In this document: positions 1 through 64,000 of the stretch, in pieces
Layout: each line of letters opens with the position of its first letter
How positions within the stretch are numbered: position 1 is the first letter of the stretch
Source of the DNA: Alkalihalobacterium alkalinitrilicum
Lineage (GTDB): Bacteria; Bacillota; Bacilli; Bacillales; Bacillaceae_F
Assembly (NCBI RefSeq): GCF_002019605.1
Contig: NZ_KV917368.1
Coordinates: 3,982,519-4,046,518, forward strand
Direction: 5' to 3'
Length of the DNA: 64,000 nucleotides
Notes under the pieces: model-generated
The model's input: only the letters and a program-made list of their open reading frames with translations
Database searches by the model: none
Told to the model about the DNA's origin: nothing
Translations under genes and position numbers: made by a program

Positions 1-1
1 T

Positions 2-70
2 TTACGTTACCCGGAGCAAATGACTTATAAAGATGGCGAGGTATGGATGGATGAATCGGCAGGAAAATAA
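2..70 (+). CDS. 3' end of an upstream gene (partial, unidentified)
   Basis: The window opens inside a reading frame that stays open from base 2 to a TAA at 68-70, giving a hydrophilic 22-residue C-terminus ending in DESAGK. It overlaps the start of the next gene in another frame, an arrangement common for coupled genes. DUF294/CBS proteins of this type often follow a sodium:solute (acetate-type) symporter, so a symporter tail is possible, but 22 residues cannot identify the family. The call rests only on the open frame and the overlap. Confidence 0.4.
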   Translation, partial: LRYPEQMTYKDGEVWMDESAGK

Positions 71-1982
71 AGACTTATTTGAACAAATTCACAAGCACCC
101 TTTATTTTATGGGGTGCTTGATTCTCAATTTATTAGCTTAATGGAAAAGTGTACATTAAAGCATTATAACAAAGCGGAAAAAGTCCTTTATTCGAAAACA
201 CCAAGAGAAGGGCTTCTTCTGATTTTAACAGGAATGGCCGAAGTGTATGTTCAAGGAGATGACGGTCTTTTTCAGCAAGAAGTTTTAGAAGTTTTGCAGA
301 CGGGTGATATGATTGGCTTTTCTAGTTTAGCCGACTTTTTAGGAGAACCCAATCCCCATGTGGCGAAGTATACGGTTGAAGTCCGCGCCGTGGAAGATTC
401 GTACTGCTTAAAAATTCCTTATTCTGTCGTTGAAGCGCGCTGGGATGATGAAGGGGTACGAGACTTTGTTCTTCGCCAAGTGGCCGTCCGTTTACGAGAT
501 ATTTACGGATCTTTAGCGGAACAAGTGAAGCTAGCGAACCAATGGGGCGAGAGTGATCCGTTCATTCGCCGAATTCAAGATTTAATGAATGAGCCCGTCG
601 TGTCTGTGGTGAAGGATGAAGCGGTTCAAGTCGCTGCGAAAAAAATGGTCGAACAGCGATCGAGCTCAGTTGTCGTTAATGATTTTGACGGTACGTTAAT
701 TGGGATTATTACGGAAAAAGATCTCGTCCAACGCGTTGTTGCGAATAATAGTGATGGTCCGTTAAAAGCGAGTGATGTGATGACCGCAAACCCTGTGACG
801 ATTTCACGCTACGCCTATTATTATGAGGCGATGTCTAGTTTTCTTTTAAATGGAGTAAAGCACTTACCTGTTGTGGAAAAAAGTAAAGTCATCGGGATGG
901 TCACCTTATCAGATTTGTTACGAAAGAAAAATCGTGGCTCAATGGAAATTTTACAAAAAATTGAGCAGTCTACTTTGGCGAATCTACCAACGGTAAAAAA
1001 TGCAATCTATGATGTGCTTGGGCAACTGATCAATGATGAAATTCCAACGGTTCATACGCTGGAGATTATTACGAAGCTATACGACCGGCTTGTCAATCAT
1101 TGCATAGATTTAGCGGTTGAATCACTCGCAGCGAAAGGAAAAGGCAAGCCTCCTGTGCCGTTTTGTTGGTTTCAAATGGGCAGCGGTGGACGTGGAGAAC
1201 AGTTTTTATTAACCGACCAAGATCATTTCCTCGTCTATGCGAACCCTGACAGTGATAATAGTGGTGAAGTCGAAGAATATTTTGCACTCCTCGGTCAAGA
1301 AATCGTCGATCATCTCCATACAGCTGGCTATAAACTGTGTATCGGTAAAATGATGGCAAATGAAGAGAGTTGGCGTGGGACACTTAAGACGTGGCAAGAT
1401 CGCTTGCGAGGGTGGGCATTACGAGCAACAAATGACAATGTGTTGTTAGGCCATAATTTTATGTCTTTCCGATTTTTATACGGGGACGATGATCTTCATG
1501 ATGAGTTTACTAAGATGGTAAAAGATCAAGTGGCGAAATCACGAATCTATTTATACCGAATGGCAGAACAAGAAAGGGACCACCCTGTTCCGACACTCGA
1601 TCACCCGATTCGTGCATTATTCGGATTAAGACGAAATTCAATCGATATCAAAAAAAATGCACTCTTTCCGCTGCACCATTGCTTACAAATTTTATCCGTT
1701 CATCATGGAATTGTGGAAGGAACACCTATGCAACGACTTGATGCCCTCGTGAAACAAAATGTGTTTACACCTGAAGTGGCCGACGATATTCGCTTTGCCT
1801 ATGAAATCGTCTTAAAAGTAAGAGTCGAGCAAGCATGGGGGAGATATCTGCGCAAAGAAGAAGGAACGAGTGAAGTCCAATTTACGCATCTTCGCTCTCG
1901 TGATAAAGAAGAACTCATGATTGCGTTAAAAGCCGTCCGCTCTTTACAAAACCAAACACTTGGTGCATTTGGAATGTTGTGA
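51..1982 (+). CDS. cNMP-binding/CBS/DUF294 nucleotidyltransferase-like signalling protein
   Basis: Predicted soluble regulatory protein. From the N-terminus it shows a cyclic-nucleotide-binding-like beta-roll (about residues 15-130), a CBS pair (about 170-290, with the GIITEKDLV and GMVTLSDLL strand-helix motifs) and a DUF294 nucleotidyltransferase-like domain. The last carries GSGGRGE near residue 377 and an acidic DQD at 389-391, matching the GS...D-x-D pattern of nucleotidyltransferases, followed by the helical DUF294 C-terminal part. I prefer the ATG at 51 because GAGGT lies 8 bases upstream. An in-frame ATG at 33 would add six residues but has no good ribosome binding site. In other bacteria this family often sits with an acetate-type symporter and a DnaQ-like exonuclease. 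Here the exonuclease is 4.5 kb downstream. The substrate is unknown. Confidence 0.88.
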   Translation: MNRQENKDLFEQIHKHPLFYGVLDSQFISLMEKCTLKHYNKAEKVLYSKTPREGLLLILTGMAEVYVQGDDGLFQQEVLEVLQTGDMIGFSSLADFLGEPNPHVAKYTVEVRAVEDSYCLKIPYSVVEARWDDEGVRDFVLRQVAVRLRDIYGSLAEQVKLANQWGESDPFIRRIQDLMNEPVVSVVKDEAVQVAAKKMVEQRSSSVVVNDFDGTLIGIITEKDLVQRVVANNSDGPLKASDVMTANPVTISRYAYYYEAMSSFLLNGVKHLPVVEKSKVIGMVTLSDLLRKKNRGSMEILQKIEQSTLANLPTVKNAIYDVLGQLINDEIPTVHTLEIITKLYDRLVNHCIDLAVESLAAKGKGKPPVPFCWFQMGSGGRGEQFLLTDQDHFLVYANPDSDNSGEVEEYFALLGQEIVDHLHTAGYKLCIGKMMANEESWRGTLKTWQDRLRGWALRATNDNVLLGHNFMSFRFLYGDDDLHDEFTKMVKDQVAKSRIYLYRMAEQERDHPVPTLDHPIRALFGLRRNSIDIKKNALFPLHHCLQILSVHHGIVEGTPMQRLDALVKQNVFTPEVADDIRFAYEIVLKVRVEQAWGRYLRKEEGTSEVQFTHLRSRDKEELMIALKAVRSLQNQTLGAFGML

Positions 1983-2076
1983 TTGGATTGAGGAAATGGT
2001 TTTTATTGTTAAAGGCGTTTGAAGTGGGGAAAGTTAGCTTAAGCAAGATGGATTATCATCATAATAAAAGTACTAT

Positions 2077-2919
2077 AGTGACCGTTTGAGCAGCTCAAAG
2101 GAGATAGCGGTCACTATGAAAGCATCATGGTGACCGTTTGAGCAGCTCAAAGGAGATAGCGGTCACTATGAAAGCGTCATGGAGCCCGTTTGAGCAGCTC
2201 AAAGGAGATAGCGGTCACTATGAAAGCATCATGGTGACCGTTTGAGCAGCTCGAAGGAGGTAGCGGTCACTATGAAAGCGTCATGGAGCCCGTTTGAGCA
2301 GCTCGAAGGAGGTAGCGGTCACTATGAAAGCGTCATAGTGACCGTTTGAGCAGCTAAAAGGAGGTAGCGGTCACTATGAAAGCGTCATGGTGACCGTTTG
2401 AGCAGCTCGAGGAGGTAGCGGTCACTATGAAAGCGTCATAGTGACCGTTTGAGCAGCTAAAAGGAGGTAGCGGTCACTATGAAAGCGTCATGGTGACCGT
2501 TTGAGCAGCTCGAGGAGGTAGCGGTCACTATGAAAGCGCCATGGTGACCGTTTGAGCAGCTCGAAGGAGGTAGCGGTCACTATGAAAGCGCCATGGTGAC
2601 CGTTTGAGCAGCTCGAAGGAGGTAGCGGTCACTATGAAAGCGCCATGGTGACCGTTTGAGCAGCTCGGAGGAGATTGCGGTCACTATGAAAGCGTCATGG
2701 AGCCCGTTTGAGCAGCTCAAAGGAGATAGCGGTCACTATGAAAGCGTCATGGTGACCGTTTGAGCAGCTCGGAGGAGATAGCGGTCACTATGAAAGCGTC
2801 ATGGTGACCGTTTGAGCAGCTCGAAGGAGATAGCGGTCACTATGAAAGCGTCATGGAGCCCGTTTGAGCAGCTCGAAGGAGGTAGCGGTCACTATGAAAG
2901 CGTCATGAAGCCCGTTTGA
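2077..2919. repeat. 52-bp palindromic tandem repeat array, about 16 units
   Basis: Unit starts (the ACCG/CCCG base) fall at 2081, 2133, 2185, 2237, 2289, 2341, 2393, 2444, 2496, 2547, 2599, 2651, 2703, 2755, 2807, 2859 and 2911. The period is therefore 52 bp, with two 51-bp steps, and the last unit is cut off. Most units hold two nested inverted repeats: an outer AGTGACCG/CGGTCACT stem and an inner TTTGAGC-A-GCTCAAA (slightly decayed in some copies). Some units have GAGCCCG in place of GTGACCG, which breaks the outer stem. Units are contiguous without unique spacers, so this is not a CRISPR. Each unit also carries GGAG(G/A) followed 9-12 bases later by ATGAAAGC. The array ends about 40 bp from the stop codon of the NERD gene on the opposite strand. 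Confidence 0.95.
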
Positions 2920-2960
2920 CCGTCCTGAAGACACAAATACAGCTCGTATTTTATAGAACA

Positions 2961-3899
2961 TTAGTCTTGCGTATCTTGAGCACTAACATAATAAGAATAC
3001 TTACCGTGTCCCATGGGTTTAAAATTTGTTGATAGGATCCTTCGAATGGTTTTCGTAGACTTGATTATTTTGCACCATTCGTGAACAGTATTTGTTGTTA
3101 TTTTTCTGTTTGGAAAAAGAGTTTTAAATTCCTCTATGCTCCTTAGGACTGCAGTTGTGATATTTTCTCTGCAACCACATTTTTTACAAATTAAATTTTT
3201 TTCTTTGAATTCAGTAATAAATGAGTGGCAATCTAGACATGTTACCCCTTTTTCAAGTTGTTCAAAGGTATATTCAGGTAATCGTGTGTAGGGGGACTCA
3301 TTAAGGTGAATGGATATTAATTGTTTTGCGGCCTTTTGGTGAAGATCATTTAATGTTGAGGATGTTTTGTTTATTTTGTTCATAAAGCGATTAAGCTGAG
3401 CAGGAAAAATAATCGGTAGGTTTAATGGGGCTTGATATAGTTGAAACCCGTGGTTAACGAAGATAAGGTATGCTTCAATCGAAAAGTTAAATCCATGATC
3501 TTGGAGCAATCGTCGGAATAAGGATTCACTTCGTTTCAACTGAAGTAGTGGGTTCTTTATTTCAGTCCTTGAAAGTTTATACCAGCTATCACCTTCGACA
3601 TAGAAATCACCTTCATAATTTTTTATTTCAAAAAGATAAATGGAATCTGAGGATAATAATATTGTATCAATTTGGAATAAAGTGTTATTAAACTCGAACA
3701 ATAAATCATTTAAAATAAGAAAATTACCATTTAATAGGTCTAATCGGTCCGCTACCCGTTCATCAAACTTCTGCTCACCAATAAACCCCTTTTCAAGATT
3801 TGTATAGTGACTCTCAGAGTTAGCACTTAAACTCATACGGTTATTTAGCAATCTCAAAATTTGCAATTCTAAGGGGACATTACGAGGTTTTATAATCAT
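2961..3899 (-). CDS. NERD (nuclease-related) domain protein with C-terminal zinc-ribbon
   Basis: The N-terminal half matches the NERD fold, a restriction-endonuclease-like domain. Glu42 (GEQ), Asp78 (QIDT) and the Glu91-Ile-Lys93 pair form the expected E...D...ExK catalytic pattern. Around residues 215-245 two Cys pairs (CLDC and CKKCGC) suggest a zinc ribbon, possibly for nucleic-acid binding. The ATG at 3899 follows AAGGATGTGA. A paralogue with the same layout and the same MIIK-start lies at 22588-23556. The biological role of NERD proteins is not settled; DNA processing is inferred from the fold. The gene faces its left neighbour and its 3' end abuts the 52-bp repeat array. Confidence 0.82.
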   Translation of the reverse strand: MIIKPRNVPLELQILRLLNNRMSLSANSESHYTNLEKGFIGEQKFDERVADRLDLLNGNFLILNDLLFEFNNTLFQIDTILLSSDSIYLFEIKNYEGDFYVEGDSWYKLSRTEIKNPLLQLKRSESLFRRLLQDHGFNFSIEAYLIFVNHGFQLYQAPLNLPIIFPAQLNRFMNKINKTSSTLNDLHQKAAKQLISIHLNESPYTRLPEYTFEQLEKGVTCLDCHSFITEFKEKNLICKKCGCRENITTAVLRSIEEFKTLFPNRKITTNTVHEWCKIIKSTKTIRRILSTNFKPMGHGKYSYYVSAQDTQD

Positions 3900-4152
3900 A
3901 TGTCACATCCTTTCGTCTATTAAATTCATTTTCATTTTATTTAATAGTGAAAAAATTTACAAGATAGAAAGTATAATCGACAAAAAGTGCCTAGTACCTC
4001 TCCCCGTTTTTCTTCCTTAATGTACCTAACCCGTCTCAAAAAGCTAGTATTCAATTATATACCGAAAATATTTTTTTTCAATTCTATTCAAAAAAAAATT
4101 TTAGCCTTATATTAAATATGAAGAAACTGAATATATTTTAGGAGGAAACGAA

Positions 4153-5169
4153 GTGAAACGCATAATAATGACATTGGCTTCTATCATTTTATTATTGTCT
4201 TTTTCATTACCAACAGTAAGTAACGCTGCACTCAACCAGATCGAGCTAGATGAGTTTTTAATAGAGATAGGATTGACGCAAGAAGAACTTGAAGATCAAC
4301 TCATGATTCATCACTTTATGGAATTAGGAGGTTTCGAATCAGTAGAAGAGTTGAGAGATTATTTAGGCCCTGTAATTGATGATGAAAATTTACAAGCTTT
4401 ACTGGATCAATATGGACTAACACTAGAGGAATTAGTCATTCTTTTAGAAGAGTACGGTGAAAGAATAGAAGATTATGTTTTTCTTTATGACCTTGAATTC
4501 ACGATTGATTTTTATCTTAACTTTGAAGATATCAGTTGGGAAGATATTCTTGCTGAATTAGATGCGATTTTTGCTGAGTTTGATTTAACAGCTGAAGAGC
4601 TTGAGCGATTGTTTGACCACTTTAGAAATCTTGATTGGGAAGATCCAGCTTTTGAAGAACGACTTTTTAATCTTGAAGAAAGAGCGATGGCCCTTCCAGA
4701 CTTTGAAAGTGCTACTGAACTGTCAGCGGAAGAGATTGCGGAAATTTTAGCAATTTATTCAGAATTAATGAACCTTCTTGAGTTAGATGCGAAATATTAT
4801 CTTATCGAAGGAAAAAACAAAGCGAGTAAACAGCCGATTTCATTGCAAACATTAGTTACGCTTGACCACTTAGAAGGGTACAATCTATTGATCGAGCTGT
4901 ATAATTTAGAGGGAGATTTCCTTGCTGATCTTATCATTACTGCGGATATGTTCGGATCTGATCTCATTAAAGAACCAGCAGGAGATATAAAAGAAGTGAA
5001 AGAAATTGTAAAGAAGGCTCCTGCTAAAGGTCAATCAGAGGCCAAAACAGAAAAAGGAGCAAAAATGCCGAAAACAGCATCAAACTCGATGCAAAATGCG
5101 TTAATGGGTGTCGGAATGATGTTAACGGCTGTGTTTATTTATCGTCGCTTTAAAGTTAAAGGGGTATAG
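4153..5169 (+). CDS. acidic surface protein with LPXTA-like sorting signal
   Basis: Secreted, extremely Glu/Asp-rich protein of 338 residues. It starts at a GTG seven bases after AGGAGG, has a signal peptide ending near SNA/ALN (residues 24-26), and then a long helical acidic region with repeated EELE/EDLE segments. The C-terminus is a wall-sorting signal: MPKTAS, a hydrophobic helix, then the basic tail YRRFKVK. The motif matches LPXTA rather than LPXTG and has Met in place of Leu. The class D sortase gene begins three bases after the stop codon, so a dedicated enzyme-substrate pair is likely. It resembles the 'processed acidic surface protein' type known from Bacillus sortase D loci. The function of the acidic region is unknown. 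Confidence 0.85.
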   Translation: MKRIIMTLASIILLLSFSLPTVSNAALNQIELDEFLIEIGLTQEELEDQLMIHHFMELGGFESVEELRDYLGPVIDDENLQALLDQYGLTLEELVILLEEYGERIEDYVFLYDLEFTIDFYLNFEDISWEDILAELDAIFAEFDLTAEELERLFDHFRNLDWEDPAFEERLFNLEERAMALPDFESATELSAEEIAEILAIYSELMNLLELDAKYYLIEGKNKASKQPISLQTLVTLDHLEGYNLLIELYNLEGDFLADLIITADMFGSDLIKEPAGDIKEVKEIVKKAPAKGQSEAKTEKGAKMPKTASNSMQNALMGVGMMLTAVFIYRRFKVKGV

Positions 5170-5172
5170 GCG

Positions 5173-5850
5173 ATGAGGCTAGAAGAAGGAAAGAGAAGAA
5201 GGAGGCGGACGAAACGTCTTCTTCTTCTGTCTGTATGTATTGTTCTGTTTGTAGGTGGATTTTGGTTTACGACAACAAACGCTTACACCTTTTTAAAAGG
5301 CTACGGGCTGTATAAGGTCAACGAGGTGAAACAAGATCGTGCCCCTGTTCAGGAAGTTGCAATTAGCGAAAAGGAAGCGAATGAGGATGAGGGCGAGGAC
5401 GAGGGTCCACTGTATCCTGAACGTCCCAGTCAAGGAGAGTTAATGGGGGAACTTTATATTCCAAAGCTGCAAGCAACGCTACCTATTTATCATGGAACGG
5501 ATGAGGATGAGCTAGAACGCGGTGTTGGCCATTTTCTAGGAAGTGTTTTGCCAGGTGAACAGGATAATAGTGTCTTATCAGGCCATCGTGACACGATTTT
5601 TCGTCATTTAGGAGAAGTCGGGGTACAAGATGACCTCATTGTAACAACGAGTGCTGGGGAATTTACGTACCGCATCAACAAAGTTCGGATCGTCGATGAA
5701 GATGACCGCACTGTAATCGTCCCTAAGCCAAGAGCAACCTTAACGGTAACGACTTGCTATCCGTTTGGGTTTATAGGTGCAGCACCTGAGAGGTATGTAT
5801 TAATTGCCCATTTGGTGAAATTCGATCGAGAGAAGAAGTTTGGTGTTTGA
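5173..5850 (+). CDS. srtD: class D sortase
   Basis: Membrane-anchored transpeptidase predicted to cleave sorting signals and attach proteins to peptidoglycan. A basic N-terminus precedes a transmembrane helix (about residues 16-36), a short acidic linker, and the sortase beta-barrel. The catalytic triad is visible: His138 in LSGHRDT, Cys195 in TLTVTTCYPFGF and Arg207 in APERYVL. The SGHRDT and TTCYPFGF forms are typical of class D. It starts three bases after the acidic surface protein and is followed by a terminator, so the two form a bicistronic unit. A second plausible substrate in this window is the LPKTA protein at 58689-59267. Confidence 0.93.
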   Translation: MRLEEGKRRRRRTKRLLLLSVCIVLFVGGFWFTTTNAYTFLKGYGLYKVNEVKQDRAPVQEVAISEKEANEDEGEDEGPLYPERPSQGELMGELYIPKLQATLPIYHGTDEDELERGVGHFLGSVLPGEQDNSVLSGHRDTIFRHLGEVGVQDDLIVTTSAGEFTYRINKVRIVDEDDRTVIVPKPRATLTVTTCYPFGFIGAAPERYVLIAHLVKFDREKKFGV

Positions 5851-5872
5851 TCTCTATATCTTTGAACTTAAG

Positions 5873-5925
5873 CGTTAGTCACACCCTCTCGTGGAGATCG
5901 AGAGACCTCGTGACTAACGTTTTTT
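5873..5925 (+). terminator. terminator of the surface protein/sortase unit
   Basis: A perfect 10-bp inverted repeat CGTTAGTCAC/GTGACTAACG (5873-5882 and 5910-5919) encloses a second small stem (CTCTCG/CGAGAG) and is followed by six T residues. It lies about 20 bases after the sortase stop codon. Confidence 0.85.
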
Positions 5926-6496
5926 ATTGGGGTGGAGGTCTGTTTGACTTTCACTTTCTCGAGGACACTAGTGCCGTTATTTTGCAAATCAACAGCACTC
6001 TAATGGAGTTAGCGAACACAGACGCACTTATTGACTGAAAAAGACGAGGAAATGGCCATATCGATGGTAGATAACGGAACCACTCGACCTCACTGTTTGG
6101 AAACACATCCTGTTTGTCACAGATAGTAAAATAGTCGACATAAGCACTGCGGATCATCAAGACTCTTCACTAGAGCTAACAATAAAAAAATTAGCAATTA
6201 AGCATAGAAAAAATTTAGAAAATTCGGTAAAATGTAATCATTGTATATATAAAAAACAAAAAAACATTTCTAGGGAAATACTGTAGCTTTTCATTTCCTA
6301 AAACATGAGCAACAGTAAACATCGTTGAAGAAACGATTTCATTTGTAAAGATCTATCAATAAAAAACGCAAAAAAGGCAGATCACCATTACCTGTTGGCT
6401 TTCTTCCAAATAAACCAACCAATAAACTAGGAAGCTATCAATCAATTGAAATAAAATGGACTTAAAGAAGTAGAACAAACAGGGGGGAGGTTTTTT
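5926..6496. other. intergenic stretch with no recognisable gene
   Basis: About 570 bases between the sortase terminator and the exonuclease. The short frames in it have no convincing ribosome binding site or recognisable product, and the DNA becomes strongly A-rich from about 6180 on. It must contain the exonuclease promoter, but I cannot pick one with confidence. Decayed insertion DNA is possible. Confidence 0.5.
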
Positions 6497-7162
6497 ATGT
6501 TCTGGAAAAAAAAATTAATGCACTATCAACTAGACCAGCAACCCTCTTTGGATACTCCGTTACGCGATTTATCATTTACCGTGTTTGATACGGAAACAAC
6601 AGGATTTGCTGTTGGTGGAAAAGATCGTGTGATTGAAATTGGAGCGGTACAAGTAGCAGAACTGATGGTAACCGACAATCAGTTTCAGACGTATGTGAAT
6701 CCAGAAAGAGACATTCCACCTAAAATTACCGAACTGACAGGAATTGAACAACACTTCGTCGATCAAGCCCCCTCTTCACTAGAAGCAATCGAGTCTTTTT
6801 TTCAGTTTATCGAAAAGTCAAAAAGTGGGGGATGGGTTGGCCATTATTTAAGTTTTGATGTGATGGTCATTCGCAAAGAACTGCAACGAGCGAAATACAC
6901 GTTTGAACAACCACTCTATATCGATACTCTTGATATGATCGGATATTTATGTCCGTCTTGGGATATGCGTGATTTAGAACAATACGCTAGGTCATTCGGA
7001 ACAAACATGTACGATCGCCACAGTGCCATTGGAGATGCCTTAACAACCGCTCATCTCTTTGTTGAACTACTCCGCCTTCTTGAAGACCGAGGAAAGACAA
7101 CTCTCGCAGACTTAGTTCAAGTGACAGATGCGAACAACCGCAACCGAGTTCTCCAATTTTAA
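6497..7162 (+). CDS. 3'-5' exonuclease, DnaQ/PolC-like DEDDh family
   Basis: Predicted DNA 3'-5' exonuclease of the type used in proofreading or repair. All DEDDh motifs are present: Asp31 and Glu33 in FDTETTGF (motif I), Asp121 in GHYLSFDV (motif II), and His175 plus Asp180 in HSAIGDAL (motif III). The protein is 221 residues, a stand-alone exonuclease without a polymerase domain. GGGGGGAGG sits seven bases before the ATG. Such exonucleases often neighbour CBS/DUF294 proteins like the one at 51-1982; here a 4.5-kb accessory block separates them. The specific substrate is unknown. Confidence 0.9.
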   Translation: MFWKKKLMHYQLDQQPSLDTPLRDLSFTVFDTETTGFAVGGKDRVIEIGAVQVAELMVTDNQFQTYVNPERDIPPKITELTGIEQHFVDQAPSSLEAIESFFQFIEKSKSGGWVGHYLSFDVMVIRKELQRAKYTFEQPLYIDTLDMIGYLCPSWDMRDLEQYARSFGTNMYDRHSAIGDALTTAHLFVELLRLLEDRGKTTLADLVQVTDANNRNRVLQF

Positions 7163-7180
7163 CCCTCACTACACCTATCC

Positions 7181-7215
7181 ACGGACCTGTAATTCTGTGC
7201 TAACTATAGGTCCGT
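7181..7215 (+). terminator. possible terminator after the exonuclease
   Basis: An 8-bp inverted repeat ACGGACCT/AGGTCCGT has a 19-base loop, and a run of T only starts seven bases later. This is a weak terminator candidate. Confidence 0.35.
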
Positions 7216-7345
7216 CGCATCATTTTTACGCATAAATTCATTAACGCATGAAAAAATGCCTTGTCCCTCTTGACTTTTTGGTATATATACCCTCCCTCCT
7301 TAATAAAATGTACCATTCACCAACATTGATTAGGAGGCGAGTGGT

Positions 7346-7630
7346 GTGCACGATTACATCAAAGAACGTACTATCAAGATAGGTAGGTACATCGTCGAGA
7401 CGAGGAAAACAGTCCGCACGATCGCAAAAGAATTTGGCGTTTCCAAGAGTACCGTACACAAAGACTTAACCGAACGATTACCTGAAATCAATCAAGAGTT
7501 GGCAAACGAAGTAAAAGAAATTCTCGAATATCATAAGTCGATACGCCATTTACGCGGTGGTGAAGCAACGAAAGTGAAATATAAGAAAACCGACCTACCG
7601 AACGAAAAAGTAGTAAAAACACAAAATTGA
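7346..7630 (+). CDS. spoIIID: sporulation transcription factor SpoIIID
   Basis: Small DNA-binding regulator that acts in the mother cell during sporulation, activating and repressing sigma-E genes before the switch to sigma-K. The 94-residue length fits the family. The helix-turn-helix is clear: TIAKEFGVSKSTVHKDLTER (about residues 25-44), followed by a basic C-terminal region. It starts at GTG 7346, eight bases after AGGAGG. The genes mbl, flhO and flhP follow, the order seen in Bacillus subtilis. Its presence shows the host is an endospore former. Confidence 0.97.
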   Translation: MHDYIKERTIKIGRYIVETRKTVRTIAKEFGVSKSTVHKDLTERLPEINQELANEVKEILEYHKSIRHLRGGEATKVKYKKTDLPNEKVVKTQN

Positions 7631-7739
7631 AAATAAAAATCAATCCCTGTATTAACAAAATATGATAAAATAAAACATTAGTAGGAATACAGCTTCAAAA
7701 GCTGTCGAATGATTAGCCAAAACAGGGAGGATATCACTA

Positions 7740-8744
7740 ATGTTCGGACGGGATATAGGGATTGATTTAGGTACAGCAAATGTTCTGATCTATGTCAAAG
7801 GAAGTGGAATTGTATTAAATGAGCCGTCTGTTGTTGCACTAGAAACAACAACGGGGAGAGTTCTTGCTGTAGGGGAAGAAGCGTTTCGAATGGTCGGACG
7901 AACACCAGGAAATATCGTTGCTTTACGTCCCATGAAAGATGGGGTTATCGCCAATTTCGAACTCACAGAATCAATGCTAAAACACTTCTTAAGTAAAATT
8001 AATGTAAAAAGTTTTTTCTCGAAGCCGAGAATTTTAATTTGTTGTCCTACAGAAATAACATCTGTAGAACAAAAAGCAATTCGAGAAGCTGCTGAGAAAA
8101 GTGGTGGAAAAAACGTTTACTTAGAGGAGGAGCCGAAAGTAGCTGCGATAGGAGCTGGAATGGATATTTTTCAACCGAGCGGTAACATGGTCGTAGACAT
8201 AGGCGGTGGAACAACAGATGTTGCTGTTCTTTCAATGGGTGATATCGTCACCGCCTCTTCTATAAAAATAGCTGGGGATAAGTTTGATCATGATATTCTC
8301 CACTATATTAAAAAGAAGTACAAGCTCCTTATCGGAGAACGGACGGCTGAAGAAATTAAGAAGCAAGTTGCAACGGTATTTCCAGGTGCTCGTAAAGAAG
8401 AATTGGACATCCGCGGACGTGATATGGTAAGTGGACTTCCACGAACCATTACAGTCTATTCAGAAGAAATTCAAGATGCACTGATTGAATCCGTTTCCTA
8501 TATTGTACAAGCTGCTAAATCTGTTCTTGAAAAAACTCCACCAGAACTATCAGCCGACATTATTGATCGAGGTGTTATTTTAACTGGTGGTGGCGCATTG
8601 CTACATGGAATTGATCAGCTGTTAGCAGAAGAGCTTAAAGTTCCTATATTTATTGCTGAAGAGCCGATGCATTGTGTAGCCAAAGGAACAGGAATTCTTT
8701 TAGAAAACTTAGATAAAATGTCTAGTAAAAAAGTTCGCCTATAA
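7740..8744 (+). CDS. mbl: rod-shape protein Mbl (MreB-like actin homologue)
   Basis: Bacterial actin that forms membrane-associated filaments and guides lateral cell-wall synthesis. The 334-residue protein has the actin-fold ATP motifs: IGIDLGTANVLIYVKG (phosphate 1), VVDIGGGTTDVAVLSMG (phosphate 2) and LTGGGALLHGID (adenosine). The ATG follows AGGGAGGAT. Placement directly after spoIIID identifies it as Mbl rather than MreB or MreBH. The 109-base gap from spoIIID could hold a separate promoter for vegetative expression. Confidence 0.96.
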   Translation: MFGRDIGIDLGTANVLIYVKGSGIVLNEPSVVALETTTGRVLAVGEEAFRMVGRTPGNIVALRPMKDGVIANFELTESMLKHFLSKINVKSFFSKPRILICCPTEITSVEQKAIREAAEKSGGKNVYLEEEPKVAAIGAGMDIFQPSGNMVVDIGGGTTDVAVLSMGDIVTASSIKIAGDKFDHDILHYIKKKYKLLIGERTAEEIKKQVATVFPGARKEELDIRGRDMVSGLPRTITVYSEEIQDALIESVSYIVQAAKSVLEKTPPELSADIIDRGVILTGGGALLHGIDQLLAEELKVPIFIAEEPMHCVAKGTGILLENLDKMSSKKVRL

Positions 8745-8925
8745 TCCTCGAGAAGAGCCGAAACTTAAATCTGTGTTTGGATAACAGAAAAAATTACCTC
8801 TATCCAATGACTAGGGGATAGACGATATAATAGAGGGAAGATAAAATGCACAGTTCAGTACATGAGTACATGAATTGATTAAAGGTGCAGGTACCACCAT
8901 AGGTACCACGAATAAGGAGGATGTC

Positions 8926-9747
8926 ATGCTTCGCGGAATTTATGGTTCAGCTGCAGCAATGATTGCCCAACAACAGCGTCAAGAAATGTTAACGAATAAT
9001 TTAGCGAATGTGAATACGCCAGGATTTAAAGCAGACCAAGCGTCATTACGTTCATTTCCCAATATGCTTATTCAAGCAATGGACACGTCAAACTTAAAAC
9101 CAGGTACGAGTCATTATGTAGGGTCGTTAGCGACGGGTTCTTATTTACAAGAGCGAACACCGAACTTTTTACAAGGTGATTTACAACAAACCGACAACAA
9201 CACCGACCTTGCGCTTCTTCAAGGAACAGTGCCCGTAAATGAGGACGGCAGACAAGGAGCTCTATTTTTTACTACTCAAAATGGTGACGGTGAAGTACGG
9301 TATACTCGTAACGGAAATTTAGCGGTAAATGGGCAAGGTTTCCTCGTCAATAGCCAAGGGTTTTATATGCTGAATACGGCAGGACAGCCGATTCAAGTAG
9401 GGAATGAAGGGTTCAGTGTCGATCGTGAAGGTTTTGTATTTACAGACGATGATGTTCCTGTAGGGCAAATGCTAGTCGTTCTTGCTGAAGACCCAATGCT
9501 TCTTGTAAAAGAAGCAGACGGGTTATTACGATTGACTGAAGGTGGAGCGCTGCCAACAGCAATTGGAAATGGACAAGTGACGTATCAAATTCAACAAGGC
9601 TTTATTGAACGATCAAACGTAGATTCGTCTCAAACGATGACGGAAATGATGAGTGCTTATCGTTCGTTTGAGGCCAATCAAAAAGTATTACAAGCATACG
9701 ACCGTAGCTTAGAAAAAGCGGTCAATGAAGTTGGAAGAATTGGCTAA
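8926..9747 (+). CDS. flhO: flagellar hook-basal body protein FlhO
   Basis: Flagellar rod/hook family protein exported through the flagellar type III apparatus. The N-terminal rod signature NNLANVNTPGFKAD and the C-terminal helix with SYRSFEANQKVLQ-type residues (here SAYRSFEANQKVLQAYD) frame a variable beta-rich middle. I start it at ATG 8926 (MLRGIYGS) because AAGGAGGATGTC lies directly upstream and FlhO proteins begin this way. A GTG- or ATT-type extension to 8875 adds 17 residues without a ribosome binding site. It is the third gene in the spoIIID-mbl-flhO-flhP order, with flhP 16 bases downstream. Confidence 0.93.
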   Translation: MLRGIYGSAAAMIAQQQRQEMLTNNLANVNTPGFKADQASLRSFPNMLIQAMDTSNLKPGTSHYVGSLATGSYLQERTPNFLQGDLQQTDNNTDLALLQGTVPVNEDGRQGALFFTTQNGDGEVRYTRNGNLAVNGQGFLVNSQGFYMLNTAGQPIQVGNEGFSVDREGFVFTDDDVPVGQMLVVLAEDPMLLVKEADGLLRLTEGGALPTAIGNGQVTYQIQQGFIERSNVDSSQTMTEMMSAYRSFEANQKVLQAYDRSLEKAVNEVGRIG

Positions 9748-9763
9748 GGTGGTGGAAACGTAG

Positions 9764-10603
9764 ATGAACACATCGATGATGACGGCGTCAGTAACAATGG
9801 GACAATTGCAAAAGCAAATGGATACAATCGCTCATAATTTAGCGAATACGAATACGACGGGGTTTAAACGTCGTGAAGCTACTTTTTCTGATTTATTATT
9901 CCAACAAGTCAACAATCAGATGGTGCCTTCCATGGAAACAGGACGTCTCACACCGAATGGAATTCGTGTAGGAGCTGGAGCGAAGATTGGACAAACGGCT
10001 TTACGTACGGAACAAGGTTCAATCCAAACAACGGATCGACCTCTAGACCTTGCTATTCAAAATCCTAACCATTTCTTCCAAGTAGAAGTGCGGAATGATG
10101 ATCAATCAGAAGTGCGTTACACGAGGGACGGGGCATACTACTTTTCACAAAATCCAGATAACCCAAATGTGTTAAATATCGTTACAGGTCAAGGCCATTT
10201 TCTTCTTGGTCCCAATGGCCCAGTAACTGTACCAGCCGACCACTCAGAAGTGCAAATTGATGAAAATGGTGTCATCTCTGTTATACTTAGAGATGGAACA
10301 ACGGTTGGAGCAGGACGGTTAGAATTGGTCAATGTCCAACGACCACAAATCCTTGAACAATTAGGGGGAAATTTATTTGGGCTTCCGAATAACTTGATCG
10401 AGCAAGGATATGTACCTGCAGATATATTAGGAGTTATCCCAGCTGGACAAGTTAGTGTACGACAAGGGGCTTTAGAAATGTCTAACGTTGATATGGGTAG
10501 AGAAATGTCAGAAATGATTTTGGCGCAACGTTCGTATCAATTTAATGCCCGCTCAATTTCAATGGCAGACCAAATGATGGGCTTAGTAAACTCCATCCGT
10601 TAA
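9764..10603 (+). CDS. flhP: flagellar hook-basal body protein FlhP
   Basis: Second rod-family flagellar protein of the pair, 279 residues. The N-terminal signature HNLANTNTTGFKRREATF (about residues 24-41) and the C-terminal motif SNVDMGREMSEMILAQRSYQ are both intact; such terminal helices pair in the axial structure. Its ATG lies 16 bases after flhO, behind AGGTGGTGG, so the two are probably co-transcribed. In B. subtilis fabZ lies next to flhP. Here about 8.9 kb of other DNA lies between them. Confidence 0.94.
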   Translation: MNTSMMTASVTMGQLQKQMDTIAHNLANTNTTGFKRREATFSDLLFQQVNNQMVPSMETGRLTPNGIRVGAGAKIGQTALRTEQGSIQTTDRPLDLAIQNPNHFFQVEVRNDDQSEVRYTRDGAYYFSQNPDNPNVLNIVTGQGHFLLGPNGPVTVPADHSEVQIDENGVISVILRDGTTVGAGRLELVNVQRPQILEQLGGNLFGLPNNLIEQGYVPADILGVIPAGQVSVRQGALEMSNVDMGREMSEMILAQRSYQFNARSISMADQMMGLVNSIR

Positions 10604-10650
10604 ACTTTGCCATGTTAACTTTTCTAAAGTAAACGATAAGAAACGGCACC

Positions 10651-10818
10651 GTGACTCGCGATATCATCAAAAAAACGGGTCTCACTGAAAAAATGATTGG
10701 GCTAACGCTGCCGTACGGGCCTGGCGCTAGCCTTCACATATTTAACTTAGAAATTATTGAACAAATTCGGCAACCCTACGATACTAGGTATGACAGGACA
10801 GGGAGAAGTTATGGATAA
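10651..10818 (+). CDS. candidate 55-codon ORF overlapping the EpuA-like gene
   Basis: A GTG-started frame (VTRDIIKKTGLTEKMIGL...) runs 55 codons to a TAA at 10816-10818. It overlaps the ATG of the next gene by eight bases, in the sequence ATGGATAA. The same 8-base overlap links the dikinase regulator and ppdK at 15022, so it looks like a coupled gene pair. Against this, no convincing Shine-Dalgarno sequence precedes the GTG. An internal ATG (MIGLTLPYG) is an alternative start. I do not recognise the product. Confidence 0.4.
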   Translation: MTRDIIKKTGLTEKMIGLTLPYGPGASLHIFNLEIIEQIRQPYDTRYDRTGRSYG

Positions 10819-11557
10819 GCGCGATGTAGCACAACATAAACTTAATAACGAACACGAACCACATTCAGAATCAGACACGAGTCAAGTCACTGAAACAGAC
10901 GAAACCGTACAGGAGTCTGCATCTGAACAGGAGAGTAAAGAGGAATCCGCAGTGGACCATCAAGTGGATGAAGAAACGAAAGTCTTTACACCTGTGGAAT
11001 CACAAACGCACGAGCGTGCAGATGATCTAGTAGCTGAACATCAAGAAGACGATGTGACAAAGAGGTACGACGCAGTCGACGGCACATCACTGGAAACAAG
11101 TAAGCTCGATGCTGCATCAGCAAGCGAAAGCGATGAGGCAGAGTCAGATGATACAAAGGTCTTTGAATCTACTGACAAATCAACTTCCGAAACACTAGAA
11201 GAAGAGAGCTCTTCTGTAGACTTGAGTCAAGACACGATCGTTCATGGTGCACCTTTGGCTTCTTCCACCGAAGCACAGTCGAGTTCAAGTGAAAACGATG
11301 AAAACGCTACTAACACGGAAGAAGGAAAAAAGGATACTCGTGAAGAACGGAATAAAAATCGAAAAAAGCGAAAGAAAGAACGAATTCGCATAGTTCCTAT
11401 CTGGCTACGTTTATTCATTGTGATTTTATTATGTGGTGTAAGTTTGGTAGCTGGTTTAATGGTTGGTTTTGGAGTGATCGGAAACGGGACACCTACGGAA
11501 ATCCTGCAACGAGAAACGTGGGAACATATATATAGTATCATCAGCGGTGCCGAGTAA
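10811..11557 (+). CDS. EpuA-like membrane protein (annotated in databases as RNA polymerase beta subunit)
   Basis: The first ~190 residues are low-complexity, rich in Ser, Glu, Asp and Thr. A basic stretch (RNKNRKKRKKERIR) then precedes one transmembrane helix (VPIWLRLFIVILLCGVSLVA) and a short exposed C-terminus ending in WEHIYSIISGAE. The basic segment plus helix is the core of the EpuA family, small proteins often mislabelled as RNA polymerase subunit beta. I start at ATG 10811 because AGGGAG lies just upstream; the ATG at 10757 has none. Orientation is probably N-in. The long acidic N-terminus is larger than usual for the family. Function unknown. Confidence 0.75.
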   Translation: MDKRDVAQHKLNNEHEPHSESDTSQVTETDETVQESASEQESKEESAVDHQVDEETKVFTPVESQTHERADDLVAEHQEDDVTKRYDAVDGTSLETSKLDAASASESDEAESDDTKVFESTDKSTSETLEEESSSVDLSQDTIVHGAPLASSTEAQSSSSENDENATNTEEGKKDTREERNKNRKKRKKERIRIVPIWLRLFIVILLCGVSLVAGLMVGFGVIGNGTPTEILQRETWEHIYSIISGAE

Positions 11558-11723
11558 GTGAAAGGTGCCGTTTTTGGTTTTTGTATAGTTTTTATAATAC
11601 TATATTTTTCTACTCAATATATGTTGTAAATACTACGCCCTGGTATACTACAAATAAGAGCAGTATTGTTTAAGTAGAAAAAATAGAGATCTGTGCTACC
11701 ATCAAGGTATCTAAAATCAAAAA

Positions 11724-11763
11724 ATTGTTCATCTGGGTATAGATTTATTCCCAGATGAACAAT
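11724..11763. repeat. perfect 14-bp inverted repeat
   Basis: ATTGTTCATCTGGG (11724-11737) is exactly complementary to CCCAGATGAACAAT (11750-11763), with a 12-base spacer. It lies directly before a terminator and about 115 bases upstream of a short membrane-peptide ORF. It could be an RNA hairpin, an operator or the end of a small mobile element; nothing decides between these. Confidence 0.8.
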
Positions 11764-11766
11764 GTC

Positions 11767-11798
11767 AAAACCGCCACTGATAATAATGACGGTTTTTT
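11767..11798 (+). terminator. rho-independent terminator
   Basis: AAAACCG (11767-11773) pairs with CGGTTTT (11790-11796) and continues into further T residues. Together with the inverted repeat just upstream it may end the spoIIID-mbl-flh transcript, or a short untranslated RNA starting after the EpuA-like gene. Confidence 0.7.
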
Positions 11799-11877
11799 AT
11801 AGTTTAAACAAAATTTAAAGGCACTTTAGAATATATTTTATAATGTTACTGTTAGCTAAAGGGAGTATAGGGGGATA

Positions 11878-11967
11878 ATGTTGATGGTTACTAAAATTTT
11901 ATTATACGTTTTTATATTGTTTAATATTTTAGGATTACTCTATTGGATTGGTGCAATGATTAAATAA
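11878..11967 (+). CDS. candidate 29-residue membrane peptide
   Basis: An ATG preceded by GGGGGATA opens a 29-codon frame: MLMVTKILLYVFILF and then NILGLLYWIGAMIK before TAA. It is almost entirely hydrophobic with Lys near both ends, as expected for a single-span membrane peptide. It is convergent with the DoxX-like gene, with nine bases between the two stop codons. It could be a type I toxin-like or regulatory peptide, but I see no proven antisense RNA. The call depends on the ribosome binding site and composition only. Confidence 0.4.
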   Translation: MLMVTKILLYVFILFNILGLLYWIGAMIK

Positions 11968-11976
11968 AAATAGGAT

Positions 11977-12516
11977 TTAGGAATTAATAAATAGTTTTTC
12001 TTTATTATATGGCATGGAGACGTTTTTTTCTCTTTTGTATCGGTTCAAGGTCAACAGAGTATATAAATTAAAATACTTATCGAGACTTAAGTGATATACA
12101 TCTGACCTGAAAATAATTAATGAAAATGCACTTGTATAAAGAATAAGGCTCATTAGGTTCATATTTCCAGAAAGAATAAAATTAATGTGCATAAAGAGAC
12201 AAGTAAGGATAGAAGGTATGGTAAATAAACCTGCTATAAGGAATATGCCAAGTATAATTTGGACAATTGGGATAACATAATTCAAAACCATCACATGCTC
12301 TAAAGCTATATTCTCTATGAAACTCTTATAAAAGGTTGGGACATGGGAATTTTGTAATGAAATTATTAGATAATCCTTCAAAAATAAACCTGGTTCTTTA
12401 AACCAAAACTTTTCGGTAATTTTGGTCACACCTGCCAATAACCAACCTACTCCAAAAAGAATACGCATTAAAACAAAAAGAAATGAAAGGAATCTTACAT
12501 TTTTCATTATTTTCAT
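11977..12516 (-). CDS. DoxX-like/MauE-like four-helix membrane protein
   Basis: The 179-residue protein has four hydrophobic helices (about residues 8-27, 72-95, 97-116 and 120-140). The motif RILFGVGWLLAGVTKI in helix 1 and the Gly/Leu-rich LNYVIPIVQIILGIFLIAGL in helix 2 are typical of DoxX/DoxD-like integral membrane proteins. These are linked to redox chemistry or quinone/thiol metabolism in various bacteria. The ATG at 12516 follows AGGAGGTTAA. It is a lone gene on the minus strand beside an IS110 remnant, inside a block absent from the usual flhP-fabZ order, so acquisition by transfer is plausible. The exact activity is unknown. Confidence 0.65.
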   Translation of the reverse strand: MKIMKNVRFLSFLFVLMRILFGVGWLLAGVTKITEKFWFKEPGLFLKDYLIISLQNSHVPTFYKSFIENIALEHVMVLNYVIPIVQIILGIFLIAGLFTIPSILTCLFMHINFILSGNMNLMSLILYTSAFSLIIFRSDVYHLSLDKYFNLYTLLTLNRYKREKNVSMPYNKEKLFINS

Positions 12517-12855
12517 TTAACCTCCTAAATCTTATTTTTCCTAAAGGCATTTATTTTGCCTGAGGGAAACTTTTTGATCAAAAAAATTACTAAAAGTTAT
12601 TTAGGTATTATCCCTAATAAATCATATGCCTTACTGCTGAAATGTTTCCTCCATGCACAAAAGTTTACCATACGCAAAAAGATTTTGTAAATATATATTT
12701 ATATATCAGGTACTTTAAGAAAAAGTGTGAAATCACCCTGCTGTTATTCTCCCCCCACTTATCAGAGGATATTGTTGAACGTAACGAAACTTGGGAGATT
12801 AAAAGATTTAATTATAATCAAGAATGTCTTTGGACTTAATATTCCAATATCTGTT
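12517..12855. other. intergenic region between the DoxX-like gene and the IS110 remnant
   Basis: It holds the upstream region of the DoxX-like gene and AT-rich DNA. Two short overlapping frames (12642-12839 and 12727-12963) have no ribosome binding site or recognisable product. The sequence TACCTGACCCCC near 12870, where the transposase frame goes off family, resembles a short motif common in dispersed Bacillus repeats. Confidence 0.4.
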
Positions 12856-13911
12856 CTATTTATGAAAGTACCTGACCCCCAGCGCGTGGTCAAAATCGGT
12901 GATATCCCCCATTTCTGCATAGAATTCAGCACCCGTAACAACTCCTATTCCAGGTACAGCTAAAATAATAGCGCCAGGGGTCTCGATAAACAGGTCTTCA
13001 ATTTTCTTCTCTAACCGTTTAATTTGATTATCTAATAATTCTAACCGGTCTAATTTTTGAGCAAGAAGATAGATATCAACCTCTACATTCTCCTTAGGCT
13101 GAGAAATAGAGCTTTGTGCAAAATCTAGTAAACATTCAATCGTACTATCACGCAGTTTCAAATTTTCACGAATAGATAACTCACGTAACCCTTCTTTACC
13201 CAGTTCTAGAATATCGTTAGGGTGTGGGTAATGTCTCATCATATAGCGCGGGGCTTTACCAAACAATTTAGAGAAGGGTTGGACATGTTTTCGCTTTCCA
13301 TTATCCCAAATACTTTTTCCTTGGAATTCACGAAATACATGGTCTATATGCATCCGAATTAAGTTCTGTGTAGAAGTCCGGTCATCAACTAATTCACGGC
13401 GTGCGCGAGTTAATTTTTGTAAAGAACCTATACTGCCTGAACGTAGCTCACTAGATGTTCCTCTCCCGTGGATCAATGACTGTATAATAGCCATGAGATC
13501 AATATTATCTGTTTTAGACCAATTTAAGAGAGCTTGCCTTTCTTGGTCCGTTGTCGCTGCATTTATGATTCGGACACGGTATCCTTCTTTATGACATCGA
13601 CGAACAAGATCTTCGTAATAATGCCCAGTGGTTTCAATTCCTACCACAACCTCTTTCATACCATACTTTTCTCTTTCCTCCCGAATATGCTTTTTAACTA
13701 TGTCTAACCCTGTTAGAGACGCATCAAACTCAAACGGTTTAACTAATATATCCCCATAGAACGTACAAATCATTGCTTTATGTGTATACTTAGCCGCATC
13801 AATTGCCACCATTAATAGGTTTTCAGTCCCAGTTTCTCTTATAAACTTTGCCCACTGACTTCCGTTTTTCCCTTGAATATGGTTCAATAATGTATAAGTC
13901 ATCGTTTTCAT
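12856..13911 (-). CDS. IS110-family transposase, C-terminally truncated
   Basis: IS110 transposases are DEDD/serine recombinase-like enzymes. The N-terminal RuvC-like domain is present: Asp in MVAIDAAKYTHK, Glu in VVGIETTGHYY, and the Asp pair in KTDNIDLMAI. The C-terminal domain starts normally (GAIILAVPGIGVVTGAEFYAEMGD) but breaks off after ITDFDHALGVRYFHK. Full-length members are about 400-430 residues and carry a conserved Ser in the missing part; here there are 351. The element is therefore probably inactive. The gene sits between the DoxX-like gene and ppsR. Confidence 0.88.
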   Translation of the reverse strand: MKTMTYTLLNHIQGKNGSQWAKFIRETGTENLLMVAIDAAKYTHKAMICTFYGDILVKPFEFDASLTGLDIVKKHIREEREKYGMKEVVVGIETTGHYYEDLVRRCHKEGYRVRIINAATTDQERQALLNWSKTDNIDLMAIIQSLIHGRGTSSELRSGSIGSLQKLTRARRELVDDRTSTQNLIRMHIDHVFREFQGKSIWDNGKRKHVQPFSKLFGKAPRYMMRHYPHPNDILELGKEGLRELSIRENLKLRDSTIECLLDFAQSSISQPKENVEVDIYLLAQKLDRLELLDNQIKRLEKKIEDLFIETPGAIILAVPGIGVVTGAEFYAEMGDITDFDHALGVRYFHK

Positions 13912-14050
13912 CTCCTTTAGTAAAGGTGTTGTAACTGGAAGTACTGTGGTAGGTCCTTCTATTTTACAATGAAAACGGTGGCCTTTTTTATTTCCTTGAA
14001 CTATTTTCTATACTAGGCACCCTTTTAAAAATATTTTGAATTTTTTGACC
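12870..14050 (-). mobile_element. IS110-type element remnant
   Basis: The remnant consists of the truncated transposase gene plus about 140 bases of non-coding DNA upstream of its start (13912-14050). In IS110-group elements the upstream non-coding end encodes the bridge RNA that guides target choice. IS110 elements lack terminal inverted repeats, so I cannot fix the ends. The right (3') end appears deleted near 12870-12890. Boundaries are approximate. Confidence 0.45.
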
Positions 14051-14204
14051 TAATTTCAAAATAAAGGATTGTATGAAATCACTATTAATGATAGTATACT
14101 AATAAGTTTAATAGTATAACACATATACTCAAAAATTGAGTAGAAAGTATAACCTAATTAGTCTATAAAACAACAAAATTCGTCAAAGGAATAGGAGGTC
14201 GGAT

Positions 14205-15029
14205 GTGAAAAAGAAGGATATTGTTTACGTAGTATCTGATTCGGTTGGCGAAACAGCTGAGTTGATGGTAAAAGCCGTTGCATCACAATTTAATTGGGAA
14301 GATGTTGAAATTAAGCATATTTCCTACGTAGAGGATATTAACGATCTTAATAATGTCATTACTGCCGCTAAATATAATAATTCCATCATTGCCTATACGA
14401 TCGTCATACCGTCTTTAAAGCAATTTCTAGACCAGAAGGCAGAGGAAACAGGAATTACGGCGATTGATTTATTAAATCCCCTGATGGATGCATTTATCCA
14501 GAAGTTTAATAAAGATCCTGTTCGTCAGCCACGGCTTATGAGGAAATTAGATGATAATTATTTCCGCAGAGTGGAAGCGGTTGAGTTCGCAGTAAAATAT
14601 GATGATGGACAAGATGTAAGAGGGATTAAGCATGCAGATATTGTGCTAATTGGGGTTTCTAGAACATCCAAGACACCGCTTTCAATGTATTTGGCCCATA
14701 AACGATTTAAAGTAGCAAATGTACCTTTAGTCCCAGAAATTGCACCTCCTGATGAACTTTTTGATATTCCGAAAAATAAATGTGTTGGTTTAATAATAAC
14801 ACCAGATAAACTGAATGAAATTCGCACGGAACGACTAAAAAATTTAGGGTTAACAACCCAAGCGAATTATGCGAGTTTGGATCGGATCCTTAAAGAATTA
14901 GACTATGCAGAAAAAATTATGAAACGAGTAGGTTGTCCGGTTTTAAATGTCTCAAATAAAGCGATAGAAGAGACGGCGGATTTAATATTAGCGATGTTAA
15001 AAAAGAGAGGGGCAGTATTAAATGGATAA
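14205..15029 (+). CDS. pyruvate, phosphate dikinase regulatory protein (kinase/pyrophosphorylase)
   Basis: Bifunctional DUF299-family regulator. It phosphorylates, using ADP, and dephosphorylates, with phosphate, the Thr next to the catalytic His of its target dikinase. The P-loop-like motif GVSRTSKT spans residues 150-157. The N-terminus IVYVVSDSVGETAELMV is typical of the family, and the length of 274 residues fits. The GTG start follows AGGAGGTCG. The gene overlaps the dikinase gene by eight bases, which confirms its target as PPDK rather than PEP synthase. The upstream DNA has a palindromic TAGTATACTA element near 14092 that could be regulatory. Confidence 0.93.
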   Translation: MKKKDIVYVVSDSVGETAELMVKAVASQFNWEDVEIKHISYVEDINDLNNVITAAKYNNSIIAYTIVIPSLKQFLDQKAEETGITAIDLLNPLMDAFIQKFNKDPVRQPRLMRKLDDNYFRRVEAVEFAVKYDDGQDVRGIKHADIVLIGVSRTSKTPLSMYLAHKRFKVANVPLVPEIAPPDELFDIPKNKCVGLIITPDKLNEIRTERLKNLGLTTQANYASLDRILKELDYAEKIMKRVGCPVLNVSNKAIEETADLILAMLKKRGAVLNG

Positions 15030-17691
15030 ATTTGTTTATATGTTTGATGAGGCGATCAACAAAACAAAGGAACTTTTAGGAGGCAAGGGAGCTAATTTAG
15101 CAGAAATGACTCGAATTGGCTTACCTGTTCCTTATGGTTTTACCATTACGACAGAGACGTGTAATAAATATTATGATGCGGGAAAATCGATTTCACCAGA
15201 GATGGAACGTCAAGTTTTAGATGCCCTTAACACCCTTGAAGAAAAAACAGGTAAAAAGCTGGGCGATCCATCCAAACCGCTACTTGTTTCCGTCCGTTCT
15301 GGTGCAGTGCATTCGATGCCAGGAATGATGGATACCATTTTAAATCTAGGTATGAATGACGATACTGTCGAAGGTCTAGCAAAGCTAACAGACAATCCAC
15401 GTTTTGCTTATGACTCTTACCGTAGATTTATTCAAATGTTTAGTGATGTTGTCCTAAAAATAGATGGTTTTTATTTTGAACAATTTTTGGAAGAAATCAG
15501 GGAAGAAAAGGGTTACACCTCAGATCCTGAAATGACTGCAGAAGATTGGAAAGAAGTGATCAAAGGATACAAAGAGATTGTAACAAAGCATTCGAAAAGG
15601 GCGTTTCCTGAGGATCCAAAGGAGCAGTTATTCCTTTCGATTAGTGCTGTTTTTGATTCATGGAATAATCAGCGTGCTCTCGTATACCGTCGTATTCAGA
15701 ATATTCCCGATCATCTTGGGACAGCTGTTAATATTCAAAGCATGGTGTTTGGAAATATGGGTAACGATTCTGGGACTGGTGTTGCGTTTACTCGTAATCC
15801 TTCTACAGGGGAAGCTGAGCTTTACGGTGAATATTTAATAAATGCTCAGGGAGAGGATGTTGTTGCTGGAATTCGTACCCCGCAACCCATTGCTACCCTT
15901 CAAGATGAAATGCCAGAAGTATATCAGCAATTTGTAGATACTTGTCAACTTCTTGAAAACCACTATCAAGACATGCAAGACATTGAGTTTACAGTAGAAC
16001 GTGGTAAACTATTTATTCTGCAAACACGGACGGGAAAAAGAACCGCTCAAGCAGCCATTAGAATAGCCGTTGAGTTAGTAAAAGAACAACTTATTAGTAA
16101 GAAAGAAGCGATCCTGCGTGTTGATCCTGATCAGCTTAACCAGCTGCTTCATCGCCGAATTGATGATTTATATGAACGGAAACAGCTAGCTAAAGGTCTA
16201 CCAGCTTCTCCAGGGGCTGCAACAGGGCAAGTCGTATTTGATGCCGATGAAGCAGAAAAATTAGCAAAAGACGAAATAAAAGTAATTCTTGTTCGCCCTG
16301 AAACGACACCTGACGACATTCATGGAATTGTCGCAGCTCAAGCAACAATTACTAGCCGTGGAGGAATGACAAGTCATGCCGCAGTGGTTGCAAGAGGGAT
16401 GGGGAAAGCTTGTATATGTGGCTGCGAAGCATTAAAAATTGATTTAAAATCAAAGCAGTTTAAAGTAGGAGATACGATTGTCAACCAAGGTGATGTGATT
16501 TCGATTGATGGTTCAACAGGTGAAATCTTCTTAGGTGAGATTCCAATGATCGAGCCACAGCTTTCTGACGAGTTTCAATTGCTACTTACTTGGGCAGATG
16601 AGGAAAGAAAACTTGGCGTAAGAGCCAATGCTGACAATCCTGAAGATGCTAAAAAAGCTCTTGACTTTGGAGCAGGTGGGATCGGATTATGCCGTACAGA
16701 ACATATGTTTATGGACGCCAAGCGAATTCCAACTGTACAAGAAATGATACTTGCAGAAACCTATCAGGAGCGTGAAGATGCGCTAGCGAAGTTATTGCCA
16801 ATGCAGCAAGAAGATTTTGAAGGAATCTTTGAAGCGATGCAAGGAAACCCTGTAACGATTCGTCTATTAGATCCGCCGCTTCACGAGTTCTTACCGGATA
16901 AAGAAGAACTTCTGGTTGAGGTGACAAAACTACAAATCACCAATTCAAATGCTAAGGAATTACAGGAGAAAGAGCAGCTTTTACGAAAAGTACGCCAATT
17001 AGATGAAATGAATCCAATGTTAGGTCACCGTGGTTGCCGGTTGGGAATGACTTTTCCAGAGATTTACGTGATGCAAGCGAAAGCAATCTTTTATGCGATT
17101 ACGAAGCTAGTGGAAAAAGGGATCGCTGTAAAACCAGAAATTATGATTCCATTGGTTGGACATGTCAATGAGTTAAAAGAAATGCGCCAATTAGTCATCA
17201 ATGCAGCGCTAAACATTGAGGAAGAAACAGGACAGAAATTTGATTATCTCATTGGTACGATGATTGAAGTACCACGAGCAGCATTAACAGCTGACCAGAT
17301 TGCCGAAGAGGCGGACTTTTTCTCGTTTGGAACGAATGATTTAACCCAAACGACTTTTGGCTACAGTCGAGATGATGCAGAAGGTAAGTTCCTTCAAGCT
17401 TATATTGAAAACAAAGTTCTTCCAGAAAATCCATTTGCTTCTCTTGATCAAGATGGAGTAGGAAAACTAGTTGAAACGGGCGTAAAGCTTGGTAGGGGAA
17501 TAAAGCCAGGCTTAAAAACAGGGATTTGCGGAGAGCATGGAGGCGAAAAGAAGTCCATCCAATTCTGCCAAGATGTAGGCTTGGATTACGTAAGCTGTTC
17601 ACCATACCGTGTACCTCTTGCACGCCTTGCAGCAGCTCAAGCAAATATTAAACATGAACAAAAACAGCGCGAACTGCAAATACAAATATAA
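15022..17691 (+). CDS. ppdK: pyruvate, phosphate dikinase
   Basis: Interconverts pyruvate + ATP + phosphate and PEP + AMP + pyrophosphate, linking glycolysis and gluconeogenesis. The 889 residues match the full-length family: an N-terminal ATP-grasp nucleotide-binding domain (KGANLAEM, SVRSGAVHSMPGMMDT), a central swivelling phospho-His domain (GGMTSHAAVVARG with His452), and a C-terminal PEP/pyruvate TIM barrel with Cys836 in GICGEHGG. Thr450 in the GGMTSHA motif is the expected phosphorylation site for the upstream regulator. It is coupled to that regulator by an ATGGATAA overlap and ends at a strong terminator. This regulator-dikinase pair normally lies elsewhere in Bacillus relative to flhP-fabZ, so it looks inserted here. 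Confidence 0.97.
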   Translation: MDKFVYMFDEAINKTKELLGGKGANLAEMTRIGLPVPYGFTITTETCNKYYDAGKSISPEMERQVLDALNTLEEKTGKKLGDPSKPLLVSVRSGAVHSMPGMMDTILNLGMNDDTVEGLAKLTDNPRFAYDSYRRFIQMFSDVVLKIDGFYFEQFLEEIREEKGYTSDPEMTAEDWKEVIKGYKEIVTKHSKRAFPEDPKEQLFLSISAVFDSWNNQRALVYRRIQNIPDHLGTAVNIQSMVFGNMGNDSGTGVAFTRNPSTGEAELYGEYLINAQGEDVVAGIRTPQPIATLQDEMPEVYQQFVDTCQLLENHYQDMQDIEFTVERGKLFILQTRTGKRTAQAAIRIAVELVKEQLISKKEAILRVDPDQLNQLLHRRIDDLYERKQLAKGLPASPGAATGQVVFDADEAEKLAKDEIKVILVRPETTPDDIHGIVAAQATITSRGGMTSHAAVVARGMGKACICGCEALKIDLKSKQFKVGDTIVNQGDVISIDGSTGEIFLGEIPMIEPQLSDEFQLLLTWADEERKLGVRANADNPEDAKKALDFGAGGIGLCRTEHMFMDAKRIPTVQEMILAETYQEREDALAKLLPMQQEDFEGIFEAMQGNPVTIRLLDPPLHEFLPDKEELLVEVTKLQITNSNAKELQEKEQLLRKVRQLDEMNPMLGHRGCRLGMTFPEIYVMQAKAIFYAITKLVEKGIAVKPEIMIPLVGHVNELKEMRQLVINAALNIEEETGQKFDYLIGTMIEVPRAALTADQIAEEADFFSFGTNDLTQTTFGYSRDDAEGKFLQAYIENKVLPENPFASLDQDGVGKLVETGVKLGRGIKPGLKTGICGEHGGEKKSIQFCQDVGLDYVSCSPYRVPLARLAAAQANIKHEQKQRELQIQI

Positions 17692-17721
17692 TAATGAAGA
17701 AGGCTGCCTCTTTGAATTATA

Positions 17722-17769
17722 CCCGAATAATGCACACTTATAAAAAAGTGCCCCATATTCGGGTTTTTT
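17722..17769 (+). terminator. terminator after ppdK
   Basis: CCCGAATA pairs with TATTCGGG, with an inner CACTT/AAGTG stem, and is followed by six T residues, about 30 bases after the ppdK stop. Confidence 0.85.
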
Positions 17770-17956
17770 CAGGTCTTTAGAAGAAAAAATCGTATTTAAC
17801 GCTTTTCCGAAAGAAGTCTCCCTCTTCAAGTGTGTGAAGGGCAAAGCCCAACGGTAAGGGGGAGATGAATTTCGGTTGGGCCATAGCCCAAAATACTCTC
17901 TTTATGCTATAATAAGAACATACGTTCTTACTTATTAAGTGAGGTGATGATTTGAT

Positions 17957-19072
17957 ATGACTAAACGCAATAAAGCATATAAATTTCGTCTATACCCAAC
18001 AGATCAACAAACCTTGCTCATCCGCAAAACCTTTGGTTGCGTCCGCTTTGTATACAATAAAATGTTAGCCGAACGAATAGAAACCTATGAAACACTGAAA
18101 GACGATAAGGAAGCACTAAAAAAAGTCAAACATCCAACACCTTCCAAATATAAGAAAGAGTTTGAGTGGTTAAAAGAAGTCGATTCTTTAGCACTGGCAA
18201 ATGCACAACTCAATTTGGATAAGGCTTATAAGGCTTTTTTCAAGGGCAATGCTAAGTTTCCAAAATTCAAAAGCAAACGACACAAACAAAGCTACACTAC
18301 GAATGTCGTAAATGGAAATATTGAAATGTTGGATGGTCATATCAAATTACCTAAACTGAAAAACATCAAGCTCATGCAACATAGAGAGATTCCTATTGAA
18401 AACAAAATCAAGTCATGCACGATTTCCATGACTTCATCGGGGAAATACTACATTTCGATTTTGACTGAATATGAAAAAGAAATAAAGAACAAAGAAGTTA
18501 AAACTGTCGTTGGATTAGATTTTGCGATGGATGGTCTATTTGTCGATAGCGAAACAGGTAAGAAAGCCAATTACCCACGTTTCTATCGTCAAATGCTTGG
18601 TAAATTAGCAACGGAACAACAAAAATTATCTCGGAAGAAGAAAGGCTCTTCGAATTGGAACAAACAACGCATTCGAGTAGCTAAACTACAAGAGAAAGTG
18701 GCGAACCAACGGTGGAACTTCCTCCATCATAAATCGAAAGAATTAGCTACCAACTATGATGCGGTCATTGTTGAGGACTTAGACATGAGAGGAATGTCAC
18801 AAGCTCTCAAATTTGGTAAAAGTGTAGCTGACAATGGTTGGGGTATGTTCACAGCTTTCTTGCAGTACAAACTAAAAGACCAAGGAAAACATCTCGTCAA
18901 AATTGACAAATGGTTTCCTTCTACTAAAACTTGTTCGAGTTGCGGTACGGTACGAGAGATCAAACTATCTGAACGTATCTATCAATGCACTTGTGGACTA
19001 AAAATGGATAGAGATTATAATTCAGCACTGAACATCAAAAAAGAAGGAATACGCTTATTAGCGGCCGCCTAA
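17957..19072 (+). CDS. tnpB: TnpB (IS200/IS605-family RNA-guided nuclease)
   Basis: TnpB proteins are RuvC-fold nucleases guided by an RNA from the element's right end; they are ancestors of Cas12. The 371 residues have the helix-turn-helix-like N-terminus (KAYKFRLYPT) and all RuvC acidic motifs: Asp188 in VGLDFAMDG, Glu273 in VIVEDLDM and Asp351/Asp353 in MDRDYNSALNI. The zinc finger CSSCG...CTCG lies between the last two motifs. The ORF seems intact. It begins at ATG 17957 after GTGAGGTGATG. The right-end sequence downstream supports an active guide RNA locus. Confidence 0.95.
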   Translation: MTKRNKAYKFRLYPTDQQTLLIRKTFGCVRFVYNKMLAERIETYETLKDDKEALKKVKHPTPSKYKKEFEWLKEVDSLALANAQLNLDKAYKAFFKGNAKFPKFKSKRHKQSYTTNVVNGNIEMLDGHIKLPKLKNIKLMQHREIPIENKIKSCTISMTSSGKYYISILTEYEKEIKNKEVKTVVGLDFAMDGLFVDSETGKKANYPRFYRQMLGKLATEQQKLSRKKKGSSNWNKQRIRVAKLQEKVANQRWNFLHHKSKELATNYDAVIVEDLDMRGMSQALKFGKSVADNGWGMFTAFLQYKLKDQGKHLVKIDKWFPSTKTCSSCGTVREIKLSERIYQCTCGLKMDRDYNSALNIKKEGIRLLAAA

Positions 19073-19197
19073 TATTCTATAAACTCTTGGAACAAGAGGG
19101 TTAGCTTGGTCAATTTCGTCAGCTACCAAAAGTGACGATTACCCAAGAAGCCCCCACTTCAAGCAACCCGAAGGGTGGTAAGTGGTGGGTAGTTCAC
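19050..19197 (+). ncRNA. predicted omega RNA (reRNA) scaffold of TnpB
   Basis: In TnpB systems the guide RNA covers the 3' end of tnpB and the right end of the element, and its guide is the flanking DNA. Here the block after the stop codon holds several complementary segments (CCCCCACTTC against AAGTGGTGGG; CAACCCGAAGGGTGG) and ends in GTAGTTCAC at 19197. The guide would then start at 19198 with GATGCTGACTTAC. The start of the RNA is a guess; the end is set by comparison with the usual right-end form of these elements. Confidence 0.55.
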
Positions 19198-19461
19198 GAT
19201 GCTGACTTACAAAGTTGTAATATTAATACTTGAGTTTCGCACCCATGAACTTAATGATCATGTTCCCACTGAATTGTTACAGGTGGTACTGTCAATCTAA
19301 AAAGTCCCAACGTTGCTCGCTCGAACACTTCCCATCATCCTCACAGCAGGATAGGAAGTAAATCACTTCCTTGAAAACTTCAAGGCGGCGACTCTACTGT
19401 GGTACAATATAACAATGAAAAATAGAATAGGTGCCTAGCATCTATAGGGAGGTAAAGTGTT

Positions 19462-19884
19462 ATGTTGTCAATTGAAGAAATTAAAGAAATTATACCCCAT
19501 CGTTATCCATTTCTCCTCATTGATCGAATATTAGAAGTAGAAGAAGGGCAACGAGCGATTGGGATCAAAAATGTAACAGCGAATGAAGAGTTTTTTAACG
19601 GACATTTCCCAGACTACCCAGTTATGCCTGGCGTGTTGATCATTGAAGCGCTAGCCCAAGTGGGTGCAGTAGCTATTCTAAAAAAGGAAGAAAATCGTGG
19701 GAAATTAGCTTTCTTTGCGGGTATTGACAACTGTCGATTCAAAGAGCAAGTAAAACCAGGTGATCAATTGCGTTTAGAAGTTGAAATTGTTCGACTGCGC
19801 GGCCCGATTGGAAAAGGAAAAGCAACGGCTTCTGTTGACGGTAAAGTCGTGTGTGAAACTGAATTAATGTTTGCCCTTAAATAA
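19462..19884 (+). CDS. fabZ: 3-hydroxyacyl-[acyl-carrier-protein] dehydratase FabZ
   Basis: Dehydrates 3-hydroxyacyl-ACP to trans-2-enoyl-ACP in fatty-acid elongation. The 140-residue hot-dog protein has the catalytic His48 in [14 protein letters not shown] and Glu62 in IIEALAQ, plus the N-terminal [11 protein letters not shown] motif. The ATG follows AGGGAGGTAAAG. In Bacillus subtilis fabZ adjoins flhP; here an EpuA-like gene, a DoxX-like gene, IS110, ppsR-ppdK and a TnpB element intervene. A weak promoter (TTCAAG, 18 bases, TACAAT at 19379-19408) could serve it. Confidence 0.97.
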
Positions 19885-19889
19885 GGACC

Positions 19890-19937
19890 AGCACCTTAGA
19901 CGCTTTGATATGTTCAAAGTGCGAGGTGCTATTTTTA
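19890..19937 (+). terminator. terminator after fabZ
   Basis: AGCACCT pairs with AGGTGCT, with an inner TTTGA/TCAAA stem, followed by ATTTTTATA. Confidence 0.85.
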
Positions 19938-20123
19938 TATTAACTTAATCGCAATATATGAAATTTAACATTGCCAAACAAATTTTCTGAACGACGAATC
20001 ATAATAGGAAAAAGAGGAATTTGACGAATTATATAGAATAATATAAAAAAACTGAGGAATCAATGGCGAAAGCTACTACTAAGGAAAAATAGAAAGACTT
20101 CAACGGAAAGTGGGGGAGGCTTT

Positions 20124-20159
20124 ATGATCGTATTCTTAACAGGAAGCCAAGCGAAATGA
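20124..20159 (+). CDS. candidate 11-codon leader peptide coupled to the GGDEF-EAL gene
   Basis: GGGGGAGG, the best ribosome binding site in this region, serves an ATG at 20124 and not the large gene. The frame MIVFLTGSQAK ends in a TGA that overlaps the ATG of the GGDEF-EAL gene (ATGA). Translational coupling is one reading; a frameshifted N-terminus is the other. Confidence 0.45.
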   Translation: MIVFLTGSQAK

Positions 20160-21874
20160 AATCGATTGTCGAAAAATTTGCTAATGATCGTGATAATGTT
20201 TGGCACCTGTTTAATCACATGAATGATGGATTAATGATTACGGACTATAAACAAAACATCATTGCGGTTAATCCCTCCTTTGAAAAAATAACCGGTTACA
20301 TTTTTGACGAAGTTGTCAATAAAAACCCTAGATTTTTACAATCAGGTCAAACGTCGCGTTCAGTGTTCAATGAAATGTGGGAAAAAATAAGAACTGAAGG
20401 AACGTGGACAGGAGAGTTGATCAACCAGCGAAAAAACGGTGAACAATTCTGGTCTTATATTACGGTTACTTATATCAAAAAGAAGAAGTTAGAAGATAGT
20501 TTTTATATAGGAATTATGAGAGACATTACGGAGAGAATTAAAGCCGAGAAACGAGTGTCCTATTTAGCTTATCATGACGATCTCACCCAACTTCCTAATC
20601 GTGCTTTATTTAAAAAACATATGAAAGAGACATTGCTCCATGCAAAACATAACAATGAAAAATTTGCGCTGTTGTTCCTCGACCTCGATCATTTCAAAAA
20701 AGTAAATGATTCTCTTGGTCACCATGTAGGGGATTTACTTCTTCAACATATCGCAACGAGGTTGAAAGAAGTCGTAGGAGAACATGGTATGGTCAGTCGC
20801 TTTGGTGGCGATGAATTTACGATCTTACTTCATCCTCTACCCAATAAGTGGGCAGCTTACGATATGGTTAATCGCATTATTCATAGCTTTCAAAAACCTG
20901 TGGATTGTGCTGGAGAAAAAATATACTCGAACACGAGCATGGGGATTAGTTTTTACCCTGAACACGGGTTGGACTTCCATACATTACTGAAAAACGCTGA
21001 TAGTGCGATGTACCAGGCGAAGCAAGAAGGTAGAAGTCAATTTCAAGAATATAACTATACGATGAATGAAGGCTCAAGAGAACGACTACAGCTAGAAAGG
21101 GAGCTAAGAACAGCGATACAAGACCAACAATTTCAAGTGTATTATCAGCTTCAAGTTGACGTGGACAAAGGTTTGCCTTATGGGATTGAAGCGCTTATCC
21201 GCTGGAATCACCCGAAAAAAGGAATTTTGTCACCCGCCGCTTTTCTACCAGCAGCAGAAGAAACAGGTCTGATCGTAAAAATAGATGACTGGGTCTTGCG
21301 GACAGCTTGCATGGAAACGAAAAAGTGGCATGATCAAGGGTTTGAAGATTTGGTCATCTCGGTAAATATTTCACAAAAGCAGTTTGATCGATTTGATTTT
21401 GTTGAGAGAGTGAAGCACATTTTAAATGAAACGAAATTAAACCCTGAACGACTTTGCCTTGAAATCACTGAAAATATGGCGATCACTCACATCAATCAGG
21501 CAGTGGATAAGCTTAATAAGTTAAAAAAGATCGGTGTGAAATTTTCACTTGATGATTTTGGAACAGGGTATTCATCTTTAAGCCAATTAAAACATTTCCC
21601 GATTAATACGTTGAAGATTGATAAATCATTTGTACAGCAATCAAGCGAAGAACAAGAAAACCATGCCATCGTAAAATTAATTATTGCCATGGCTAATAGT
21701 CTCAATTTCTCGGTCATTTGTGAAGGGGTTGAAACCGAAGATCAGTTAAGGCTGATCAAAAAGGAAGGCTGTAACCATGCACAAGGCTACCTATTTAGCA
21801 AACCGCTATCGTTTGAAAAATGTGGTTCTGTGATGAAAAGTATGAATTGTGGTAAATTCTCTAACAGTTTGTAA
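20156..21874 (+). CDS. PAS-GGDEF-EAL cyclic-di-GMP turnover protein
   Basis: Predicted to make and/or degrade c-di-GMP in response to a PAS-sensed signal. Residues about 12-130 form a PAS/PAC sensor (MNDGLMITDYKQNIIAVN... IMRDITERIKAE). The diguanylate cyclase domain follows with an intact GGDEF at 217-221 (RFGGDEF). The EAL phosphodiesterase domain has Glu345-Ala-Leu347, DDFGTGYSSLSQL and LKIDKSF. Both catalytic motifs are intact, so the net activity cannot be told from sequence. There are no membrane helices, so it is cytosolic. Its ATG is preceded only by a weak AGGAAG 11 bases away, and translation probably depends on the overlapping 11-codon frame. Confidence 0.94.
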   Translation: MKSIVEKFANDRDNVWHLFNHMNDGLMITDYKQNIIAVNPSFEKITGYIFDEVVNKNPRFLQSGQTSRSVFNEMWEKIRTEGTWTGELINQRKNGEQFWSYITVTYIKKKKLEDSFYIGIMRDITERIKAEKRVSYLAYHDDLTQLPNRALFKKHMKETLLHAKHNNEKFALLFLDLDHFKKVNDSLGHHVGDLLLQHIATRLKEVVGEHGMVSRFGGDEFTILLHPLPNKWAAYDMVNRIIHSFQKPVDCAGEKIYSNTSMGISFYPEHGLDFHTLLKNADSAMYQAKQEGRSQFQEYNYTMNEGSRERLQLERELRTAIQDQQFQVYYQLQVDVDKGLPYGIEALIRWNHPKKGILSPAAFLPAAEETGLIVKIDDWVLRTACMETKKWHDQGFEDLVISVNISQKQFDRFDFVERVKHILNETKLNPERLCLEITENMAITHINQAVDKLNKLKKIGVKFSLDDFGTGYSSLSQLKHFPINTLKIDKSFVQQSSEEQENHAIVKLIIAMANSLNFSVICEGVETEDQLRLIKKEGCNHAQGYLFSKPLSFEKCGSVMKSMNCGKFSNSL

Positions 21875-21999
21875 GAATGTCGTGATATTACCAAAAATCC
21901 CTGAATTAGGTAGACGTGGAATTCGCTGTTTGTTACGATAACGTCAGGTTAACAGAAATACATATTGCGTTAACCATATTAAAACCATACGGGGGTTTG

Positions 22000-22263
22000 A
22001 TGAACATGAAAAAATTCTTATTAGGATTAGGTACAGCTGTACTAGCTTTAGGAGTATTAGCTGCTTGTGGAGAAACACCTGCTGACGAAGAGGCTCCAGT
22101 AGAAGAAGCACCAATCGGAGAAGAAGCTCCAATTGAAGAGGATGCTGACTTAGGCGCAGAAGAGCCTGCAGATGACTTAGAAGATGCTGAAGGCGACCTA
22201 GAAGAGCCAGTTGAAGACGACGTTGATCTTGGCGAAGAAGAAGAAGAAGAAGCTCAAGGTTAA
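22000..22263 (+). CDS. small acidic lipoprotein
   Basis: 87 residues: a lipoprotein signal peptide (MNMKKFLLGLG...) with lipobox LAAC, Cys near residue 24, then an almost wholly acidic tail rich in Glu, Asp, Pro and Ala (EEAPVEEAP, GEEAPIEED repeats). It should be a membrane-anchored, highly negative extracellular peptide. The ATG at 22000 follows GGGGG; a second ATG two codons on is possible. A terminator follows closely. Acidic exported proteins are common in alkaliphiles. I know no specific function. Confidence 0.75.
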   Translation: MNMKKFLLGLGTAVLALGVLAACGETPADEEAPVEEAPIGEEAPIEEDADLGAEEPADDLEDAEGDLEEPVEDDVDLGEEEEEEAQG

Positions 22264-22288
22264 TAACGAGCGCAATATTTATAGTAAT

Positions 22289-22317
22289 AAGGCTGCCGAT
22301 CTATGGCGGCCTTTTTT
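22289..22317 (+). terminator. terminator after the acidic lipoprotein
   Basis: AAGGCTGCC pairs with GGCGGCCTT (one mismatch) and runs into TTTTTT. Confidence 0.8.
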
Positions 22318-22384
22318 ACATGAATGGAATGGAAAGGCTATCTTCAGGATCAAGGTTTTCGCGGTGTCTGTTTAGCTCGAAAAA

Positions 22385-22520
22385 TGTCGAGAAATCGATA
22401 TATGGGAGGAGGTTGAAAATAAATAGACCAAGATTGAAAATAAAAGCCTCGAACTCAAAAATAAAAGCACGAAATTAAAAATAAAAGGGCTCAACATAAA
22501 AATAAACAGAAAAATAAAGA
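22385..22520. repeat. A-rich iteron array, copy 1 (TCGAGAAATCGATA + AAAATAAAAG series)
   Basis: Begins with TGTCGAGAAATCGATATA and continues as five short units, each a variable 6-9 bases followed by TGAAAATAAA or a close variant, spaced about 17 bases apart. It lies directly upstream of the second NERD gene. Related copies are at 23638-23740 and 29143-29235. Confidence 0.75.
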
Positions 22521-22587
22521 AAAGAGGCAGGAAATTCGCACCAAGACATGGAATCCAATCACGATAAAATAGGATTGGAGTAAGAAA

Positions 22588-23556
22588 ATGATCATAAAAA
22601 AGCGAGAAATACCTCTATCCATTCAAAAATTACAGGCATTGCACCGCAGGATCCCTAAACAGCATCCCAAACAGCCAGTAATAAAAGAAAATTTAGCTAA
22701 AAGGCTGGCTGGATATAAGGGTGAACACTCAATTGATTACCCAATAAGCTTCCTCCCAGAAAAAAACTACTTCATACTACACGATGTACGACTTTTTGAT
22801 TCAATGCATTACTTTCAGATGGATAGTTTAGTGCTCAATCAAAAATTTGTACTCATTTTAGAAGTTAAAAACAATACAGGGAGTTTGTACTTTGACCAAG
22901 CATTCCATCAACTGATACGAACGTTGGACGGCCAGAAAGAAGCCTTTCCAGATCCTCTACTACAAATTCAGCGCCAAGAGCAGCAATTGAAAAAGTGGTT
23001 AGTACATAACCATCTCCCAGAAATCCCCATCCTCTCCTTAGTTGTTATCAGTAATCCCTATACATTACTTCAATCTTCTCCAGAAAATAAATTAATCCAT
23101 CAAAAAGTGATCCGCAGTGAATTTCTTCCAATGAAAATCAATCAGTTTGAGGAAGAATATCAAGCTGACATCCTTTCTCAGAAAGAGTTAAAAAGGATAA
23201 TTAGCAAAATGAAAAAACAGCATTCCCCCGTCGATCAAAACATGTTAGAGCAGTTTGAGCTTACAAAAGAAGATTTGATAAAAGGCGTGTTCTGTCCAGC
23301 GTGTGATTACCTCCCTTTACGGCGGATTTATGGTACGTGGTATTGCCCCCAATGCACCTGTAAAAATCAAAGTGCCCACATAGGGTCTATAAAGGATTAC
23401 CAACTCCTATTGGGACCTACCTTTACGAACAGCGCCATGAGAGACTTTTTACAAATTTCTTCCCCTTCCCTTATGACAAGATTACTTCAATCCATGGACA
23501 TTCCTTATGCAGGCACAAGAAAAGGACGAATTTATCATTTAGTACAGGAGGAGTAA
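22588..23556 (+). CDS. NERD domain protein with C-terminal zinc-ribbon (paralogue)
   Basis: Second NERD protein, 322 residues, clearly homologous in layout to 2961-3899. Both begin MIIK followed by a basic residue and a conserved Pro-Leu. The nuclease-like core has Glu46 (KGEHSID), Asp79 (FQMDS) and Glu92-x-Lys94 (LEVKNN). The C-terminal ribbon is CPACD...CPQCTC. The start ATG follows GGAGTAAG. It stands alone, bracketed by two related A-rich repeat arrays in the same orientation (22385-22520 and 23638-23740), as if the gene and repeats moved or were duplicated as a unit. A DNA-processing role is inferred from the fold only. Confidence 0.82.
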   Translation: MIIKKREIPLSIQKLQALHRRIPKQHPKQPVIKENLAKRLAGYKGEHSIDYPISFLPEKNYFILHDVRLFDSMHYFQMDSLVLNQKFVLILEVKNNTGSLYFDQAFHQLIRTLDGQKEAFPDPLLQIQRQEQQLKKWLVHNHLPEIPILSLVVISNPYTLLQSSPENKLIHQKVIRSEFLPMKINQFEEEYQADILSQKELKRIISKMKKQHSPVDQNMLEQFELTKEDLIKGVFCPACDYLPLRRIYGTWYCPQCTCKNQSAHIGSIKDYQLLLGPTFTNSAMRDFLQISSPSLMTRLLQSMDIPYAGTRKGRIYHLVQEE

Positions 23557-23637
23557 TGAAATTCGTGCTACGGATCTCCTTAATGTAACGTTGTTCTTTT
23601 CTGTGCGGAAATTGATAGTGTCGAATTATATCAGGTA

Positions 23638-23740
23638 TTGTCGAGAAATCGATATATTGGCCGAGGTTGAAAATAAAAGACCAAGATTAAAAATAAAAGC
23701 GCCGAGCTCAAAAATAAAAGGGCCCAACTTAAAATAATCT
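23638..23740. repeat. A-rich iteron array, copy 2
   Basis: Same start (TGTCGAGAAATCGATATA) and same series as copy 1: GAGGTTGAAAATAAAAGACC, then AAGATTAAAAATAAAAGC, then CTCAAAAATAAAAGG and a partial fourth unit. It is in direct orientation with copy 1, on the other side of the NERD gene. Confidence 0.75.
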
Positions 23741-23773
23741 GCTCCCAAAACCTAAAATAACGGAAGATAAGTT

Positions 23774-23812
23774 AAAAAACCCCCTCCATTTGTCACCAAA
23801 TGAAGGAGGAAC
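23774..23812 (-). terminator. terminator of the LysM/GH18 gene
   Basis: Read on the minus strand, CCTCC and CATTTG pair with CAAATG and GGGGG, followed by TTTTTT. It lies about 140 bases beyond the stop of the minus-strand gene. Confidence 0.75.
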
Positions 23813-23952
23813 GTTATAAAAAATACAAATGTAACGCAGCAATTATGGATTTCATCCTAAAAAATCACCCGAATGATACCACGCATGTCTCTCATCCCAG
23901 AAAATTACCCGAAATAGTCACATGCCTGCATCCCTCATAAGGCCCCAACTAC

Positions 23953-26900
23953 TTAAGGTATTCTTAGCTCTTGTCCGACGTGTATTGTGTCGCCTGATAA
24001 GTCATTTGCTTCCTTAATGGCATCAACCGTCGTGCCAAAGCGTGAAGCAATTCGCCACAAGGAGTCTCCTGACACGACTGTGTACGTTTGAACTTCTGTT
24101 ATTACATCTTCCATAGCTTCCTCTTCTACGGCTACATCCCGATTAGTAGGAATTCTCAACGTCTGTCCAACAAAAATCGCATCGCCCGTTAAATTATTGG
24201 CTTCCTTAATCGCCGCAATCGTTGTGTCAAACCGATTCGCGATCACCCAGAGGCTATCTCCAGAAACCACCTGGTAGGAAGTGTAACTTCCAGGTGCAGA
24301 CACAGGTTCTGAATCTTGTCCTGAATTAGGTGAAGAAGAACTCACTGGTACCGTAGTAGGAAGGGTGGTTGCATAGCTATTGAAAACCTCTAAGTTCCCT
24401 TGTCCTAAGCTCCAGGTTCCGACTCCACGAATATTGTACTTACTTACAAGCGCAAGTTTTTGCCGCGCCGATTCTTCATTTTCAAACCAAATCGTATACG
24501 TTCCAGGTTCTAACGTACGGCCACCGACTACGGTGACTGGATCGCCTTCACGAATAGTAATCGTCGCTTTCGGTGATTGGCTTGCCTCGTCGAACTCAAC
24601 GGTGCCGTTGTACCGCTCGATCATTTGCTCGACAGCCGTATTGGAGATACCAAATCCGCCAACTGAAGCTCCTTCCATCCAATAGCGGCCATATTGTGCT
24701 AATCCGACGACGATTTTATCGCGTGGAACTCCTTGATCAATCGCATATTGAATCGAACGCTCTACCCAAGGAAGGCTTGCCACTGGTCCAGGGTCCCCGC
24801 CATGGTAGCTTTCATCATACGACATAATCATTATATAATCGACATACTTGGCTAAGTTCGTATAATCATAGGCCCCGTGCCAGCCAGTATTCCAACCATT
24901 TGGATTGGCAGCAACAGCGACTGATACTTCTTTATGTGCAGGAACTAACTCACGTAACAACCGCACAAATTCGGTAAAATGATCGCGGTCCGCCACTGTA
25001 ATATTTTCAAGGTCCACATTTACGCCGTCTAGGTTATAGCGCTCGATGGCATCGGCGATTTGCTGTACAGCTTGCTCCTTGTTTGCCAGCATCGCACGTC
25101 CAATTTCTCGGTCCCAGTGATTACTTAAAAAGGGAACAACACGAATCCCTTGCAGGTGCATCGTTTCAATAAAATGGGTATCCAGCTGATAAGTAAGTTT
25201 TAATGTCCCATCTGGATTTACATCGAAGTAGCTGGGCGAGACAACGTTTACCGAGTGACTTGTTTGATTTACCGTACTGATAAAGTGTTGTGTATTCCCA
25301 AAATACAAATAGCCAAGATTGATCACTTCACTAGCGGAAGCAGGTAGCCTTAACGTTTGGCCCACTTGGATCGTATCTCCAGTTAAATTGTTCATTGAAC
25401 GTAAGGCAGTAGCGGTTGTGTTAAAGCGTTTCGCGATCATATCCAGTGTGTCCCCAGCTGCAACGATATACGAAGAAACTGAAACCAACGTCACTTCACT
25501 CACATTTTCTGCTTTATCTCGTTGTTGAACCGTGATCTTAACATCTTCGGTAGACTCCAAGTGGCTAACAGGTACATGGATCGTAAAAAAACCATTTCTA
25601 TTAGCTGTTGCGCTAACCGATGTCGGTTCCTCGCGAAGCGGGTCATCAATAAAAACAGTGACAGTTGCACCTGGCTCCGCAGTACCAATCACCGTATATA
25701 CAGGCTCGCCATTAACGTAACTAAATCCATTTTTGGCAATAACAGCGTCCTCAACAACTGTATCCTTTTCGATCGTTGCCGTTTGGACTTCACTCGTGTT
25801 TCCAGCTAAATCGGTTTGAGTTATCCTTATACTAATAGGCCCATCCTCTAAAGTACTTAGATCAAGAGTGGCACCAAAGGCTCCATCTCTTACTTCCACT
25901 TCTTCGATTACTTCATTCACGCCATCGCTAAAAACAAGGACCACTCTCGTCCCATCATCAGAACCCCACGCAATCATAGAAAAGAGGTCGACATTATCTC
26001 GGTTAATAAATTCAGGTAAATCTAACGTGACTTCACTAGGAGCAACGGTATCTTTAAATATCGTCCTAGCTTGATCGGCTTTGTTACCCGCCTTATCACT
26101 GATCGTAAACAACACGGTGATATCGCCATCCGAGAGGGTCCGTACATCGAATGGAACTTCGAACCTACCGTCACTGTCTGCGGTCATCGTTTTCTTAATT
26201 ACTTTTAAACCATCTGTCAATGTGATATCGACCGTACTATCAGGCTCTACTGCACCAGCGAGGAGGTAATCGGCCTCATTTCCACTGTAAATAATTCCTC
26301 CATCATCGAGACTAAAATCAGCGGGAGCAATCGTATCCTTGATGACTGTCTCTGTTGCAGCTTCACTTGTGTTTCCTGCCCGATCGGTTTGTGTGATTTT
26401 GAATTGAATGTCTCCGTCATCGATCGTTGAGACATCAATAGGAATGTGGTAGACCCCATTTTCATCCGCTCTCGTTGTAAAAGAAATCGACTGCTCTAAA
26501 CGATTAGTGGCAGTGATGGCAATCAATGCATTGGCTTCTGCAGTCCCAGTGATCTCATAGCTCGATTGATTTTCTCCATTGATAAACCCACGATTATCAA
26601 AAAGGGGAGCGTCTGGGATGAGAGTGTCCTTTTCCACCGTCATTTCCTGAACGGCACTTGTAATCCCTGCCTTGCTCGTTTGGGTCGCCCGAAGCGTTAA
26701 GCTTGTATCGTCTAATGACGTTACATCGATCGTGACATCAAATATTCCATTTTCAGCTGTGGTCGTCGTTGCTCGAACCTCAGGATTCACACCGTCCGTT
26801 AAAATGACTTCCACGGTTGTGCCAGGTTGAGCATGGCCATTTACGGTAAAATGAGCGGCGGTTTCTTGATTGATCGCCTCGATCGGCTCGAGGGTAGGGG

Positions 26901-29025
26901 CATCTATCGCCGTTTCTTTCAACAATGTTGCTTCATGTACGTTACTTTTGTTTCCGTGTCGATCGACCGCAAAAGCTGTAATCGCTAGGGTCCCATCATT
27001 TAACCCTAGTAAATCGATCGCCTCACTAAATTCCCCATCCTCATTTGCAGTGGTGGTAAACTGAATGTCTCGATTTACTCCATCTGAAACGGTAACTTCC
27101 ACGGTCGCTCCAGGAGTTGCGGTACCATAAAATCGGAAGTCATTTGCATTTTCGCTATTCACCGTGTCGCTCATCTCTAACACAGGTGTTTCGGACACCG
27201 TAACTTTAGTGATTTCTGCTTCGGTTGTAGCACTCGTATTACCAAATCGATCTGTACTAATCGCAGAAATCGTTACTGTTCCGTCATTTAAACCGCGGAG
27301 ATCGATTGTCGTATGAAACACACCATTACCATTTGCCGTTACCTCTGTCAAAACAGCTGGATTGACGCCATCTGACGCACGAATTTCCACGGTCGCATTC
27401 GGCTCCACCGCCCCAGAGATTTCAAAGTTTTCCATGGTTACACTCGTGGTGATCGGGGCGTGATCCAAACCAGGAGTAGCGGTCATCGTATTTTTCGTAA
27501 TGGACTGTTGTGTTTCTTTGCTGTTTTTTCCTGCCTTTCCCGTTGCAAACGCAGTTACGGTCAAGGCCCCTTCATTCAGTGCGGATAAATCAAACGCTTG
27601 TTCATACGTGCCGTCTGCATTAGCCGTGACCTGTTTGGTAATCGGGGGATTTGCTCCGTCAGTAATCGTCACCGTTACCGTTGTATCTCTCCCCGTCGTT
27701 CCAGAAATAAGATAAGAGGTGACATTGTGACTTGTCACATTTTCTCTTTCGCTAATAACAGGAGCAACTGGTGCAGGAGTCTCGACGACCTCCTCATCTG
27801 GTATCGTAAGAGTCTGTCCGACGCGAAGGACATCGGTCGTAAGGTTATTGACGGACCGAATAGCATCAATGGACGTCCCAAACCGATTGGCGATGAGCCA
27901 CAAAGAGTCGCCTGAAACAACGGTATAAGTAACAGTCTCAGGTTCAGGTGTAGGAGCAGGAGGAGGAGTCTCGACGACCTCATCTACAGGCGCATCAACA
28001 ACCTTAGAAATCGTAAGCGTTTGTCCAATGCGGAGCACATCGGTCGTAAGGTTATTGGCCGATCGAATAGCATCAATGGACGTCCCAAACCGATTGGCGA
28101 TGAGCCACAAAGAGTCGCCCGAAACAACGGTATAAGTAACAGTCTCAGGTTCAGGTGTAGGAGCAGGAGGAGGAGTCTCGACGACCTCTTCCACAGGGGC
28201 ATCAACAATCTTAGAAATTGTAAGCGTTTGTCCGACGCGGATCACATCAGACGTAAGGTTATTGGCTGATTTAATGGCCTCGACAGTTGTGCCAAACCGT
28301 TTAGCGATAACGGATAAAGAGTCCCCCGAAACAACTGTATAGGTGACGGTCTCTAGGTTTGGAGCGGGTGGCTCAACTTTTTCCTCCACTGGGGTTGTCG
28401 TCAAAGGGTTTTCTGTTCTTGGAGGTTCTTCGGCTTTTACCTGTTCCACTTTTTGTGGTATTTTTAATTTTTGCCCAATGGAAAGAACATCTCCAGTTAA
28501 TCCGTTTATCGAGCGAATGTCATCGATTGTCGTGTTATAGCGTTTTGCCAGTAAAAACAGCGTATCACCAGATGAAACATGGTATGTAAAATATGGAAGC
28601 TTTAAAGCTTGCCCAACGAAAAGTTGATCTGTCGTCATCCCGTTTACCTCTTGAATAGAAGAAATAGGTACATTAAATCGCTTTGCTAATAAAAACAAAG
28701 TGTCGCCAGATTGGACAATGTACACATCGAACTGAGCCTCTTGCTGAATTTGTATTGCTGCCGATTGTGCACTTGCGCCTGTTGATCCTCCAAAATAAAA
28801 AGAAGCCACAAGTAAAGAGCCAGCCATTACTTTCACGGTAGATACGCGTAATTGTGGGAATTGCTCTCTAATTAACAGGCGGACGTGTGATTGAAGTTCG
28901 ATTCTTTTTCGAGGTGATTGTCCTAATTCATTTGCGAATTCTGTTAAATGTTCCTCTAAATGGACAACGAGTGTATAGCTTTTATCTTCATTTATCTTCA
29001 ATTGATAGCTTCGAATAAGTTCCAT
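23953..29025 (-). CDS. giant LysM / Ig-like / GH18 cell-wall hydrolase-like protein
   Basis: 1690-residue exported protein. A ~70-residue cytosolic-looking N-terminus leads into one hydrophobic segment (VMAGSLLVASFYFGG). Then come five LysM peptidoglycan-binding modules, eight ~95-residue Ig-like repeats (each ending in a TDxAGNTSE-like and EKDT motif), a sixth LysM, a glycoside hydrolase 18 domain, and two C-terminal LysM modules. The GH18 signature DGVNVDLEN carries Asp1333, Asp1338 and catalytic Glu1340. GH18-LysM proteins of spore formers, such as SleL/YaaH, cleave peptidoglycan, so N-acetylglucosaminidase-type wall hydrolysis is likely. LysM copies 4 and 5 with their Pro-rich linkers are nearly identical, pointing to recent duplication. 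GGGAG precedes the ATG. Confidence 0.92.
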   Translation of the reverse strand: MELIRSYQLKINEDKSYTLVVHLEEHLTEFANELGQSPRKRIELQSHVRLLIREQFPQLRVSTVKVMAGSLLVASFYFGGSTGASAQSAAIQIQQEAQFDVYIVQSGDTLFLLAKRFNVPISSIQEVNGMTTDQLFVGQALKLPYFTYHVSSGDTLFLLAKRYNTTIDDIRSINGLTGDVLSIGQKLKIPQKVEQVKAEEPPRTENPLTTTPVEEKVEPPAPNLETVTYTVVSGDSLSVIAKRFGTTVEAIKSANNLTSDVIRVGQTLTISKIVDAPVEEVVETPPPAPTPEPETVTYTVVSGDSLWLIANRFGTSIDAIRSANNLTTDVLRIGQTLTISKVVDAPVDEVVETPPPAPTPEPETVTYTVVSGDSLWLIANRFGTSIDAIRSVNNLTTDVLRVGQTLTIPDEEVVETPAPVAPVISERENVTSHNVTSYLISGTTGRDTTVTVTITDGANPPITKQVTANADGTYEQAFDLSALNEGALTVTAFATGKAGKNSKETQQSITKNTMTATPGLDHAPITTSVTMENFEISGAVEPNATVEIRASDGVNPAVLTEVTANGNGVFHTTIDLRGLNDGTVTISAISTDRFGNTSATTEAEITKVTVSETPVLEMSDTVNSENANDFRFYGTATPGATVEVTVSDGVNRDIQFTTTANEDGEFSEAIDLLGLNDGTLAITAFAVDRHGNKSNVHEATLLKETAIDAPTLEPIEAINQETAAHFTVNGHAQPGTTVEVILTDGVNPEVRATTTTAENGIFDVTIDVTSLDDTSLTLRATQTSKAGITSAVQEMTVEKDTLIPDAPLFDNRGFINGENQSSYEITGTAEANALIAITATNRLEQSISFTTRADENGVYHIPIDVSTIDDGDIQFKITQTDRAGNTSEAATETVIKDTIAPADFSLDDGGIIYSGNEADYLLAGAVEPDSTVDITLTDGLKVIKKTMTADSDGRFEVPFDVRTLSDGDITVLFTISDKAGNKADQARTIFKDTVAPSEVTLDLPEFINRDNVDLFSMIAWGSDDGTRVVLVFSDGVNEVIEEVEVRDGAFGATLDLSTLEDGPISIRITQTDLAGNTSEVQTATIEKDTVVEDAVIAKNGFSYVNGEPVYTVIGTAEPGATVTVFIDDPLREEPTSVSATANRNGFFTIHVPVSHLESTEDVKITVQQRDKAENVSEVTLVSVSSYIVAAGDTLDMIAKRFNTTATALRSMNNLTGDTIQVGQTLRLPASASEVINLGYLYFGNTQHFISTVNQTSHSVNVVSPSYFDVNPDGTLKLTYQLDTHFIETMHLQGIRVVPFLSNHWDREIGRAMLANKEQAVQQIADAIERYNLDGVNVDLENITVADRDHFTEFVRLLRELVPAHKEVSVAVAANPNGWNTGWHGAYDYTNLAKYVDYIMIMSYDESYHGGDPGPVASLPWVERSIQYAIDQGVPRDKIVVGLAQYGRYWMEGASVGGFGISNTAVEQMIERYNGTVEFDEASQSPKATITIREGDPVTVVGGRTLEPGTYTIWFENEESARQKLALVSKYNIRGVGTWSLGQGNLEVFNSYATTLPTTVPVSSSSPNSGQDSEPVSAPGSYTSYQVVSGDSLWVIANRFDTTIAAIKEANNLTGDAIFVGQTLRIPTNRDVAVEEEAMEDVITEVQTYTVVSGDSLWRIASRFGTTVDAIKEANDLSGDTIHVGQELRIP

Positions 29026-29142
29026 CGCAATAACTCCCTCCGTACTATAAAACCTTATGTTTAGTCTTCCAAAGTAAGAGAAGAAAATGCACTTGTTGAG
29101 TGAATTTAAGAGGTGCCAGGCTTTGCTCGAAAAAGCTCAAAG

Positions 29143-29235
29143 TTTGTCGAGAAATCGATAAATGAGCAAAGTTGAAAATAAAATAACGAAAGTTGAAAAT
29201 AAACAGCTAAAGTCAAAAATAAAATTCTATTAAGT
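29143..29235. repeat. A-rich iteron array, copy 3
   Basis: Starts TTGTCGAGAAATCGATAAAT and carries three to four units (AGTTGAAAATAAAATAAC, AGTTGAAAATAAACAGC, AGTCAAAAATAAAATTC). It lies upstream of the LysM/GH18 gene, 5.4 kb from copy 2, and in the same orientation as the other two copies. Confidence 0.7.
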
Positions 29236-29399
29236 AGAGGAGTTTTACACAGAATCCCAAAATTAAACGCTATTCATAAAGAAAAGTCGCTGGTATAATT
29301 GACACATGCACAATAATTTTGAAATGTGTGGAAGAGTTTAATTGAGATATAATCGTTTATGTTGTTATAGTTAATATAATATTCTTCCTAAAGGGGAGT

Positions 29400-29586
29400 A
29401 GCATTTACAGCAAAGTCGTCATTACGGGAAAACATCCCCGGCTTTGTTGGCAACGTTTGTTGTTTGCAAGACCTTTACCAATTATTTTGGTGAGGTCTTT
29501 TTCTGTCTCTGATGAAAAGGCGTTATGACCGAATAATTGGTCTAACGTCTTTTTATTTTTGTCCTCTATGAAGGGAGTAGTAAAAT
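29400..29586 (+). promoter_or_regulatory. structured leader with two tandem terminator hairpins
   Basis: The 5' region of the kinase-like gene holds a GC-richer block (ACGGGAAAACATCCCCGG) and then two terminator-like hairpins. The first is AAGACCT/AGGTCTT with an inner ACCA/TGGT stem (29468-29502, T-run). The second is GGCGTTA-GACC/GGTC-TAACGTC (29519-29560, T-rich tail). ACCAATTATT in hairpin 1 (29477-29486) is exactly complementary to AATAATTGGT in hairpin 2 (29532-29541), so the two could be replaced by a long-range duplex. This looks like an attenuator; I cannot match it to a known riboswitch class. Confidence 0.55.
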
Positions 29587-30177
29587 ATGAAATCATTCTA
29601 TGTATTAGCTAACAGTGTTAAATTTGATCATCGAATGTCGATTGTAGCTAAAGATGAAAACTTAGAGTTAATAGGTACTGGGAAAAGTGCAGCGGTTTTC
29701 AAGGTGAGCTCAACAAAATTAGCTATAAAAGTGTTTTATCCTCAATATACTAATCTAGCAAATGTAGAGGCGGACATCTATCGAAAGCTTAATGGAATCG
29801 ACTACTATCCGACATTACATGCGGATGGACCGAATTATGTAGTGATCGACTTGATCGAGGGGAACACCCTATATAGTTGTCTGAATAAAGGAATCGAAGT
29901 TCATGAGAAAGTCATTAATGAAGTAGATAATGCTTTAAGGTTTGCAAAAAAGAGAGGGCTTAACCCGTCAGATGTGCATTTGAAAAATATTTTTATTACG
30001 CCTGACTCAGCTGTTCGTATCGTCGATGTCGCGCGCTTCACACAGGAGGCGCCATGCCCCAAATGGAAGGATACGAAAAAAGCATATTATAAGTTTTATC
30101 GAAGAGGCATCCTCCCGAAGAAAATGCCGACCTTTCTACTAGATACCATCGGAAGAATATATAGAAAATATAGCTAA
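29587..30177 (+). CDS. small serine/threonine protein kinase-like protein (YrzF-type)
   Basis: 196-residue minimal kinase fold. A glycine-rich loop GTGKSAAVFKV (about 32-42) precedes the ATP-binding Lys in LAIKVFY (about residue 48). A catalytic-loop-like NPSDVHLKNIFI and a DFG-equivalent IVDVARF follow. The HRD motif is replaced, with Asp in SDVHLKN, as in the small YrzF/YbdM-like bacterial kinases. The ATG follows AAGGGAG. The gene stands behind a leader with two terminators, so its expression is probably conditional. galE follows after a 118-base gap. Substrates are unknown. Confidence 0.75.
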   Translation: MKSFYVLANSVKFDHRMSIVAKDENLELIGTGKSAAVFKVSSTKLAIKVFYPQYTNLANVEADIYRKLNGIDYYPTLHADGPNYVVIDLIEGNTLYSCLNKGIEVHEKVINEVDNALRFAKKRGLNPSDVHLKNIFITPDSAVRIVDVARFTQEAPCPKWKDTKKAYYKFYRRGILPKKMPTFLLDTIGRIYRKYS

Positions 30178-30295
30178 TAAAGGGCGCCTGGAACTTTTCA
30201 TTCCATATTTCACACTTTTTCTTCAACTGCATGCACAACCAAAGCCTCTCGAGATTATAATGACTGTGACCTTATACAGTAGGGGTGAAAATAAA

Positions 30296-31303
30296 ATGAT
30301 TCTGGTTACAGGGGCGGCAGGTTTTATCGGGAGCCACGCATGTGTCGAACTACTGAATGCAGGATATGAAATCGTGACAGTTGATAATCTTTCAAATAGC
30401 AAGCGAGAAGCTATAAACCGGGTGAAACAAATTACCAAAAGAGATTTCCTGTTCTATCCAATTGATCTTTTGGATAAGGAAGCTTTAGAAAAAGTTTTTA
30501 TAGAAAATAAAATAAAAGCTGTTATTCATTTTGCAGGTCTAAAGGCAGTAGGGGAATCGACAGAAAAGCCGCTAATGTACTACTACAATAATATCGTAGG
30601 TACAATCATCCTTTGCGAATTAATGACTAAGTACAAGATAAAAAGAATTGTGTTTAGTTCCTCGGCAACGGTTTATGGCATGCCAGATCAAGTTCCTATC
30701 TCAGAAAACTCTCCACTTAGAGCAATGAACCCGTATGGTCGGACAAAATTGATGATTGAAGAAATATTACGAGATCTCTATCTTTCGGATAAAAGTTGGT
30801 CGATTTCCATTTTAAGGTACTTTAATCCAGTCGGAGCCCACCCTAGCGGTACAATTGGTGAAGACCCTAATGGGATCCCGAGTAACTTAATGCCTTTTAT
30901 AACTCAAGTAGCTATCGGCAAATTAAATCAATTAAAAGTTTTTGGTAATGATTATGAGACCATTGATGGAACTGGGATTAGGGATTATATCCATGTAGTT
31001 GATTTAGCCAAAGGTCATTTAAAAGCGTTAGAGGTTGTCATGAACACATTTGGGGTAAAAGTTTTCAATCTTGGTACTGGTAGTGGTTACAGTGTCCTTC
31101 AAATTATTGAGACTTTTGAGAAAGTTACAAAAAAATCCGTACCTTACCAAATCGTTGAAAGGCGTCAAGGAGACGTAGCCGCGATCTATGCTGATACTAA
31201 TAAAGCGAAAGACGAACTAGGTTGGGTTGCAACCAAAGGGCTAGAAGAAATGTGTATAGATTCGTGGAGATGGCAAGTCAATAATCCCAAAGGTTATATA
31301 TAA
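30296..31303 (+). CDS. galE: UDP-glucose 4-epimerase
   Basis: Interconverts UDP-glucose and UDP-galactose (or the N-acetyl forms) for polysaccharide synthesis. The Rossmann motif is TGAAGFIGSH near the N-terminus. The catalytic Tyr147 and Lys151 are in YGRTK, with the Ser/Thr of SSSATVYG. The length of 336 residues fits. I choose ATG 30296, nine bases after AGGGGTG; an upstream ATG at 30260 adds 12 non-family residues. With galU 5 kb downstream it can supply UDP-sugars for the exporter operon. Confidence 0.95.
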   Translation: MILVTGAAGFIGSHACVELLNAGYEIVTVDNLSNSKREAINRVKQITKRDFLFYPIDLLDKEALEKVFIENKIKAVIHFAGLKAVGESTEKPLMYYYNNIVGTIILCELMTKYKIKRIVFSSSATVYGMPDQVPISENSPLRAMNPYGRTKLMIEEILRDLYLSDKSWSISILRYFNPVGAHPSGTIGEDPNGIPSNLMPFITQVAIGKLNQLKVFGNDYETIDGTGIRDYIHVVDLAKGHLKALEVVMNTFGVKVFNLGTGSGYSVLQIIETFEKVTKKSVPYQIVERRQGDVAAIYADTNKAKDELGWVATKGLEEMCIDSWRWQVNNPKGYI

Positions 31304-31606
31304 TATTAGAAAACATAGTTATCAATAGTGTGTTTAGAAAGAAGTAAATGATTGTCGATGAAGTGTTTGTGAACTAGAAACGAATGAATGAGGCTATATT
31401 TCCGACCTACAAGCACAATTACACAAGAGATTATTTTAAAAAAGAGAACAACAGAGAAAAGAAGTTAACAAAAAACATTATTTAAAGTTGTGTTAGAAAA
31501 ACCATTTTAATTTTGCAAAACGAATAAAGCTCCATCGTACCCTAAATCATTTTCTTCAAACTTTTCCTTCTTTTGTTTTGTTCTCTCCCTTCCTCAGCTC
31601 TTTATT

Positions 31607-31650
31607 TGTAACATTCTTGTAACCTACTACCAAAATTTTCACTTTATAAT
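31607..31650 (+). promoter_or_regulatory. WalR (YycF) box with -10 element
   Basis: TGTAAC-ATTCT-TGTAAC (31607-31623) is an exact direct repeat with a 5-base spacer, matching the WalR recognition sequence TGTWAH-N5-TGTWAH. A TATAAT follows at 31645-31650, with no good -35, as expected for an activated promoter. It lies about 100 bases before the NlpC/P60 gene, a typical WalRK target class. The rest of 31304-31751 shows no gene. Confidence 0.7.
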
Positions 31651-31751
31651 AAAAGGAAAGACGAACCTTGCCGATATATACCTAAAGTACGAAAAAAGAA
31701 TAATGTAAATCTATAAAACTACTAAAAATGCTCTATAGGAGGAAATAATGA

Positions 31752-33137
31752 ATGGGTACAAAGTCAGTTGTTAAAAAAGCGGTGATTTCTTCAACTTTTG
31801 CAACAGGGATCGTATTAACAGCTCCGCTAGTTGTAGATGCGGCTCTTGGTGACCAACCGTTAAAAAAGGGGATGTCGCATCCTGATGTCAAAGAACTGCA
31901 AGAAGTATTGAAAACAAAAGGCTATTTTAATTATCATACAGCAACTGGCTTCTATGGAACGATAACAGAAGAAGCTGTAAAGCAATTCCAAAAAACACAC
32001 GGTATACAGACAACAGGAGTTGCTAACACGAATACGTTAAACATTCTTCTGAATACGACAACACAGCGTAGTGCAACGTCTACTCAGATTGCTTCTGCAA
32101 CAGCGACTAACTCAGCCCTTGCACAAACAACAGGCCTTCTTCGTGCAGGTTCACAAGGACAAGCAGTAACAGAATTGCAAGAATTACTAAAAGAAGCGGG
32201 TTACTTTAATACCAATCCGACAGGCTATTATGGTAGAGTAACTGAAAGTGCAGTGCGAGAATACCAAAAGAAAAATCGCTTAACCGTTGATGGTATTGTA
32301 GGTCAACAAACGCGCTCTCATCTGTTAGGTGGAACAGCGCAATCTTCAACAGCGCCAGCACCGACACAGCCAGCAGCATCAACACAAGCAGCACCAGCAC
32401 CGTCTTCAAATACAAATACAACGACTGAAAACACGACTGTACAGTTCAATGCACAGACGTTACGTGTGGGGTCAAGAGGAACTCAAGTGAGACAACTGCA
32501 ACAGTCTCTAAAACAACTTGGTCACTTTAACCATACGGTAACAGATTACTTTGGCAGTGTTACCGATGCTGCTGTCCGTTCGTTCCAAATTAGTCAACGT
32601 CTAACGGTTGACGGGATTGCAGGCCCGCAAACTTTCCGTGCATTAGAGGCAGCTTTAAGTGGTTCAGCCCAGGGTACGGAGCAGACGGTTCAAAATCAAA
32701 CACAAACAAAAGCTGAAACAACGACAGCACCTAAAAATACGGCATCAGAAAATTCAAATCCACCTGCAGAACAAGGTTTTCAACCGATGAACCTTGTGGC
32801 GGATGCTGCTCAACTTACAGGCGTGCCTTACTTATGGGGTGGAACAACACCAAGTGGTTTTGATTGCAGTGGCTTCGTGCAGTACGTCTTTAAACAACAA
32901 GGGGTAAACCTTCCGCGTACGGTTGCTCAGCAATGGAGTGCAGGGAAATCGGTGGACAAGCCTAGTGTTGGAGATCTTGTATTCTTTGAAACCATCTCAA
33001 AGGGACCTTCTCATAATGGAATATACATAGGAAACAATCAGTTCATTCATAGCGGCTCATCAACAGGTGTGACCGTTGCAAGTATGAATAATAGCTATTG
33101 GGCGCCGCGATACTTAGGGGCTAAGAGAATGGAATAA
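31752..33137 (+). CDS. peptidoglycan endopeptidase: three PG-binding modules plus NlpC/P60
   Basis: Secreted D,L-endopeptidase-type autolysin. A signal peptide (cleavage near VDAALG) is followed by three PG_binding_1 modules, each with GxxGxxVxxLQ and YFGxVTxxAVxxFQ-like motifs (about residues 35-85, 130-185 and 230-285), separated by Ser/Thr/Ala/Gln-rich linkers. The NlpC/P60 domain ends the protein, with Cys372 in FDCSGF, His421 in SHNGIYIG and His433 in QFIHSG. The ATG follows AGGAGGAAATAATGA. The WalR box upstream suggests control by WalRK, and a shared terminator separates it from the convergent lipoprotein gene. Confidence 0.95.
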   Translation: MGTKSVVKKAVISSTFATGIVLTAPLVVDAALGDQPLKKGMSHPDVKELQEVLKTKGYFNYHTATGFYGTITEEAVKQFQKTHGIQTTGVANTNTLNILLNTTTQRSATSTQIASATATNSALAQTTGLLRAGSQGQAVTELQELLKEAGYFNTNPTGYYGRVTESAVREYQKKNRLTVDGIVGQQTRSHLLGGTAQSSTAPAPTQPAASTQAAPAPSSNTNTTTENTTVQFNAQTLRVGSRGTQVRQLQQSLKQLGHFNHTVTDYFGSVTDAAVRSFQISQRLTVDGIAGPQTFRALEAALSGSAQGTEQTVQNQTQTKAETTTAPKNTASENSNPPAEQGFQPMNLVADAAQLTGVPYLWGGTTPSGFDCSGFVQYVFKQQGVNLPRTVAQQWSAGKSVDKPSVGDLVFFETISKGPSHNGIYIGNNQFIHSGSSTGVTVASMNNSYWAPRYLGAKRME

Positions 33138-33142
33138 TAAAA

Positions 33143-33172
33143 AAAGGAGGTGCCGAATTCGGTACCTCCTTT
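33143..33172. terminator. bidirectional terminator between convergent genes
   Basis: AAAGGAGGT-CCG / CGG-ACCTCCTTT forms a near-perfect hairpin with A/T runs on both sides. It sits between the stops of the NlpC/P60 gene and the minus-strand lipoprotein. Confidence 0.85.
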
Positions 33173-33176
33173 CAAA

Positions 33177-33665
33177 TTACTCAATTTTAAATTTTGCATC
33201 AGCAAAATTTAGAACTGTGTTTTTAGGGTTATCCTCTTCAAATTGGAAGATAGAAATTGTATAAATATCAGGCTCTAATAAGTCGCCAATAATCGAAAAC
33301 TCAGATTCCAGAACGTCCTCTGTAGTAAAGACCGTAAGAAAATCCTCATTTAAAAAGGCGTAAACTTCCTGGTCAGGGTTAAAATTGACTAGCATAAAGT
33401 AGATGGTAGTCATAAGTTGATTACGATCAAAGATAGGTATTGCATTTTCAGTTTGTCGACCGTCGTCATTTGACAAGATGAATACTACTTCTTCACTTCG
33501 GTGTGGGATTTCAGTAGGGAAAACGATCTCCTCTGCAGAATGTACATGATCATCCACAGTTTGTACTTCATCATCTGATACTATTGGCGCACTTGTATCT
33601 TGTTTACAGCCAGCTACTATCATCACGAAACAAAAAATAGCTATGACCTTTAGAATTAATTTCAT
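33177..33665 (-). CDS. lipoprotein of unknown function
   Basis: 162 residues with a lipoprotein signal peptide and lipobox IVAGC (Cys about residue 20). A His/Asp/Glu-rich linker (DDHVHSAEEI) leads to a compact beta-type domain with many Glu and Phe. I do not recognise the domain. The ATG follows GAGGG on the minus strand. It faces the NlpC/P60 gene and shares its terminator. It is exposed outside the membrane; nothing more can be inferred. Confidence 0.7.
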   Translation of the reverse strand: MKLILKVIAIFCFVMIVAGCKQDTSAPIVSDDEVQTVDDHVHSAEEIVFPTEIPHRSEEVVFILSNDDGRQTENAIPIFDRNQLMTTIYFMLVNFNPDQEVYAFLNEDFLTVFTTEDVLESEFSIIGDLLEPDIYTISIFQFEEDNPKNTVLNFADAKFKIE

Positions 33666-33922
33666 AATTAGAACCCTCTTTCAAAAATAATATCTATGCA
33701 AGCCTATTAATTATAATATAATGTTTATTGCTTGGATATTTCCTTTTAATTACTTATACTGGTCATCATATAAAAGATATGCTCTTAGTGGACACCAATA
33801 AAGGGTGTGAATGAAAGCGATTTATTTATTAAAAAAGGGTTACTAAGTAGAAAAAGAGAGCAGAATGGAAGGATATAGATAGGGAAAATTGAGGGAACCG
33901 AGTTTAGAAAGGAAATGATTTT

Positions 33923-35920
33923 GTGGATATTTTATATGTATATAAACCGAAGATAGATAATGATACAGTAAAGTTCAGTTGGAATTTTAGCTTCGATAAC
34001 AATGTGTTTAGAAAGAACGAATTTTATATAAAATATGATGGGTTTAATATAACAGATATCGACTTTTCCGTATTCTATGAAGTGTTTTTAGGATTAATGA
34101 CCCCAGTATTAAAAGAAACCAAGCGAGAATATCTCATCTTGCTTCCTGAAAGTATTTCCAATACAAGTGTTAACTTTTGGTTAAGTTATAACGAAGCAGA
34201 AAACATTAAAGTTTTTCCTGTTGAAGACAAACAGCCAGAAAAGACTTATTCTAATTTTGAGGGAAAAGATGAAATTGGAATTTTGTTTGGCGGAGGAAAA
34301 GATTCTTTATTCACGTATAACTTATATAAAGAAATTTTCGGTACTGAAAATATTTCTGTTATTTCTTTTGTTTTTCCAATGGATCATTCTAACTTGAAAA
34401 AACTAGATCAAAGACGAGAGAAATTTGCTCTTAACCATATCGCTAATGATGGTGTAACAGTTAGAAAAATATATACTGATTTCCGAAGTATCTTTAAAAT
34501 TTATTCCTACTTCAATCATTTACATACACAACTGTATTATCTTATGTCATTCCCATTATACTTAAAAACAGATATGAGCTATTTAACGTATAGTTACGAA
34601 TTTACACACTACTGGAATAAAGATCATAATGGAAAAGAATATTTTCACTTCAAAAAATCAAGACCAGAATTTGATGATTTAGTCTCAAATTATCTTCATC
34701 AAAGATTAGGCAAACCGTTTAAAGTTTTTAATAGCAACTATTATATATCCGAAACATTAGCCTTTAAAATAATAAATGACCGATACAAGCGAGTGGAAGA
34801 TGTTATGATGTGTGAAGCAGTTGTCGATCCAGAAGAAAAATGGTGTGGACAATGTTATAAGTGTGGAGAGTTTGTAATCTATTCATTGGCTAACAAGTAT
34901 GAAAATAAAGAATTAGACATCGATGCTTTTTTAAACAACAGTAAATTTATTAATAAAATTATAAATCAAGTAGAAGAAAACAATTACGCAACGAATAAAG
35001 AGGGTAATATAATATGGTTTGAAGGCTTAGTATCACATATTCACTATATGTCATTATGCCATATTGTAAATTCTATTGATGTAGACTTTTGGTCAACTAA
35101 ATTAAGTGAGAAAGCTATTTTAAACTTATCCAAGATAAAAAGTTGGTTTGGGAATAAGAACTATGAGATCCTTGATTCTTTTATTTTAGAGGCATTAAAA
35201 AAATTAAACCTACCTTTTGAAGATAAAATTATTAAAATCATGGATGAACATGCGCATATTGTAAAATCAAATGAGGTTGAGTTTTTATTTGGGAATCATA
35301 TGGTAGTAGCTGATTATAATTTAAGTTATCCTATACAATTACATGAACAAAATGTGATAAATAAGGACGATATTTCGACTTCAATCATCGATAGCACAGC
35401 TAAAGACTTGTTTAACAGGCATTACAAGAAAGAGATCGTTTCATATAATACAGATACAAATGAGACTGTGCCATATATAGAAGGTGCGAGTTATAATGGT
35501 TACTTCTTCCACATGGACAAACTTGCTCCTAAAAAAGGGGATACCCTTGAATTGAAGTACCATTTGGAAAGTCTAAACGTTGATAAATCGTATCATATTA
35601 AGCTAAGCCTGGTATCTCTGTATAAATCGCAGTATAAAGACCGAATGAAATATAGTCTGTTACTCGATCATCATGTCTTGCTTGATGAAGACATTGCAAG
35701 TTGGCAACATGAAAATAGTATTAATGTATATTTTAAGGCAAAATCAAATAAGCATCTGCTAACTATAAAAGTTACCGCGGTCAATAATTGTGAACCGTGG
35801 AATTGGGGTAAAGTGGCATGTATTACCCTTCAAGATCTTCAACTTAAACAAGTTCCGCTAACAGAAACACAACATATTTCATGTAGTAGTCCATATTCCA
35901 ATATTTATGAATTCCATTGA
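33923..35920 (+). CDS. PP-loop ATPase-like protein with Cys motif and C-terminal beta domain
   Basis: 665-residue soluble protein. After a ~100-residue N-terminal domain, FGGGKDS at residues 123-128 is a PP-loop (SGGxDS-type) ATP-pyrophosphatase motif. A Cys cluster WCGQCYKCGEF (Cys308, Cys311, Cys314) follows, recalling QueC-type and MurL-type (UDP-MurNAc-dipeptide epimerase) proteins. A helical region to about 500 leads to a C-terminal beta-rich domain (about 520-655) that looks like a ligand- or carbohydrate-binding jelly roll. The GTG start follows AAAGGAAATG. It stands alone before galU and the polysaccharide operon, so a role in activating or modifying a sugar or peptide precursor is plausible. 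It is not a typical QueC, being far longer. Confidence 0.6.
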   Translation: MDILYVYKPKIDNDTVKFSWNFSFDNNVFRKNEFYIKYDGFNITDIDFSVFYEVFLGLMTPVLKETKREYLILLPESISNTSVNFWLSYNEAENIKVFPVEDKQPEKTYSNFEGKDEIGILFGGGKDSLFTYNLYKEIFGTENISVISFVFPMDHSNLKKLDQRREKFALNHIANDGVTVRKIYTDFRSIFKIYSYFNHLHTQLYYLMSFPLYLKTDMSYLTYSYEFTHYWNKDHNGKEYFHFKKSRPEFDDLVSNYLHQRLGKPFKVFNSNYYISETLAFKIINDRYKRVEDVMMCEAVVDPEEKWCGQCYKCGEFVIYSLANKYENKELDIDAFLNNSKFINKIINQVEENNYATNKEGNIIWFEGLVSHIHYMSLCHIVNSIDVDFWSTKLSEKAILNLSKIKSWFGNKNYEILDSFILEALKKLNLPFEDKIIKIMDEHAHIVKSNEVEFLFGNHMVVADYNLSYPIQLHEQNVINKDDISTSIIDSTAKDLFNRHYKKEIVSYNTDTNETVPYIEGASYNGYFFHMDKLAPKKGDTLELKYHLESLNVDKSYHIKLSLVSLYKSQYKDRMKYSLLLDHHVLLDEDIASWQHENSINVYFKAKSNKHLLTIKVTAVNNCEPWNWGKVACITLQDLQLKQVPLTETQHISCSSPYSNIYEFH

Positions 35921-35946
35921 TAACGTAATATTTGGTAAAAAAAAGT

Positions 35947-35996
35947 AACACCTTATTGGCCATGAATAACATGGCTTTGTGAGGTGTTTGTTTTTT
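35947..35996 (+). terminator. terminator after the PP-loop gene
   Basis: AACACCT/AGGTGTT with an inner GCCATG/CATGGC stem, followed by TTTGTTTTTT. Confidence 0.85.
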
Positions 35997-36161
35997 GAAA
36001 TTTATGTTATATATTGGAAGGTGATATGGAGTTGTAACCATTAAGAAGGTATCAAAGACCAATTAGCCAAATAAAAGTGACTAGTCCAACTTTCTAGAAA
36101 TTGAGGCTTAGATGTCACTTCTTCGTCAAATAAAAGTATTATTAATTATATTAGAGGATAA

Positions 36162-36190
36162 TTGCCCAAAGTGCATTTTAGATGTACAAT
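36162..36190 (+). promoter_or_regulatory. predicted sigma-A promoter of the polysaccharide operon
   Basis: TTGCCC (36162-36167), 17 bases, TACAAT (36185-36190); about 60 bases upstream of the galU start. The match is good but not perfect, and no other strong promoter is seen in 35997-36252. Confidence 0.5.
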
Positions 36191-36252
36191 ATGACAGAAT
36201 AAATGAATAAACGACATTTGATAGAAAATGAAGTAAGGGAGGATTATGTCGA

Positions 36253-37143
36253 ATGAAAGTGCGTAAAGCGATAATACCTGCCGCTGGATTAGGTACACGG
36301 TTTTTACCAGCAACAAAAGCACAACCAAAAGAAATGTTACCAATTGTTGATAAACCAACGATACAATATATTGTTGAAGAAGCAGTAGCATCAGGAATCG
36401 AAGATATAATCATAATTAGTGGTAGAGGAAAAAGAGCGATCGAAGACCATTTTGATAAATCGTATGAACTTGAAGAAACGTTAGAGAAAAAAGGGAAAAA
36501 TGAATTATTGGAGGAAGTTCAGTCTATTTCAAGCATGGCGAACATCCATTATATCCGCCAAAAAGAATCGTTAGGCTTAGGACATGCGATACATTGTGCA
36601 AGCCGTTTTATTGGCAATGAACCATTCGCTGTTTTACTAGGAGACGATGTGGTAAAAGCTGAAATACCATGCCTTAAACAATTACTTGATGTATATGAAA
36701 TACATCAAACTTCAGTAGTTGGGGTTCAACCAGTCGCTCTAGAGGATGTAAATAAGTATGGGATCATAGCTCCTAAAGAACAAGAAGACAACTCTAAGGT
36801 TATGAAGATACAATCATTAGTAGAAAAACCACCTACTAACGAAGCGCCATCTAATTATGCTATAATGGGCCGGTATGTGCTTACTCCAAATATCTTTAAT
36901 TTACTTGAAAAGCAAACGCCAGGTGCTGGCGGTGAAATTCAATTAACCGATGCAATCAATAAGCTAAGTAACTTTGAAAATGTACTAGCTTATCATTTTG
37001 ACGGCATACGGTACGATCTAGGTAATAAATTTGGATTTATAAAAGCAACATTAGACTTTGCACTTGAGAGAGAGGGTTTAAGAGAACCCGTGCTTGATTA
37101 TTTAGAACATCTTCTCCAAAACAGATTAACGATAAAGAAATAA
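36253..37143 (+). CDS. galU: UTP-glucose-1-phosphate uridylyltransferase
   Basis: Makes UDP-glucose from UTP and glucose-1-phosphate, the entry point for many wall polymers and glycolipids (called GtaB in B. subtilis). The 296 residues carry the nucleotidyltransferase motif [20 protein letters not shown], the VDKPTIQY segment and the substrate loop [12 protein letters not shown]. The ATG follows GGGAGGATTATGTCGA. It is the first gene of a tight operon running to 45.4 kb; the gap to the next gene is 63 bases with no terminator. Confidence 0.96.
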
Positions 37144-37206
37144 CTGGGAGATAGGAAGGGCATGGGTAATTATTTAACTATTTAAGTGTGTGATAGGGGT
37201 AAAGTA

Positions 37207-37995
37207 ATGTTTAATATATTGAAAAAGATGGTTAATGATGTCAAAAATCATAAAGACCTTATTCGTTATTTAACAATATCTGATTTTAAAACTAACACGG
37301 CTAGAACTTACTTTGGATTTTTGTGGTGGATTTTGGATCCTATCTTATACATGTTAATTTTTTATTTGTTAGTACAAGTGATACTACAACGTGGTGGACC
37401 CGATTATTCGGTCTTTTTATTTGTTGCTTTAATTCCTTTGAAATGGACGATAGCCTGTCTCGTGGATGCCACTAATGCTATTACGTCAAAAGCAAGGATT
37501 ATTCAACAAGTTTATGTACCCAAAATCGTTTTTATAGTTGTTCGTTTAGCTGTTAATACGTCAAAATTCCTGATTAGCTCCGTTGTTTTATTTACTTTCT
37601 TATGGGTGTATGGAATAGATTTCACGATAAATATGTTCTATTTCTTTATCATAATAATCGTTCACACATTATTCCTTTTAGGAAGCATGATTATTTTGGC
37701 ACATATGGGTGTCTACTTTAAAGATATAAAGAACATGATGCAATACGTAGCAAGAACTTTATTTTATATATCTCCAGTTATGTTTTCCATAACGGATGTT
37801 CCAGAGCGCCTGGCTCAATATCTTTATATTAATCCATTAACATCTTTAATCGTTTCTTATCGAAATTCTCTACTCTACGCAATACAGCCAGAATGGGGTT
37901 CACTTCTAATACTTTTTCTAGTTTCAATAGTATTACTCCTCATCGGGCTAGGTATTTTATTTAAATATGAAAAACACTATGCTAAGGTGATGTAA
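37207..37995 (+). CDS. ABC-2 type polysaccharide exporter permease (Wzm/TagG-like)
   Basis: Membrane subunit of an ABC exporter for lipid-linked glycans. The 262 residues show the amphipathic N-terminal segment (DLIRYLTISDFKTNTARTYF) and six hydrophobic helices typical of Wzm/TagG. The helix-1 signature GFLWWILDPILYMLIFYLLV is also present. I start at ATG 37207, behind AGGGGTAAAG; the start at 37186 lacks a site. The stop and the next start overlap (TAATG), so it is coupled to its ATPase. Confidence 0.9.
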   Translation: MFNILKKMVNDVKNHKDLIRYLTISDFKTNTARTYFGFLWWILDPILYMLIFYLLVQVILQRGGPDYSVFLFVALIPLKWTIACLVDATNAITSKARIIQQVYVPKIVFIVVRLAVNTSKFLISSVVLFTFLWVYGIDFTINMFYFFIIIIVHTLFLLGSMIILAHMGVYFKDIKNMMQYVARTLFYISPVMFSITDVPERLAQYLYINPLTSLIVSYRNSLLYAIQPEWGSLLILFLVSIVLLLIGLGILFKYEKHYAKVM

Positions 37996-38720
37996 TGACG
38001 AATCCTGTAATAGAACTAAATGACATATGGGTTTCTTATCCTGATAATCAACAAAGCCCATTGAAAAGTTTAATTAAAAAAGATAAAAAGGTATTCTGGG
38101 CATTAAAAGGCTTAGATTTCCAAGTGAATAAAGGTGAAGTGTTAGGAATTATCGGGCGTAATGGCTCTGGGAAAAGTACACTTTTAAAATTGCTAAGTGG
38201 ATTGATTACCCCTGATAAAGGTGACTTCATCGTAAGGGGACAGAGGCCTGTTTTACTATCGTTAGGTACAGGCTTTGAACCTGAATTGTCAGGAATGGAA
38301 AATATTTATTTAAATGGTTTGTTATTAGGACAAAACAAAAAAGCCATCGATAAAGCGTTAGAAGAAATAATTGAGTTCTCTGAATTAGGAGAGTTTATTT
38401 ATAAGCCAGTACGAACCTACTCGTCTGGTATGAAGTCGAGGCTAGCCTTTTCAATAGCCATTACACTAGATCCCGACATCTTATTAGTGGATGAAGTATT
38501 AGGTGTAGGGGATGCGGCATTCCAGCAGAAATGTAAAGATGCGATTACTGAAAAGATTAAGCAAGATCGAACAGTCATACTAGTGACTCACTCTTCTAGC
38601 TTAGTAAAAAGTATATGTGATCGAGTCGTTTGGATTCATCTAGGCGAGCAATTTGCCGTTGGTGATACAAAAGAGATTGTTACAAAATATGACCAATTTA
38701 TGTACGGTAATAAAAAATGA
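37995..38720 (+). CDS. ABC transporter ATP-binding protein (Wzt/TagH-like)
   Basis: Energises the exporter. Walker A GRNGSGKST, signature YSSGMKSRL and Walker B ILLVDEVLGVGD are intact, and the H-loop VTHSS is present. The 241 residues contain only the nucleotide-binding domain, without the extra C-terminal carbohydrate-binding domain of some Wzt proteins. Substrate recognition therefore probably depends on the lipid or sugar carrier rather than a chain-end cap. It overlaps the permease gene (TAATG) and the next glycosyltransferase (ATGA). Confidence 0.93.
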   Translation: MTNPVIELNDIWVSYPDNQQSPLKSLIKKDKKVFWALKGLDFQVNKGEVLGIIGRNGSGKSTLLKLLSGLITPDKGDFIVRGQRPVLLSLGTGFEPELSGMENIYLNGLLLGQNKKAIDKALEEIIEFSELGEFIYKPVRTYSSGMKSRLAFSIAITLDPDILLVDEVLGVGDAAFQQKCKDAITEKIKQDRTVILVTHSSSLVKSICDRVVWIHLGEQFAVGDTKEIVTKYDQFMYGNKK

Positions 38721-39946
38721 ATATTCTAATGCTACTCTTTAAGGATATTCACTACGATGCAAGGGTGCAAAGAGAAGCACTAGCTTTAGCGGAAGCAGGC
38801 CATTCAGTATTTATTGCTTGTGTACAAGAGTATCAAGAGGATCCGCCGCATTTTCATAACAATATTTCGATTATTCGAGTATCACTATTAACAAAAAGTA
38901 TTAAGAGAAACTTATCAACTGCTAATAATAAACATCAAAAACCAAGTGCTTTAAAACAAATGGCTTTCAAAGTGGTTCGAAACCCATTTATTAAAATTGT
39001 AAAAGATCTCGGTGCTTATAATGAGTTTTATAAAAAAGTAAAACACTATATAGATGCATCCAACTTGAAAGTCGATGTAATCCATTGCCATGATTTAAAT
39101 GTATTGTGGCAAGGCTCTCGTCTGGCTGAAAAATGCCAAGCGAAATTAATATATGATTCACATGAGCTATTTAATGAAATGGCGGGTCGAAACTCCGTGG
39201 ACCGTAAATTTGGATACTTGATGGAAAGTAAATTAATTAAGCGTATTGATCATTTAATTGTCGTTAATCCATATGTTGAGGATGAGTTTATGAAGATGTA
39301 TGGTGAAAGACCATCTACAGTCGTGCAAAATATCCCTCACCTAAAAGACAAAGCACAATTACTAAAGAATGAATCTAGTAATTATTGGCGAGATCACTAT
39401 AACTTGGCAGAAAGTGATGTCCTGCTTTTGTATCAAGGTGGACTAAACCCAGAAAGAGGAATAGAAGAGTGTATACATGCATTAGCTCTTCTAGAAAGCC
39501 AATATAAGCTTATCTTATTAGGTGAAGGACGGCAAAAACAACACCTACTTTCTCTTGTAGAAAAGTTAAATATTCAAGACAGAGTCTTTTTTCATGAACA
39601 AGTTCCAAGTGATCAGATATTGTGGTATACCAAACAAGCAGATATTGGGCTAGTCATGTATAAGAATACGTCAAAAAATAATTATTTTTCAACGCCGAAT
39701 AAGATTTTTGAGTATTTACTAACAGGGATTCCTTCAGTTGCTTCCAAGCATCCAGGAAAAGCTTATGTAATTGAAAAAGAAAAAGTCGGGGTTTGTGTTG
39801 AGGAAACGCCTGAGGCTATAAAAGAGGGGATCATTTACATTAGTAAAAACTATGAGCAATTTCAAGAGGCATGCTTGATGAAACGAGAGTTTTACTCTTG
39901 GGATCAAGAAAAGCAGAATTTAATTGAAGTTTATCGAACCCTCTAA
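38717..39946 (+). CDS. GT4-family glycosyltransferase
   Basis: 409-residue GT-B enzyme. The N-terminal acceptor domain has DARVQREALALAEAGH and VIHCHDLNVLWQGSRLA. The C-terminal nucleotide-sugar domain has YQGGLNPERGIEECI, ILLGEGRQ and the end-loop SKNNYFSTPNKIFEYLLTGIP with the E-x7-E-like region. It overlaps the ATPase gene by ATGA. Sugar specificity is unknown. Together with the next glycosyltransferase it should extend the exported polymer on the cytosolic face. Confidence 0.9.
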   Translation: MNILMLLFKDIHYDARVQREALALAEAGHSVFIACVQEYQEDPPHFHNNISIIRVSLLTKSIKRNLSTANNKHQKPSALKQMAFKVVRNPFIKIVKDLGAYNEFYKKVKHYIDASNLKVDVIHCHDLNVLWQGSRLAEKCQAKLIYDSHELFNEMAGRNSVDRKFGYLMESKLIKRIDHLIVVNPYVEDEFMKMYGERPSTVVQNIPHLKDKAQLLKNESSNYWRDHYNLAESDVLLLYQGGLNPERGIEECIHALALLESQYKLILLGEGRQKQHLLSLVEKLNIQDRVFFHEQVPSDQILWYTKQADIGLVMYKNTSKNNYFSTPNKIFEYLLTGIPSVASKHPGKAYVIEKEKVGVCVEETPEAIKEGIIYISKNYEQFQEACLMKREFYSWDQEKQNLIEVYRTL

Positions 39947-39988
39947 GTAACAAGTTATAACATCCTAATACGAAGGGAGGGTATACGT

Positions 39989-41308
39989 TTGTTTAAAAAA
40001 ATATTTAATGGAATAAAGCGGGTAGTATTCCGTAATAAGGAATTAATTAATAGATATGGTGAGAATAACAATAAAGTATGCATGGTTGTTTGGAATACTT
40101 TTGAAACAGATGCAAGGGTGACAAAAGAAGCGAAGAGTTTAATTAAAGGTGGAAAACAAGTAACGGTTGTTGCTGTTCACCAGCCAAATCGAACGAAAAG
40201 AGAAGAAGTGAAAGACGGGATACATATCGTAAGGGTAGATCGTAGTATCCGAAAAGCGAGTGATTCTGTAAGTAATCAATCTACTGCGAAGCAATTCAGG
40301 CCAACACAAGCAAATGTGAAGTCGAACACAAACAGCAAAACACCGCAAAGACGATCGGCGAACCCACTTAAAATGCTTAAGAAATATTTGGTGTTTGTAC
40401 CGAAGACGGTTGTTAATGTACGTTTCTTCACAAATGCGTACCGTCAAAAAGCAGGGGTATATCATTCGCATGATCTAAATACGCTTATCCCAACATTCTT
40501 AGTATCAAGGTTAAGAGGTGCTAAATTAATCTATGATGCACACGAAGTATCTACAGATCGAGCGGGCTGGAAAAATATATGGTTCTGGGAAAAGGTAGAA
40601 TCATTTATCATAAAAAAAGCAGATCAGGTTATAACAACAAATGAGACGAGGGCTAATTTTTTTAAAGAACGTTATAATATAAAAAAACCATGGATTATAA
40701 GAAATGTACCACCTTATGAGGAACTTCTAAATTCAAATCGAATTAGAGACGAATTTAATATTCCAAATGATGAACCGATTATACTATATCAAGGTGGTAT
40801 TCAAAGAGAACGAGGGATTGAAAATATGGTTAAAGTCATTCCCCGTGTGAAGAAAGGCTGTTTCGTATTTATCGGAAACGGGGCCTTAAAACCAACGATC
40901 ATGGAGTTAGCTCACGAATTAAGCGTCAATGACCGTACAATTTTCGTCGGTGCGGTTCCAAATGAAATTTTATTAACGTACACTGCATCTGCTGATATCG
41001 GATTACAGTTACTACAGGACACATGTTTTAATCATTATTCGGCTTGTTCGAATAAAATTCACGAATATATTATGGCGGGGATCCCAGTGGTTTCCAGTGA
41101 TTTACCTGAAATGAGACGGTTGATAGATACAACAGACACAGGGATTTTAGTAGATCCTGAAAATCTTGAAATGATCGCTGACGCTATTAACCGATTACTA
41201 AATGATCATGATCTGTATCAACGACTAAAAGAGAATACAAAAGAAGCAGCAAAGTTACATCAATGGGAAAATGAAGAAGTGACCTTACTGGAATTATATA
41301 GATCCTAA
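39989..41308 (+). CDS. GT4-family glycosyltransferase
   Basis: 439 residues, homologous to the preceding glycosyltransferase but with a Ser/Asn/Arg-rich insert (about residues 85-125) in the N-terminal domain. Shared motifs are ETDARVTKEAKSLIKGGK, GVYHSHDLNTLIPTFL, YQGGIQRERGIENM and the loop NHYSACSNKIHEYIMAGIP. It starts at TTG 39989 behind AAGGGAGGG. The two genes probably arose by tandem duplication and diverged in acceptor use. Confidence 0.9.
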   Translation: MFKKIFNGIKRVVFRNKELINRYGENNNKVCMVVWNTFETDARVTKEAKSLIKGGKQVTVVAVHQPNRTKREEVKDGIHIVRVDRSIRKASDSVSNQSTAKQFRPTQANVKSNTNSKTPQRRSANPLKMLKKYLVFVPKTVVNVRFFTNAYRQKAGVYHSHDLNTLIPTFLVSRLRGAKLIYDAHEVSTDRAGWKNIWFWEKVESFIIKKADQVITTNETRANFFKERYNIKKPWIIRNVPPYEELLNSNRIRDEFNIPNDEPIILYQGGIQRERGIENMVKVIPRVKKGCFVFIGNGALKPTIMELAHELSVNDRTIFVGAVPNEILLTYTASADIGLQLLQDTCFNHYSACSNKIHEYIMAGIPVVSSDLPEMRRLIDTTDTGILVDPENLEMIADAINRLLNDHDLYQRLKENTKEAAKLHQWENEEVTLLELYRS

Positions 41309-41331
41309 TTGAAGGAAGGGGTATTTTTATC

Positions 41332-42606
41332 ATGAAACTTTGTGTAATGGGCTTAGGTTATATCGGTTTACCGACTGCGGTAATGTTCGCAAAGTATGGA
41401 GTTGAAGTGCTTGGAGTCGATGTAAATGAAGCAGTGATTAAAAAATTGAAAAATAGAGAATTACACATTGAGGAACCTGGCTTGGAAGAACTGATGGCAG
41501 AGGTTATGGATACTGGCTTATTGAAGTTATCTACTGAACCAGAGCATGCAAATGCCTTTATCATTGCTGTTCCGACTCCAATCAACCGTGATAAAACGGC
41601 GAATTTAGATTATGTTAAAGGCGCTACAGAGATGATTACCCCTTTTGTTCAGAGTGGGAACTTAATAATTCTGGAGTCGACCGTTCCACCAAAAACTGTT
41701 GAAAATGTAATGATCCCAATATTAGAGAAATCTGGATTGGCCATTGGTAAAGATTTATTTATTTCGCATTCTCCAGAACGAGTGATGCCTGGGAATTTAT
41801 TTGAAGAATTAGTTTCCAATGATCGTATCGTGGGTGGAATTAATGAGCGCTCTTCACAAATGACAGTCGAACTTTATAAACGGTTTGTAAAAGGGACAAT
41901 CCATGTAACCGATTCAACCACTGCGGAAATGGTTAAATTAATGGAAAATACGTATCGGGATATCAATATTGCATTCGCCAATGAGTTAGCAAGAATTGCC
42001 GAAACAGTGGGGTTTAATGTGTGGGAAGCGATTGACCTTGCAAACTGTCATCCCAGAGTGAATATCCACAAGCCTGGTCCTGGTGTGGGTGGGCATTGTA
42101 TTGCAGTAGATCCTTGGTTCATTATTGAACAAGCACCAATGGAATCTAAGCTGATTTCTTTATCAAGAGATATCAATGAAACAACTCCTCATCATGTAAG
42201 TGGTCAGGTTGAAGAGCTTGTGAAAGATAAAGATCAACCAGTCGTTACGTTATTGGGGTTAGCGTTTAAAGGAAACATAGATGATATGCGTGAAAGCCCA
42301 TCACTTGAAATTATTGATAATCTCAGTAAAAAAGAGTTGCAACTCAAGATTTTTGATCCACATGTTGTTGAAGAAATGGATGGAAAAGTAGCAACGATTG
42401 AAGAAGCCGTAACTGGTTCAGATTGTGTAGTCATATTAACAGATCATCACAAGTTTAAAACATTAGATTATCAAAAAATAAAAGAGTTGATGAGAACTCC
42501 AGTCATTTATGATACAAGAAACTTATTGAATGAAGAGGAATTAAAGGATTACGGATATATATATAATCCAATTGGAGCACCAATGAAAAGAACAAGGTAT
42601 GTATAG
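41332..42606 (+). CDS. UDP-N-acetyl-D-mannosamine dehydrogenase-like nucleotide-sugar dehydrogenase
   Basis: Oxidises a UDP-hexose to the uronic acid with two NAD+. The N-terminal GLGYIGLPTAVMFAKYG Rossmann motif, the VPTPIN loop and the catalytic Cys256 in GPGVGGHCIAVDPWF place it in the UDP-glucose/GDP-mannose dehydrogenase superfamily. The form VGGHCIAVDPWFI is closer to WecC (UDP-ManNAc) than to UDP-glucose dehydrogenase. The 424-residue length fits. It implies an acidic sugar in the exported polymer, consistent with teichuronic-type wall polymers. No UDP-GlcNAc 2-epimerase is in the window. The start follows GAAGGAAGGGG. Confidence 0.88.
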   Translation: MKLCVMGLGYIGLPTAVMFAKYGVEVLGVDVNEAVIKKLKNRELHIEEPGLEELMAEVMDTGLLKLSTEPEHANAFIIAVPTPINRDKTANLDYVKGATEMITPFVQSGNLIILESTVPPKTVENVMIPILEKSGLAIGKDLFISHSPERVMPGNLFEELVSNDRIVGGINERSSQMTVELYKRFVKGTIHVTDSTTAEMVKLMENTYRDINIAFANELARIAETVGFNVWEAIDLANCHPRVNIHKPGPGVGGHCIAVDPWFIIEQAPMESKLISLSRDINETTPHHVSGQVEELVKDKDQPVVTLLGLAFKGNIDDMRESPSLEIIDNLSKKELQLKIFDPHVVEEMDGKVATIEEAVTGSDCVVILTDHHKFKTLDYQKIKELMRTPVIYDTRNLLNEEELKDYGYIYNPIGAPMKRTRYV

Positions 42607-42626
42607 AAGAGGTGAGGAGTTTGACA

Positions 42627-45419
42627 ATGATGTATGAAACCTATTACAGAAAATATGGTACTCATCAAGAACAAGAAAACCTTCGAGAGAGAGTCCATTG
42701 GATCTGTGAACAAGTAGATGGACAGCAAGTTCTAGATGTTGGCTGTAACCAAGGCGTTACTTCCCTTCTGCTTGGCAAAGAAGGTTTTCATGTTGTAGGT
42801 ATTGATGAAAATAAACAGCTTATTGATTTTGCACAGAGACAATTAAACAAAGAAAGTGAATACGTAAAGAGCAGAGTTCAATTTATCTTTAATGCACTTC
42901 AGCAACAGGAATTCAGCCAATCTTTTGATACGATTATTTTAGCTAATATTTTAGACGAGGTTACGCGTCCTGAACAGCTATTAGAAAAAGTAAAGCAGTG
43001 GTTAAACCCAGATGGAAAGTTATTGATAACAGTCCCGTTTGGCTATGAATTAGATAAAAACCATAAACGATCGTTTTATTTTTCAAATTTAGTAGATCTC
43101 TTCGAGGAAAGTGGTATTTATTTACAGGAATCGAAGGTTGTAGGAAATGCCATAGCGATTAGCGCGTCTATTAAGGCTAGAGATATCGATTTAGATGTTT
43201 ACAAACTTTTATATTTAACTGAAGAGTATTTAGATCAATTGATTAAAGAAACAGTTAATCCAAAAGAAAAAGGTCAAAATTACCAAAACTTCTTAAATAA
43301 ACAAAGTTATGAACAAGTAGAAGTGATACAACCAGAAGGAAACGAAAACACAAATAAGAAATATAATGAACTTTTAGATAAATACAATACAATCAGGCAA
43401 GAAAGAGATAACAGACAGAGGCAAATTGAAAAGTTAGAAAAAAGCATTGTTGATCAGAAGAATACACTTCGATTTAGAATGGGCGATGAAATCGCTAGTG
43501 CCTTGTTAAAACCAAGCTTCCGAACGTTATTTTTACCATTTACCATTACAAAAATGATGCTTGAAGGAGCTCAAAATGTAAATGCTCGAAATAATAGAAA
43601 AAAACGCAAAAAAGGTAATCAACCTCAAGTAAGAAAGAATGTGTCGACCAATAATAATTATGGTTTAGCGGGTCGTGATCGAGAATTAAATAAAATAAAA
43701 AGTTTTAAAAGCCATACATTAACGAAACAAAATCGTCCAGATGTGAAGGTCGCGTGTATATTAGACAATTTTAGTTATGAATGTTTTAAATATGAATGTA
43801 CTCTTGAACAATTAAGAAGAGAAACATGGGAAGAACAAATTGAACAATTAAATCCTGATTTTCTTTTAGTCGAATCGGCTTGGCATGGAGTAGACATGAC
43901 GTGGAAGTTCATGTTGACGGATATCCAAAACAAAGAAGAATGTGCGATACGTGACCTTGTCAATTATTGTAAGACAAAAAACATACCAACCGTATTTTGG
44001 AATAAAGAAGATCCACCAAATTATGACCACTTTATTGAGACAGCTCGATTGTTTGATGTTGTTTTCACAACGGAAGAAAATGTAATACCAAAGTATAATA
44101 AAGACTTATCTCATAATAATATTTTTGCTTTACCGTTTGCAGCTCAACCGAATGTGCATAATCCAGTGAATATTAACTTTAAAGCGAAGAATAATGTCGC
44201 TTTTGCGGGATCTTGGTATGCTCAAAAGCATTTTGAACGTCAACAAGATATGGACTTAATTTTAAGTGGCGCTAAAAACCACGGGTTACATATATTTGAT
44301 CGCTTTTTTAATTTCACTGAAAATGATCGTTATAAATTCCCAGAAAAATTCCAAGAGCATATAATTGGTTCTTTAGATTATGAGGATATGGTCAAAGCGT
44401 ATAAGATGTACAAAGTATTTCTTAACATCAATTCTGTAAAAGATAGCTCCACGATGTTTTCGAGAAGGGTTTATGAACTGTTAGCTTCGGGAACAAATGT
44501 AATAAGTACGTATTCTAAAGGAATTCAAGAATTATTTGGTGACATCGTTTCATTATGTGAAACCGAAGAACAAGTAAGTAATCAAGTAAAGCTTTTAATC
44601 AATAACCCTGAAATAAGTGAACGGTTAAGCTTAATCGGAATTCGTGAAGTTTATTCAAAACACCTATACAAGCACCGTTTCCAAACGATATTGGAGAAAC
44701 TAAATATTAATATAGACGAACATGAAGAAGGCGTGTCCGTTGTTACATGTACAAATCGCGAGAACTTTTTAGAAACTGTATTTGAGAATTTCATTTCTCA
44801 AACGGTTGAAAAGAAAGAGCTTGTTATCGTATTAAACAGTGATGATATGGCTATCGAAAAGTGGGAAGAAAAGGCCCAGGAATATAACGACCATAAAATT
44901 ACAGTACTCCAGTTACCAGAAGACAAAACACTGGGAGAGTGCTTGAATTATGGAATAGACAATTCCACCTATGAGTATATTGCCAAGTTTGATGACGATG
45001 ATTATTATGCACCGAATTATTTACAAGATGCACTACATGCATTTACGTACTCTGGAGCTGATTTAGTAGGTAAGAAGACATTCTTAACATATGTTGAAAG
45101 TTATGGTGCGATTGCGGTTCGAACCATTAATAATGAGAACAAAATAACCGATTTTGTTCATGGTGGAACGTTAGTATTTACAAGAAAGCTCTATGAGGAT
45201 GTTCGGTTTGAAGCTAGAAACCGAGGTGAAGATACGGCCTTCTTAAGAACAGCACGGGAAAAAGGGTATAAAGTGTATTCAGCGAATCGATTTAACTTTG
45301 TGTATATGAGAAGTGCAAACCTTGAACATCATACGTGGAAAATTGATGAGACAGAATTTATGAAAAACTGCAAAATTATTGCTTATACTACTGACTATAA
45401 ACCTCATGCCACAGTTTAG
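42627..45419 (+). CDS. fused methyltransferase / CgeB-like glycosyltransferase / GT2 glycosyltransferase
   Basis: 930 residues with three enzyme-like parts. Residues about 1-180 are a class I SAM methyltransferase (VLDVGCNQGVTSLLL, ANILDEV). A coiled-coil and basic linker covers about 240-350. Residues about 360-690 resemble CgeB/DUF3880-type glycosyltransferases (VDMTWKFM, PTVFWNKEDPPNYDHF, SGTNVISTYSKGIQEL). The last ~230 are a GT2 domain (SVVTCTNRENFLETVFENF, KFDDDDYYAPNYL, GEDTAFL). I start at ATG 42627 behind GAGGAG; the earlier in-frame GTG at 42612 lies inside that site. As last gene of the operon it may decorate and methylate the polymer or a surface glycoprotein. Confidence 0.85.
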   Translation: MMYETYYRKYGTHQEQENLRERVHWICEQVDGQQVLDVGCNQGVTSLLLGKEGFHVVGIDENKQLIDFAQRQLNKESEYVKSRVQFIFNALQQQEFSQSFDTIILANILDEVTRPEQLLEKVKQWLNPDGKLLITVPFGYELDKNHKRSFYFSNLVDLFEESGIYLQESKVVGNAIAISASIKARDIDLDVYKLLYLTEEYLDQLIKETVNPKEKGQNYQNFLNKQSYEQVEVIQPEGNENTNKKYNELLDKYNTIRQERDNRQRQIEKLEKSIVDQKNTLRFRMGDEIASALLKPSFRTLFLPFTITKMMLEGAQNVNARNNRKKRKKGNQPQVRKNVSTNNNYGLAGRDRELNKIKSFKSHTLTKQNRPDVKVACILDNFSYECFKYECTLEQLRRETWEEQIEQLNPDFLLVESAWHGVDMTWKFMLTDIQNKEECAIRDLVNYCKTKNIPTVFWNKEDPPNYDHFIETARLFDVVFTTEENVIPKYNKDLSHNNIFALPFAAQPNVHNPVNINFKAKNNVAFAGSWYAQKHFERQQDMDLILSGAKNHGLHIFDRFFNFTENDRYKFPEKFQEHIIGSLDYEDMVKAYKMYKVFLNINSVKDSSTMFSRRVYELLASGTNVISTYSKGIQELFGDIVSLCETEEQVSNQVKLLINNPEISERLSLIGIREVYSKHLYKHRFQTILEKLNINIDEHEEGVSVVTCTNRENFLETVFENFISQTVEKKELVIVLNSDDMAIEKWEEKAQEYNDHKITVLQLPEDKTLGECLNYGIDNSTYEYIAKFDDDDYYAPNYLQDALHAFTYSGADLVGKKTFLTYVESYGAIAVRTINNENKITDFVHGGTLVFTRKLYEDVRFEARNRGEDTAFLRTAREKGYKVYSANRFNFVYMRSANLEHHTWKIDETEFMKNCKIIAYTTDYKPHATV

Positions 45420-45495
45420 CCGATTCTTTTAAAGGAGTTAAAAAGCTAACGTTGAAAACTAATAAGCAACTTTTGAAAGGTGTAAAGTACAAATT

Positions 45496-45540
45496 AAATC
45501 GTGTTTCGGTAAATAACCGAGGCACGATTTGTCTTATTTT
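45496..45540 (+). terminator. terminator of the polysaccharide operon
   Basis: AAATCGTG/CACGATTT with an inner CGGT/ACCG stem, followed by GTCTTATTTT, about 75 bases after the last gene. Confidence 0.8.
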
Positions 45541-45919
45541 AGTCAAAAAAGGAGTCTTCTTCCAGTTTGAGAGTATGTGGTTTCTTACTTATCTGACTTT
45601 GGGGAGGTACTCTTTTTTTATGTCTTGATAATCTAGTATGACCAAATTTGAATTATGCGACTGACAAAGATACAGCTTTTTCGTTTTAGTAAATCTAATT
45701 ACCTAACGAAATATATTTCGATTATGGTAGTATGTTTCGACACAAACCTTTAAAACTATTATCTATAAAAATATGACTTTTTGTCCAAATTTAGTTTTTT
45801 TTAGGTTTTTTTCTATAATTATGTAGAGATCTAGTGGCAATATTTATATAATGAAATCTGTAGGATGAAATTATATAATTGTCCTTGTGTTTAACACAAC
45901 AAATGGAGAGGAAGCGATT
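45541..45919. other. intergenic region upstream of the module-protein cluster
   Basis: About 380 AT-rich bases without a supported gene. A TATAAT-like TCTATAATTATG near 45810 could be the -10 of the SpoIID-like gene, but no clear -35 goes with it. Confidence 0.45.
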
Positions 45920-48652
45920 ATGAATCAATTAAAACTATTACTTGTTTATAGTTTAGTATTTTTACTCGTTCTGTCTGGGATAGTTCCAAGTAGCGGTAAA
46001 ACATCAGCACAAAGTAGCAGTGCTTTTATAATGGAAAATGGGGAAATAAAACGGCACACATTAACGATTGATCGACGTGCTTGGGATTTTCGCTCGATAT
46101 TTAATAGTACTTTTATGAAAAGTCCTTATGTAAAGAGTGTCACAGACACTGGAAGTACATTTACAGTAAATGGTGGCGGCTGGGGACATGGGATTGGTAT
46201 GAGTCAATTTGGAGCGTATCAAATGTCGACGGAAGGCCATTCATATCAAAATATATTAAATTTCTATTATCCAGGTGCACAAATCACTACGGAACAAAAT
46301 AGAAATGTTAATATTCGACTGTCGAATTATTTAGGAAATAGAACAGAAGTGCCGGTTTTAGTAACTGGTGAATATACGATAGATGGAGTTCAAACATTAA
46401 ATGGCTCGCATAACTATTCTATTAAAATAGAAAATGGATTGCTTGCTTTATATAGAGGAAATGAAAGAATTAGAACAGGAAGTACATTGAATGCTGTTCC
46501 TAAAGAGTATGGGGCTGATAACGTTATTCGCATTAATGGTCGCCCATATATAGGTACAGTTCGCTTTGCGATAGAAGGTGGGTTCATTCGCCCAGTAGTA
46601 ACACTTCAACTTGAAGATTATTTAAAAGGTGTTGTCCCACACGAAATGTCAGCTGGTTGGGGGAATCATGGTGGCTTAGAAGCGTTAAAAGCGCAAGCCG
46701 TTGCTGCTAGAACGTATATTTTACGCTTTGGTTCAGCAACCGTAACGGATACACAAAGTCATCAAGTATATGGTGGACATGTTACTTTTGCAAATACGAA
46801 TCAAGCTGTCGATTCAACAAGAGGAGAAGCTCTTAGACACAATGGTGGTTTAATAGAAGCTTTATATTCTTCTAGTAATGGTGGGAAAATTCTCTCGAAC
46901 ACAAACTCTTGGGGGAGTGGATTAATTCCGTATCTTATAACAAATGATGACCCATATGATTTGAGAAGTGGCGGTTTAGGAAACGGAAATATTAATTGGA
47001 ACTTTTCACTTCACAAAACACAAATTGATCTATCTGGGAGAAATCTATCAAATCCAGGTCAATGGTGGAGCGAAGTCAGTGAAAGAGATGTTACTTTAAC
47101 GAACAATATTAAAACATGGATAAGAAATCAAGGCTTAGTAGACTCTCATTACGAGATGAAAATAGTAGGAATAGATAATATTTCTTTTACTACGAACTTC
47201 ACTAGTAATCAACGTATTAATGGCTCGATGTCTGTATCCTATATTCTAAGAGATACAAATGAACCACTGTATAATTTAACCCTTACTTCATCTACCCCTT
47301 TGTATGATCAAATAGGGGGTTCGCCTCGAAGTGAGGTTATCAACCCGCAAGTCGTAACGGTGTACCAAGAAAGTAATGGTTGGTATCAAATTAATACGTG
47401 GTTAGGTAGAAAGTGGATTAACCCAACGTTTGCTATTGAAGGTGAACCGAATTCGGTTTCGCAAAGGTTGACGTTAACTCAAGATACTCGACTGCATGAC
47501 GGTCCTTTTGCAGGTCAAAGACGATCAGAGATCGTTAAACCACAAACAGTAACAGCAATAGCCGAGTGGAACGGTTGGTACCAAATCAATACATGGTTAG
47601 GACCTAAATGGATTAATCCAACAAATGTATTAATCGGGGAACCGAATGTTATTAATGAACGATTACTCCTAACTACAGATACACGTTTACATGATCAACC
47701 GTTAGATAGTGCAAGACGCAATGATAGTGTCAGACCACAACAAGTGACAGCAACAGCCGAGTGGGATGGCTGGTATCGAATTAATACGTGGCTAGGACCG
47801 AAGTGGATTAAATCAAGTAATGCGACTGTTTGGTCTCCAAATAATGTATCTGTAAGGATTACATTAACTGAAGATGTACGTTTGCATAACCAACCGCTAG
47901 CCAATACAAGTCGAAGTGAAATCGTTCGACCACAAACCGTAACAGGTATTCAGGAATGGAATGGTTGGTATTTAATAAATACTTGGGTTGGACAAAAGTG
48001 GATCAAACCAAATAATGCAATTATTGGTGAGCCAACACCAATTTCAGAACGAATTCGCTTAACAGAAGATGCACGTTTGCATAATTCCCCATCGGAATCA
48101 TCAAGAAGATCAGAAGTAGTCCGACCACAAACAGTAACAGCAGTTGCTGAATGGAATGGCTGGTACTTGATTAATACGTGGGTTGGGCAAAAATGGATCA
48201 AACCAAATAATGCAATGATCGGTGAACCAACGCCAATCTCTGAACAAATTGTATTGACTGAAACGGTGCATCTGCACAATTTACCGTTTGAAAATACAAG
48301 AAGATCAGAAGTAGTCCGACCACAAACAGTAACAGCAGTTGCTGAATGGAATGGCTGGTACTTGATCAAAACTTGGGTTGGAGATAAGTGGATTAAACCT
48401 AGTAATGTAACATTTGCAAGTAGTAGTATTGTTGTTGAAGAGAAGGAAGAGGAAAAAGAAGAAGTAATTGAACCAGTTGAGGAACAACAACAGGAAATCG
48501 ATAACAAGCCAGAGGAAGTTAAGCAGGAAAAAGTTGAACAGATCAATGAAGAAAGTAAGCAATCAGAAGAAGTTGAGTCTGTAGAAGAAGAGCTGGCTAA
48601 TGATGAACATGACCTGTTAGAAGAAGAGGAACCAGTAAAAAACGACGAATGA
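45920..48652 (+). CDS. SpoIID/LytB-domain wall protein with six INTW modules
   Basis: Secreted protein, 910 residues. A signal peptide (to about residue 33) is followed by a SpoIID/LytB domain, the fold of lytic transglycosylases and amidase enhancers. The motif GGGWGHGIGMSQFGAYQM comes first (about 80), and VVPHEMSAGWG with candidate catalytic Glu242 and EALKAQAVAARTYIL comes second. This order is reversed relative to SpoIID itself but known in other LytB-domain proteins. Residues about 450-835 hold six ~65-residue modules with NGWYQINTWLGPKWINP cores. The tail is strongly acidic (EEKEEEKEE, VEEEL). I start at ATG 45920 behind GAGAGGAAG. The modules recur in four other genes here. Confidence 0.88.
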   Translation: MNQLKLLLVYSLVFLLVLSGIVPSSGKTSAQSSSAFIMENGEIKRHTLTIDRRAWDFRSIFNSTFMKSPYVKSVTDTGSTFTVNGGGWGHGIGMSQFGAYQMSTEGHSYQNILNFYYPGAQITTEQNRNVNIRLSNYLGNRTEVPVLVTGEYTIDGVQTLNGSHNYSIKIENGLLALYRGNERIRTGSTLNAVPKEYGADNVIRINGRPYIGTVRFAIEGGFIRPVVTLQLEDYLKGVVPHEMSAGWGNHGGLEALKAQAVAARTYILRFGSATVTDTQSHQVYGGHVTFANTNQAVDSTRGEALRHNGGLIEALYSSSNGGKILSNTNSWGSGLIPYLITNDDPYDLRSGGLGNGNINWNFSLHKTQIDLSGRNLSNPGQWWSEVSERDVTLTNNIKTWIRNQGLVDSHYEMKIVGIDNISFTTNFTSNQRINGSMSVSYILRDTNEPLYNLTLTSSTPLYDQIGGSPRSEVINPQVVTVYQESNGWYQINTWLGRKWINPTFAIEGEPNSVSQRLTLTQDTRLHDGPFAGQRRSEIVKPQTVTAIAEWNGWYQINTWLGPKWINPTNVLIGEPNVINERLLLTTDTRLHDQPLDSARRNDSVRPQQVTATAEWDGWYRINTWLGPKWIKSSNATVWSPNNVSVRITLTEDVRLHNQPLANTSRSEIVRPQTVTGIQEWNGWYLINTWVGQKWIKPNNAIIGEPTPISERIRLTEDARLHNSPSESSRRSEVVRPQTVTAVAEWNGWYLINTWVGQKWIKPNNAMIGEPTPISEQIVLTETVHLHNLPFENTRRSEVVRPQTVTAVAEWNGWYLIKTWVGDKWIKPSNVTFASSSIVVEEKEEEKEEVIEPVEEQQQEIDNKPEEVKQEKVEQINEESKQSEEVESVEEELANDEHDLLEEEEPVKNDE

Positions 48653-48699
48653 TTATAGAAAAAGCTTTGTTAAAAAAATGATCAAGTTGTTATGAATAG

Positions 48700-48740
48700 A
48701 AACTCGAAACATATACGGTCTCGTATATGTTTCGAGTTTT
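48700..48740 (+). terminator. terminator after the SpoIID-like gene
   Basis: A perfect 18-bp stem (48700-48717 with 48722-48739) with loop GTCT, the 3' arm ending in TTTT. Confidence 0.9.
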
Positions 48741-48857
48741 CAAAAAATATTACAACAACTTGAAGTAGTTTTTAGAAGCAAATTGAGATGGTACTAGTGT
48801 AGCACTTGAGTTTGCTAGCTAGTACCATTTTTCTATACATATGGAAGGAGGCTCGGA

Positions 48858-50687
48858 ATGTATTATAAAGACGTCCTAGTAAAAAAGAGTTATCTAATTA
48901 CCTTTTTATTCATTATGATTGTTGCATTTATGGCGGTTACCTCACCTAGTAATATTTCTGCAAATACAACTGTCGAAATTAGAGAACGGTTAACATTAAC
49001 AGAGCCCACTCATTTACACGATTCTGCATACTCCACTCGACAAGTCTCATTAATACAACCACAAACGGTAACTGCTACAGCCCAAAATGGTAGTTGGTTT
49101 CGGATTAACACGTGGCTTGGTCCGAAATGGATTAATCCAAGAAACGCTGTTCCATCAGAAATAACAGCGACTTCCAAACAATTGACTTTAACGAGAACAA
49201 CATCGTTGTACAATCAAACGATGTCCAATACAAAAATAAGTTCTTCAGTGAACCCACAGACCGTTCGAGTAACTGGCCAGTGGGGAAATTGGTACCGAAT
49301 TAATACATGGTTAGGATCAAAATGGATACAGCCAGTCGATCCAAGACCTGCTAATGTTGAAACCGTTTCTGAACGATTAACATTAACGGAAGTAACCCGA
49401 CTATACGATCAGCCATTTTCAAATAAGCGGATAAGTTCTAGTGTAAACCCACAAACCGTAACAGTTACAGGAAAATGGGGAGAATGGTATCGAATCAATA
49501 CTTGGCTTGGAGCAAAGTGGATCAAGCCAACCAACGCAGTTCCTTATAATATAGAAGAAATCAACAGATCTTCCGTTTTACTCCAAACAGCGCATCTGCA
49601 TAATCAGCCGTTGGCAGGGTCCAAAACATCTACGACCGTTCAACCTCAAGTGGTAACAGTGACAGGTCAATGGGGAGAATGGTATCGAATTAATACGTGG
49701 CAAGGTCCGAAATGGATAGAAGGAAGAACGATTTCTTCGACACCGATTACAGAAATATCGCAACAATTAACTCTCGAGCATGCGGTTCCTCTTCATAACC
49801 ATCCGATTACAAGCACGAAGCAAAACAATGAAGTAAAGCCACAGACAGTTAACGTCATTGCGAAATGGGGAGAATGGTATCGAATCAATACGTGGTTAGG
49901 TCTGAAATGGATAAATCCAAATATAGTCGTCATTTCACAAACCGAAAAAAAATACGGAATTGTGAAGGTGAATAGCACATTGAATGTCCGTAGTGGTCCA
50001 GGGTCATCCCATCCAGTCATCGGTGCATTAGCGAATGGTACGAGTGTAACGATCATAAATGAGTTAAATGGCTGGTACCAAATTGAATTCTCGAATCATA
50101 ACGGCGCTGCTTATGTTTCGGCAGATTTTATCGAAATACAAAGCCATTCTGCAAATGGGAAGTATACTGTGTTCATTGATGCGGGACATGGGGGAACCGA
50201 CCCAGGTGCTCTAGGAAGAGTCAGTACAGAAGCCAATCTTGTCTTGAGCATTTCTAATAAGATAATTAATCTACTAGAGAATGATCCGACGATTAATGTT
50301 CATTATTCTAGAAAAGATGATAGTACTGTCGCATTAGGTGATCGGCCCAAACTAGCAAACGCAGTAAATGCTGATCTATTTTTATCAGTTCATGCAAATG
50401 CAGCAACTGGAACAGCAACAGGGACCGAAACCTGGATGTCAAAAAGTATTGACCGGCCATTTGCTGAGATCGTTCATCAACACTTGATTAAAGCTACTGG
50501 ACTTAGAGACAGAGGATTGAAAACAAGTAGTTTTAGAGTATTAAGGGATACAAATATGCCAGCAGCCTTAATAGAAGTTGGATTTATTGATAATCCAAGT
50601 GAAGAGACGCTACTTTTAAACAATAACTTTCAAAATAGAGTTGCAACTGCAATGTATAACGCAATTAAAGAATACCTTGAAAAATAG
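48858..50687 (+). CDS. N-acetylmuramoyl-L-alanine amidase with five INTW modules and SH3b
   Basis: Secreted zinc amidase that cuts the MurNAc-L-Ala bond of peptidoglycan. After an N-terminal hydrophobic signal (to about residue 35) come five ~65-residue modules (WYRINTWLGPKWINP type). A canonical SH3b domain (LNVRSGPGSSHPVIG, about 370-430) follows, then a C-terminal Amidase_3 domain. Zinc and catalytic residues are present: His444 in DAGHGG, Glu458 in TEANLVL, His512 in SVHANA and Glu573 in IEVGFIDN. Here the modules come before the enzyme, unlike in the four neighbours. The ATG follows AAGGAGGCTCGG. Confidence 0.94.
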   Translation: MYYKDVLVKKSYLITFLFIMIVAFMAVTSPSNISANTTVEIRERLTLTEPTHLHDSAYSTRQVSLIQPQTVTATAQNGSWFRINTWLGPKWINPRNAVPSEITATSKQLTLTRTTSLYNQTMSNTKISSSVNPQTVRVTGQWGNWYRINTWLGSKWIQPVDPRPANVETVSERLTLTEVTRLYDQPFSNKRISSSVNPQTVTVTGKWGEWYRINTWLGAKWIKPTNAVPYNIEEINRSSVLLQTAHLHNQPLAGSKTSTTVQPQVVTVTGQWGEWYRINTWQGPKWIEGRTISSTPITEISQQLTLEHAVPLHNHPITSTKQNNEVKPQTVNVIAKWGEWYRINTWLGLKWINPNIVVISQTEKKYGIVKVNSTLNVRSGPGSSHPVIGALANGTSVTIINELNGWYQIEFSNHNGAAYVSADFIEIQSHSANGKYTVFIDAGHGGTDPGALGRVSTEANLVLSISNKIINLLENDPTINVHYSRKDDSTVALGDRPKLANAVNADLFLSVHANAATGTATGTETWMSKSIDRPFAEIVHQHLIKATGLRDRGLKTSSFRVLRDTNMPAALIEVGFIDNPSEETLLLNNNFQNRVATAMYNAIKEYLEK

Positions 50688-50702
50688 AATAGAAGGCACA
50701 CC

Positions 50703-50747
50703 AAAAAAACAGGTACTGTATTGATTTACAGCACCTGTTTTTTTTTG
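50703..50747 (+). terminator. terminator after the amidase gene
   Basis: AAAAAACAGGT/ACCTGTTTTTT with an inner CTGTA/TACAG stem and a long T-run. Confidence 0.9.
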
Positions 50748-50948
50748 TGTGCTGAAAATAATATAGCAATTCTGAGGGACGTCCTTTGAGTAAAATAGTA
50801 AATAACAACTACAATTTTTAAAACTAGTAAAAAAATATAAGAAATTAAACTGAAGTTACATGTTTTTACAAAAAAATTAAATATTTTCCTGTATAATAAA
50901 ATTACTTTTATTTATCCTACAAAACTACTAATTCTTTGGGTGGGTGAT

Positions 50949-52817
50949 ATGATGAGAAACATTGCAGTTATTATCGTTTTATTAGTTAGTTTTTTAATTG
51001 GTATGCCGCATGAAGCAGAGGCATCTAACCAAGGACAATTAATTATTATTAACAAGAGTAATAATCAACTAGCCTTTTATGATAATGGTAAATTAGTAAG
51101 GACATTTAGTGTAGGTACAGGACGGGATAATGCATTTACTCCAGAAGGTACCTTTAAGATTGTTAATAAAATAAAAAACCGTCCATATTATTCTGGAAAT
51201 ATACCAGGCGGTGATCCAAGAAATCCACTTGGTGACCGTTGGCTAGGTTTAGACGCAAGAGGTACATATGGAACAACCTATGCTATTCATGGAAATAACA
51301 ACCCTGCTTCAATTGGTAATTATGTAAGTGCTGGCTGTGTCAGAATGCACAACCATGAGGTTCGCTGGCTATTTGATCAAGTAAAATTAAATACAACAGT
51401 AATCATTACGAATACCAACAACACATTTGAACAAATTGCGAGATCTCGTGGTTATCAAATAACGCAAGGGCAAGCAATCAATAAGACCATTACAGTGTTA
51501 GAAAGAACACATTTATATAATCAACCAAATACGAGTAGCAGAACTTCTGCTGTATTAAACCCTCAATCGGTCAGGGCAACTGAGAAACTATCAAATTGGT
51601 ATAAAATCAATACATGGATGGGTCCGAGGTGGATTCCTTCTAATAACACGATTGATGGTACGATCAAAAATATTTCACAAAAATTGACATTAACCGAAAA
51701 TGCACGTCTACATAATCAACCGATTGCTAATACGAGAAGGTCTGAAGTTTTACGTCCTCAAATGGTACAAGCAACAGGAGAATGGAATGGTTGGTACCGT
51801 GTAAACACGTGGTTGGGCTCGAAATGGATTAAACCGTCGAATGTAATCGTTGGGGAAATTAAATCAATCTCGCAAAAAATAACATTAACCCAAAATACAT
51901 ACTTGCATAACCAACCTTTTACAAACACAAGAAGATCAGAATTACTACGTCCGCAAACTGTACAGGCAACAGGGGAATGGAATGGCTGGTACCGAATTAA
52001 TACATGGGTAGGACCAAAGTGGATTAAACCGTCGAATGCGATTGTAGGAGAAATTAAGCAAATCTCGCAAATTATAACATTGACGCAAAATACGTACTTG
52101 CATAATCAACCATTTGACAATACAAGAAGATCAGACTTGTTACGCCCGCAAACTGTACAAGCAACAGGAGAATGGAATGGCTGGTACCGAATTAATACAT
52201 GGGTAGGACCAAAGTGGATTAAACCGGCGAATGCGATTGTAGGAGAAATTAAGCAAATCTCGCAAAGTATAACATTGACGCAAAATACGCATTTGCATAA
52301 TCAACCATTTGCAAATACAAGGCGATCAGAAGTGTTAGGTCCACAGACGGTACAGGCAACGGGAGAATGGAATGGCTGGTACCGAATTAATACATGGGTA
52401 GGATCAAAATGGATTCAACCAACTAATGCAATTGTAGGAGAAATTAAATCGATTTCGCAAAGTATAACGTTAACGCAAAATACGCATTTGCATAATCAAC
52501 CATTTGCAAATACAAGGCGATCAGAAGTGTTAGGTCCACAGACGGTACAGGCAACGGGAGAATGGAATGGCTGGTATCGAGTGAATACGTGGTTAGGATC
52601 AAAATGGATTCAACCAACTAATGCAATTGTAGGAGAAATTAAATCGATTTCGCAAAGTATAACGTTAACGCAAAATACGTATTTGCACAATCATCCATTT
52701 GCAAATACGAGAAGGTCTGAAGTTCTTCAACCTCAGACTGTTCATGCGATAGGCGAATGGAATGGTTGGTACCAAATTAATACATGGATTGGTCCCAAAT
52801 GGATTAAAGTAAATTAA
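50949..52817 (+). CDS. L,D-transpeptidase (YkuD) with seven INTW modules
   Basis: Secreted L,D-transpeptidase that can form 3-3 cross-links or attach proteins to peptidoglycan. A signal peptide ends near EAEASNQ. The YkuD domain (about residues 27-155) has His114 in AIHGNN and the catalytic SAGCVRM with Cys130 and Arg132. Seven ~65-residue modules follow to the very C-terminus. Modules 5 and 6 are almost identical in DNA, so they were duplicated or converted recently. I start at ATG 50949 after GGTGGGTGAT; the GTG at 50940 lies within that site. Confidence 0.93.
   Translation: MMRNIAVIIVLLVSFLIGMPHEAEASNQGQLIIINKSNNQLAFYDNGKLVRTFSVGTGRDNAFTPEGTFKIVNKIKNRPYYSGNIPGGDPRNPLGDRWLGLDARGTYGTTYAIHGNNNPASIGNYVSAGCVRMHNHEVRWLFDQVKLNTTVIITNTNNTFEQIARSRGYQITQGQAINKTITVLERTHLYNQPNTSSRTSAVLNPQSVRATEKLSNWYKINTWMGPRWIPSNNTIDGTIKNISQKLTLTENARLHNQPIANTRRSEVLRPQMVQATGEWNGWYRVNTWLGSKWIKPSNVIVGEIKSISQKITLTQNTYLHNQPFTNTRRSELLRPQTVQATGEWNGWYRINTWVGPKWIKPSNAIVGEIKQISQIITLTQNTYLHNQPFDNTRRSDLLRPQTVQATGEWNGWYRINTWVGPKWIKPANAIVGEIKQISQSITLTQNTHLHNQPFANTRRSEVLGPQTVQATGEWNGWYRINTWVGSKWIQPTNAIVGEIKSISQSITLTQNTHLHNQPFANTRRSEVLGPQTVQATGEWNGWYRVNTWLGSKWIQPTNAIVGEIKSISQSITLTQNTYLHNHPFANTRRSEVLQPQTVHAIGEWNGWYQINTWIGPKWIKVN
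51684..52812 (+). repeat. 195-bp tandem coding repeats in the L,D-transpeptidase gene
   Basis: Modules 2-7 repeat every 195 bases. The stretches around 52263-52455 and 52458-52650 match nearly base for base, including synonymous positions, unlike the more diverged modules in the neighbouring genes. Confidence 0.85.
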
Positions 52818-52831
52818 TAGAAAAGGAAAGT

Positions 52832-52863
52832 AAAGAACCGAGTAGATCATCTACCGGTTCTTT
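52832..52863 (+). terminator. terminator after the L,D-transpeptidase gene
   Basis: AAAGAACCG/CGGTTCTTT with an inner TAGA/TCTA stem; the T-run is short (TTTAGTTT). Confidence 0.65.
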
Positions 52864-53021
52864 AGTTTGGTTATTTATAAGGGGAAAAACCGACAAAACA
52901 TGACCAAGTATCCATAAAATTGTTAAAAAGAACTAGAAATTGTTGGTTTTTATAGTATAATTGTTAAGTATGTAAAATATATGGAAAAATCTAAAAAAAT
53001 GTCAAAAAAGGAAGTGTGAAG

Positions 53022-56000
53022 ATGGGGAAAGCATCATTCAATAGGCTAATTGCCGTAATGTTAGTCGTATTTTTATCATTACAACACTTACTGCCTATTG
53101 GAACGGTATTAGCAATAAGTGCTACGGATTCCTCGGTAAAAACAGAGATTGAAACTGAAGCCGAAGCACTCATTTCTAGTGAAGAAGAAGTAGATAAAAA
53201 GTTAGAAGAACCAACACCTCAAGAGATAGAGACTAAGGAACAAGAGGTGGACGAGGAAACCTTAAAGAAAGAAGAACAAGATAAAATAGGTGTCCAAGCT
53301 GAGAAAGCTGCAGAAAAAGTTGATAATACAGAAGAAGCTGAAACGGTAGAAAAAGTAGAATCCGTTGAAGAAGTAGAATCAAGTTTAGTAGAAAGCAGTG
53401 AAGAAACGGAAACACCGAAAAGACAAGGTACTACAAAGCGAGATACTGGAGCATTCTCTGCGTTAAATAATGATTGGATGATAGCAGATCTAGATGATTT
53501 AGATTTATCCGAAGGGCAAACGAAAGCACAATATCTTGTAGAAGCTCTAGTTGGTTCTGGAGTTGTTGTAAAAAACATTAAATATACAGGTGTCGACAGA
53601 TCGGCTGGTTTTTTTATAACGGAAGAAGATATTATTGGCTTTGAGAGTGGAATTATTTTAAGTACAGGAAGTGTCCATAACGTTCAAGGACCCAATACAG
53701 TCGATGACATTTCAGCCAATAATGGTTTACCAGGAGACCCAGATTTAAATTCACTCATTCCAGGCTATACAACATATGATGCGACAATATTAGAGTTTGA
53801 ATTTATTCCTACATATGATGAAATCTTTTTTGAATATGTGTTTGCTTCTGATGAATATAACGAATACGTAAATAGTTCATTCAATGATGTTTTTGGTTTT
53901 TTTGTAAATGGGCAAAATGTTGCAACAATTCCAGGAACAGATACACCTGTTGCAATAAATACAGTCAACGGTGGAAAACCTTATGGAACCAATGCCAGCC
54001 ATCCTGAACTTTATAGAAATAATGACCTGAACGATGGCGGTGGAGATATCAACACGGAAATGGACGGTTTAACAGTAGTCCTTCCAATTAGAGCCAAAGT
54101 AAAACCGAATCAATTTAACACGATTAAGCTAGCTATCGCCGATGCAGGAGATCATATTTTAGACTCGAATGTTTTTATTAAATCAGGAAGCTTTATTGGG
54201 CAAGCAGGGGTGATGTCAGGCTTAGGAGCAAAAGAAAACATTAAAGGTCAACAGCCTAATTACCCAGAGAAAACAGTCGGTGAACCTGTCATTGATCCGA
54301 TTGATAGTGCAACAGGAGCCCAAGTCTTATATGAAACTCTATTAACGGTTAACGGTGCTTTTCCATTAACATTCGATGTTCTTTATAATTCTTTACTGTT
54401 AGATGAAGGAATGATGGGAACAGGTTGGACGAATAATTATGAAATGAGTATTCAAGAGTCAGAGGGTGGAATTGTTAATATCCTCTGGGATTCTAATCGA
54501 ATAAACACATTTGTTGAGATGGATTCAGGTGGTTATACTTCACCAGATGAAGCATTGAAACATTACAACTTAACGAAAAATAATGATGGTAGCTTTACAT
54601 TAGAACATAACAATGGTGAAAAATATGAGTTTAACGCAGATGGGCAACTAGTGCAAAAGTACAATTCCTATCAACAAGTATTAAATTATTCTTATAACGA
54701 GTCAGGACAGTTAACGAGTGTCACGGAGCCCATTTCGGGACAACAATTACATTTTTCCTACAATAATGCAGGTTTGTTAACGACGGTTGCTGATAACGTA
54801 GGGAGAGAAGTAAAGTTTAACTACGACGAAGAAGAGCTCCTCGTTGCAAAGGTAGATCCAGAACAAAATTCGATCGCCTTTACTTACAACGAAGTGAGAC
54901 AAATTGTCACAGCAACAGATTCGAATGGTAAACAAATTTTTAGTAATACATTTGATGAAGCTGGTCGTGTTATTGCCCAAAAAGACTCAAAAAATCAACA
55001 AGGACAATTTGAGTATGATGAAGATATGGAAGAAGGGCGCCTAGTAACGACGTTTACTGACCGAAAAGGAAATCAAACGATCTTTACGTATAACAACCTC
55101 TATCAACTGTTAAGTCGTACGGATGAATTAGGAAATACGAAACGCTTTGAATACGACTCGCATGGAAATAAGGTAAAAGAAATAGATGAAGGCGGGAATC
55201 TAACTACTTTCTCCTATGATGACCGTGGCAATGTTACAAGTATTACCGACGCACTAGGTCGTACGACGAAAATGACATATGATGCTCGTAATAATTTGCT
55301 ATCAGTTGAAAATGCAAAAGGTGATAAGCATAGCTTTTCTTATAATGAGCGTAATCAAGTAACGAAAGTAACCGATCCTCAAGGAAATAGTGTTAATCTT
55401 GAATATGATCAACAAGGCTTATTAACGAAAAATACGGCACCTAAAGGCGGCACAACGAACTTTACGTATCATCAAGGCTTAGTCCGTACCATGGTTGATT
55501 CAAATGGAAATACGACAACGTTTGAATTTGATCAAATCGGTCAACTCATCTCGTATACGGACCCGGAAAGTTATACAACGACATTTTCCTATAATAAAAA
55601 TGGGTATTTAACCAAGGTAACGAACGCTCTCGGTTATCACATCATTTACAGCTATGATCAGTTTGGTAATTTAATGCAAGAAACAAACTCAAGAGGTAAC
55701 ACTACGAAATATGAATACGATGGGAATAATAATTTGATTAAGGAAACCAATGCGCTTAATCAAACCATTCAATTTAATTACGATGCTGAGGATTTGTTAA
55801 CATCCATCACGGATGCACGTGGAAATACCACTCGTTTTAGTTACGATCAAAAAGGTAGAATAACGGGGTTAACGAATCCGCTAGACAATTCAATAACACT
55901 AGCGTACGATGCAGTAGGCAATATCATTAATGAAAAAGATGCCAATGGGAATACGGTTTCCATCGCCAACTACGATAGCGTCGGGAACATGATCGAACTA

Positions 56001-58088
56001 AAGAATGCCCTAGGTCATACAGAGACGTTTGAGTATGACAATGTAGACTTACTTAAGAAAATAACAACGGAGCAAGGGACGTTACTTAATATTGATTATG
56101 ATGCAATTGGTAGAGCGGTTCGTTCAGTAGATGCGTTAAGCGGAGTTAGTCAGCAAGGGTTTGACTCAGAAGGAAATCAAACGTCTTTAACAGATGCAAA
56201 TGGAAATACATTGCAATTTGCGTTTAATCTACTAGGAGACTTAACCTCTGTTGAGTCGGCCAATGGTCATACTATACATTATGAATATGATAATCGTGGT
56301 TTGATTAGTAAAATGACCAATGGCAGAGGACAAGAAACAACTTATGAATATGATCCATTAGGTCGTGTGATTACACTAGTTGAGCCAGAAAATACGTCTC
56401 ATTACACTTATGATGAAAATAATAATATCTTAACAATAACAGACAATTTAGGTACAATAAGCTACGTATATGATGCATTTGATAGAATCATTAAGTATAC
56501 CGATGTATATGGAAACATCATTCAATATGGATATGATGCTAATCATAATATAACAAAATTAACATATCCAAACGGAAATGACGTTCACTACAGCTATGAT
56601 AGCGCCAATCAATTAGTTGAGGTAAGAGATTGGAAAGATCGTACAACTCGTTATTCATACGATGAAAATGGTCGATTACTAGAAACGTCTCGACCAAACG
56701 GCACGGTAGAAACGAGAACGTATAATGAACTTGGACAACTCATAGCAACTCAAGATGTTTCATCAAGTGGAGAGGTTATTAATCATTACCAATATACTTA
56801 TGATGAAGTGGGTAACATCGTATCGGAACAAAATGAGATATCAATGAATATTGATATTGTCCCAAGTTCCATAACAGCTTCGTATTCATCAGGCAATCAA
56901 GTGAATACGATGAATGACCATACAATGATTCATGATGAAGATGGAAATCTTACAACAGGTGTTTTACAAGGCGGGCAAGCTGAATTTGAATATGACTCCC
57001 GTAATCGCTTAGTTTCAACAGGACATACGGAATATACGTATGATATTAACGACCAGCGTGTGGCACTAACAGAAGGTGGGGAAACGACAAAGTATGTGGT
57101 TAATCCTATTGCCCATCTATCACAGGTGCTAATGGAGACAGACTCTGAAGGTAATCTACTAAACTCTTATATTTACGGAATTGGTTTAATTGGTTTTGAA
57201 GATGAACAATTCGATTATTTCACTTATCACCAAGATTATAGAGGAAGTACGACGGCTATTACAGATGAAGAGGCAACTGTTGTTGCTCGGTACATGTATG
57301 ATCCATTCGGGAATATCATCGCCAAAGAAGGAAACGTGGATCAACCGTACTTATATACGGGTCAGTACGGTGTCGAAACGGACCATAACGGCCTTCTCTT
57401 TATGAGAGCTAGATATTATCAACCAGAAACACAACGCTTCTTAAATGAAGATATTGTCAAGGGGTCTGTATTATTAGGACAATCATACAATCGTTATGCA
57501 TACTCTCGTAATAATCCTGTAATGTTTGTCGACCCGGATGGAGAGTGGGCCCATATTGCCATTGGAGCGGGAATTGGTGCCATAGTTGGTGGAGTAACTG
57601 CAGCGATTGCAGGAGATGGTATTAAAGATGTTGTTGCGGGCACTTTAGGCGGTGCAGTAGCAGGAGGTATTACTGCAGCAGCTGCACCAGTAGCTCTCGG
57701 TGCAGGTCTTGTAGGAGGTACAGCCATCACAGTAACTTCAGGTGCTGGAGCAGGTATTGCCGGTGAATTAACTTCTTCCTTAGTTAAATGGGAAAAACCA
57801 AAGGGAAGCGACATAGCGACAGCAGCTCTTTTAGGTGCAATCCCAATCAAAACCGGAACATCGAAGTACTTACAGAATACGAATACAGGATTGAAAAACC
57901 TTCAAAAAGGTTTAAACAATGCTCAATACGGATTAAGTAAACAAGCTCAAGCCAATGTTGCGAAACAAAAAAAATCGCTCAACAACCAATTGAAAGTAGC
58001 GAAGGGGCTTGATAACTGGGCACCAGATGTGTTTACTCATGTAACAGGTTGGGCATTAAAAGGCGGAACAGCCAAAGGAATTAAATAA
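53022..58088 (+). CDS. RHS/YD-repeat surface protein with choice-of-anchor-L-like domain (possible polymorphic toxin)
   Basis: 1688-residue secreted protein. A signal peptide (to about 33) and a Glu-rich spacer (about 38-130) precede a choice-of-anchor-L-like domain (about 145-400; GIILSTGSV, FEFIPTYDEIFFEYVFASDEY, DVFGFFVNG). About 30 YD repeats (YDxxGxxxxxTDxxGNxxxFxY) fill 430-1420 and would form the RHS shell. The RHS core motif (LLFMRARYYQPETQRFLNED, SRNNPVMFVDPDGEW) ends near 1510. The last ~175 residues, a Gly/Ala hydrophobic stretch and a Lys-rich end, are the variable tip, as in WapA-like toxins. I recognise no enzyme in the tip. ATG 53022 follows AAGGAAGTG. The next gene encodes a membrane protein in the immunity position. 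Confidence 0.88.
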   Translation: MGKASFNRLIAVMLVVFLSLQHLLPIGTVLAISATDSSVKTEIETEAEALISSEEEVDKKLEEPTPQEIETKEQEVDEETLKKEEQDKIGVQAEKAAEKVDNTEEAETVEKVESVEEVESSLVESSEETETPKRQGTTKRDTGAFSALNNDWMIADLDDLDLSEGQTKAQYLVEALVGSGVVVKNIKYTGVDRSAGFFITEEDIIGFESGIILSTGSVHNVQGPNTVDDISANNGLPGDPDLNSLIPGYTTYDATILEFEFIPTYDEIFFEYVFASDEYNEYVNSSFNDVFGFFVNGQNVATIPGTDTPVAINTVNGGKPYGTNASHPELYRNNDLNDGGGDINTEMDGLTVVLPIRAKVKPNQFNTIKLAIADAGDHILDSNVFIKSGSFIGQAGVMSGLGAKENIKGQQPNYPEKTVGEPVIDPIDSATGAQVLYETLLTVNGAFPLTFDVLYNSLLLDEGMMGTGWTNNYEMSIQESEGGIVNILWDSNRINTFVEMDSGGYTSPDEALKHYNLTKNNDGSFTLEHNNGEKYEFNADGQLVQKYNSYQQVLNYSYNESGQLTSVTEPISGQQLHFSYNNAGLLTTVADNVGREVKFNYDEEELLVAKVDPEQNSIAFTYNEVRQIVTATDSNGKQIFSNTFDEAGRVIAQKDSKNQQGQFEYDEDMEEGRLVTTFTDRKGNQTIFTYNNLYQLLSRTDELGNTKRFEYDSHGNKVKEIDEGGNLTTFSYDDRGNVTSITDALGRTTKMTYDARNNLLSVENAKGDKHSFSYNERNQVTKVTDPQGNSVNLEYDQQGLLTKNTAPKGGTTNFTYHQGLVRTMVDSNGNTTTFEFDQIGQLISYTDPESYTTTFSYNKNGYLTKVTNALGYHIIYSYDQFGNLMQETNSRGNTTKYEYDGNNNLIKETNALNQTIQFNYDAEDLLTSITDARGNTTRFSYDQKGRITGLTNPLDNSITLAYDAVGNIINEKDANGNTVSIANYDSVGNMIELKNALGHTETFEYDNVDLLKKITTEQGTLLNIDYDAIGRAVRSVDALSGVSQQGFDSEGNQTSLTDANGNTLQFAFNLLGDLTSVESANGHTIHYEYDNRGLISKMTNGRGQETTYEYDPLGRVITLVEPENTSHYTYDENNNILTITDNLGTISYVYDAFDRIIKYTDVYGNIIQYGYDANHNITKLTYPNGNDVHYSYDSANQLVEVRDWKDRTTRYSYDENGRLLETSRPNGTVETRTYNELGQLIATQDVSSSGEVINHYQYTYDEVGNIVSEQNEISMNIDIVPSSITASYSSGNQVNTMNDHTMIHDEDGNLTTGVLQGGQAEFEYDSRNRLVSTGHTEYTYDINDQRVALTEGGETTKYVVNPIAHLSQVLMETDSEGNLLNSYIYGIGLIGFEDEQFDYFTYHQDYRGSTTAITDEEATVVARYMYDPFGNIIAKEGNVDQPYLYTGQYGVETDHNGLLFMRARYYQPETQRFLNEDIVKGSVLLGQSYNRYAYSRNNPVMFVDPDGEWAHIAIGAGIGAIVGGVTAAIAGDGIKDVVAGTLGGAVAGGITAAAAPVALGAGLVGGTAITVTSGAGAGIAGELTSSLVKWEKPKGSDIATAALLGAIPIKTGTSKYLQNTNTGLKNLQKGLNNAQYGLSKQAQANVAKQKKSLNNQLKVAKGLDNWAPDVFTHVTGWALKGGTAKGIK

Positions 58089-58120
58089 TGATTTTGTAAA
58101 TTGTTTTTGGGGGATTTTTT

Positions 58121-58633
58121 ATGATAACAGGTATTACGATTATTTTAACAGCGATCATTACAGGGATACTTTATAAATCGATAGAAACGGGTGTCGAGAG
58201 AAAAGCAGAGAAACTAAAACATCTCGAAATGAATAATCGGAAGTTTACGTATTCTACTATCGGTATCCTTTTAGAAGTTGTCATCTATTCAGGTCTTGGC
58301 TTGATTTGTTTTTCCGTGTTCTTTTTCGGAGAACATATCGTTCAATACGTTATTTTGATCGCTGTAGGATGTTTATTATTGTTCTTAGCCTATTATCGAG
58401 CTACTATTTTAACGAAAAAGCGCTTGGAATTGTCTAGTGGCCAAATATATTATTATTACGGAAAACAACCTAATAAAGTGTTACGAATTAAATTAAATAA
58501 CATTAGCTATGTTGAGATGAATTTTTTAATGTTTCATCTTCATATGAATAATGATCAAACGATAAAACTACCCATGTTATTTAATGAATGCAGTCTCGTA
58601 TACAGTATATTAAAATATCATCGCCCCCAATGA
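58121..58633 (+). CDS. small membrane protein, candidate immunity protein for the RHS tip
   Basis: 170 residues. An N-terminal hydrophobic helix (about 2-20), a Lys/Glu-rich segment, and two adjacent helices (about 45-66 and 72-90) are followed by a ~75-residue beta-type domain (GQIYYYYGKQPNKVLRIKLN) like a small PH/YdjO-type fold. It begins 32 bases after the RHS stop codon, behind GGGGG. A small gene directly after an RHS tip is usually the cognate immunity protein, and a membrane location fits a tip acting at the membrane. No sequence family is recognised; the role is inferred from position. Confidence 0.6.
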   Translation: MITGITIILTAIITGILYKSIETGVERKAEKLKHLEMNNRKFTYSTIGILLEVVIYSGLGLICFSVFFFGEHIVQYVILIAVGCLLLFLAYYRATILTKKRLELSSGQIYYYYGKQPNKVLRIKLNNISYVEMNFLMFHLHMNNDQTIKLPMLFNECSLVYSILKYHRPQ

Positions 58634-58688
58634 ATAGAATGGTTAGACTAGACATCCTTATTGGAGAATATAAAGGAGAACGTAAAAA

Positions 58689-59267
58689 ATGAAGAATTTC
58701 TCATTTAAACCGCTCATTTATTTCATAGTTCTATTTGCTATGTTTCTACCATCATCGGCATTAGCCGCTACTTATACCTATGATGAACTGAATCGGATAA
58801 CATCTGTTACGTATAATGATGGACAAACGATTGAATATACTTATGATAGTACAGGAAATATTTTATCAGTAACACAAAACGGAGGAGCGCCAACGGAAGA
58901 GACTCCTCCTCAAGAAGAAACACCACCTGGTGAAAGCACACCTCCTGGAGAAATTCCAACACCTGAGGAAGACACACCACCTAATGAAAGTACACCTCCT
59001 GAAGAACCAACTCAGCCAGAAGCTGGGGGAAATCCTCAGGATGAAACAGTTTCAGAAGAGGATGTAAGAATAGGTGGAGGAAATAATGAAAATGATCAAG
59101 AGGTAAGAGAAGAAGTAGAAGAAGGGAAAGAAGTGGCAGGTGAAGACCACGGACTTCCTAAAACAGCGACTTCAATGTTTAACTGGATATTTGTTGGAAT
59201 TATCCTTTTAGGTGCAGGTATAGCAACGATTGTAATTGTCAAAAGAAGACAGAATTTAACAGAGTAA
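58689..59267 (+). CDS. mini YD-repeat protein with LPKTA wall-sorting signal
   Basis: 192 residues. A signal peptide ends at ALAATYTYD. One YD-repeat pair follows (YTYDELNRITSVTYNDGQ, EYTYDSTGNILSVTQNG), of the same type as in the RHS protein upstream. A Pro/Glu/Thr-rich stalk (EETPPGEST repeats) and an acidic stretch lead to LPKTAT, a hydrophobic helix and KRRQN. LPKTA is an LPXTA signal like the MPKTA of the acidic surface protein beside sortase D at 5173, so that sortase is its likely enzyme. It could dock or retain the RHS protein at the wall. The ATG follows AAAGGAG. Confidence 0.82.
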   Translation: MKNFSFKPLIYFIVLFAMFLPSSALAATYTYDELNRITSVTYNDGQTIEYTYDSTGNILSVTQNGGAPTEETPPQEETPPGESTPPGEIPTPEEDTPPNESTPPEEPTQPEAGGNPQDETVSEEDVRIGGGNNENDQEVREEVEEGKEVAGEDHGLPKTATSMFNWIFVGIILLGAGIATIVIVKRRQNLTE

Positions 59268-59280
59268 TAATTAATTAAAG

Positions 59281-59316
59281 AAGCTAACACTCATCTTATG
59301 ATTGGTGTTAGCTTTT
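59281..59316 (+). terminator. terminator after the RHS unit
   Basis: AAGCTAACAC/GTGTTAGCTT stem followed by TTTT, just after the LPKTA protein. Confidence 0.85.
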
Positions 59317-59544
59317 TCTATGAAAGGCCTTCCTACCGAGCGCCTATAGCAATATGAAAGTTTGTCGGATTGTAATAGAATAATTGATTTATTTCCCTCT
59401 TTACCTAATAATATGAAGTAGTAAAGCTGTTATTTTTCATGATATATTTATTCATAGTTAAGTAGTTATTTAAAAGATGGTATTAAGATGGAAACCAACC
59501 TATCTTAAAATCCAATCAACATTATTAAAAGGTAGGGGACATAT

Positions 59545-61716
59545 TTGAAAAAATTATTATCCATTCTTATCGTATTTCTTTTTATATTTCAACTTGTTCC
59601 TCACGTAGACGCACAAAGTGATGAAGAAATTATTATTCTTTTTAAAGATAAAATCGATTTAGACATCATTGGACAAGTTAAAGGAAAAGTAGAGCACGAG
59701 TTTGAAAACATCCCTGCAGTAGCGATCACCGTTTCTGAAGAGATGAAAGAGGCGTTGGAAAACAATCCGAATGTACTAGCGATTGAAAGTGATCAAGTCA
59801 TTCAAATTCAAAGTCAAGCTCAAGTCCAAGATTGGGGAATTAAACGGATAAATGCACCAAATGCTTGGGAAGCAGGCTATACGGGAAAAGGGGTCAAAAT
59901 TGCTGTAATCGATACTGGTATTGCTCCACATAATGACTTAAAGATTGCAGGAGGAGCTTCCTTTACCCCCTATACAACGTCATATGTCGATGATAATGGC
60001 CATGGAACGCATATCGCTGGAATTATTGGCGCGAGAAACAATGGTTTCGGAACAGTCGGTGTTGCTCATGAAGCTGAGCTTTACGCCGTAAAAGTACTTG
60101 GGAAAGATGGAAGTGGTCTTCTTTCAAGTATTGTTGCAGGGATTGATTGGGCCATCACAAACAATATGGATATCATTAATTTAAGCTTAGGTGCTGAAAT
60201 TGAGTCACCCTCATTGAAGGAAGCTGTAGATCGAGCCTATAATAATGGCATTTTAGTCGTCGCTGCCGCTGGAAATAATGGATCTACGAATGGAGTAGGA
60301 GACACTGTGAACTTTCCAGCACGATACGATTCCGCGATTGCAGTATCGGCTACAAACAAAAGTGATCAAAGGGCAACCTTTTCTGCTACGGGGAATGCTG
60401 TAGAACTGGCAGCTCCTGGTGTTGAAATCTATAGCACCCATTTAAAAAATGGTTATGCTCATATGAGCGGAACTTCGATGGCAACACCTTATGTTTCGGG
60501 TAATCTAGCCCTTTTAAAAGAAGCTTACCCCAATCTAAGTCCAGCACAAATACGTGAAAAACTACAAAAAAATGTCATTGATTTAGGAGCAAATGGAAGA
60601 GATCCATGGTTTGGATTCGGTTTAATTCAAGCTCCTCAAATAGTAGAGAATGATCCTAATGAGCCTGGAGATGGAGAAGAACCGAAGGACCCAGATCCAG
60701 TACAACCCGTTGATCCAGTGGAACCACCTAAACCACCAGAGCAACCGATTTTTACTATCCAACTAACGGAAAATACGTATTTGTTTGACCATATTAATGG
60801 AAAACGGCGGATTGAATTTTTAAGACCGCAACGCGTTTCCGTATTTGAAGAAGTCAATGACTGGTATCGAATTAATACGTGGATTGGACCGAAGTGGATC
60901 AAACCAAACAATCCGCTTCTAGGAGAACCAACTTCCACCTCAGCGCGGATTACGATAACAGAAAATACCTATTTGCATAACCATCCGTGGAGTAGTGCTA
61001 GAAGAAGTGAGTTTTTACGCCCTCAAACAGTTACTGCTATTGAAGAGTGGGGAGAGTGGTACCGAATTAATACGTGGATCGGACCGAAGTGGATCAAACC
61101 AAATAATCCGCTTCTCGGGCAACCAACTCCGATCTCAACGCGGATCACGATAACAGAAAACACCTATTTGCATAATCATCCGTGGAATAGTGCTAAACGA
61201 AATGAATTTTTGCGTCCACAGACTGTGACAGCATTTGAAGAATGGAATGGATGGTATCGAATTAATACGTGGCTTGGACCTATGTGGATTCAACCGAATC
61301 GGCCATTAATCGGCGAACCGAATCCGATTTCATTGAAATTGACGTTAACCGAAAATACTTTTTTGCATAATCAACCGTGGAATAGTGCAAGGAGAACTGA
61401 GTTCTTGCGTCCGCAGGCAGTGACAGCATTTGAAGAATGGAATGGATGGTACCGAATTAATACGTGGATTGGACCGAAGTGGATCAAACCAAACGATCCA
61501 TTAAAAGGGGATCCAACAAATGTTACTATAAGTATACACTTAATAGAAAATACGTATTTACACGATCAACCGTGGAACAGTGCTAGAAGAAATGAATTTT
61601 TACGTCCGCAAACTGTTACAGCCGTTCAAGAGTGGGATGGATGGTATCGAATTAATACATGGATTGGCCCTAAATGGATTCAACCGAGTAAAGTATCAAT
61701 AAATAATCAAGACTAG
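59545..61716 (+). CDS. subtilisin-like serine protease with five INTW modules
   Basis: Secreted S8 protease, 723 residues. A signal peptide (to about 24) and an I9-like propeptide (about 27-90) precede the catalytic domain. The triad is Asp123 in VIDTGIA, His153 in GHGTHIAGII and Ser311 in GTSMATPYVSG; the oxyanion Asn is in AAAGNNG. A Pro/Asp/Glu linker (DPVQPVDPVEPPKPP) leads to five ~65-residue modules ending at the C-terminus. The modules here have the variant LHNHPW instead of LHNQPF. It starts at TTG 59545 after AAAGGTAGGGG. The protease should be held at the wall by the modules and may process neighbouring surface proteins. Confidence 0.94.
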   Translation: MKKLLSILIVFLFIFQLVPHVDAQSDEEIIILFKDKIDLDIIGQVKGKVEHEFENIPAVAITVSEEMKEALENNPNVLAIESDQVIQIQSQAQVQDWGIKRINAPNAWEAGYTGKGVKIAVIDTGIAPHNDLKIAGGASFTPYTTSYVDDNGHGTHIAGIIGARNNGFGTVGVAHEAELYAVKVLGKDGSGLLSSIVAGIDWAITNNMDIINLSLGAEIESPSLKEAVDRAYNNGILVVAAAGNNGSTNGVGDTVNFPARYDSAIAVSATNKSDQRATFSATGNAVELAAPGVEIYSTHLKNGYAHMSGTSMATPYVSGNLALLKEAYPNLSPAQIREKLQKNVIDLGANGRDPWFGFGLIQAPQIVENDPNEPGDGEEPKDPDPVQPVDPVEPPKPPEQPIFTIQLTENTYLFDHINGKRRIEFLRPQRVSVFEEVNDWYRINTWIGPKWIKPNNPLLGEPTSTSARITITENTYLHNHPWSSARRSEFLRPQTVTAIEEWGEWYRINTWIGPKWIKPNNPLLGQPTPISTRITITENTYLHNHPWNSAKRNEFLRPQTVTAFEEWNGWYRINTWLGPMWIQPNRPLIGEPNPISLKLTLTENTFLHNQPWNSARRTEFLRPQAVTAFEEWNGWYRINTWIGPKWIKPNDPLKGDPTNVTISIHLIENTYLHDQPWNSARRNEFLRPQTVTAVQEWDGWYRINTWIGPKWIQPSKVSINNQD

Positions 61717-61746
61717 CATTTAAAATATTACAGTTATTGCCAAATG

Positions 61747-61774
61747 GAGTGCAACTTGTACTCTATTTTTTTTT
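61747..61774 (+). terminator. terminator after the subtilase gene
   Basis: GAGTGCA-ACT-TGTACTC hairpin followed by TA and nine T residues. Confidence 0.7.
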
Positions 61775-61831
61775 GTCGAAATATGGTTAAATAGATAGAT
61801 AGTTACTGATAGATAGGAAGGAGATGAAGCG

Positions 61832-64000
61832 TTGTTTAGGAGAAAAGTAATAGCACTCATTTTTATATTTTCATTAATTACTAGTTTGATTCCAGTAAAT
61901 ACGATCACGTTCGCATCGACTAGTAATATCGTGAATAAAAATCAAGTCTATTCATACGAACAAATGACGAATGATATTAAGAGACTTGCCCAAAGATACC
62001 CTAATATAATGGAGTATCGATCTCTTGGAAAAAGTACATATGGTCGAGAGATTTGGGCGGTAAAGTTAGGTAACGGTGATGCGAACGTCTTTATCAATGC
62101 ATCCCACCATGCAAGGGAATGGGGCACAACGAATGTTGTGATGACGATGATTGACCAATACGCTCAGGCACATAGTAGAGGTCAAAACTATCAAGGGTAT
62201 AATGTGCGAGACCTTTTAAGTAAAACAACGATTTGGTTTGTACCGATGGTTAACCCTGATGGTGTTACCTTACAACAACGAGGGTTGTCAGCCTTTCCAA
62301 GCCATCTTCATAGTAGTTTAATTACGATGAATGCTGGGAGTAGAGATTTCGGGCGCTGGAAAGCAGATGCAAGGGGAATTGACCCTAACCGACAATATCC
62401 AGCGAAATGGTCAACGATTAGAAATAATCCAGGTCGTCCCTATTATTCCAATTTTAAAGGGACTCAACCATTACAAACACCAGAAACTCGACTTGTAGCC
62501 GATTTTACGTATCAAATTAATCCTGAAATCGCGGTGGCTTACCATTCGACAGGAAATATCATTTACTGGCACTTCCATAACAGACCAGAAAACGTCAATC
62601 GTGATCGAGCGATCGCTAATCAGTTTTCAAATATTACGGGCTATACTTTAGTCCAACCAACATCTAATCCTTCTGGAGGAGGATATACTGACTGGTTTAT
62701 TCAAGAGTTTGGCAGACCAGGCTTTACGCCTGAAATATGTTCATATATTCCAGAAAATCGTTATGCAGGAAGCCATCAAGCTATTTTAAATTGTATTAAT
62801 GATGCTTGGGATCGAAATAAGTCAATCGGTTTATTTATAGCGAATGAAGGGCACAAACTATGGGCAAATAAAACGAGTAATATCAATGAAAAGATTACTC
62901 TTTTAGAAACAACAAGAATGTATAATCAACCATTAGAGCAAACAAGAATAGCGGCAAAGATTAATCCACAAGCCGTTACCGCTTTTCAAAGGCAAGGGTC
63001 TTGGTATCGGATTAACACATGGCTAGGACCAAAATGGATCAAACCGACGAATGCGATTGTTGGGGAAATTCAAGCAGTAGACAAAGAAGTAAGGTTAACT
63101 GAAAATGCCTATCTTCATAATCAACCACTAGCTAGTTCAAGAAGATCTGAAGTTCTTCGTCCACAGACGGTACGAGCATTTGAGGAATGGAACGGCTGGT
63201 ACCGTATTAATACATGGGTCGGTCCGAAATGGATCAGACCAAATAATGCAATCGTCGGTGAAGTGAAACAAGTAGATGAGACGATTAGATTAAGTGAGGA
63301 TACACGTCTTCACAACTTACCATCTACGAATCATCGAAGATCCGAAATTATCCGTCCACAAACGGTACGAGCGTTTGAGGAATGGAACGGCTGGTATCAC
63401 ATTAATACGTGGGTCGGTCCAAAATGGATTAAGCCAAATCATGCTATTATCGGTGATGTGAATTCAATCGATGAGCGCATTACGCTAACAAGCAATACCC
63501 ATTTGCACAATCATCCGTTTACGAATCACCGCAGGTCCGATATCGTTCGTCCCCAAACGGTACGAGCGTTTGAAGAGTGGAACGGCTGGTATCGAATCAA
63601 CACTTGGCTCGGCCCGAAATGGATTAAGCCAACAGATGCGATCATCGGTGAAATCAATGCAGTCGATGAACAACTAACATTAACAAGTAATACGCATTTA
63701 CACAACCATCCATTTGATACACATCGACGATCAGAGGTCGTTCGTCCGCAAACCGTACGAGCATTTGAAGAATGGAATGGTTGGTACCGAATCAACACAT
63801 GGCTTGGTCCGAAATGGATTAAACCAAGTGATGCGATGATCGGTGAAATTACATCGATTGATGAACGTCTAACACTGACGAGGGATGCGCATTTACACAA
63901 CCATCCGTTTGATAACCACCGCCGATCAGAGTTGTTACGCCCGCAAACGGTACAAGCGTTTGAGGAATGGAACGGCTGGTATCGCATTAATACGTGGCTT
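61832..64000 (+). CDS. M14 zinc carboxypeptidase with six or more INTW modules (3' end beyond window)
   Basis: The frame starts at TTG 61832, eight bases after AAGGAG, and stays open for 723 codons to the window edge. A signal peptide (MFRRKVIALIFIF...) ends near TFASTS. The M14 domain (about residues 40-335) has zinc ligands His93 and Glu96 in SHHAREWG and His238 in AYHSTGN, and the catalytic Glu301 in FTPEICSY. Gram-positive M14 enzymes of this kind include gamma-D-glutamyl-diaminopimelate peptidases acting on wall stem peptides, the likely role here. Five complete ~65-residue modules and part of a sixth follow, with the variant RAFEEWNGWYRINTW. Confidence 0.92.
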   Translation, partial: MFRRKVIALIFIFSLITSLIPVNTITFASTSNIVNKNQVYSYEQMTNDIKRLAQRYPNIMEYRSLGKSTYGREIWAVKLGNGDANVFINASHHAREWGTTNVVMTMIDQYAQAHSRGQNYQGYNVRDLLSKTTIWFVPMVNPDGVTLQQRGLSAFPSHLHSSLITMNAGSRDFGRWKADARGIDPNRQYPAKWSTIRNNPGRPYYSNFKGTQPLQTPETRLVADFTYQINPEIAVAYHSTGNIIYWHFHNRPENVNRDRAIANQFSNITGYTLVQPTSNPSGGGYTDWFIQEFGRPGFTPEICSYIPENRYAGSHQAILNCINDAWDRNKSIGLFIANEGHKLWANKTSNINEKITLLETTRMYNQPLEQTRIAAKINPQAVTAFQRQGSWYRINTWLGPKWIKPTNAIVGEIQAVDKEVRLTENAYLHNQPLASSRRSEVLRPQTVRAFEEWNGWYRINTWVGPKWIRPNNAIVGEVKQVDETIRLSEDTRLHNLPSTNHRRSEIIRPQTVRAFEEWNGWYHINTWVGPKWIKPNHAIIGDVNSIDERITLTSNTHLHNHPFTNHRRSDIVRPQTVRAFEEWNGWYRINTWLGPKWIKPTDAIIGEINAVDEQLTLTSNTHLHNHPFDTHRRSEVVRPQTVRAFEEWNGWYRINTWLGPKWIKPSDAMIGEITSIDERLTLTRDAHLHNHPFDNHRRSELLRPQTVQAFEEWNGWYRINTWL

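What the first reader, a model, noticed from the sequence alone, without database searches (positions are those of the whole stretch)
53022..59267. RHS protein, membrane immunity candidate and LPKTA-anchored mini YD protein as one unit
The three genes are spaced by 32 and 55 bases and end at one terminator. The large protein has an RHS core and a non-repetitive tip; the small membrane protein is in the immunity slot. The third protein carries a single YD pair on a sortable stalk, as if it could dock into or cap the RHS shell and fix it to the wall. An anchor of this kind for RHS proteins is not something I know of.
Basis: inference. Interest (0 to 1): 0.65.

Follow-up and report, generated by a model that had tools for sequence, protein, structure and literature searches.

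The report
Wall-anchored partner of an RHS toxin
Next to a large toxin-shell gene this bacterium carries a small secreted protein that has one shell-type repeat pair on a cell-wall anchor, and look-alikes with other anchors sit beside toxin-shell genes in distant bacteria, which suggests a so far undescribed way to mount such toxins on the cell surface.

Summary
In detail: RHS gene 53022-58088, membrane gene 58121-58633 and mini-YD gene 58689-59267 lie in a row and end at one strong hairpin. The mini-YD protein is a signal peptide, one YD pair, a disordered stalk and an LPxTATN sorting signal; the window also encodes an LPxTATN-specific class D sortase. It is not an isolated oddity. Secreted proteins with one YD pair form a recurrent class (85 of 87 secreted candidates); in 26 of 35 loci fetched without regard to neighbours one lies within 1 kb of a same-strand RHS gene, and examples occur in Pseudomonadota and Bacteroidota. 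Their pairs resemble each other more than any part of their own RHS neighbour (35 of 35). Those within 1 kb after an RHS gene, as here, mostly carry a surface signal: LPxTATN, SLH three times, T9SS (5 of 6). In five pairs of relatives the tip is replaced while shell and mini-YD stay. Best reading: the YD pair docks on the RHS shell and here tethers it to the wall. Docking, toxicity and immunity are inferred. Many relatives bear other domains or nothing, so anchoring is one use of a broader YD tag.

The parts
53022..58088 (+). RHS protein, 1688 aa from ATG 53022: signal peptide, acidic region, choice-of-anchor L, DUF6531, YD-repeat shell, Rhs core, tip
   Evidence: best solved relative by sequence 7q97, E 4.5e-59
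57543..58085 (+). tip after the Rhs core: two Gly/Ala-rich hydrophobic stretches (residues 1514-1532 and 1539-1557) with GxxxGxxxG motifs, then a tail rich in K; candidate membrane-acting toxin
   Evidence: hydropathy, motifs; no family match; toxicity inferred
58121..58633 (+). membrane protein with three hydrophobic stretches in the immunity slot
   Evidence: one clear relative, broken and without an RHS gene nearby, in another genus of the family
58689..59267 (+). mini-YD protein: signal peptide 1-27, one YD pair 28-64, P/E-rich stalk, LPKTA sorting signal 156-187
59278..59317 (+). terminator hairpin closing the unit
5173..5850 (+). class D sortase, LPxTATN-specific model (3e-60): likely enzyme for the mini-YD signal

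Best explanation
The three genes are one RHS polymorphic-toxin unit with a trans-acting surface partner. The mini-YD protein is a dedicated partner of the RHS shell: its single YD pair (four short strands) joins the shell's YD sheet, probably at an open edge or end, and whatever follows the pair is thereby fixed to the shell. Here what follows is a flexible stalk and an LPKTA signal that class D sortase links to the cell wall, so the RHS protein, in which Pfam and NCBIfam show no wall-binding domain, is held on the surface. The tip would act on membranes and the small membrane protein would protect the producer. Shown: gene order, domains, sorting signal and cognate sortase, recurrence of single-pair secreted proteins beside RHS genes, their mutual similarity, co-inheritance with the shell rather than the tip in relatives. 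Inferred: docking, wall fixation, toxicity, immunity.
For: Association: of 35 loci fetched for a match that covers the signal peptide, without regard to neighbours, 26 have an RHS gene within 1 kb of a mini-YD; over all scanned loci, some of which were picked with neighbours in view, 42 of 85. Distinct class: 85 of 87 secreted candidates have exactly one pair; the 26 non-secreted ones have 1 to 9 (12 have one). Own family of pairs: 35 of 35 score higher against a mini-YD of an unrelated system than against any stretch of their own RHS protein, and 34 of 35 higher than against the RHS proteins of the unrelated systems; the window's pair scores 143 with that of L188, 82 with its own RHS, 103 with the best other RHS. 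Co-divergence with the partner: 30 pairs, Mantel r 0.41, 0 of 5000 permutations. Tip swaps under constant shell and mini-YD in 5 pairs. Surface signals: LPxTATN (window), three SLH (L188 1.4e-42; L235 3.9e-41 and L231 1.8e-39), T9SS tail (L161, 2.9e-9); 5 of 6 mini-YD within 1 kb after an RHS gene carry one of these, 0 of 37 before it were found with one (p 6e-6); counting also the IPTL-type tails and one lipobox pattern, 5 of 6 against 4 of 37 (p 0.0007). Sortase: NF058671 3e-60. The same two features in cis elsewhere: a relative of the anchor-L domain (G195) carries LPxTATN on the same chain. Whole RHS neighbours of L188, L235 and L161 show no SLH, LysM or CBM96 match.
Against: No contact between mini-YD and shell was tested. 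Recognised surface signals occur in 10 of 86 proteins (window, five SLH, T9SS, three Methylomonas tails of which one is at and one under the model's cut-off and one judged by likeness), 11 with one lipobox pattern; several proteins are only signal plus YD pair (70-101 aa), so anchoring cannot be the general role. 28 of 85 have no large same-strand RHS gene within 5 kb. RHS genes often do without: in 20 RHS loci of family f50 one mini-YD passed the profile and one weak one was seen by eye. The position test and the Mantel test are not corrected for lineage. 35 of 35 is partly expected because candidates were gathered with profiles of such pairs, and some of the 35 are close relatives.
Confidence: 0.5

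Rival explanations
1. The YD pair is a shell part (cap, lid or folding partner) needed to close or fold the RHS cocoon; the C-terminal module, anchor included, is secondary.
For: Minimal members are little more than a signal peptide and the YD pair (L151 70 aa, L168 73 aa, L177 82 aa, L218 83 aa) and lie 25 to 144 bases before RHS genes. What follows the pair varies widely: Ig-like, fn3, weak CBM, RCC1, GBS_Bsp-like, SLH, or nothing recognised.
Against: RHS genes often have no such partner (20 loci). The pair also lies at the C-terminal end of 16 of 85 proteins, which fits a tag better than a cap.
Confidence: 0.25
2. Mini-YD proteins are independent adhesins; RHS neighbours are there because both belong to the same surface-competition islands.
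For: 28 of 85 have no large same-strand RHS gene within 5 kb; tandem arrays of several such genes (L185, L192, L197, L201, L204, L213, L214).
Against: 33 of 85 lie within 300 bases of the RHS gene, some overlapping it; co-divergence; constancy with the shell across tip swaps.
Confidence: 0.15
3. The mini-YD gene is a remnant of an RHS gene, left by the recombination typical of rhs loci.
For: YD-bearing pieces without a signal peptide occur in the same loci (26 at 20 bits or more).
Against: Own signal peptide, exactly one pair in 85 of 87, pairs unlike the neighbouring RHS (35 of 35), intact sorting domain.
Confidence: 0.05

Closest known systems
MafA/MafB of Neisseria
   Same: A separate surface-anchored protein beside a polymorphic toxin gene, proposed to tether the toxin (PMC3482391, passages).
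   Different: MafA is a lipoprotein encoded upstream of MafB and tied to the MafB-N domain; here the link would be a YD pair and the anchors are of several kinds.
WapA-type RHS toxins of Gram-positives
   Same: Sec-exported RHS shell with variable tip, held at the wall (S. suis WapA: LysM repeats and a cognate SrtB, PMC12704120, passages).
   Different: Wall domain in cis. Eight of 10 RHS proteins of the window's order that I examined carry CBM96 (DNRLRE-like by my recollection) and a ninth the overlapping Disaggr_repeat; the window's RHS has neither.
TcB/TcC of ABC toxins
   Same: One YD shell made from two chains (recalled).
   Different: Both chains have many YD repeats (recalled); here one chain has a single pair.
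Bacterial teneurin-like proteins
   Same: YD shells with variable toxic C-termini, immunity genes and, in Gram-positives, predicted surface-binding domains (PMC13018210, outline and passages).
   Different: Surface domains on the same chain; the window's RHS scores 25 bits against a cut-off of 50 for the teneurin shell.
Glycine-zipper toxins EsxX, TelE and Tse5
   Same: Membrane-active toxins (EsxX and TelE with a glycine-zipper motif), in most cases met by membrane immunity proteins (PMC12744356, passages).
   Different: No sequence match shown; the activity of the window's tip is unknown.

Membership tests
RHS polymorphic toxin | DUF6531, YD/RHS repeats and Rhs-associated core | tested here: met
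RHS polymorphic toxin | exchangeable tip after a conserved core | tested here: inconclusive
   seen in five pairs of related loci; the window's own locus has no close relative
RHS polymorphic toxin | tip toxicity neutralised by the adjacent immunity protein | not testable with these tools
   position and hydrophobicity only
LPxTATN substrate of class D sortase | LPxTATN sorting domain over cut-off | tested here: met
   NF058670 47 bits, cut-off 32
LPxTATN substrate of class D sortase | cognate sortase in the genome | tested here: met
   NF058671 203 bits, cut-off 140, window 5173-5850
LPxTATN substrate of class D sortase | actual wall linkage | not testable with these tools
   none
WapA | N-terminal wall-binding domain in cis (CBM96/DNRLRE, LysM) | tested here: not met
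   no such match in the window RHS
Teneurin-like protein | teneurin YD-shell over cut-off | tested here: not met
   25 bits against 50
MafA-like anchor | lipobox | tested here: not met
   none in the window mini-YD; a lipobox pattern in one of 86 proteins (L194)
Split YD shell as in TcB/TcC | both chains with many YD repeats | tested here: not met
   one pair in the mini-YD

The most novel reading that the evidence does not exclude
A single YD pair is a general docking tag for RHS toxin shells: bacteria of several phyla display or equip their RHS toxins in trans by putting this tag on whatever surface anchor (LPxTA, SLH, T9SS, IPTL) or adhesion domain they use, and the tag is inherited with the shell while tips are exchanged.
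Probability: 0.45. Interest if true: 0.85.

Novelty: new variant of a known kind. Interest (0 to 1): 0.7.

Why it matters
How large Sec-exported RHS toxins are held on the cell surface is largely open. A separable, sequence-recognisable tag with exchangeable anchors would offer an answer for many lineages, gives a simple binding test, would mark RHS operons in genomes where such small genes are labelled hypothetical protein (as in Methylomonas), and could serve as a handle to mount cargo on YD shells.

Tried and rejected
RHS debris: rejected. A relative of the full mini-YD protein on plasmids: none. A scan of named genomes with the full mini-YD found one match, to the stalk region only (query 68-106); that collection's scan was then spent. 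Fusion of an SP-YD pair with an RHS shell: none seen in the fetched loci; the 2236-aa frame of G829 is a mini-YD with RCC1-like repeats by eye, followed by a separate RHS gene. Hymenobacter T9SS hit: no RHS gene among its annotated neighbours; its YD pair was not checked. Nostoc and Calothrix hits lie in large proteins. Immunity candidate: matches in 3 other genomes of 299 at E 0.001; no RHS match in their three fetched stretches. Complementarity of mini-YD and a cis wall domain: 9 of 10 (CBM96 or the overlapping Disaggr_repeat) against 0 of 11 looked strong (those ten RHS loci hold no secreted mini-YD by the profile), but ten RHS proteins of family f50 chosen by size, eight of them without mini-YD, also lack CBM96 (0 of 10), so it is only a contrast within the window's order. 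A first pattern scan gave 0 mini-YD in 20 RHS loci; it had missed two (L253, and the weak L243), corrected. The Methylosinus mini-YD is not among the 85 because the ORF picker dropped it for an overlapping frame; it scores 44.9 bits. Papers: eight answered searches; no listed title or abstract start describes a single-YD partner of RHS proteins; four papers were opened, by passages or outline only.

Full report
What is there. The three genes are real and in the stated order, 32 and 55 bases apart. The unit ends in a hairpin of 14 plus 3 pairs with a U run, z -5.7; no terminator-like site lies in the two gaps on the + strand. The RHS protein has a choice-of-anchor L domain, DUF6531, RHS repeats and an Rhs-associated core; its last 181 residues match nothing. 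That tip holds two Gly/Ala-rich hydrophobic stretches with GxxxGxxxG motifs and a K-rich tail; the next gene encodes a protein with three hydrophobic stretches. This resembles glycine-zipper toxins with membrane immunity proteins (PMC12744356, passages), but the resemblance is not a test.

The third protein. It matches RHS_repeat twice and the LPxTATN sorting domain (47 bits, cut-off 32). An AlphaFold2 model shows four confident strands for the YD pair (between residues 28 and 64), a stalk of low confidence, helices at the signal peptide and at the C-terminus, and no other fold. By sequence the pair aligns inside the chains of solved RHS and teneurin proteins, best 1.2e-7. The genome has two sortases; the one at window 5173-5850 scores 203 bits with the LPxTATN-specific class D model and follows a processed acidic surface protein of the LPXTA kind. 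So the anchor and its enzyme are both present.

Relatives of the locus. The other six genomes of the family have no match to the YD part or to the anchor-L/DUF6531 part, so variation of the window's own tip cannot be followed. The anchor-L part has two relatives among 397 genomes of the order (G195, G008; the other matches cover the DUF6531 side). The G195 protein carries anchor-L and an LPxTATN signal on one chain, while in the window these two features are split between two genes of one unit.

A recurrent class. The YD pair as query led to small proteins next to RHS genes. Named examples: Methylomonas koyamae, Methylomonas sp. DH-1 (two loci) and sp. UP202, and Methylosinus sp. C49, 3 to 153 bases before an RHS gene; Aureispira anguillae, 7 bases after one and with a T9SS tail. 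From the list and from three hits, I fetched 35 loci whose match covered the signal peptide in a frame under about 900 aa, without regard to neighbours: 33 contain a secreted protein with exactly one YD pair, 26 have an RHS gene of 900 aa or more within 1 kb of it on the same strand, 29 within 5 kb. Over all loci given to the profile, 113 unique non-RHS frames scored 20 bits or more; 87 have a signal peptide by a simple hydropathy rule, and 85 of these have one pair. Of the 85, 33, 42, 50 and 57 have an RHS gene within 0.3, 1, 2 and 5 kb. Of the 28 others, 10 have a large RHS gene elsewhere in the fetched stretch, 5 lie by RHS pieces, 10 lie in three arrays of such genes and 3 have none. The pair starts within 50 residues of the start in 62 and ends the protein in 16 of 85.

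Not debris. Of 35 neighbour-linked proteins with pairs of 40 bits or more, 35 score higher against a mini-YD pair of an unrelated system than against any stretch of their own RHS protein, and 34 higher than against the RHS proteins of unrelated systems. The best partner of the window's pair is that of L188 (score 143; own RHS 82; best other RHS 103). The gathering profiles favour such pairs and some of the 35 are close relatives, so the figure is a consistency check more than a proof. Distances among 30 pairs follow distances among their RHS neighbours (Mantel r 0.41, 0 of 5000), which shared ancestry can also give.

Shell and mini-YD stay, tips change. Of eight comparisons, five have different tips: mini-YD 72-94%, RHS core 86-95%, tip 11-32%. 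One pair has the same tip (97, 98, 100%), and two were unusable because an RHS gene is cut or partly withheld.

Anchors. Within 1 kb, 37 mini-YD lie before and 5 after their RHS gene; L231, whose start codon is unclear, makes six after. Five of these six carry a surface signal: LPxTATN (window), SLH (L188, L235, L231), T9SS (L161); L194 has none found. Before RHS none of 37 was found with these signals; three Methylomonas proteins have an IPTL-type tail (L159 at the model's cut-off of 20.5 bits, L217 at 14.8, L221 not scanned but nearly identical to L159), and one protein has a lipobox pattern. Fisher p is 6e-6 without and 0.0007 with these four; lineage is not corrected for. L235 is nearest in layout: RHS, 35 bases, then signal peptide, YD pair and three SLH. 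Two further SLH-bearing mini-YD (L233, L234) have no large RHS gene in the fetched stretch. Other mini-YD carry Ig-like, fn3, RCC1, GBS_Bsp-like or weak CBM matches, or nothing. Not all 86 were scanned with Pfam: 19, besides the window's; all were scanned for SLH, LPxTG-like ends, lipoboxes and hydrophobic tails, not for T9SS tails.

How it probably works. The RHS chain and the mini-YD chain leave by Sec. The YD pair adds to the sheet of the RHS shell. The stalk and LPKTA signal then fix the complex to peptidoglycan through SrtD, leaving the shell and its tip on the surface for contact with neighbours. Export signals and sorting rest on sequence; the docking step is inference. The chief rival is a cap or folding part, supported by members that consist of little more than the pair. 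Both may hold.

Limits. RHS genes often lack this partner: in 20 loci of family f50 chosen for a large RHS frame, one mini-YD passed the profile and one weak one was seen by eye. Ten RHS proteins of the window's order without mini-YD mostly carry a CBM96 domain (8 of 10, plus one Disaggr_repeat), which the window's RHS and 10 mini-linked RHS N-termini (first 700 residues) lack; but ten f50 RHS proteins, eight without mini-YD, lack it too.

Literature. The nearest idea I met in print is MafA, a lipoprotein proposed to tether MafB toxins (PMC3482391, passages). Searches listed no paper that describes, in title or abstract start, single-YD partners of RHS proteins; the library holds open-licence papers only.

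Noticed in passing
window 45887-64000: A run of secreted proteins (by eye SpoIID-like and amidase; L,D-transpeptidase and subtilase; M14 peptidase by eye), each with tandem WYRINTWLGPKWIKP-type repeats, surrounds the RHS unit, which has none.
   Followed up: no
window 4153-5850: Processed acidic surface protein (TIGR04383) directly before the LPxTATN-specific class D sortase.
   Followed up: partly
window 23953-29025 (-): Another 1690-aa ORF, not examined.
   Followed up: no
L213, L214, L197, L201: Tandem arrays of several secreted one-pair YD proteins near RHS genes.
   Followed up: partly
L250, L251, L258: RHS proteins with a shared unusual N-terminus without an obvious signal peptide, phage-tail or VgrG-like by eye only.
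   Followed up: no
L242, L246, L243: RHS proteins with an N-terminal subtilase domain.
   Followed up: no
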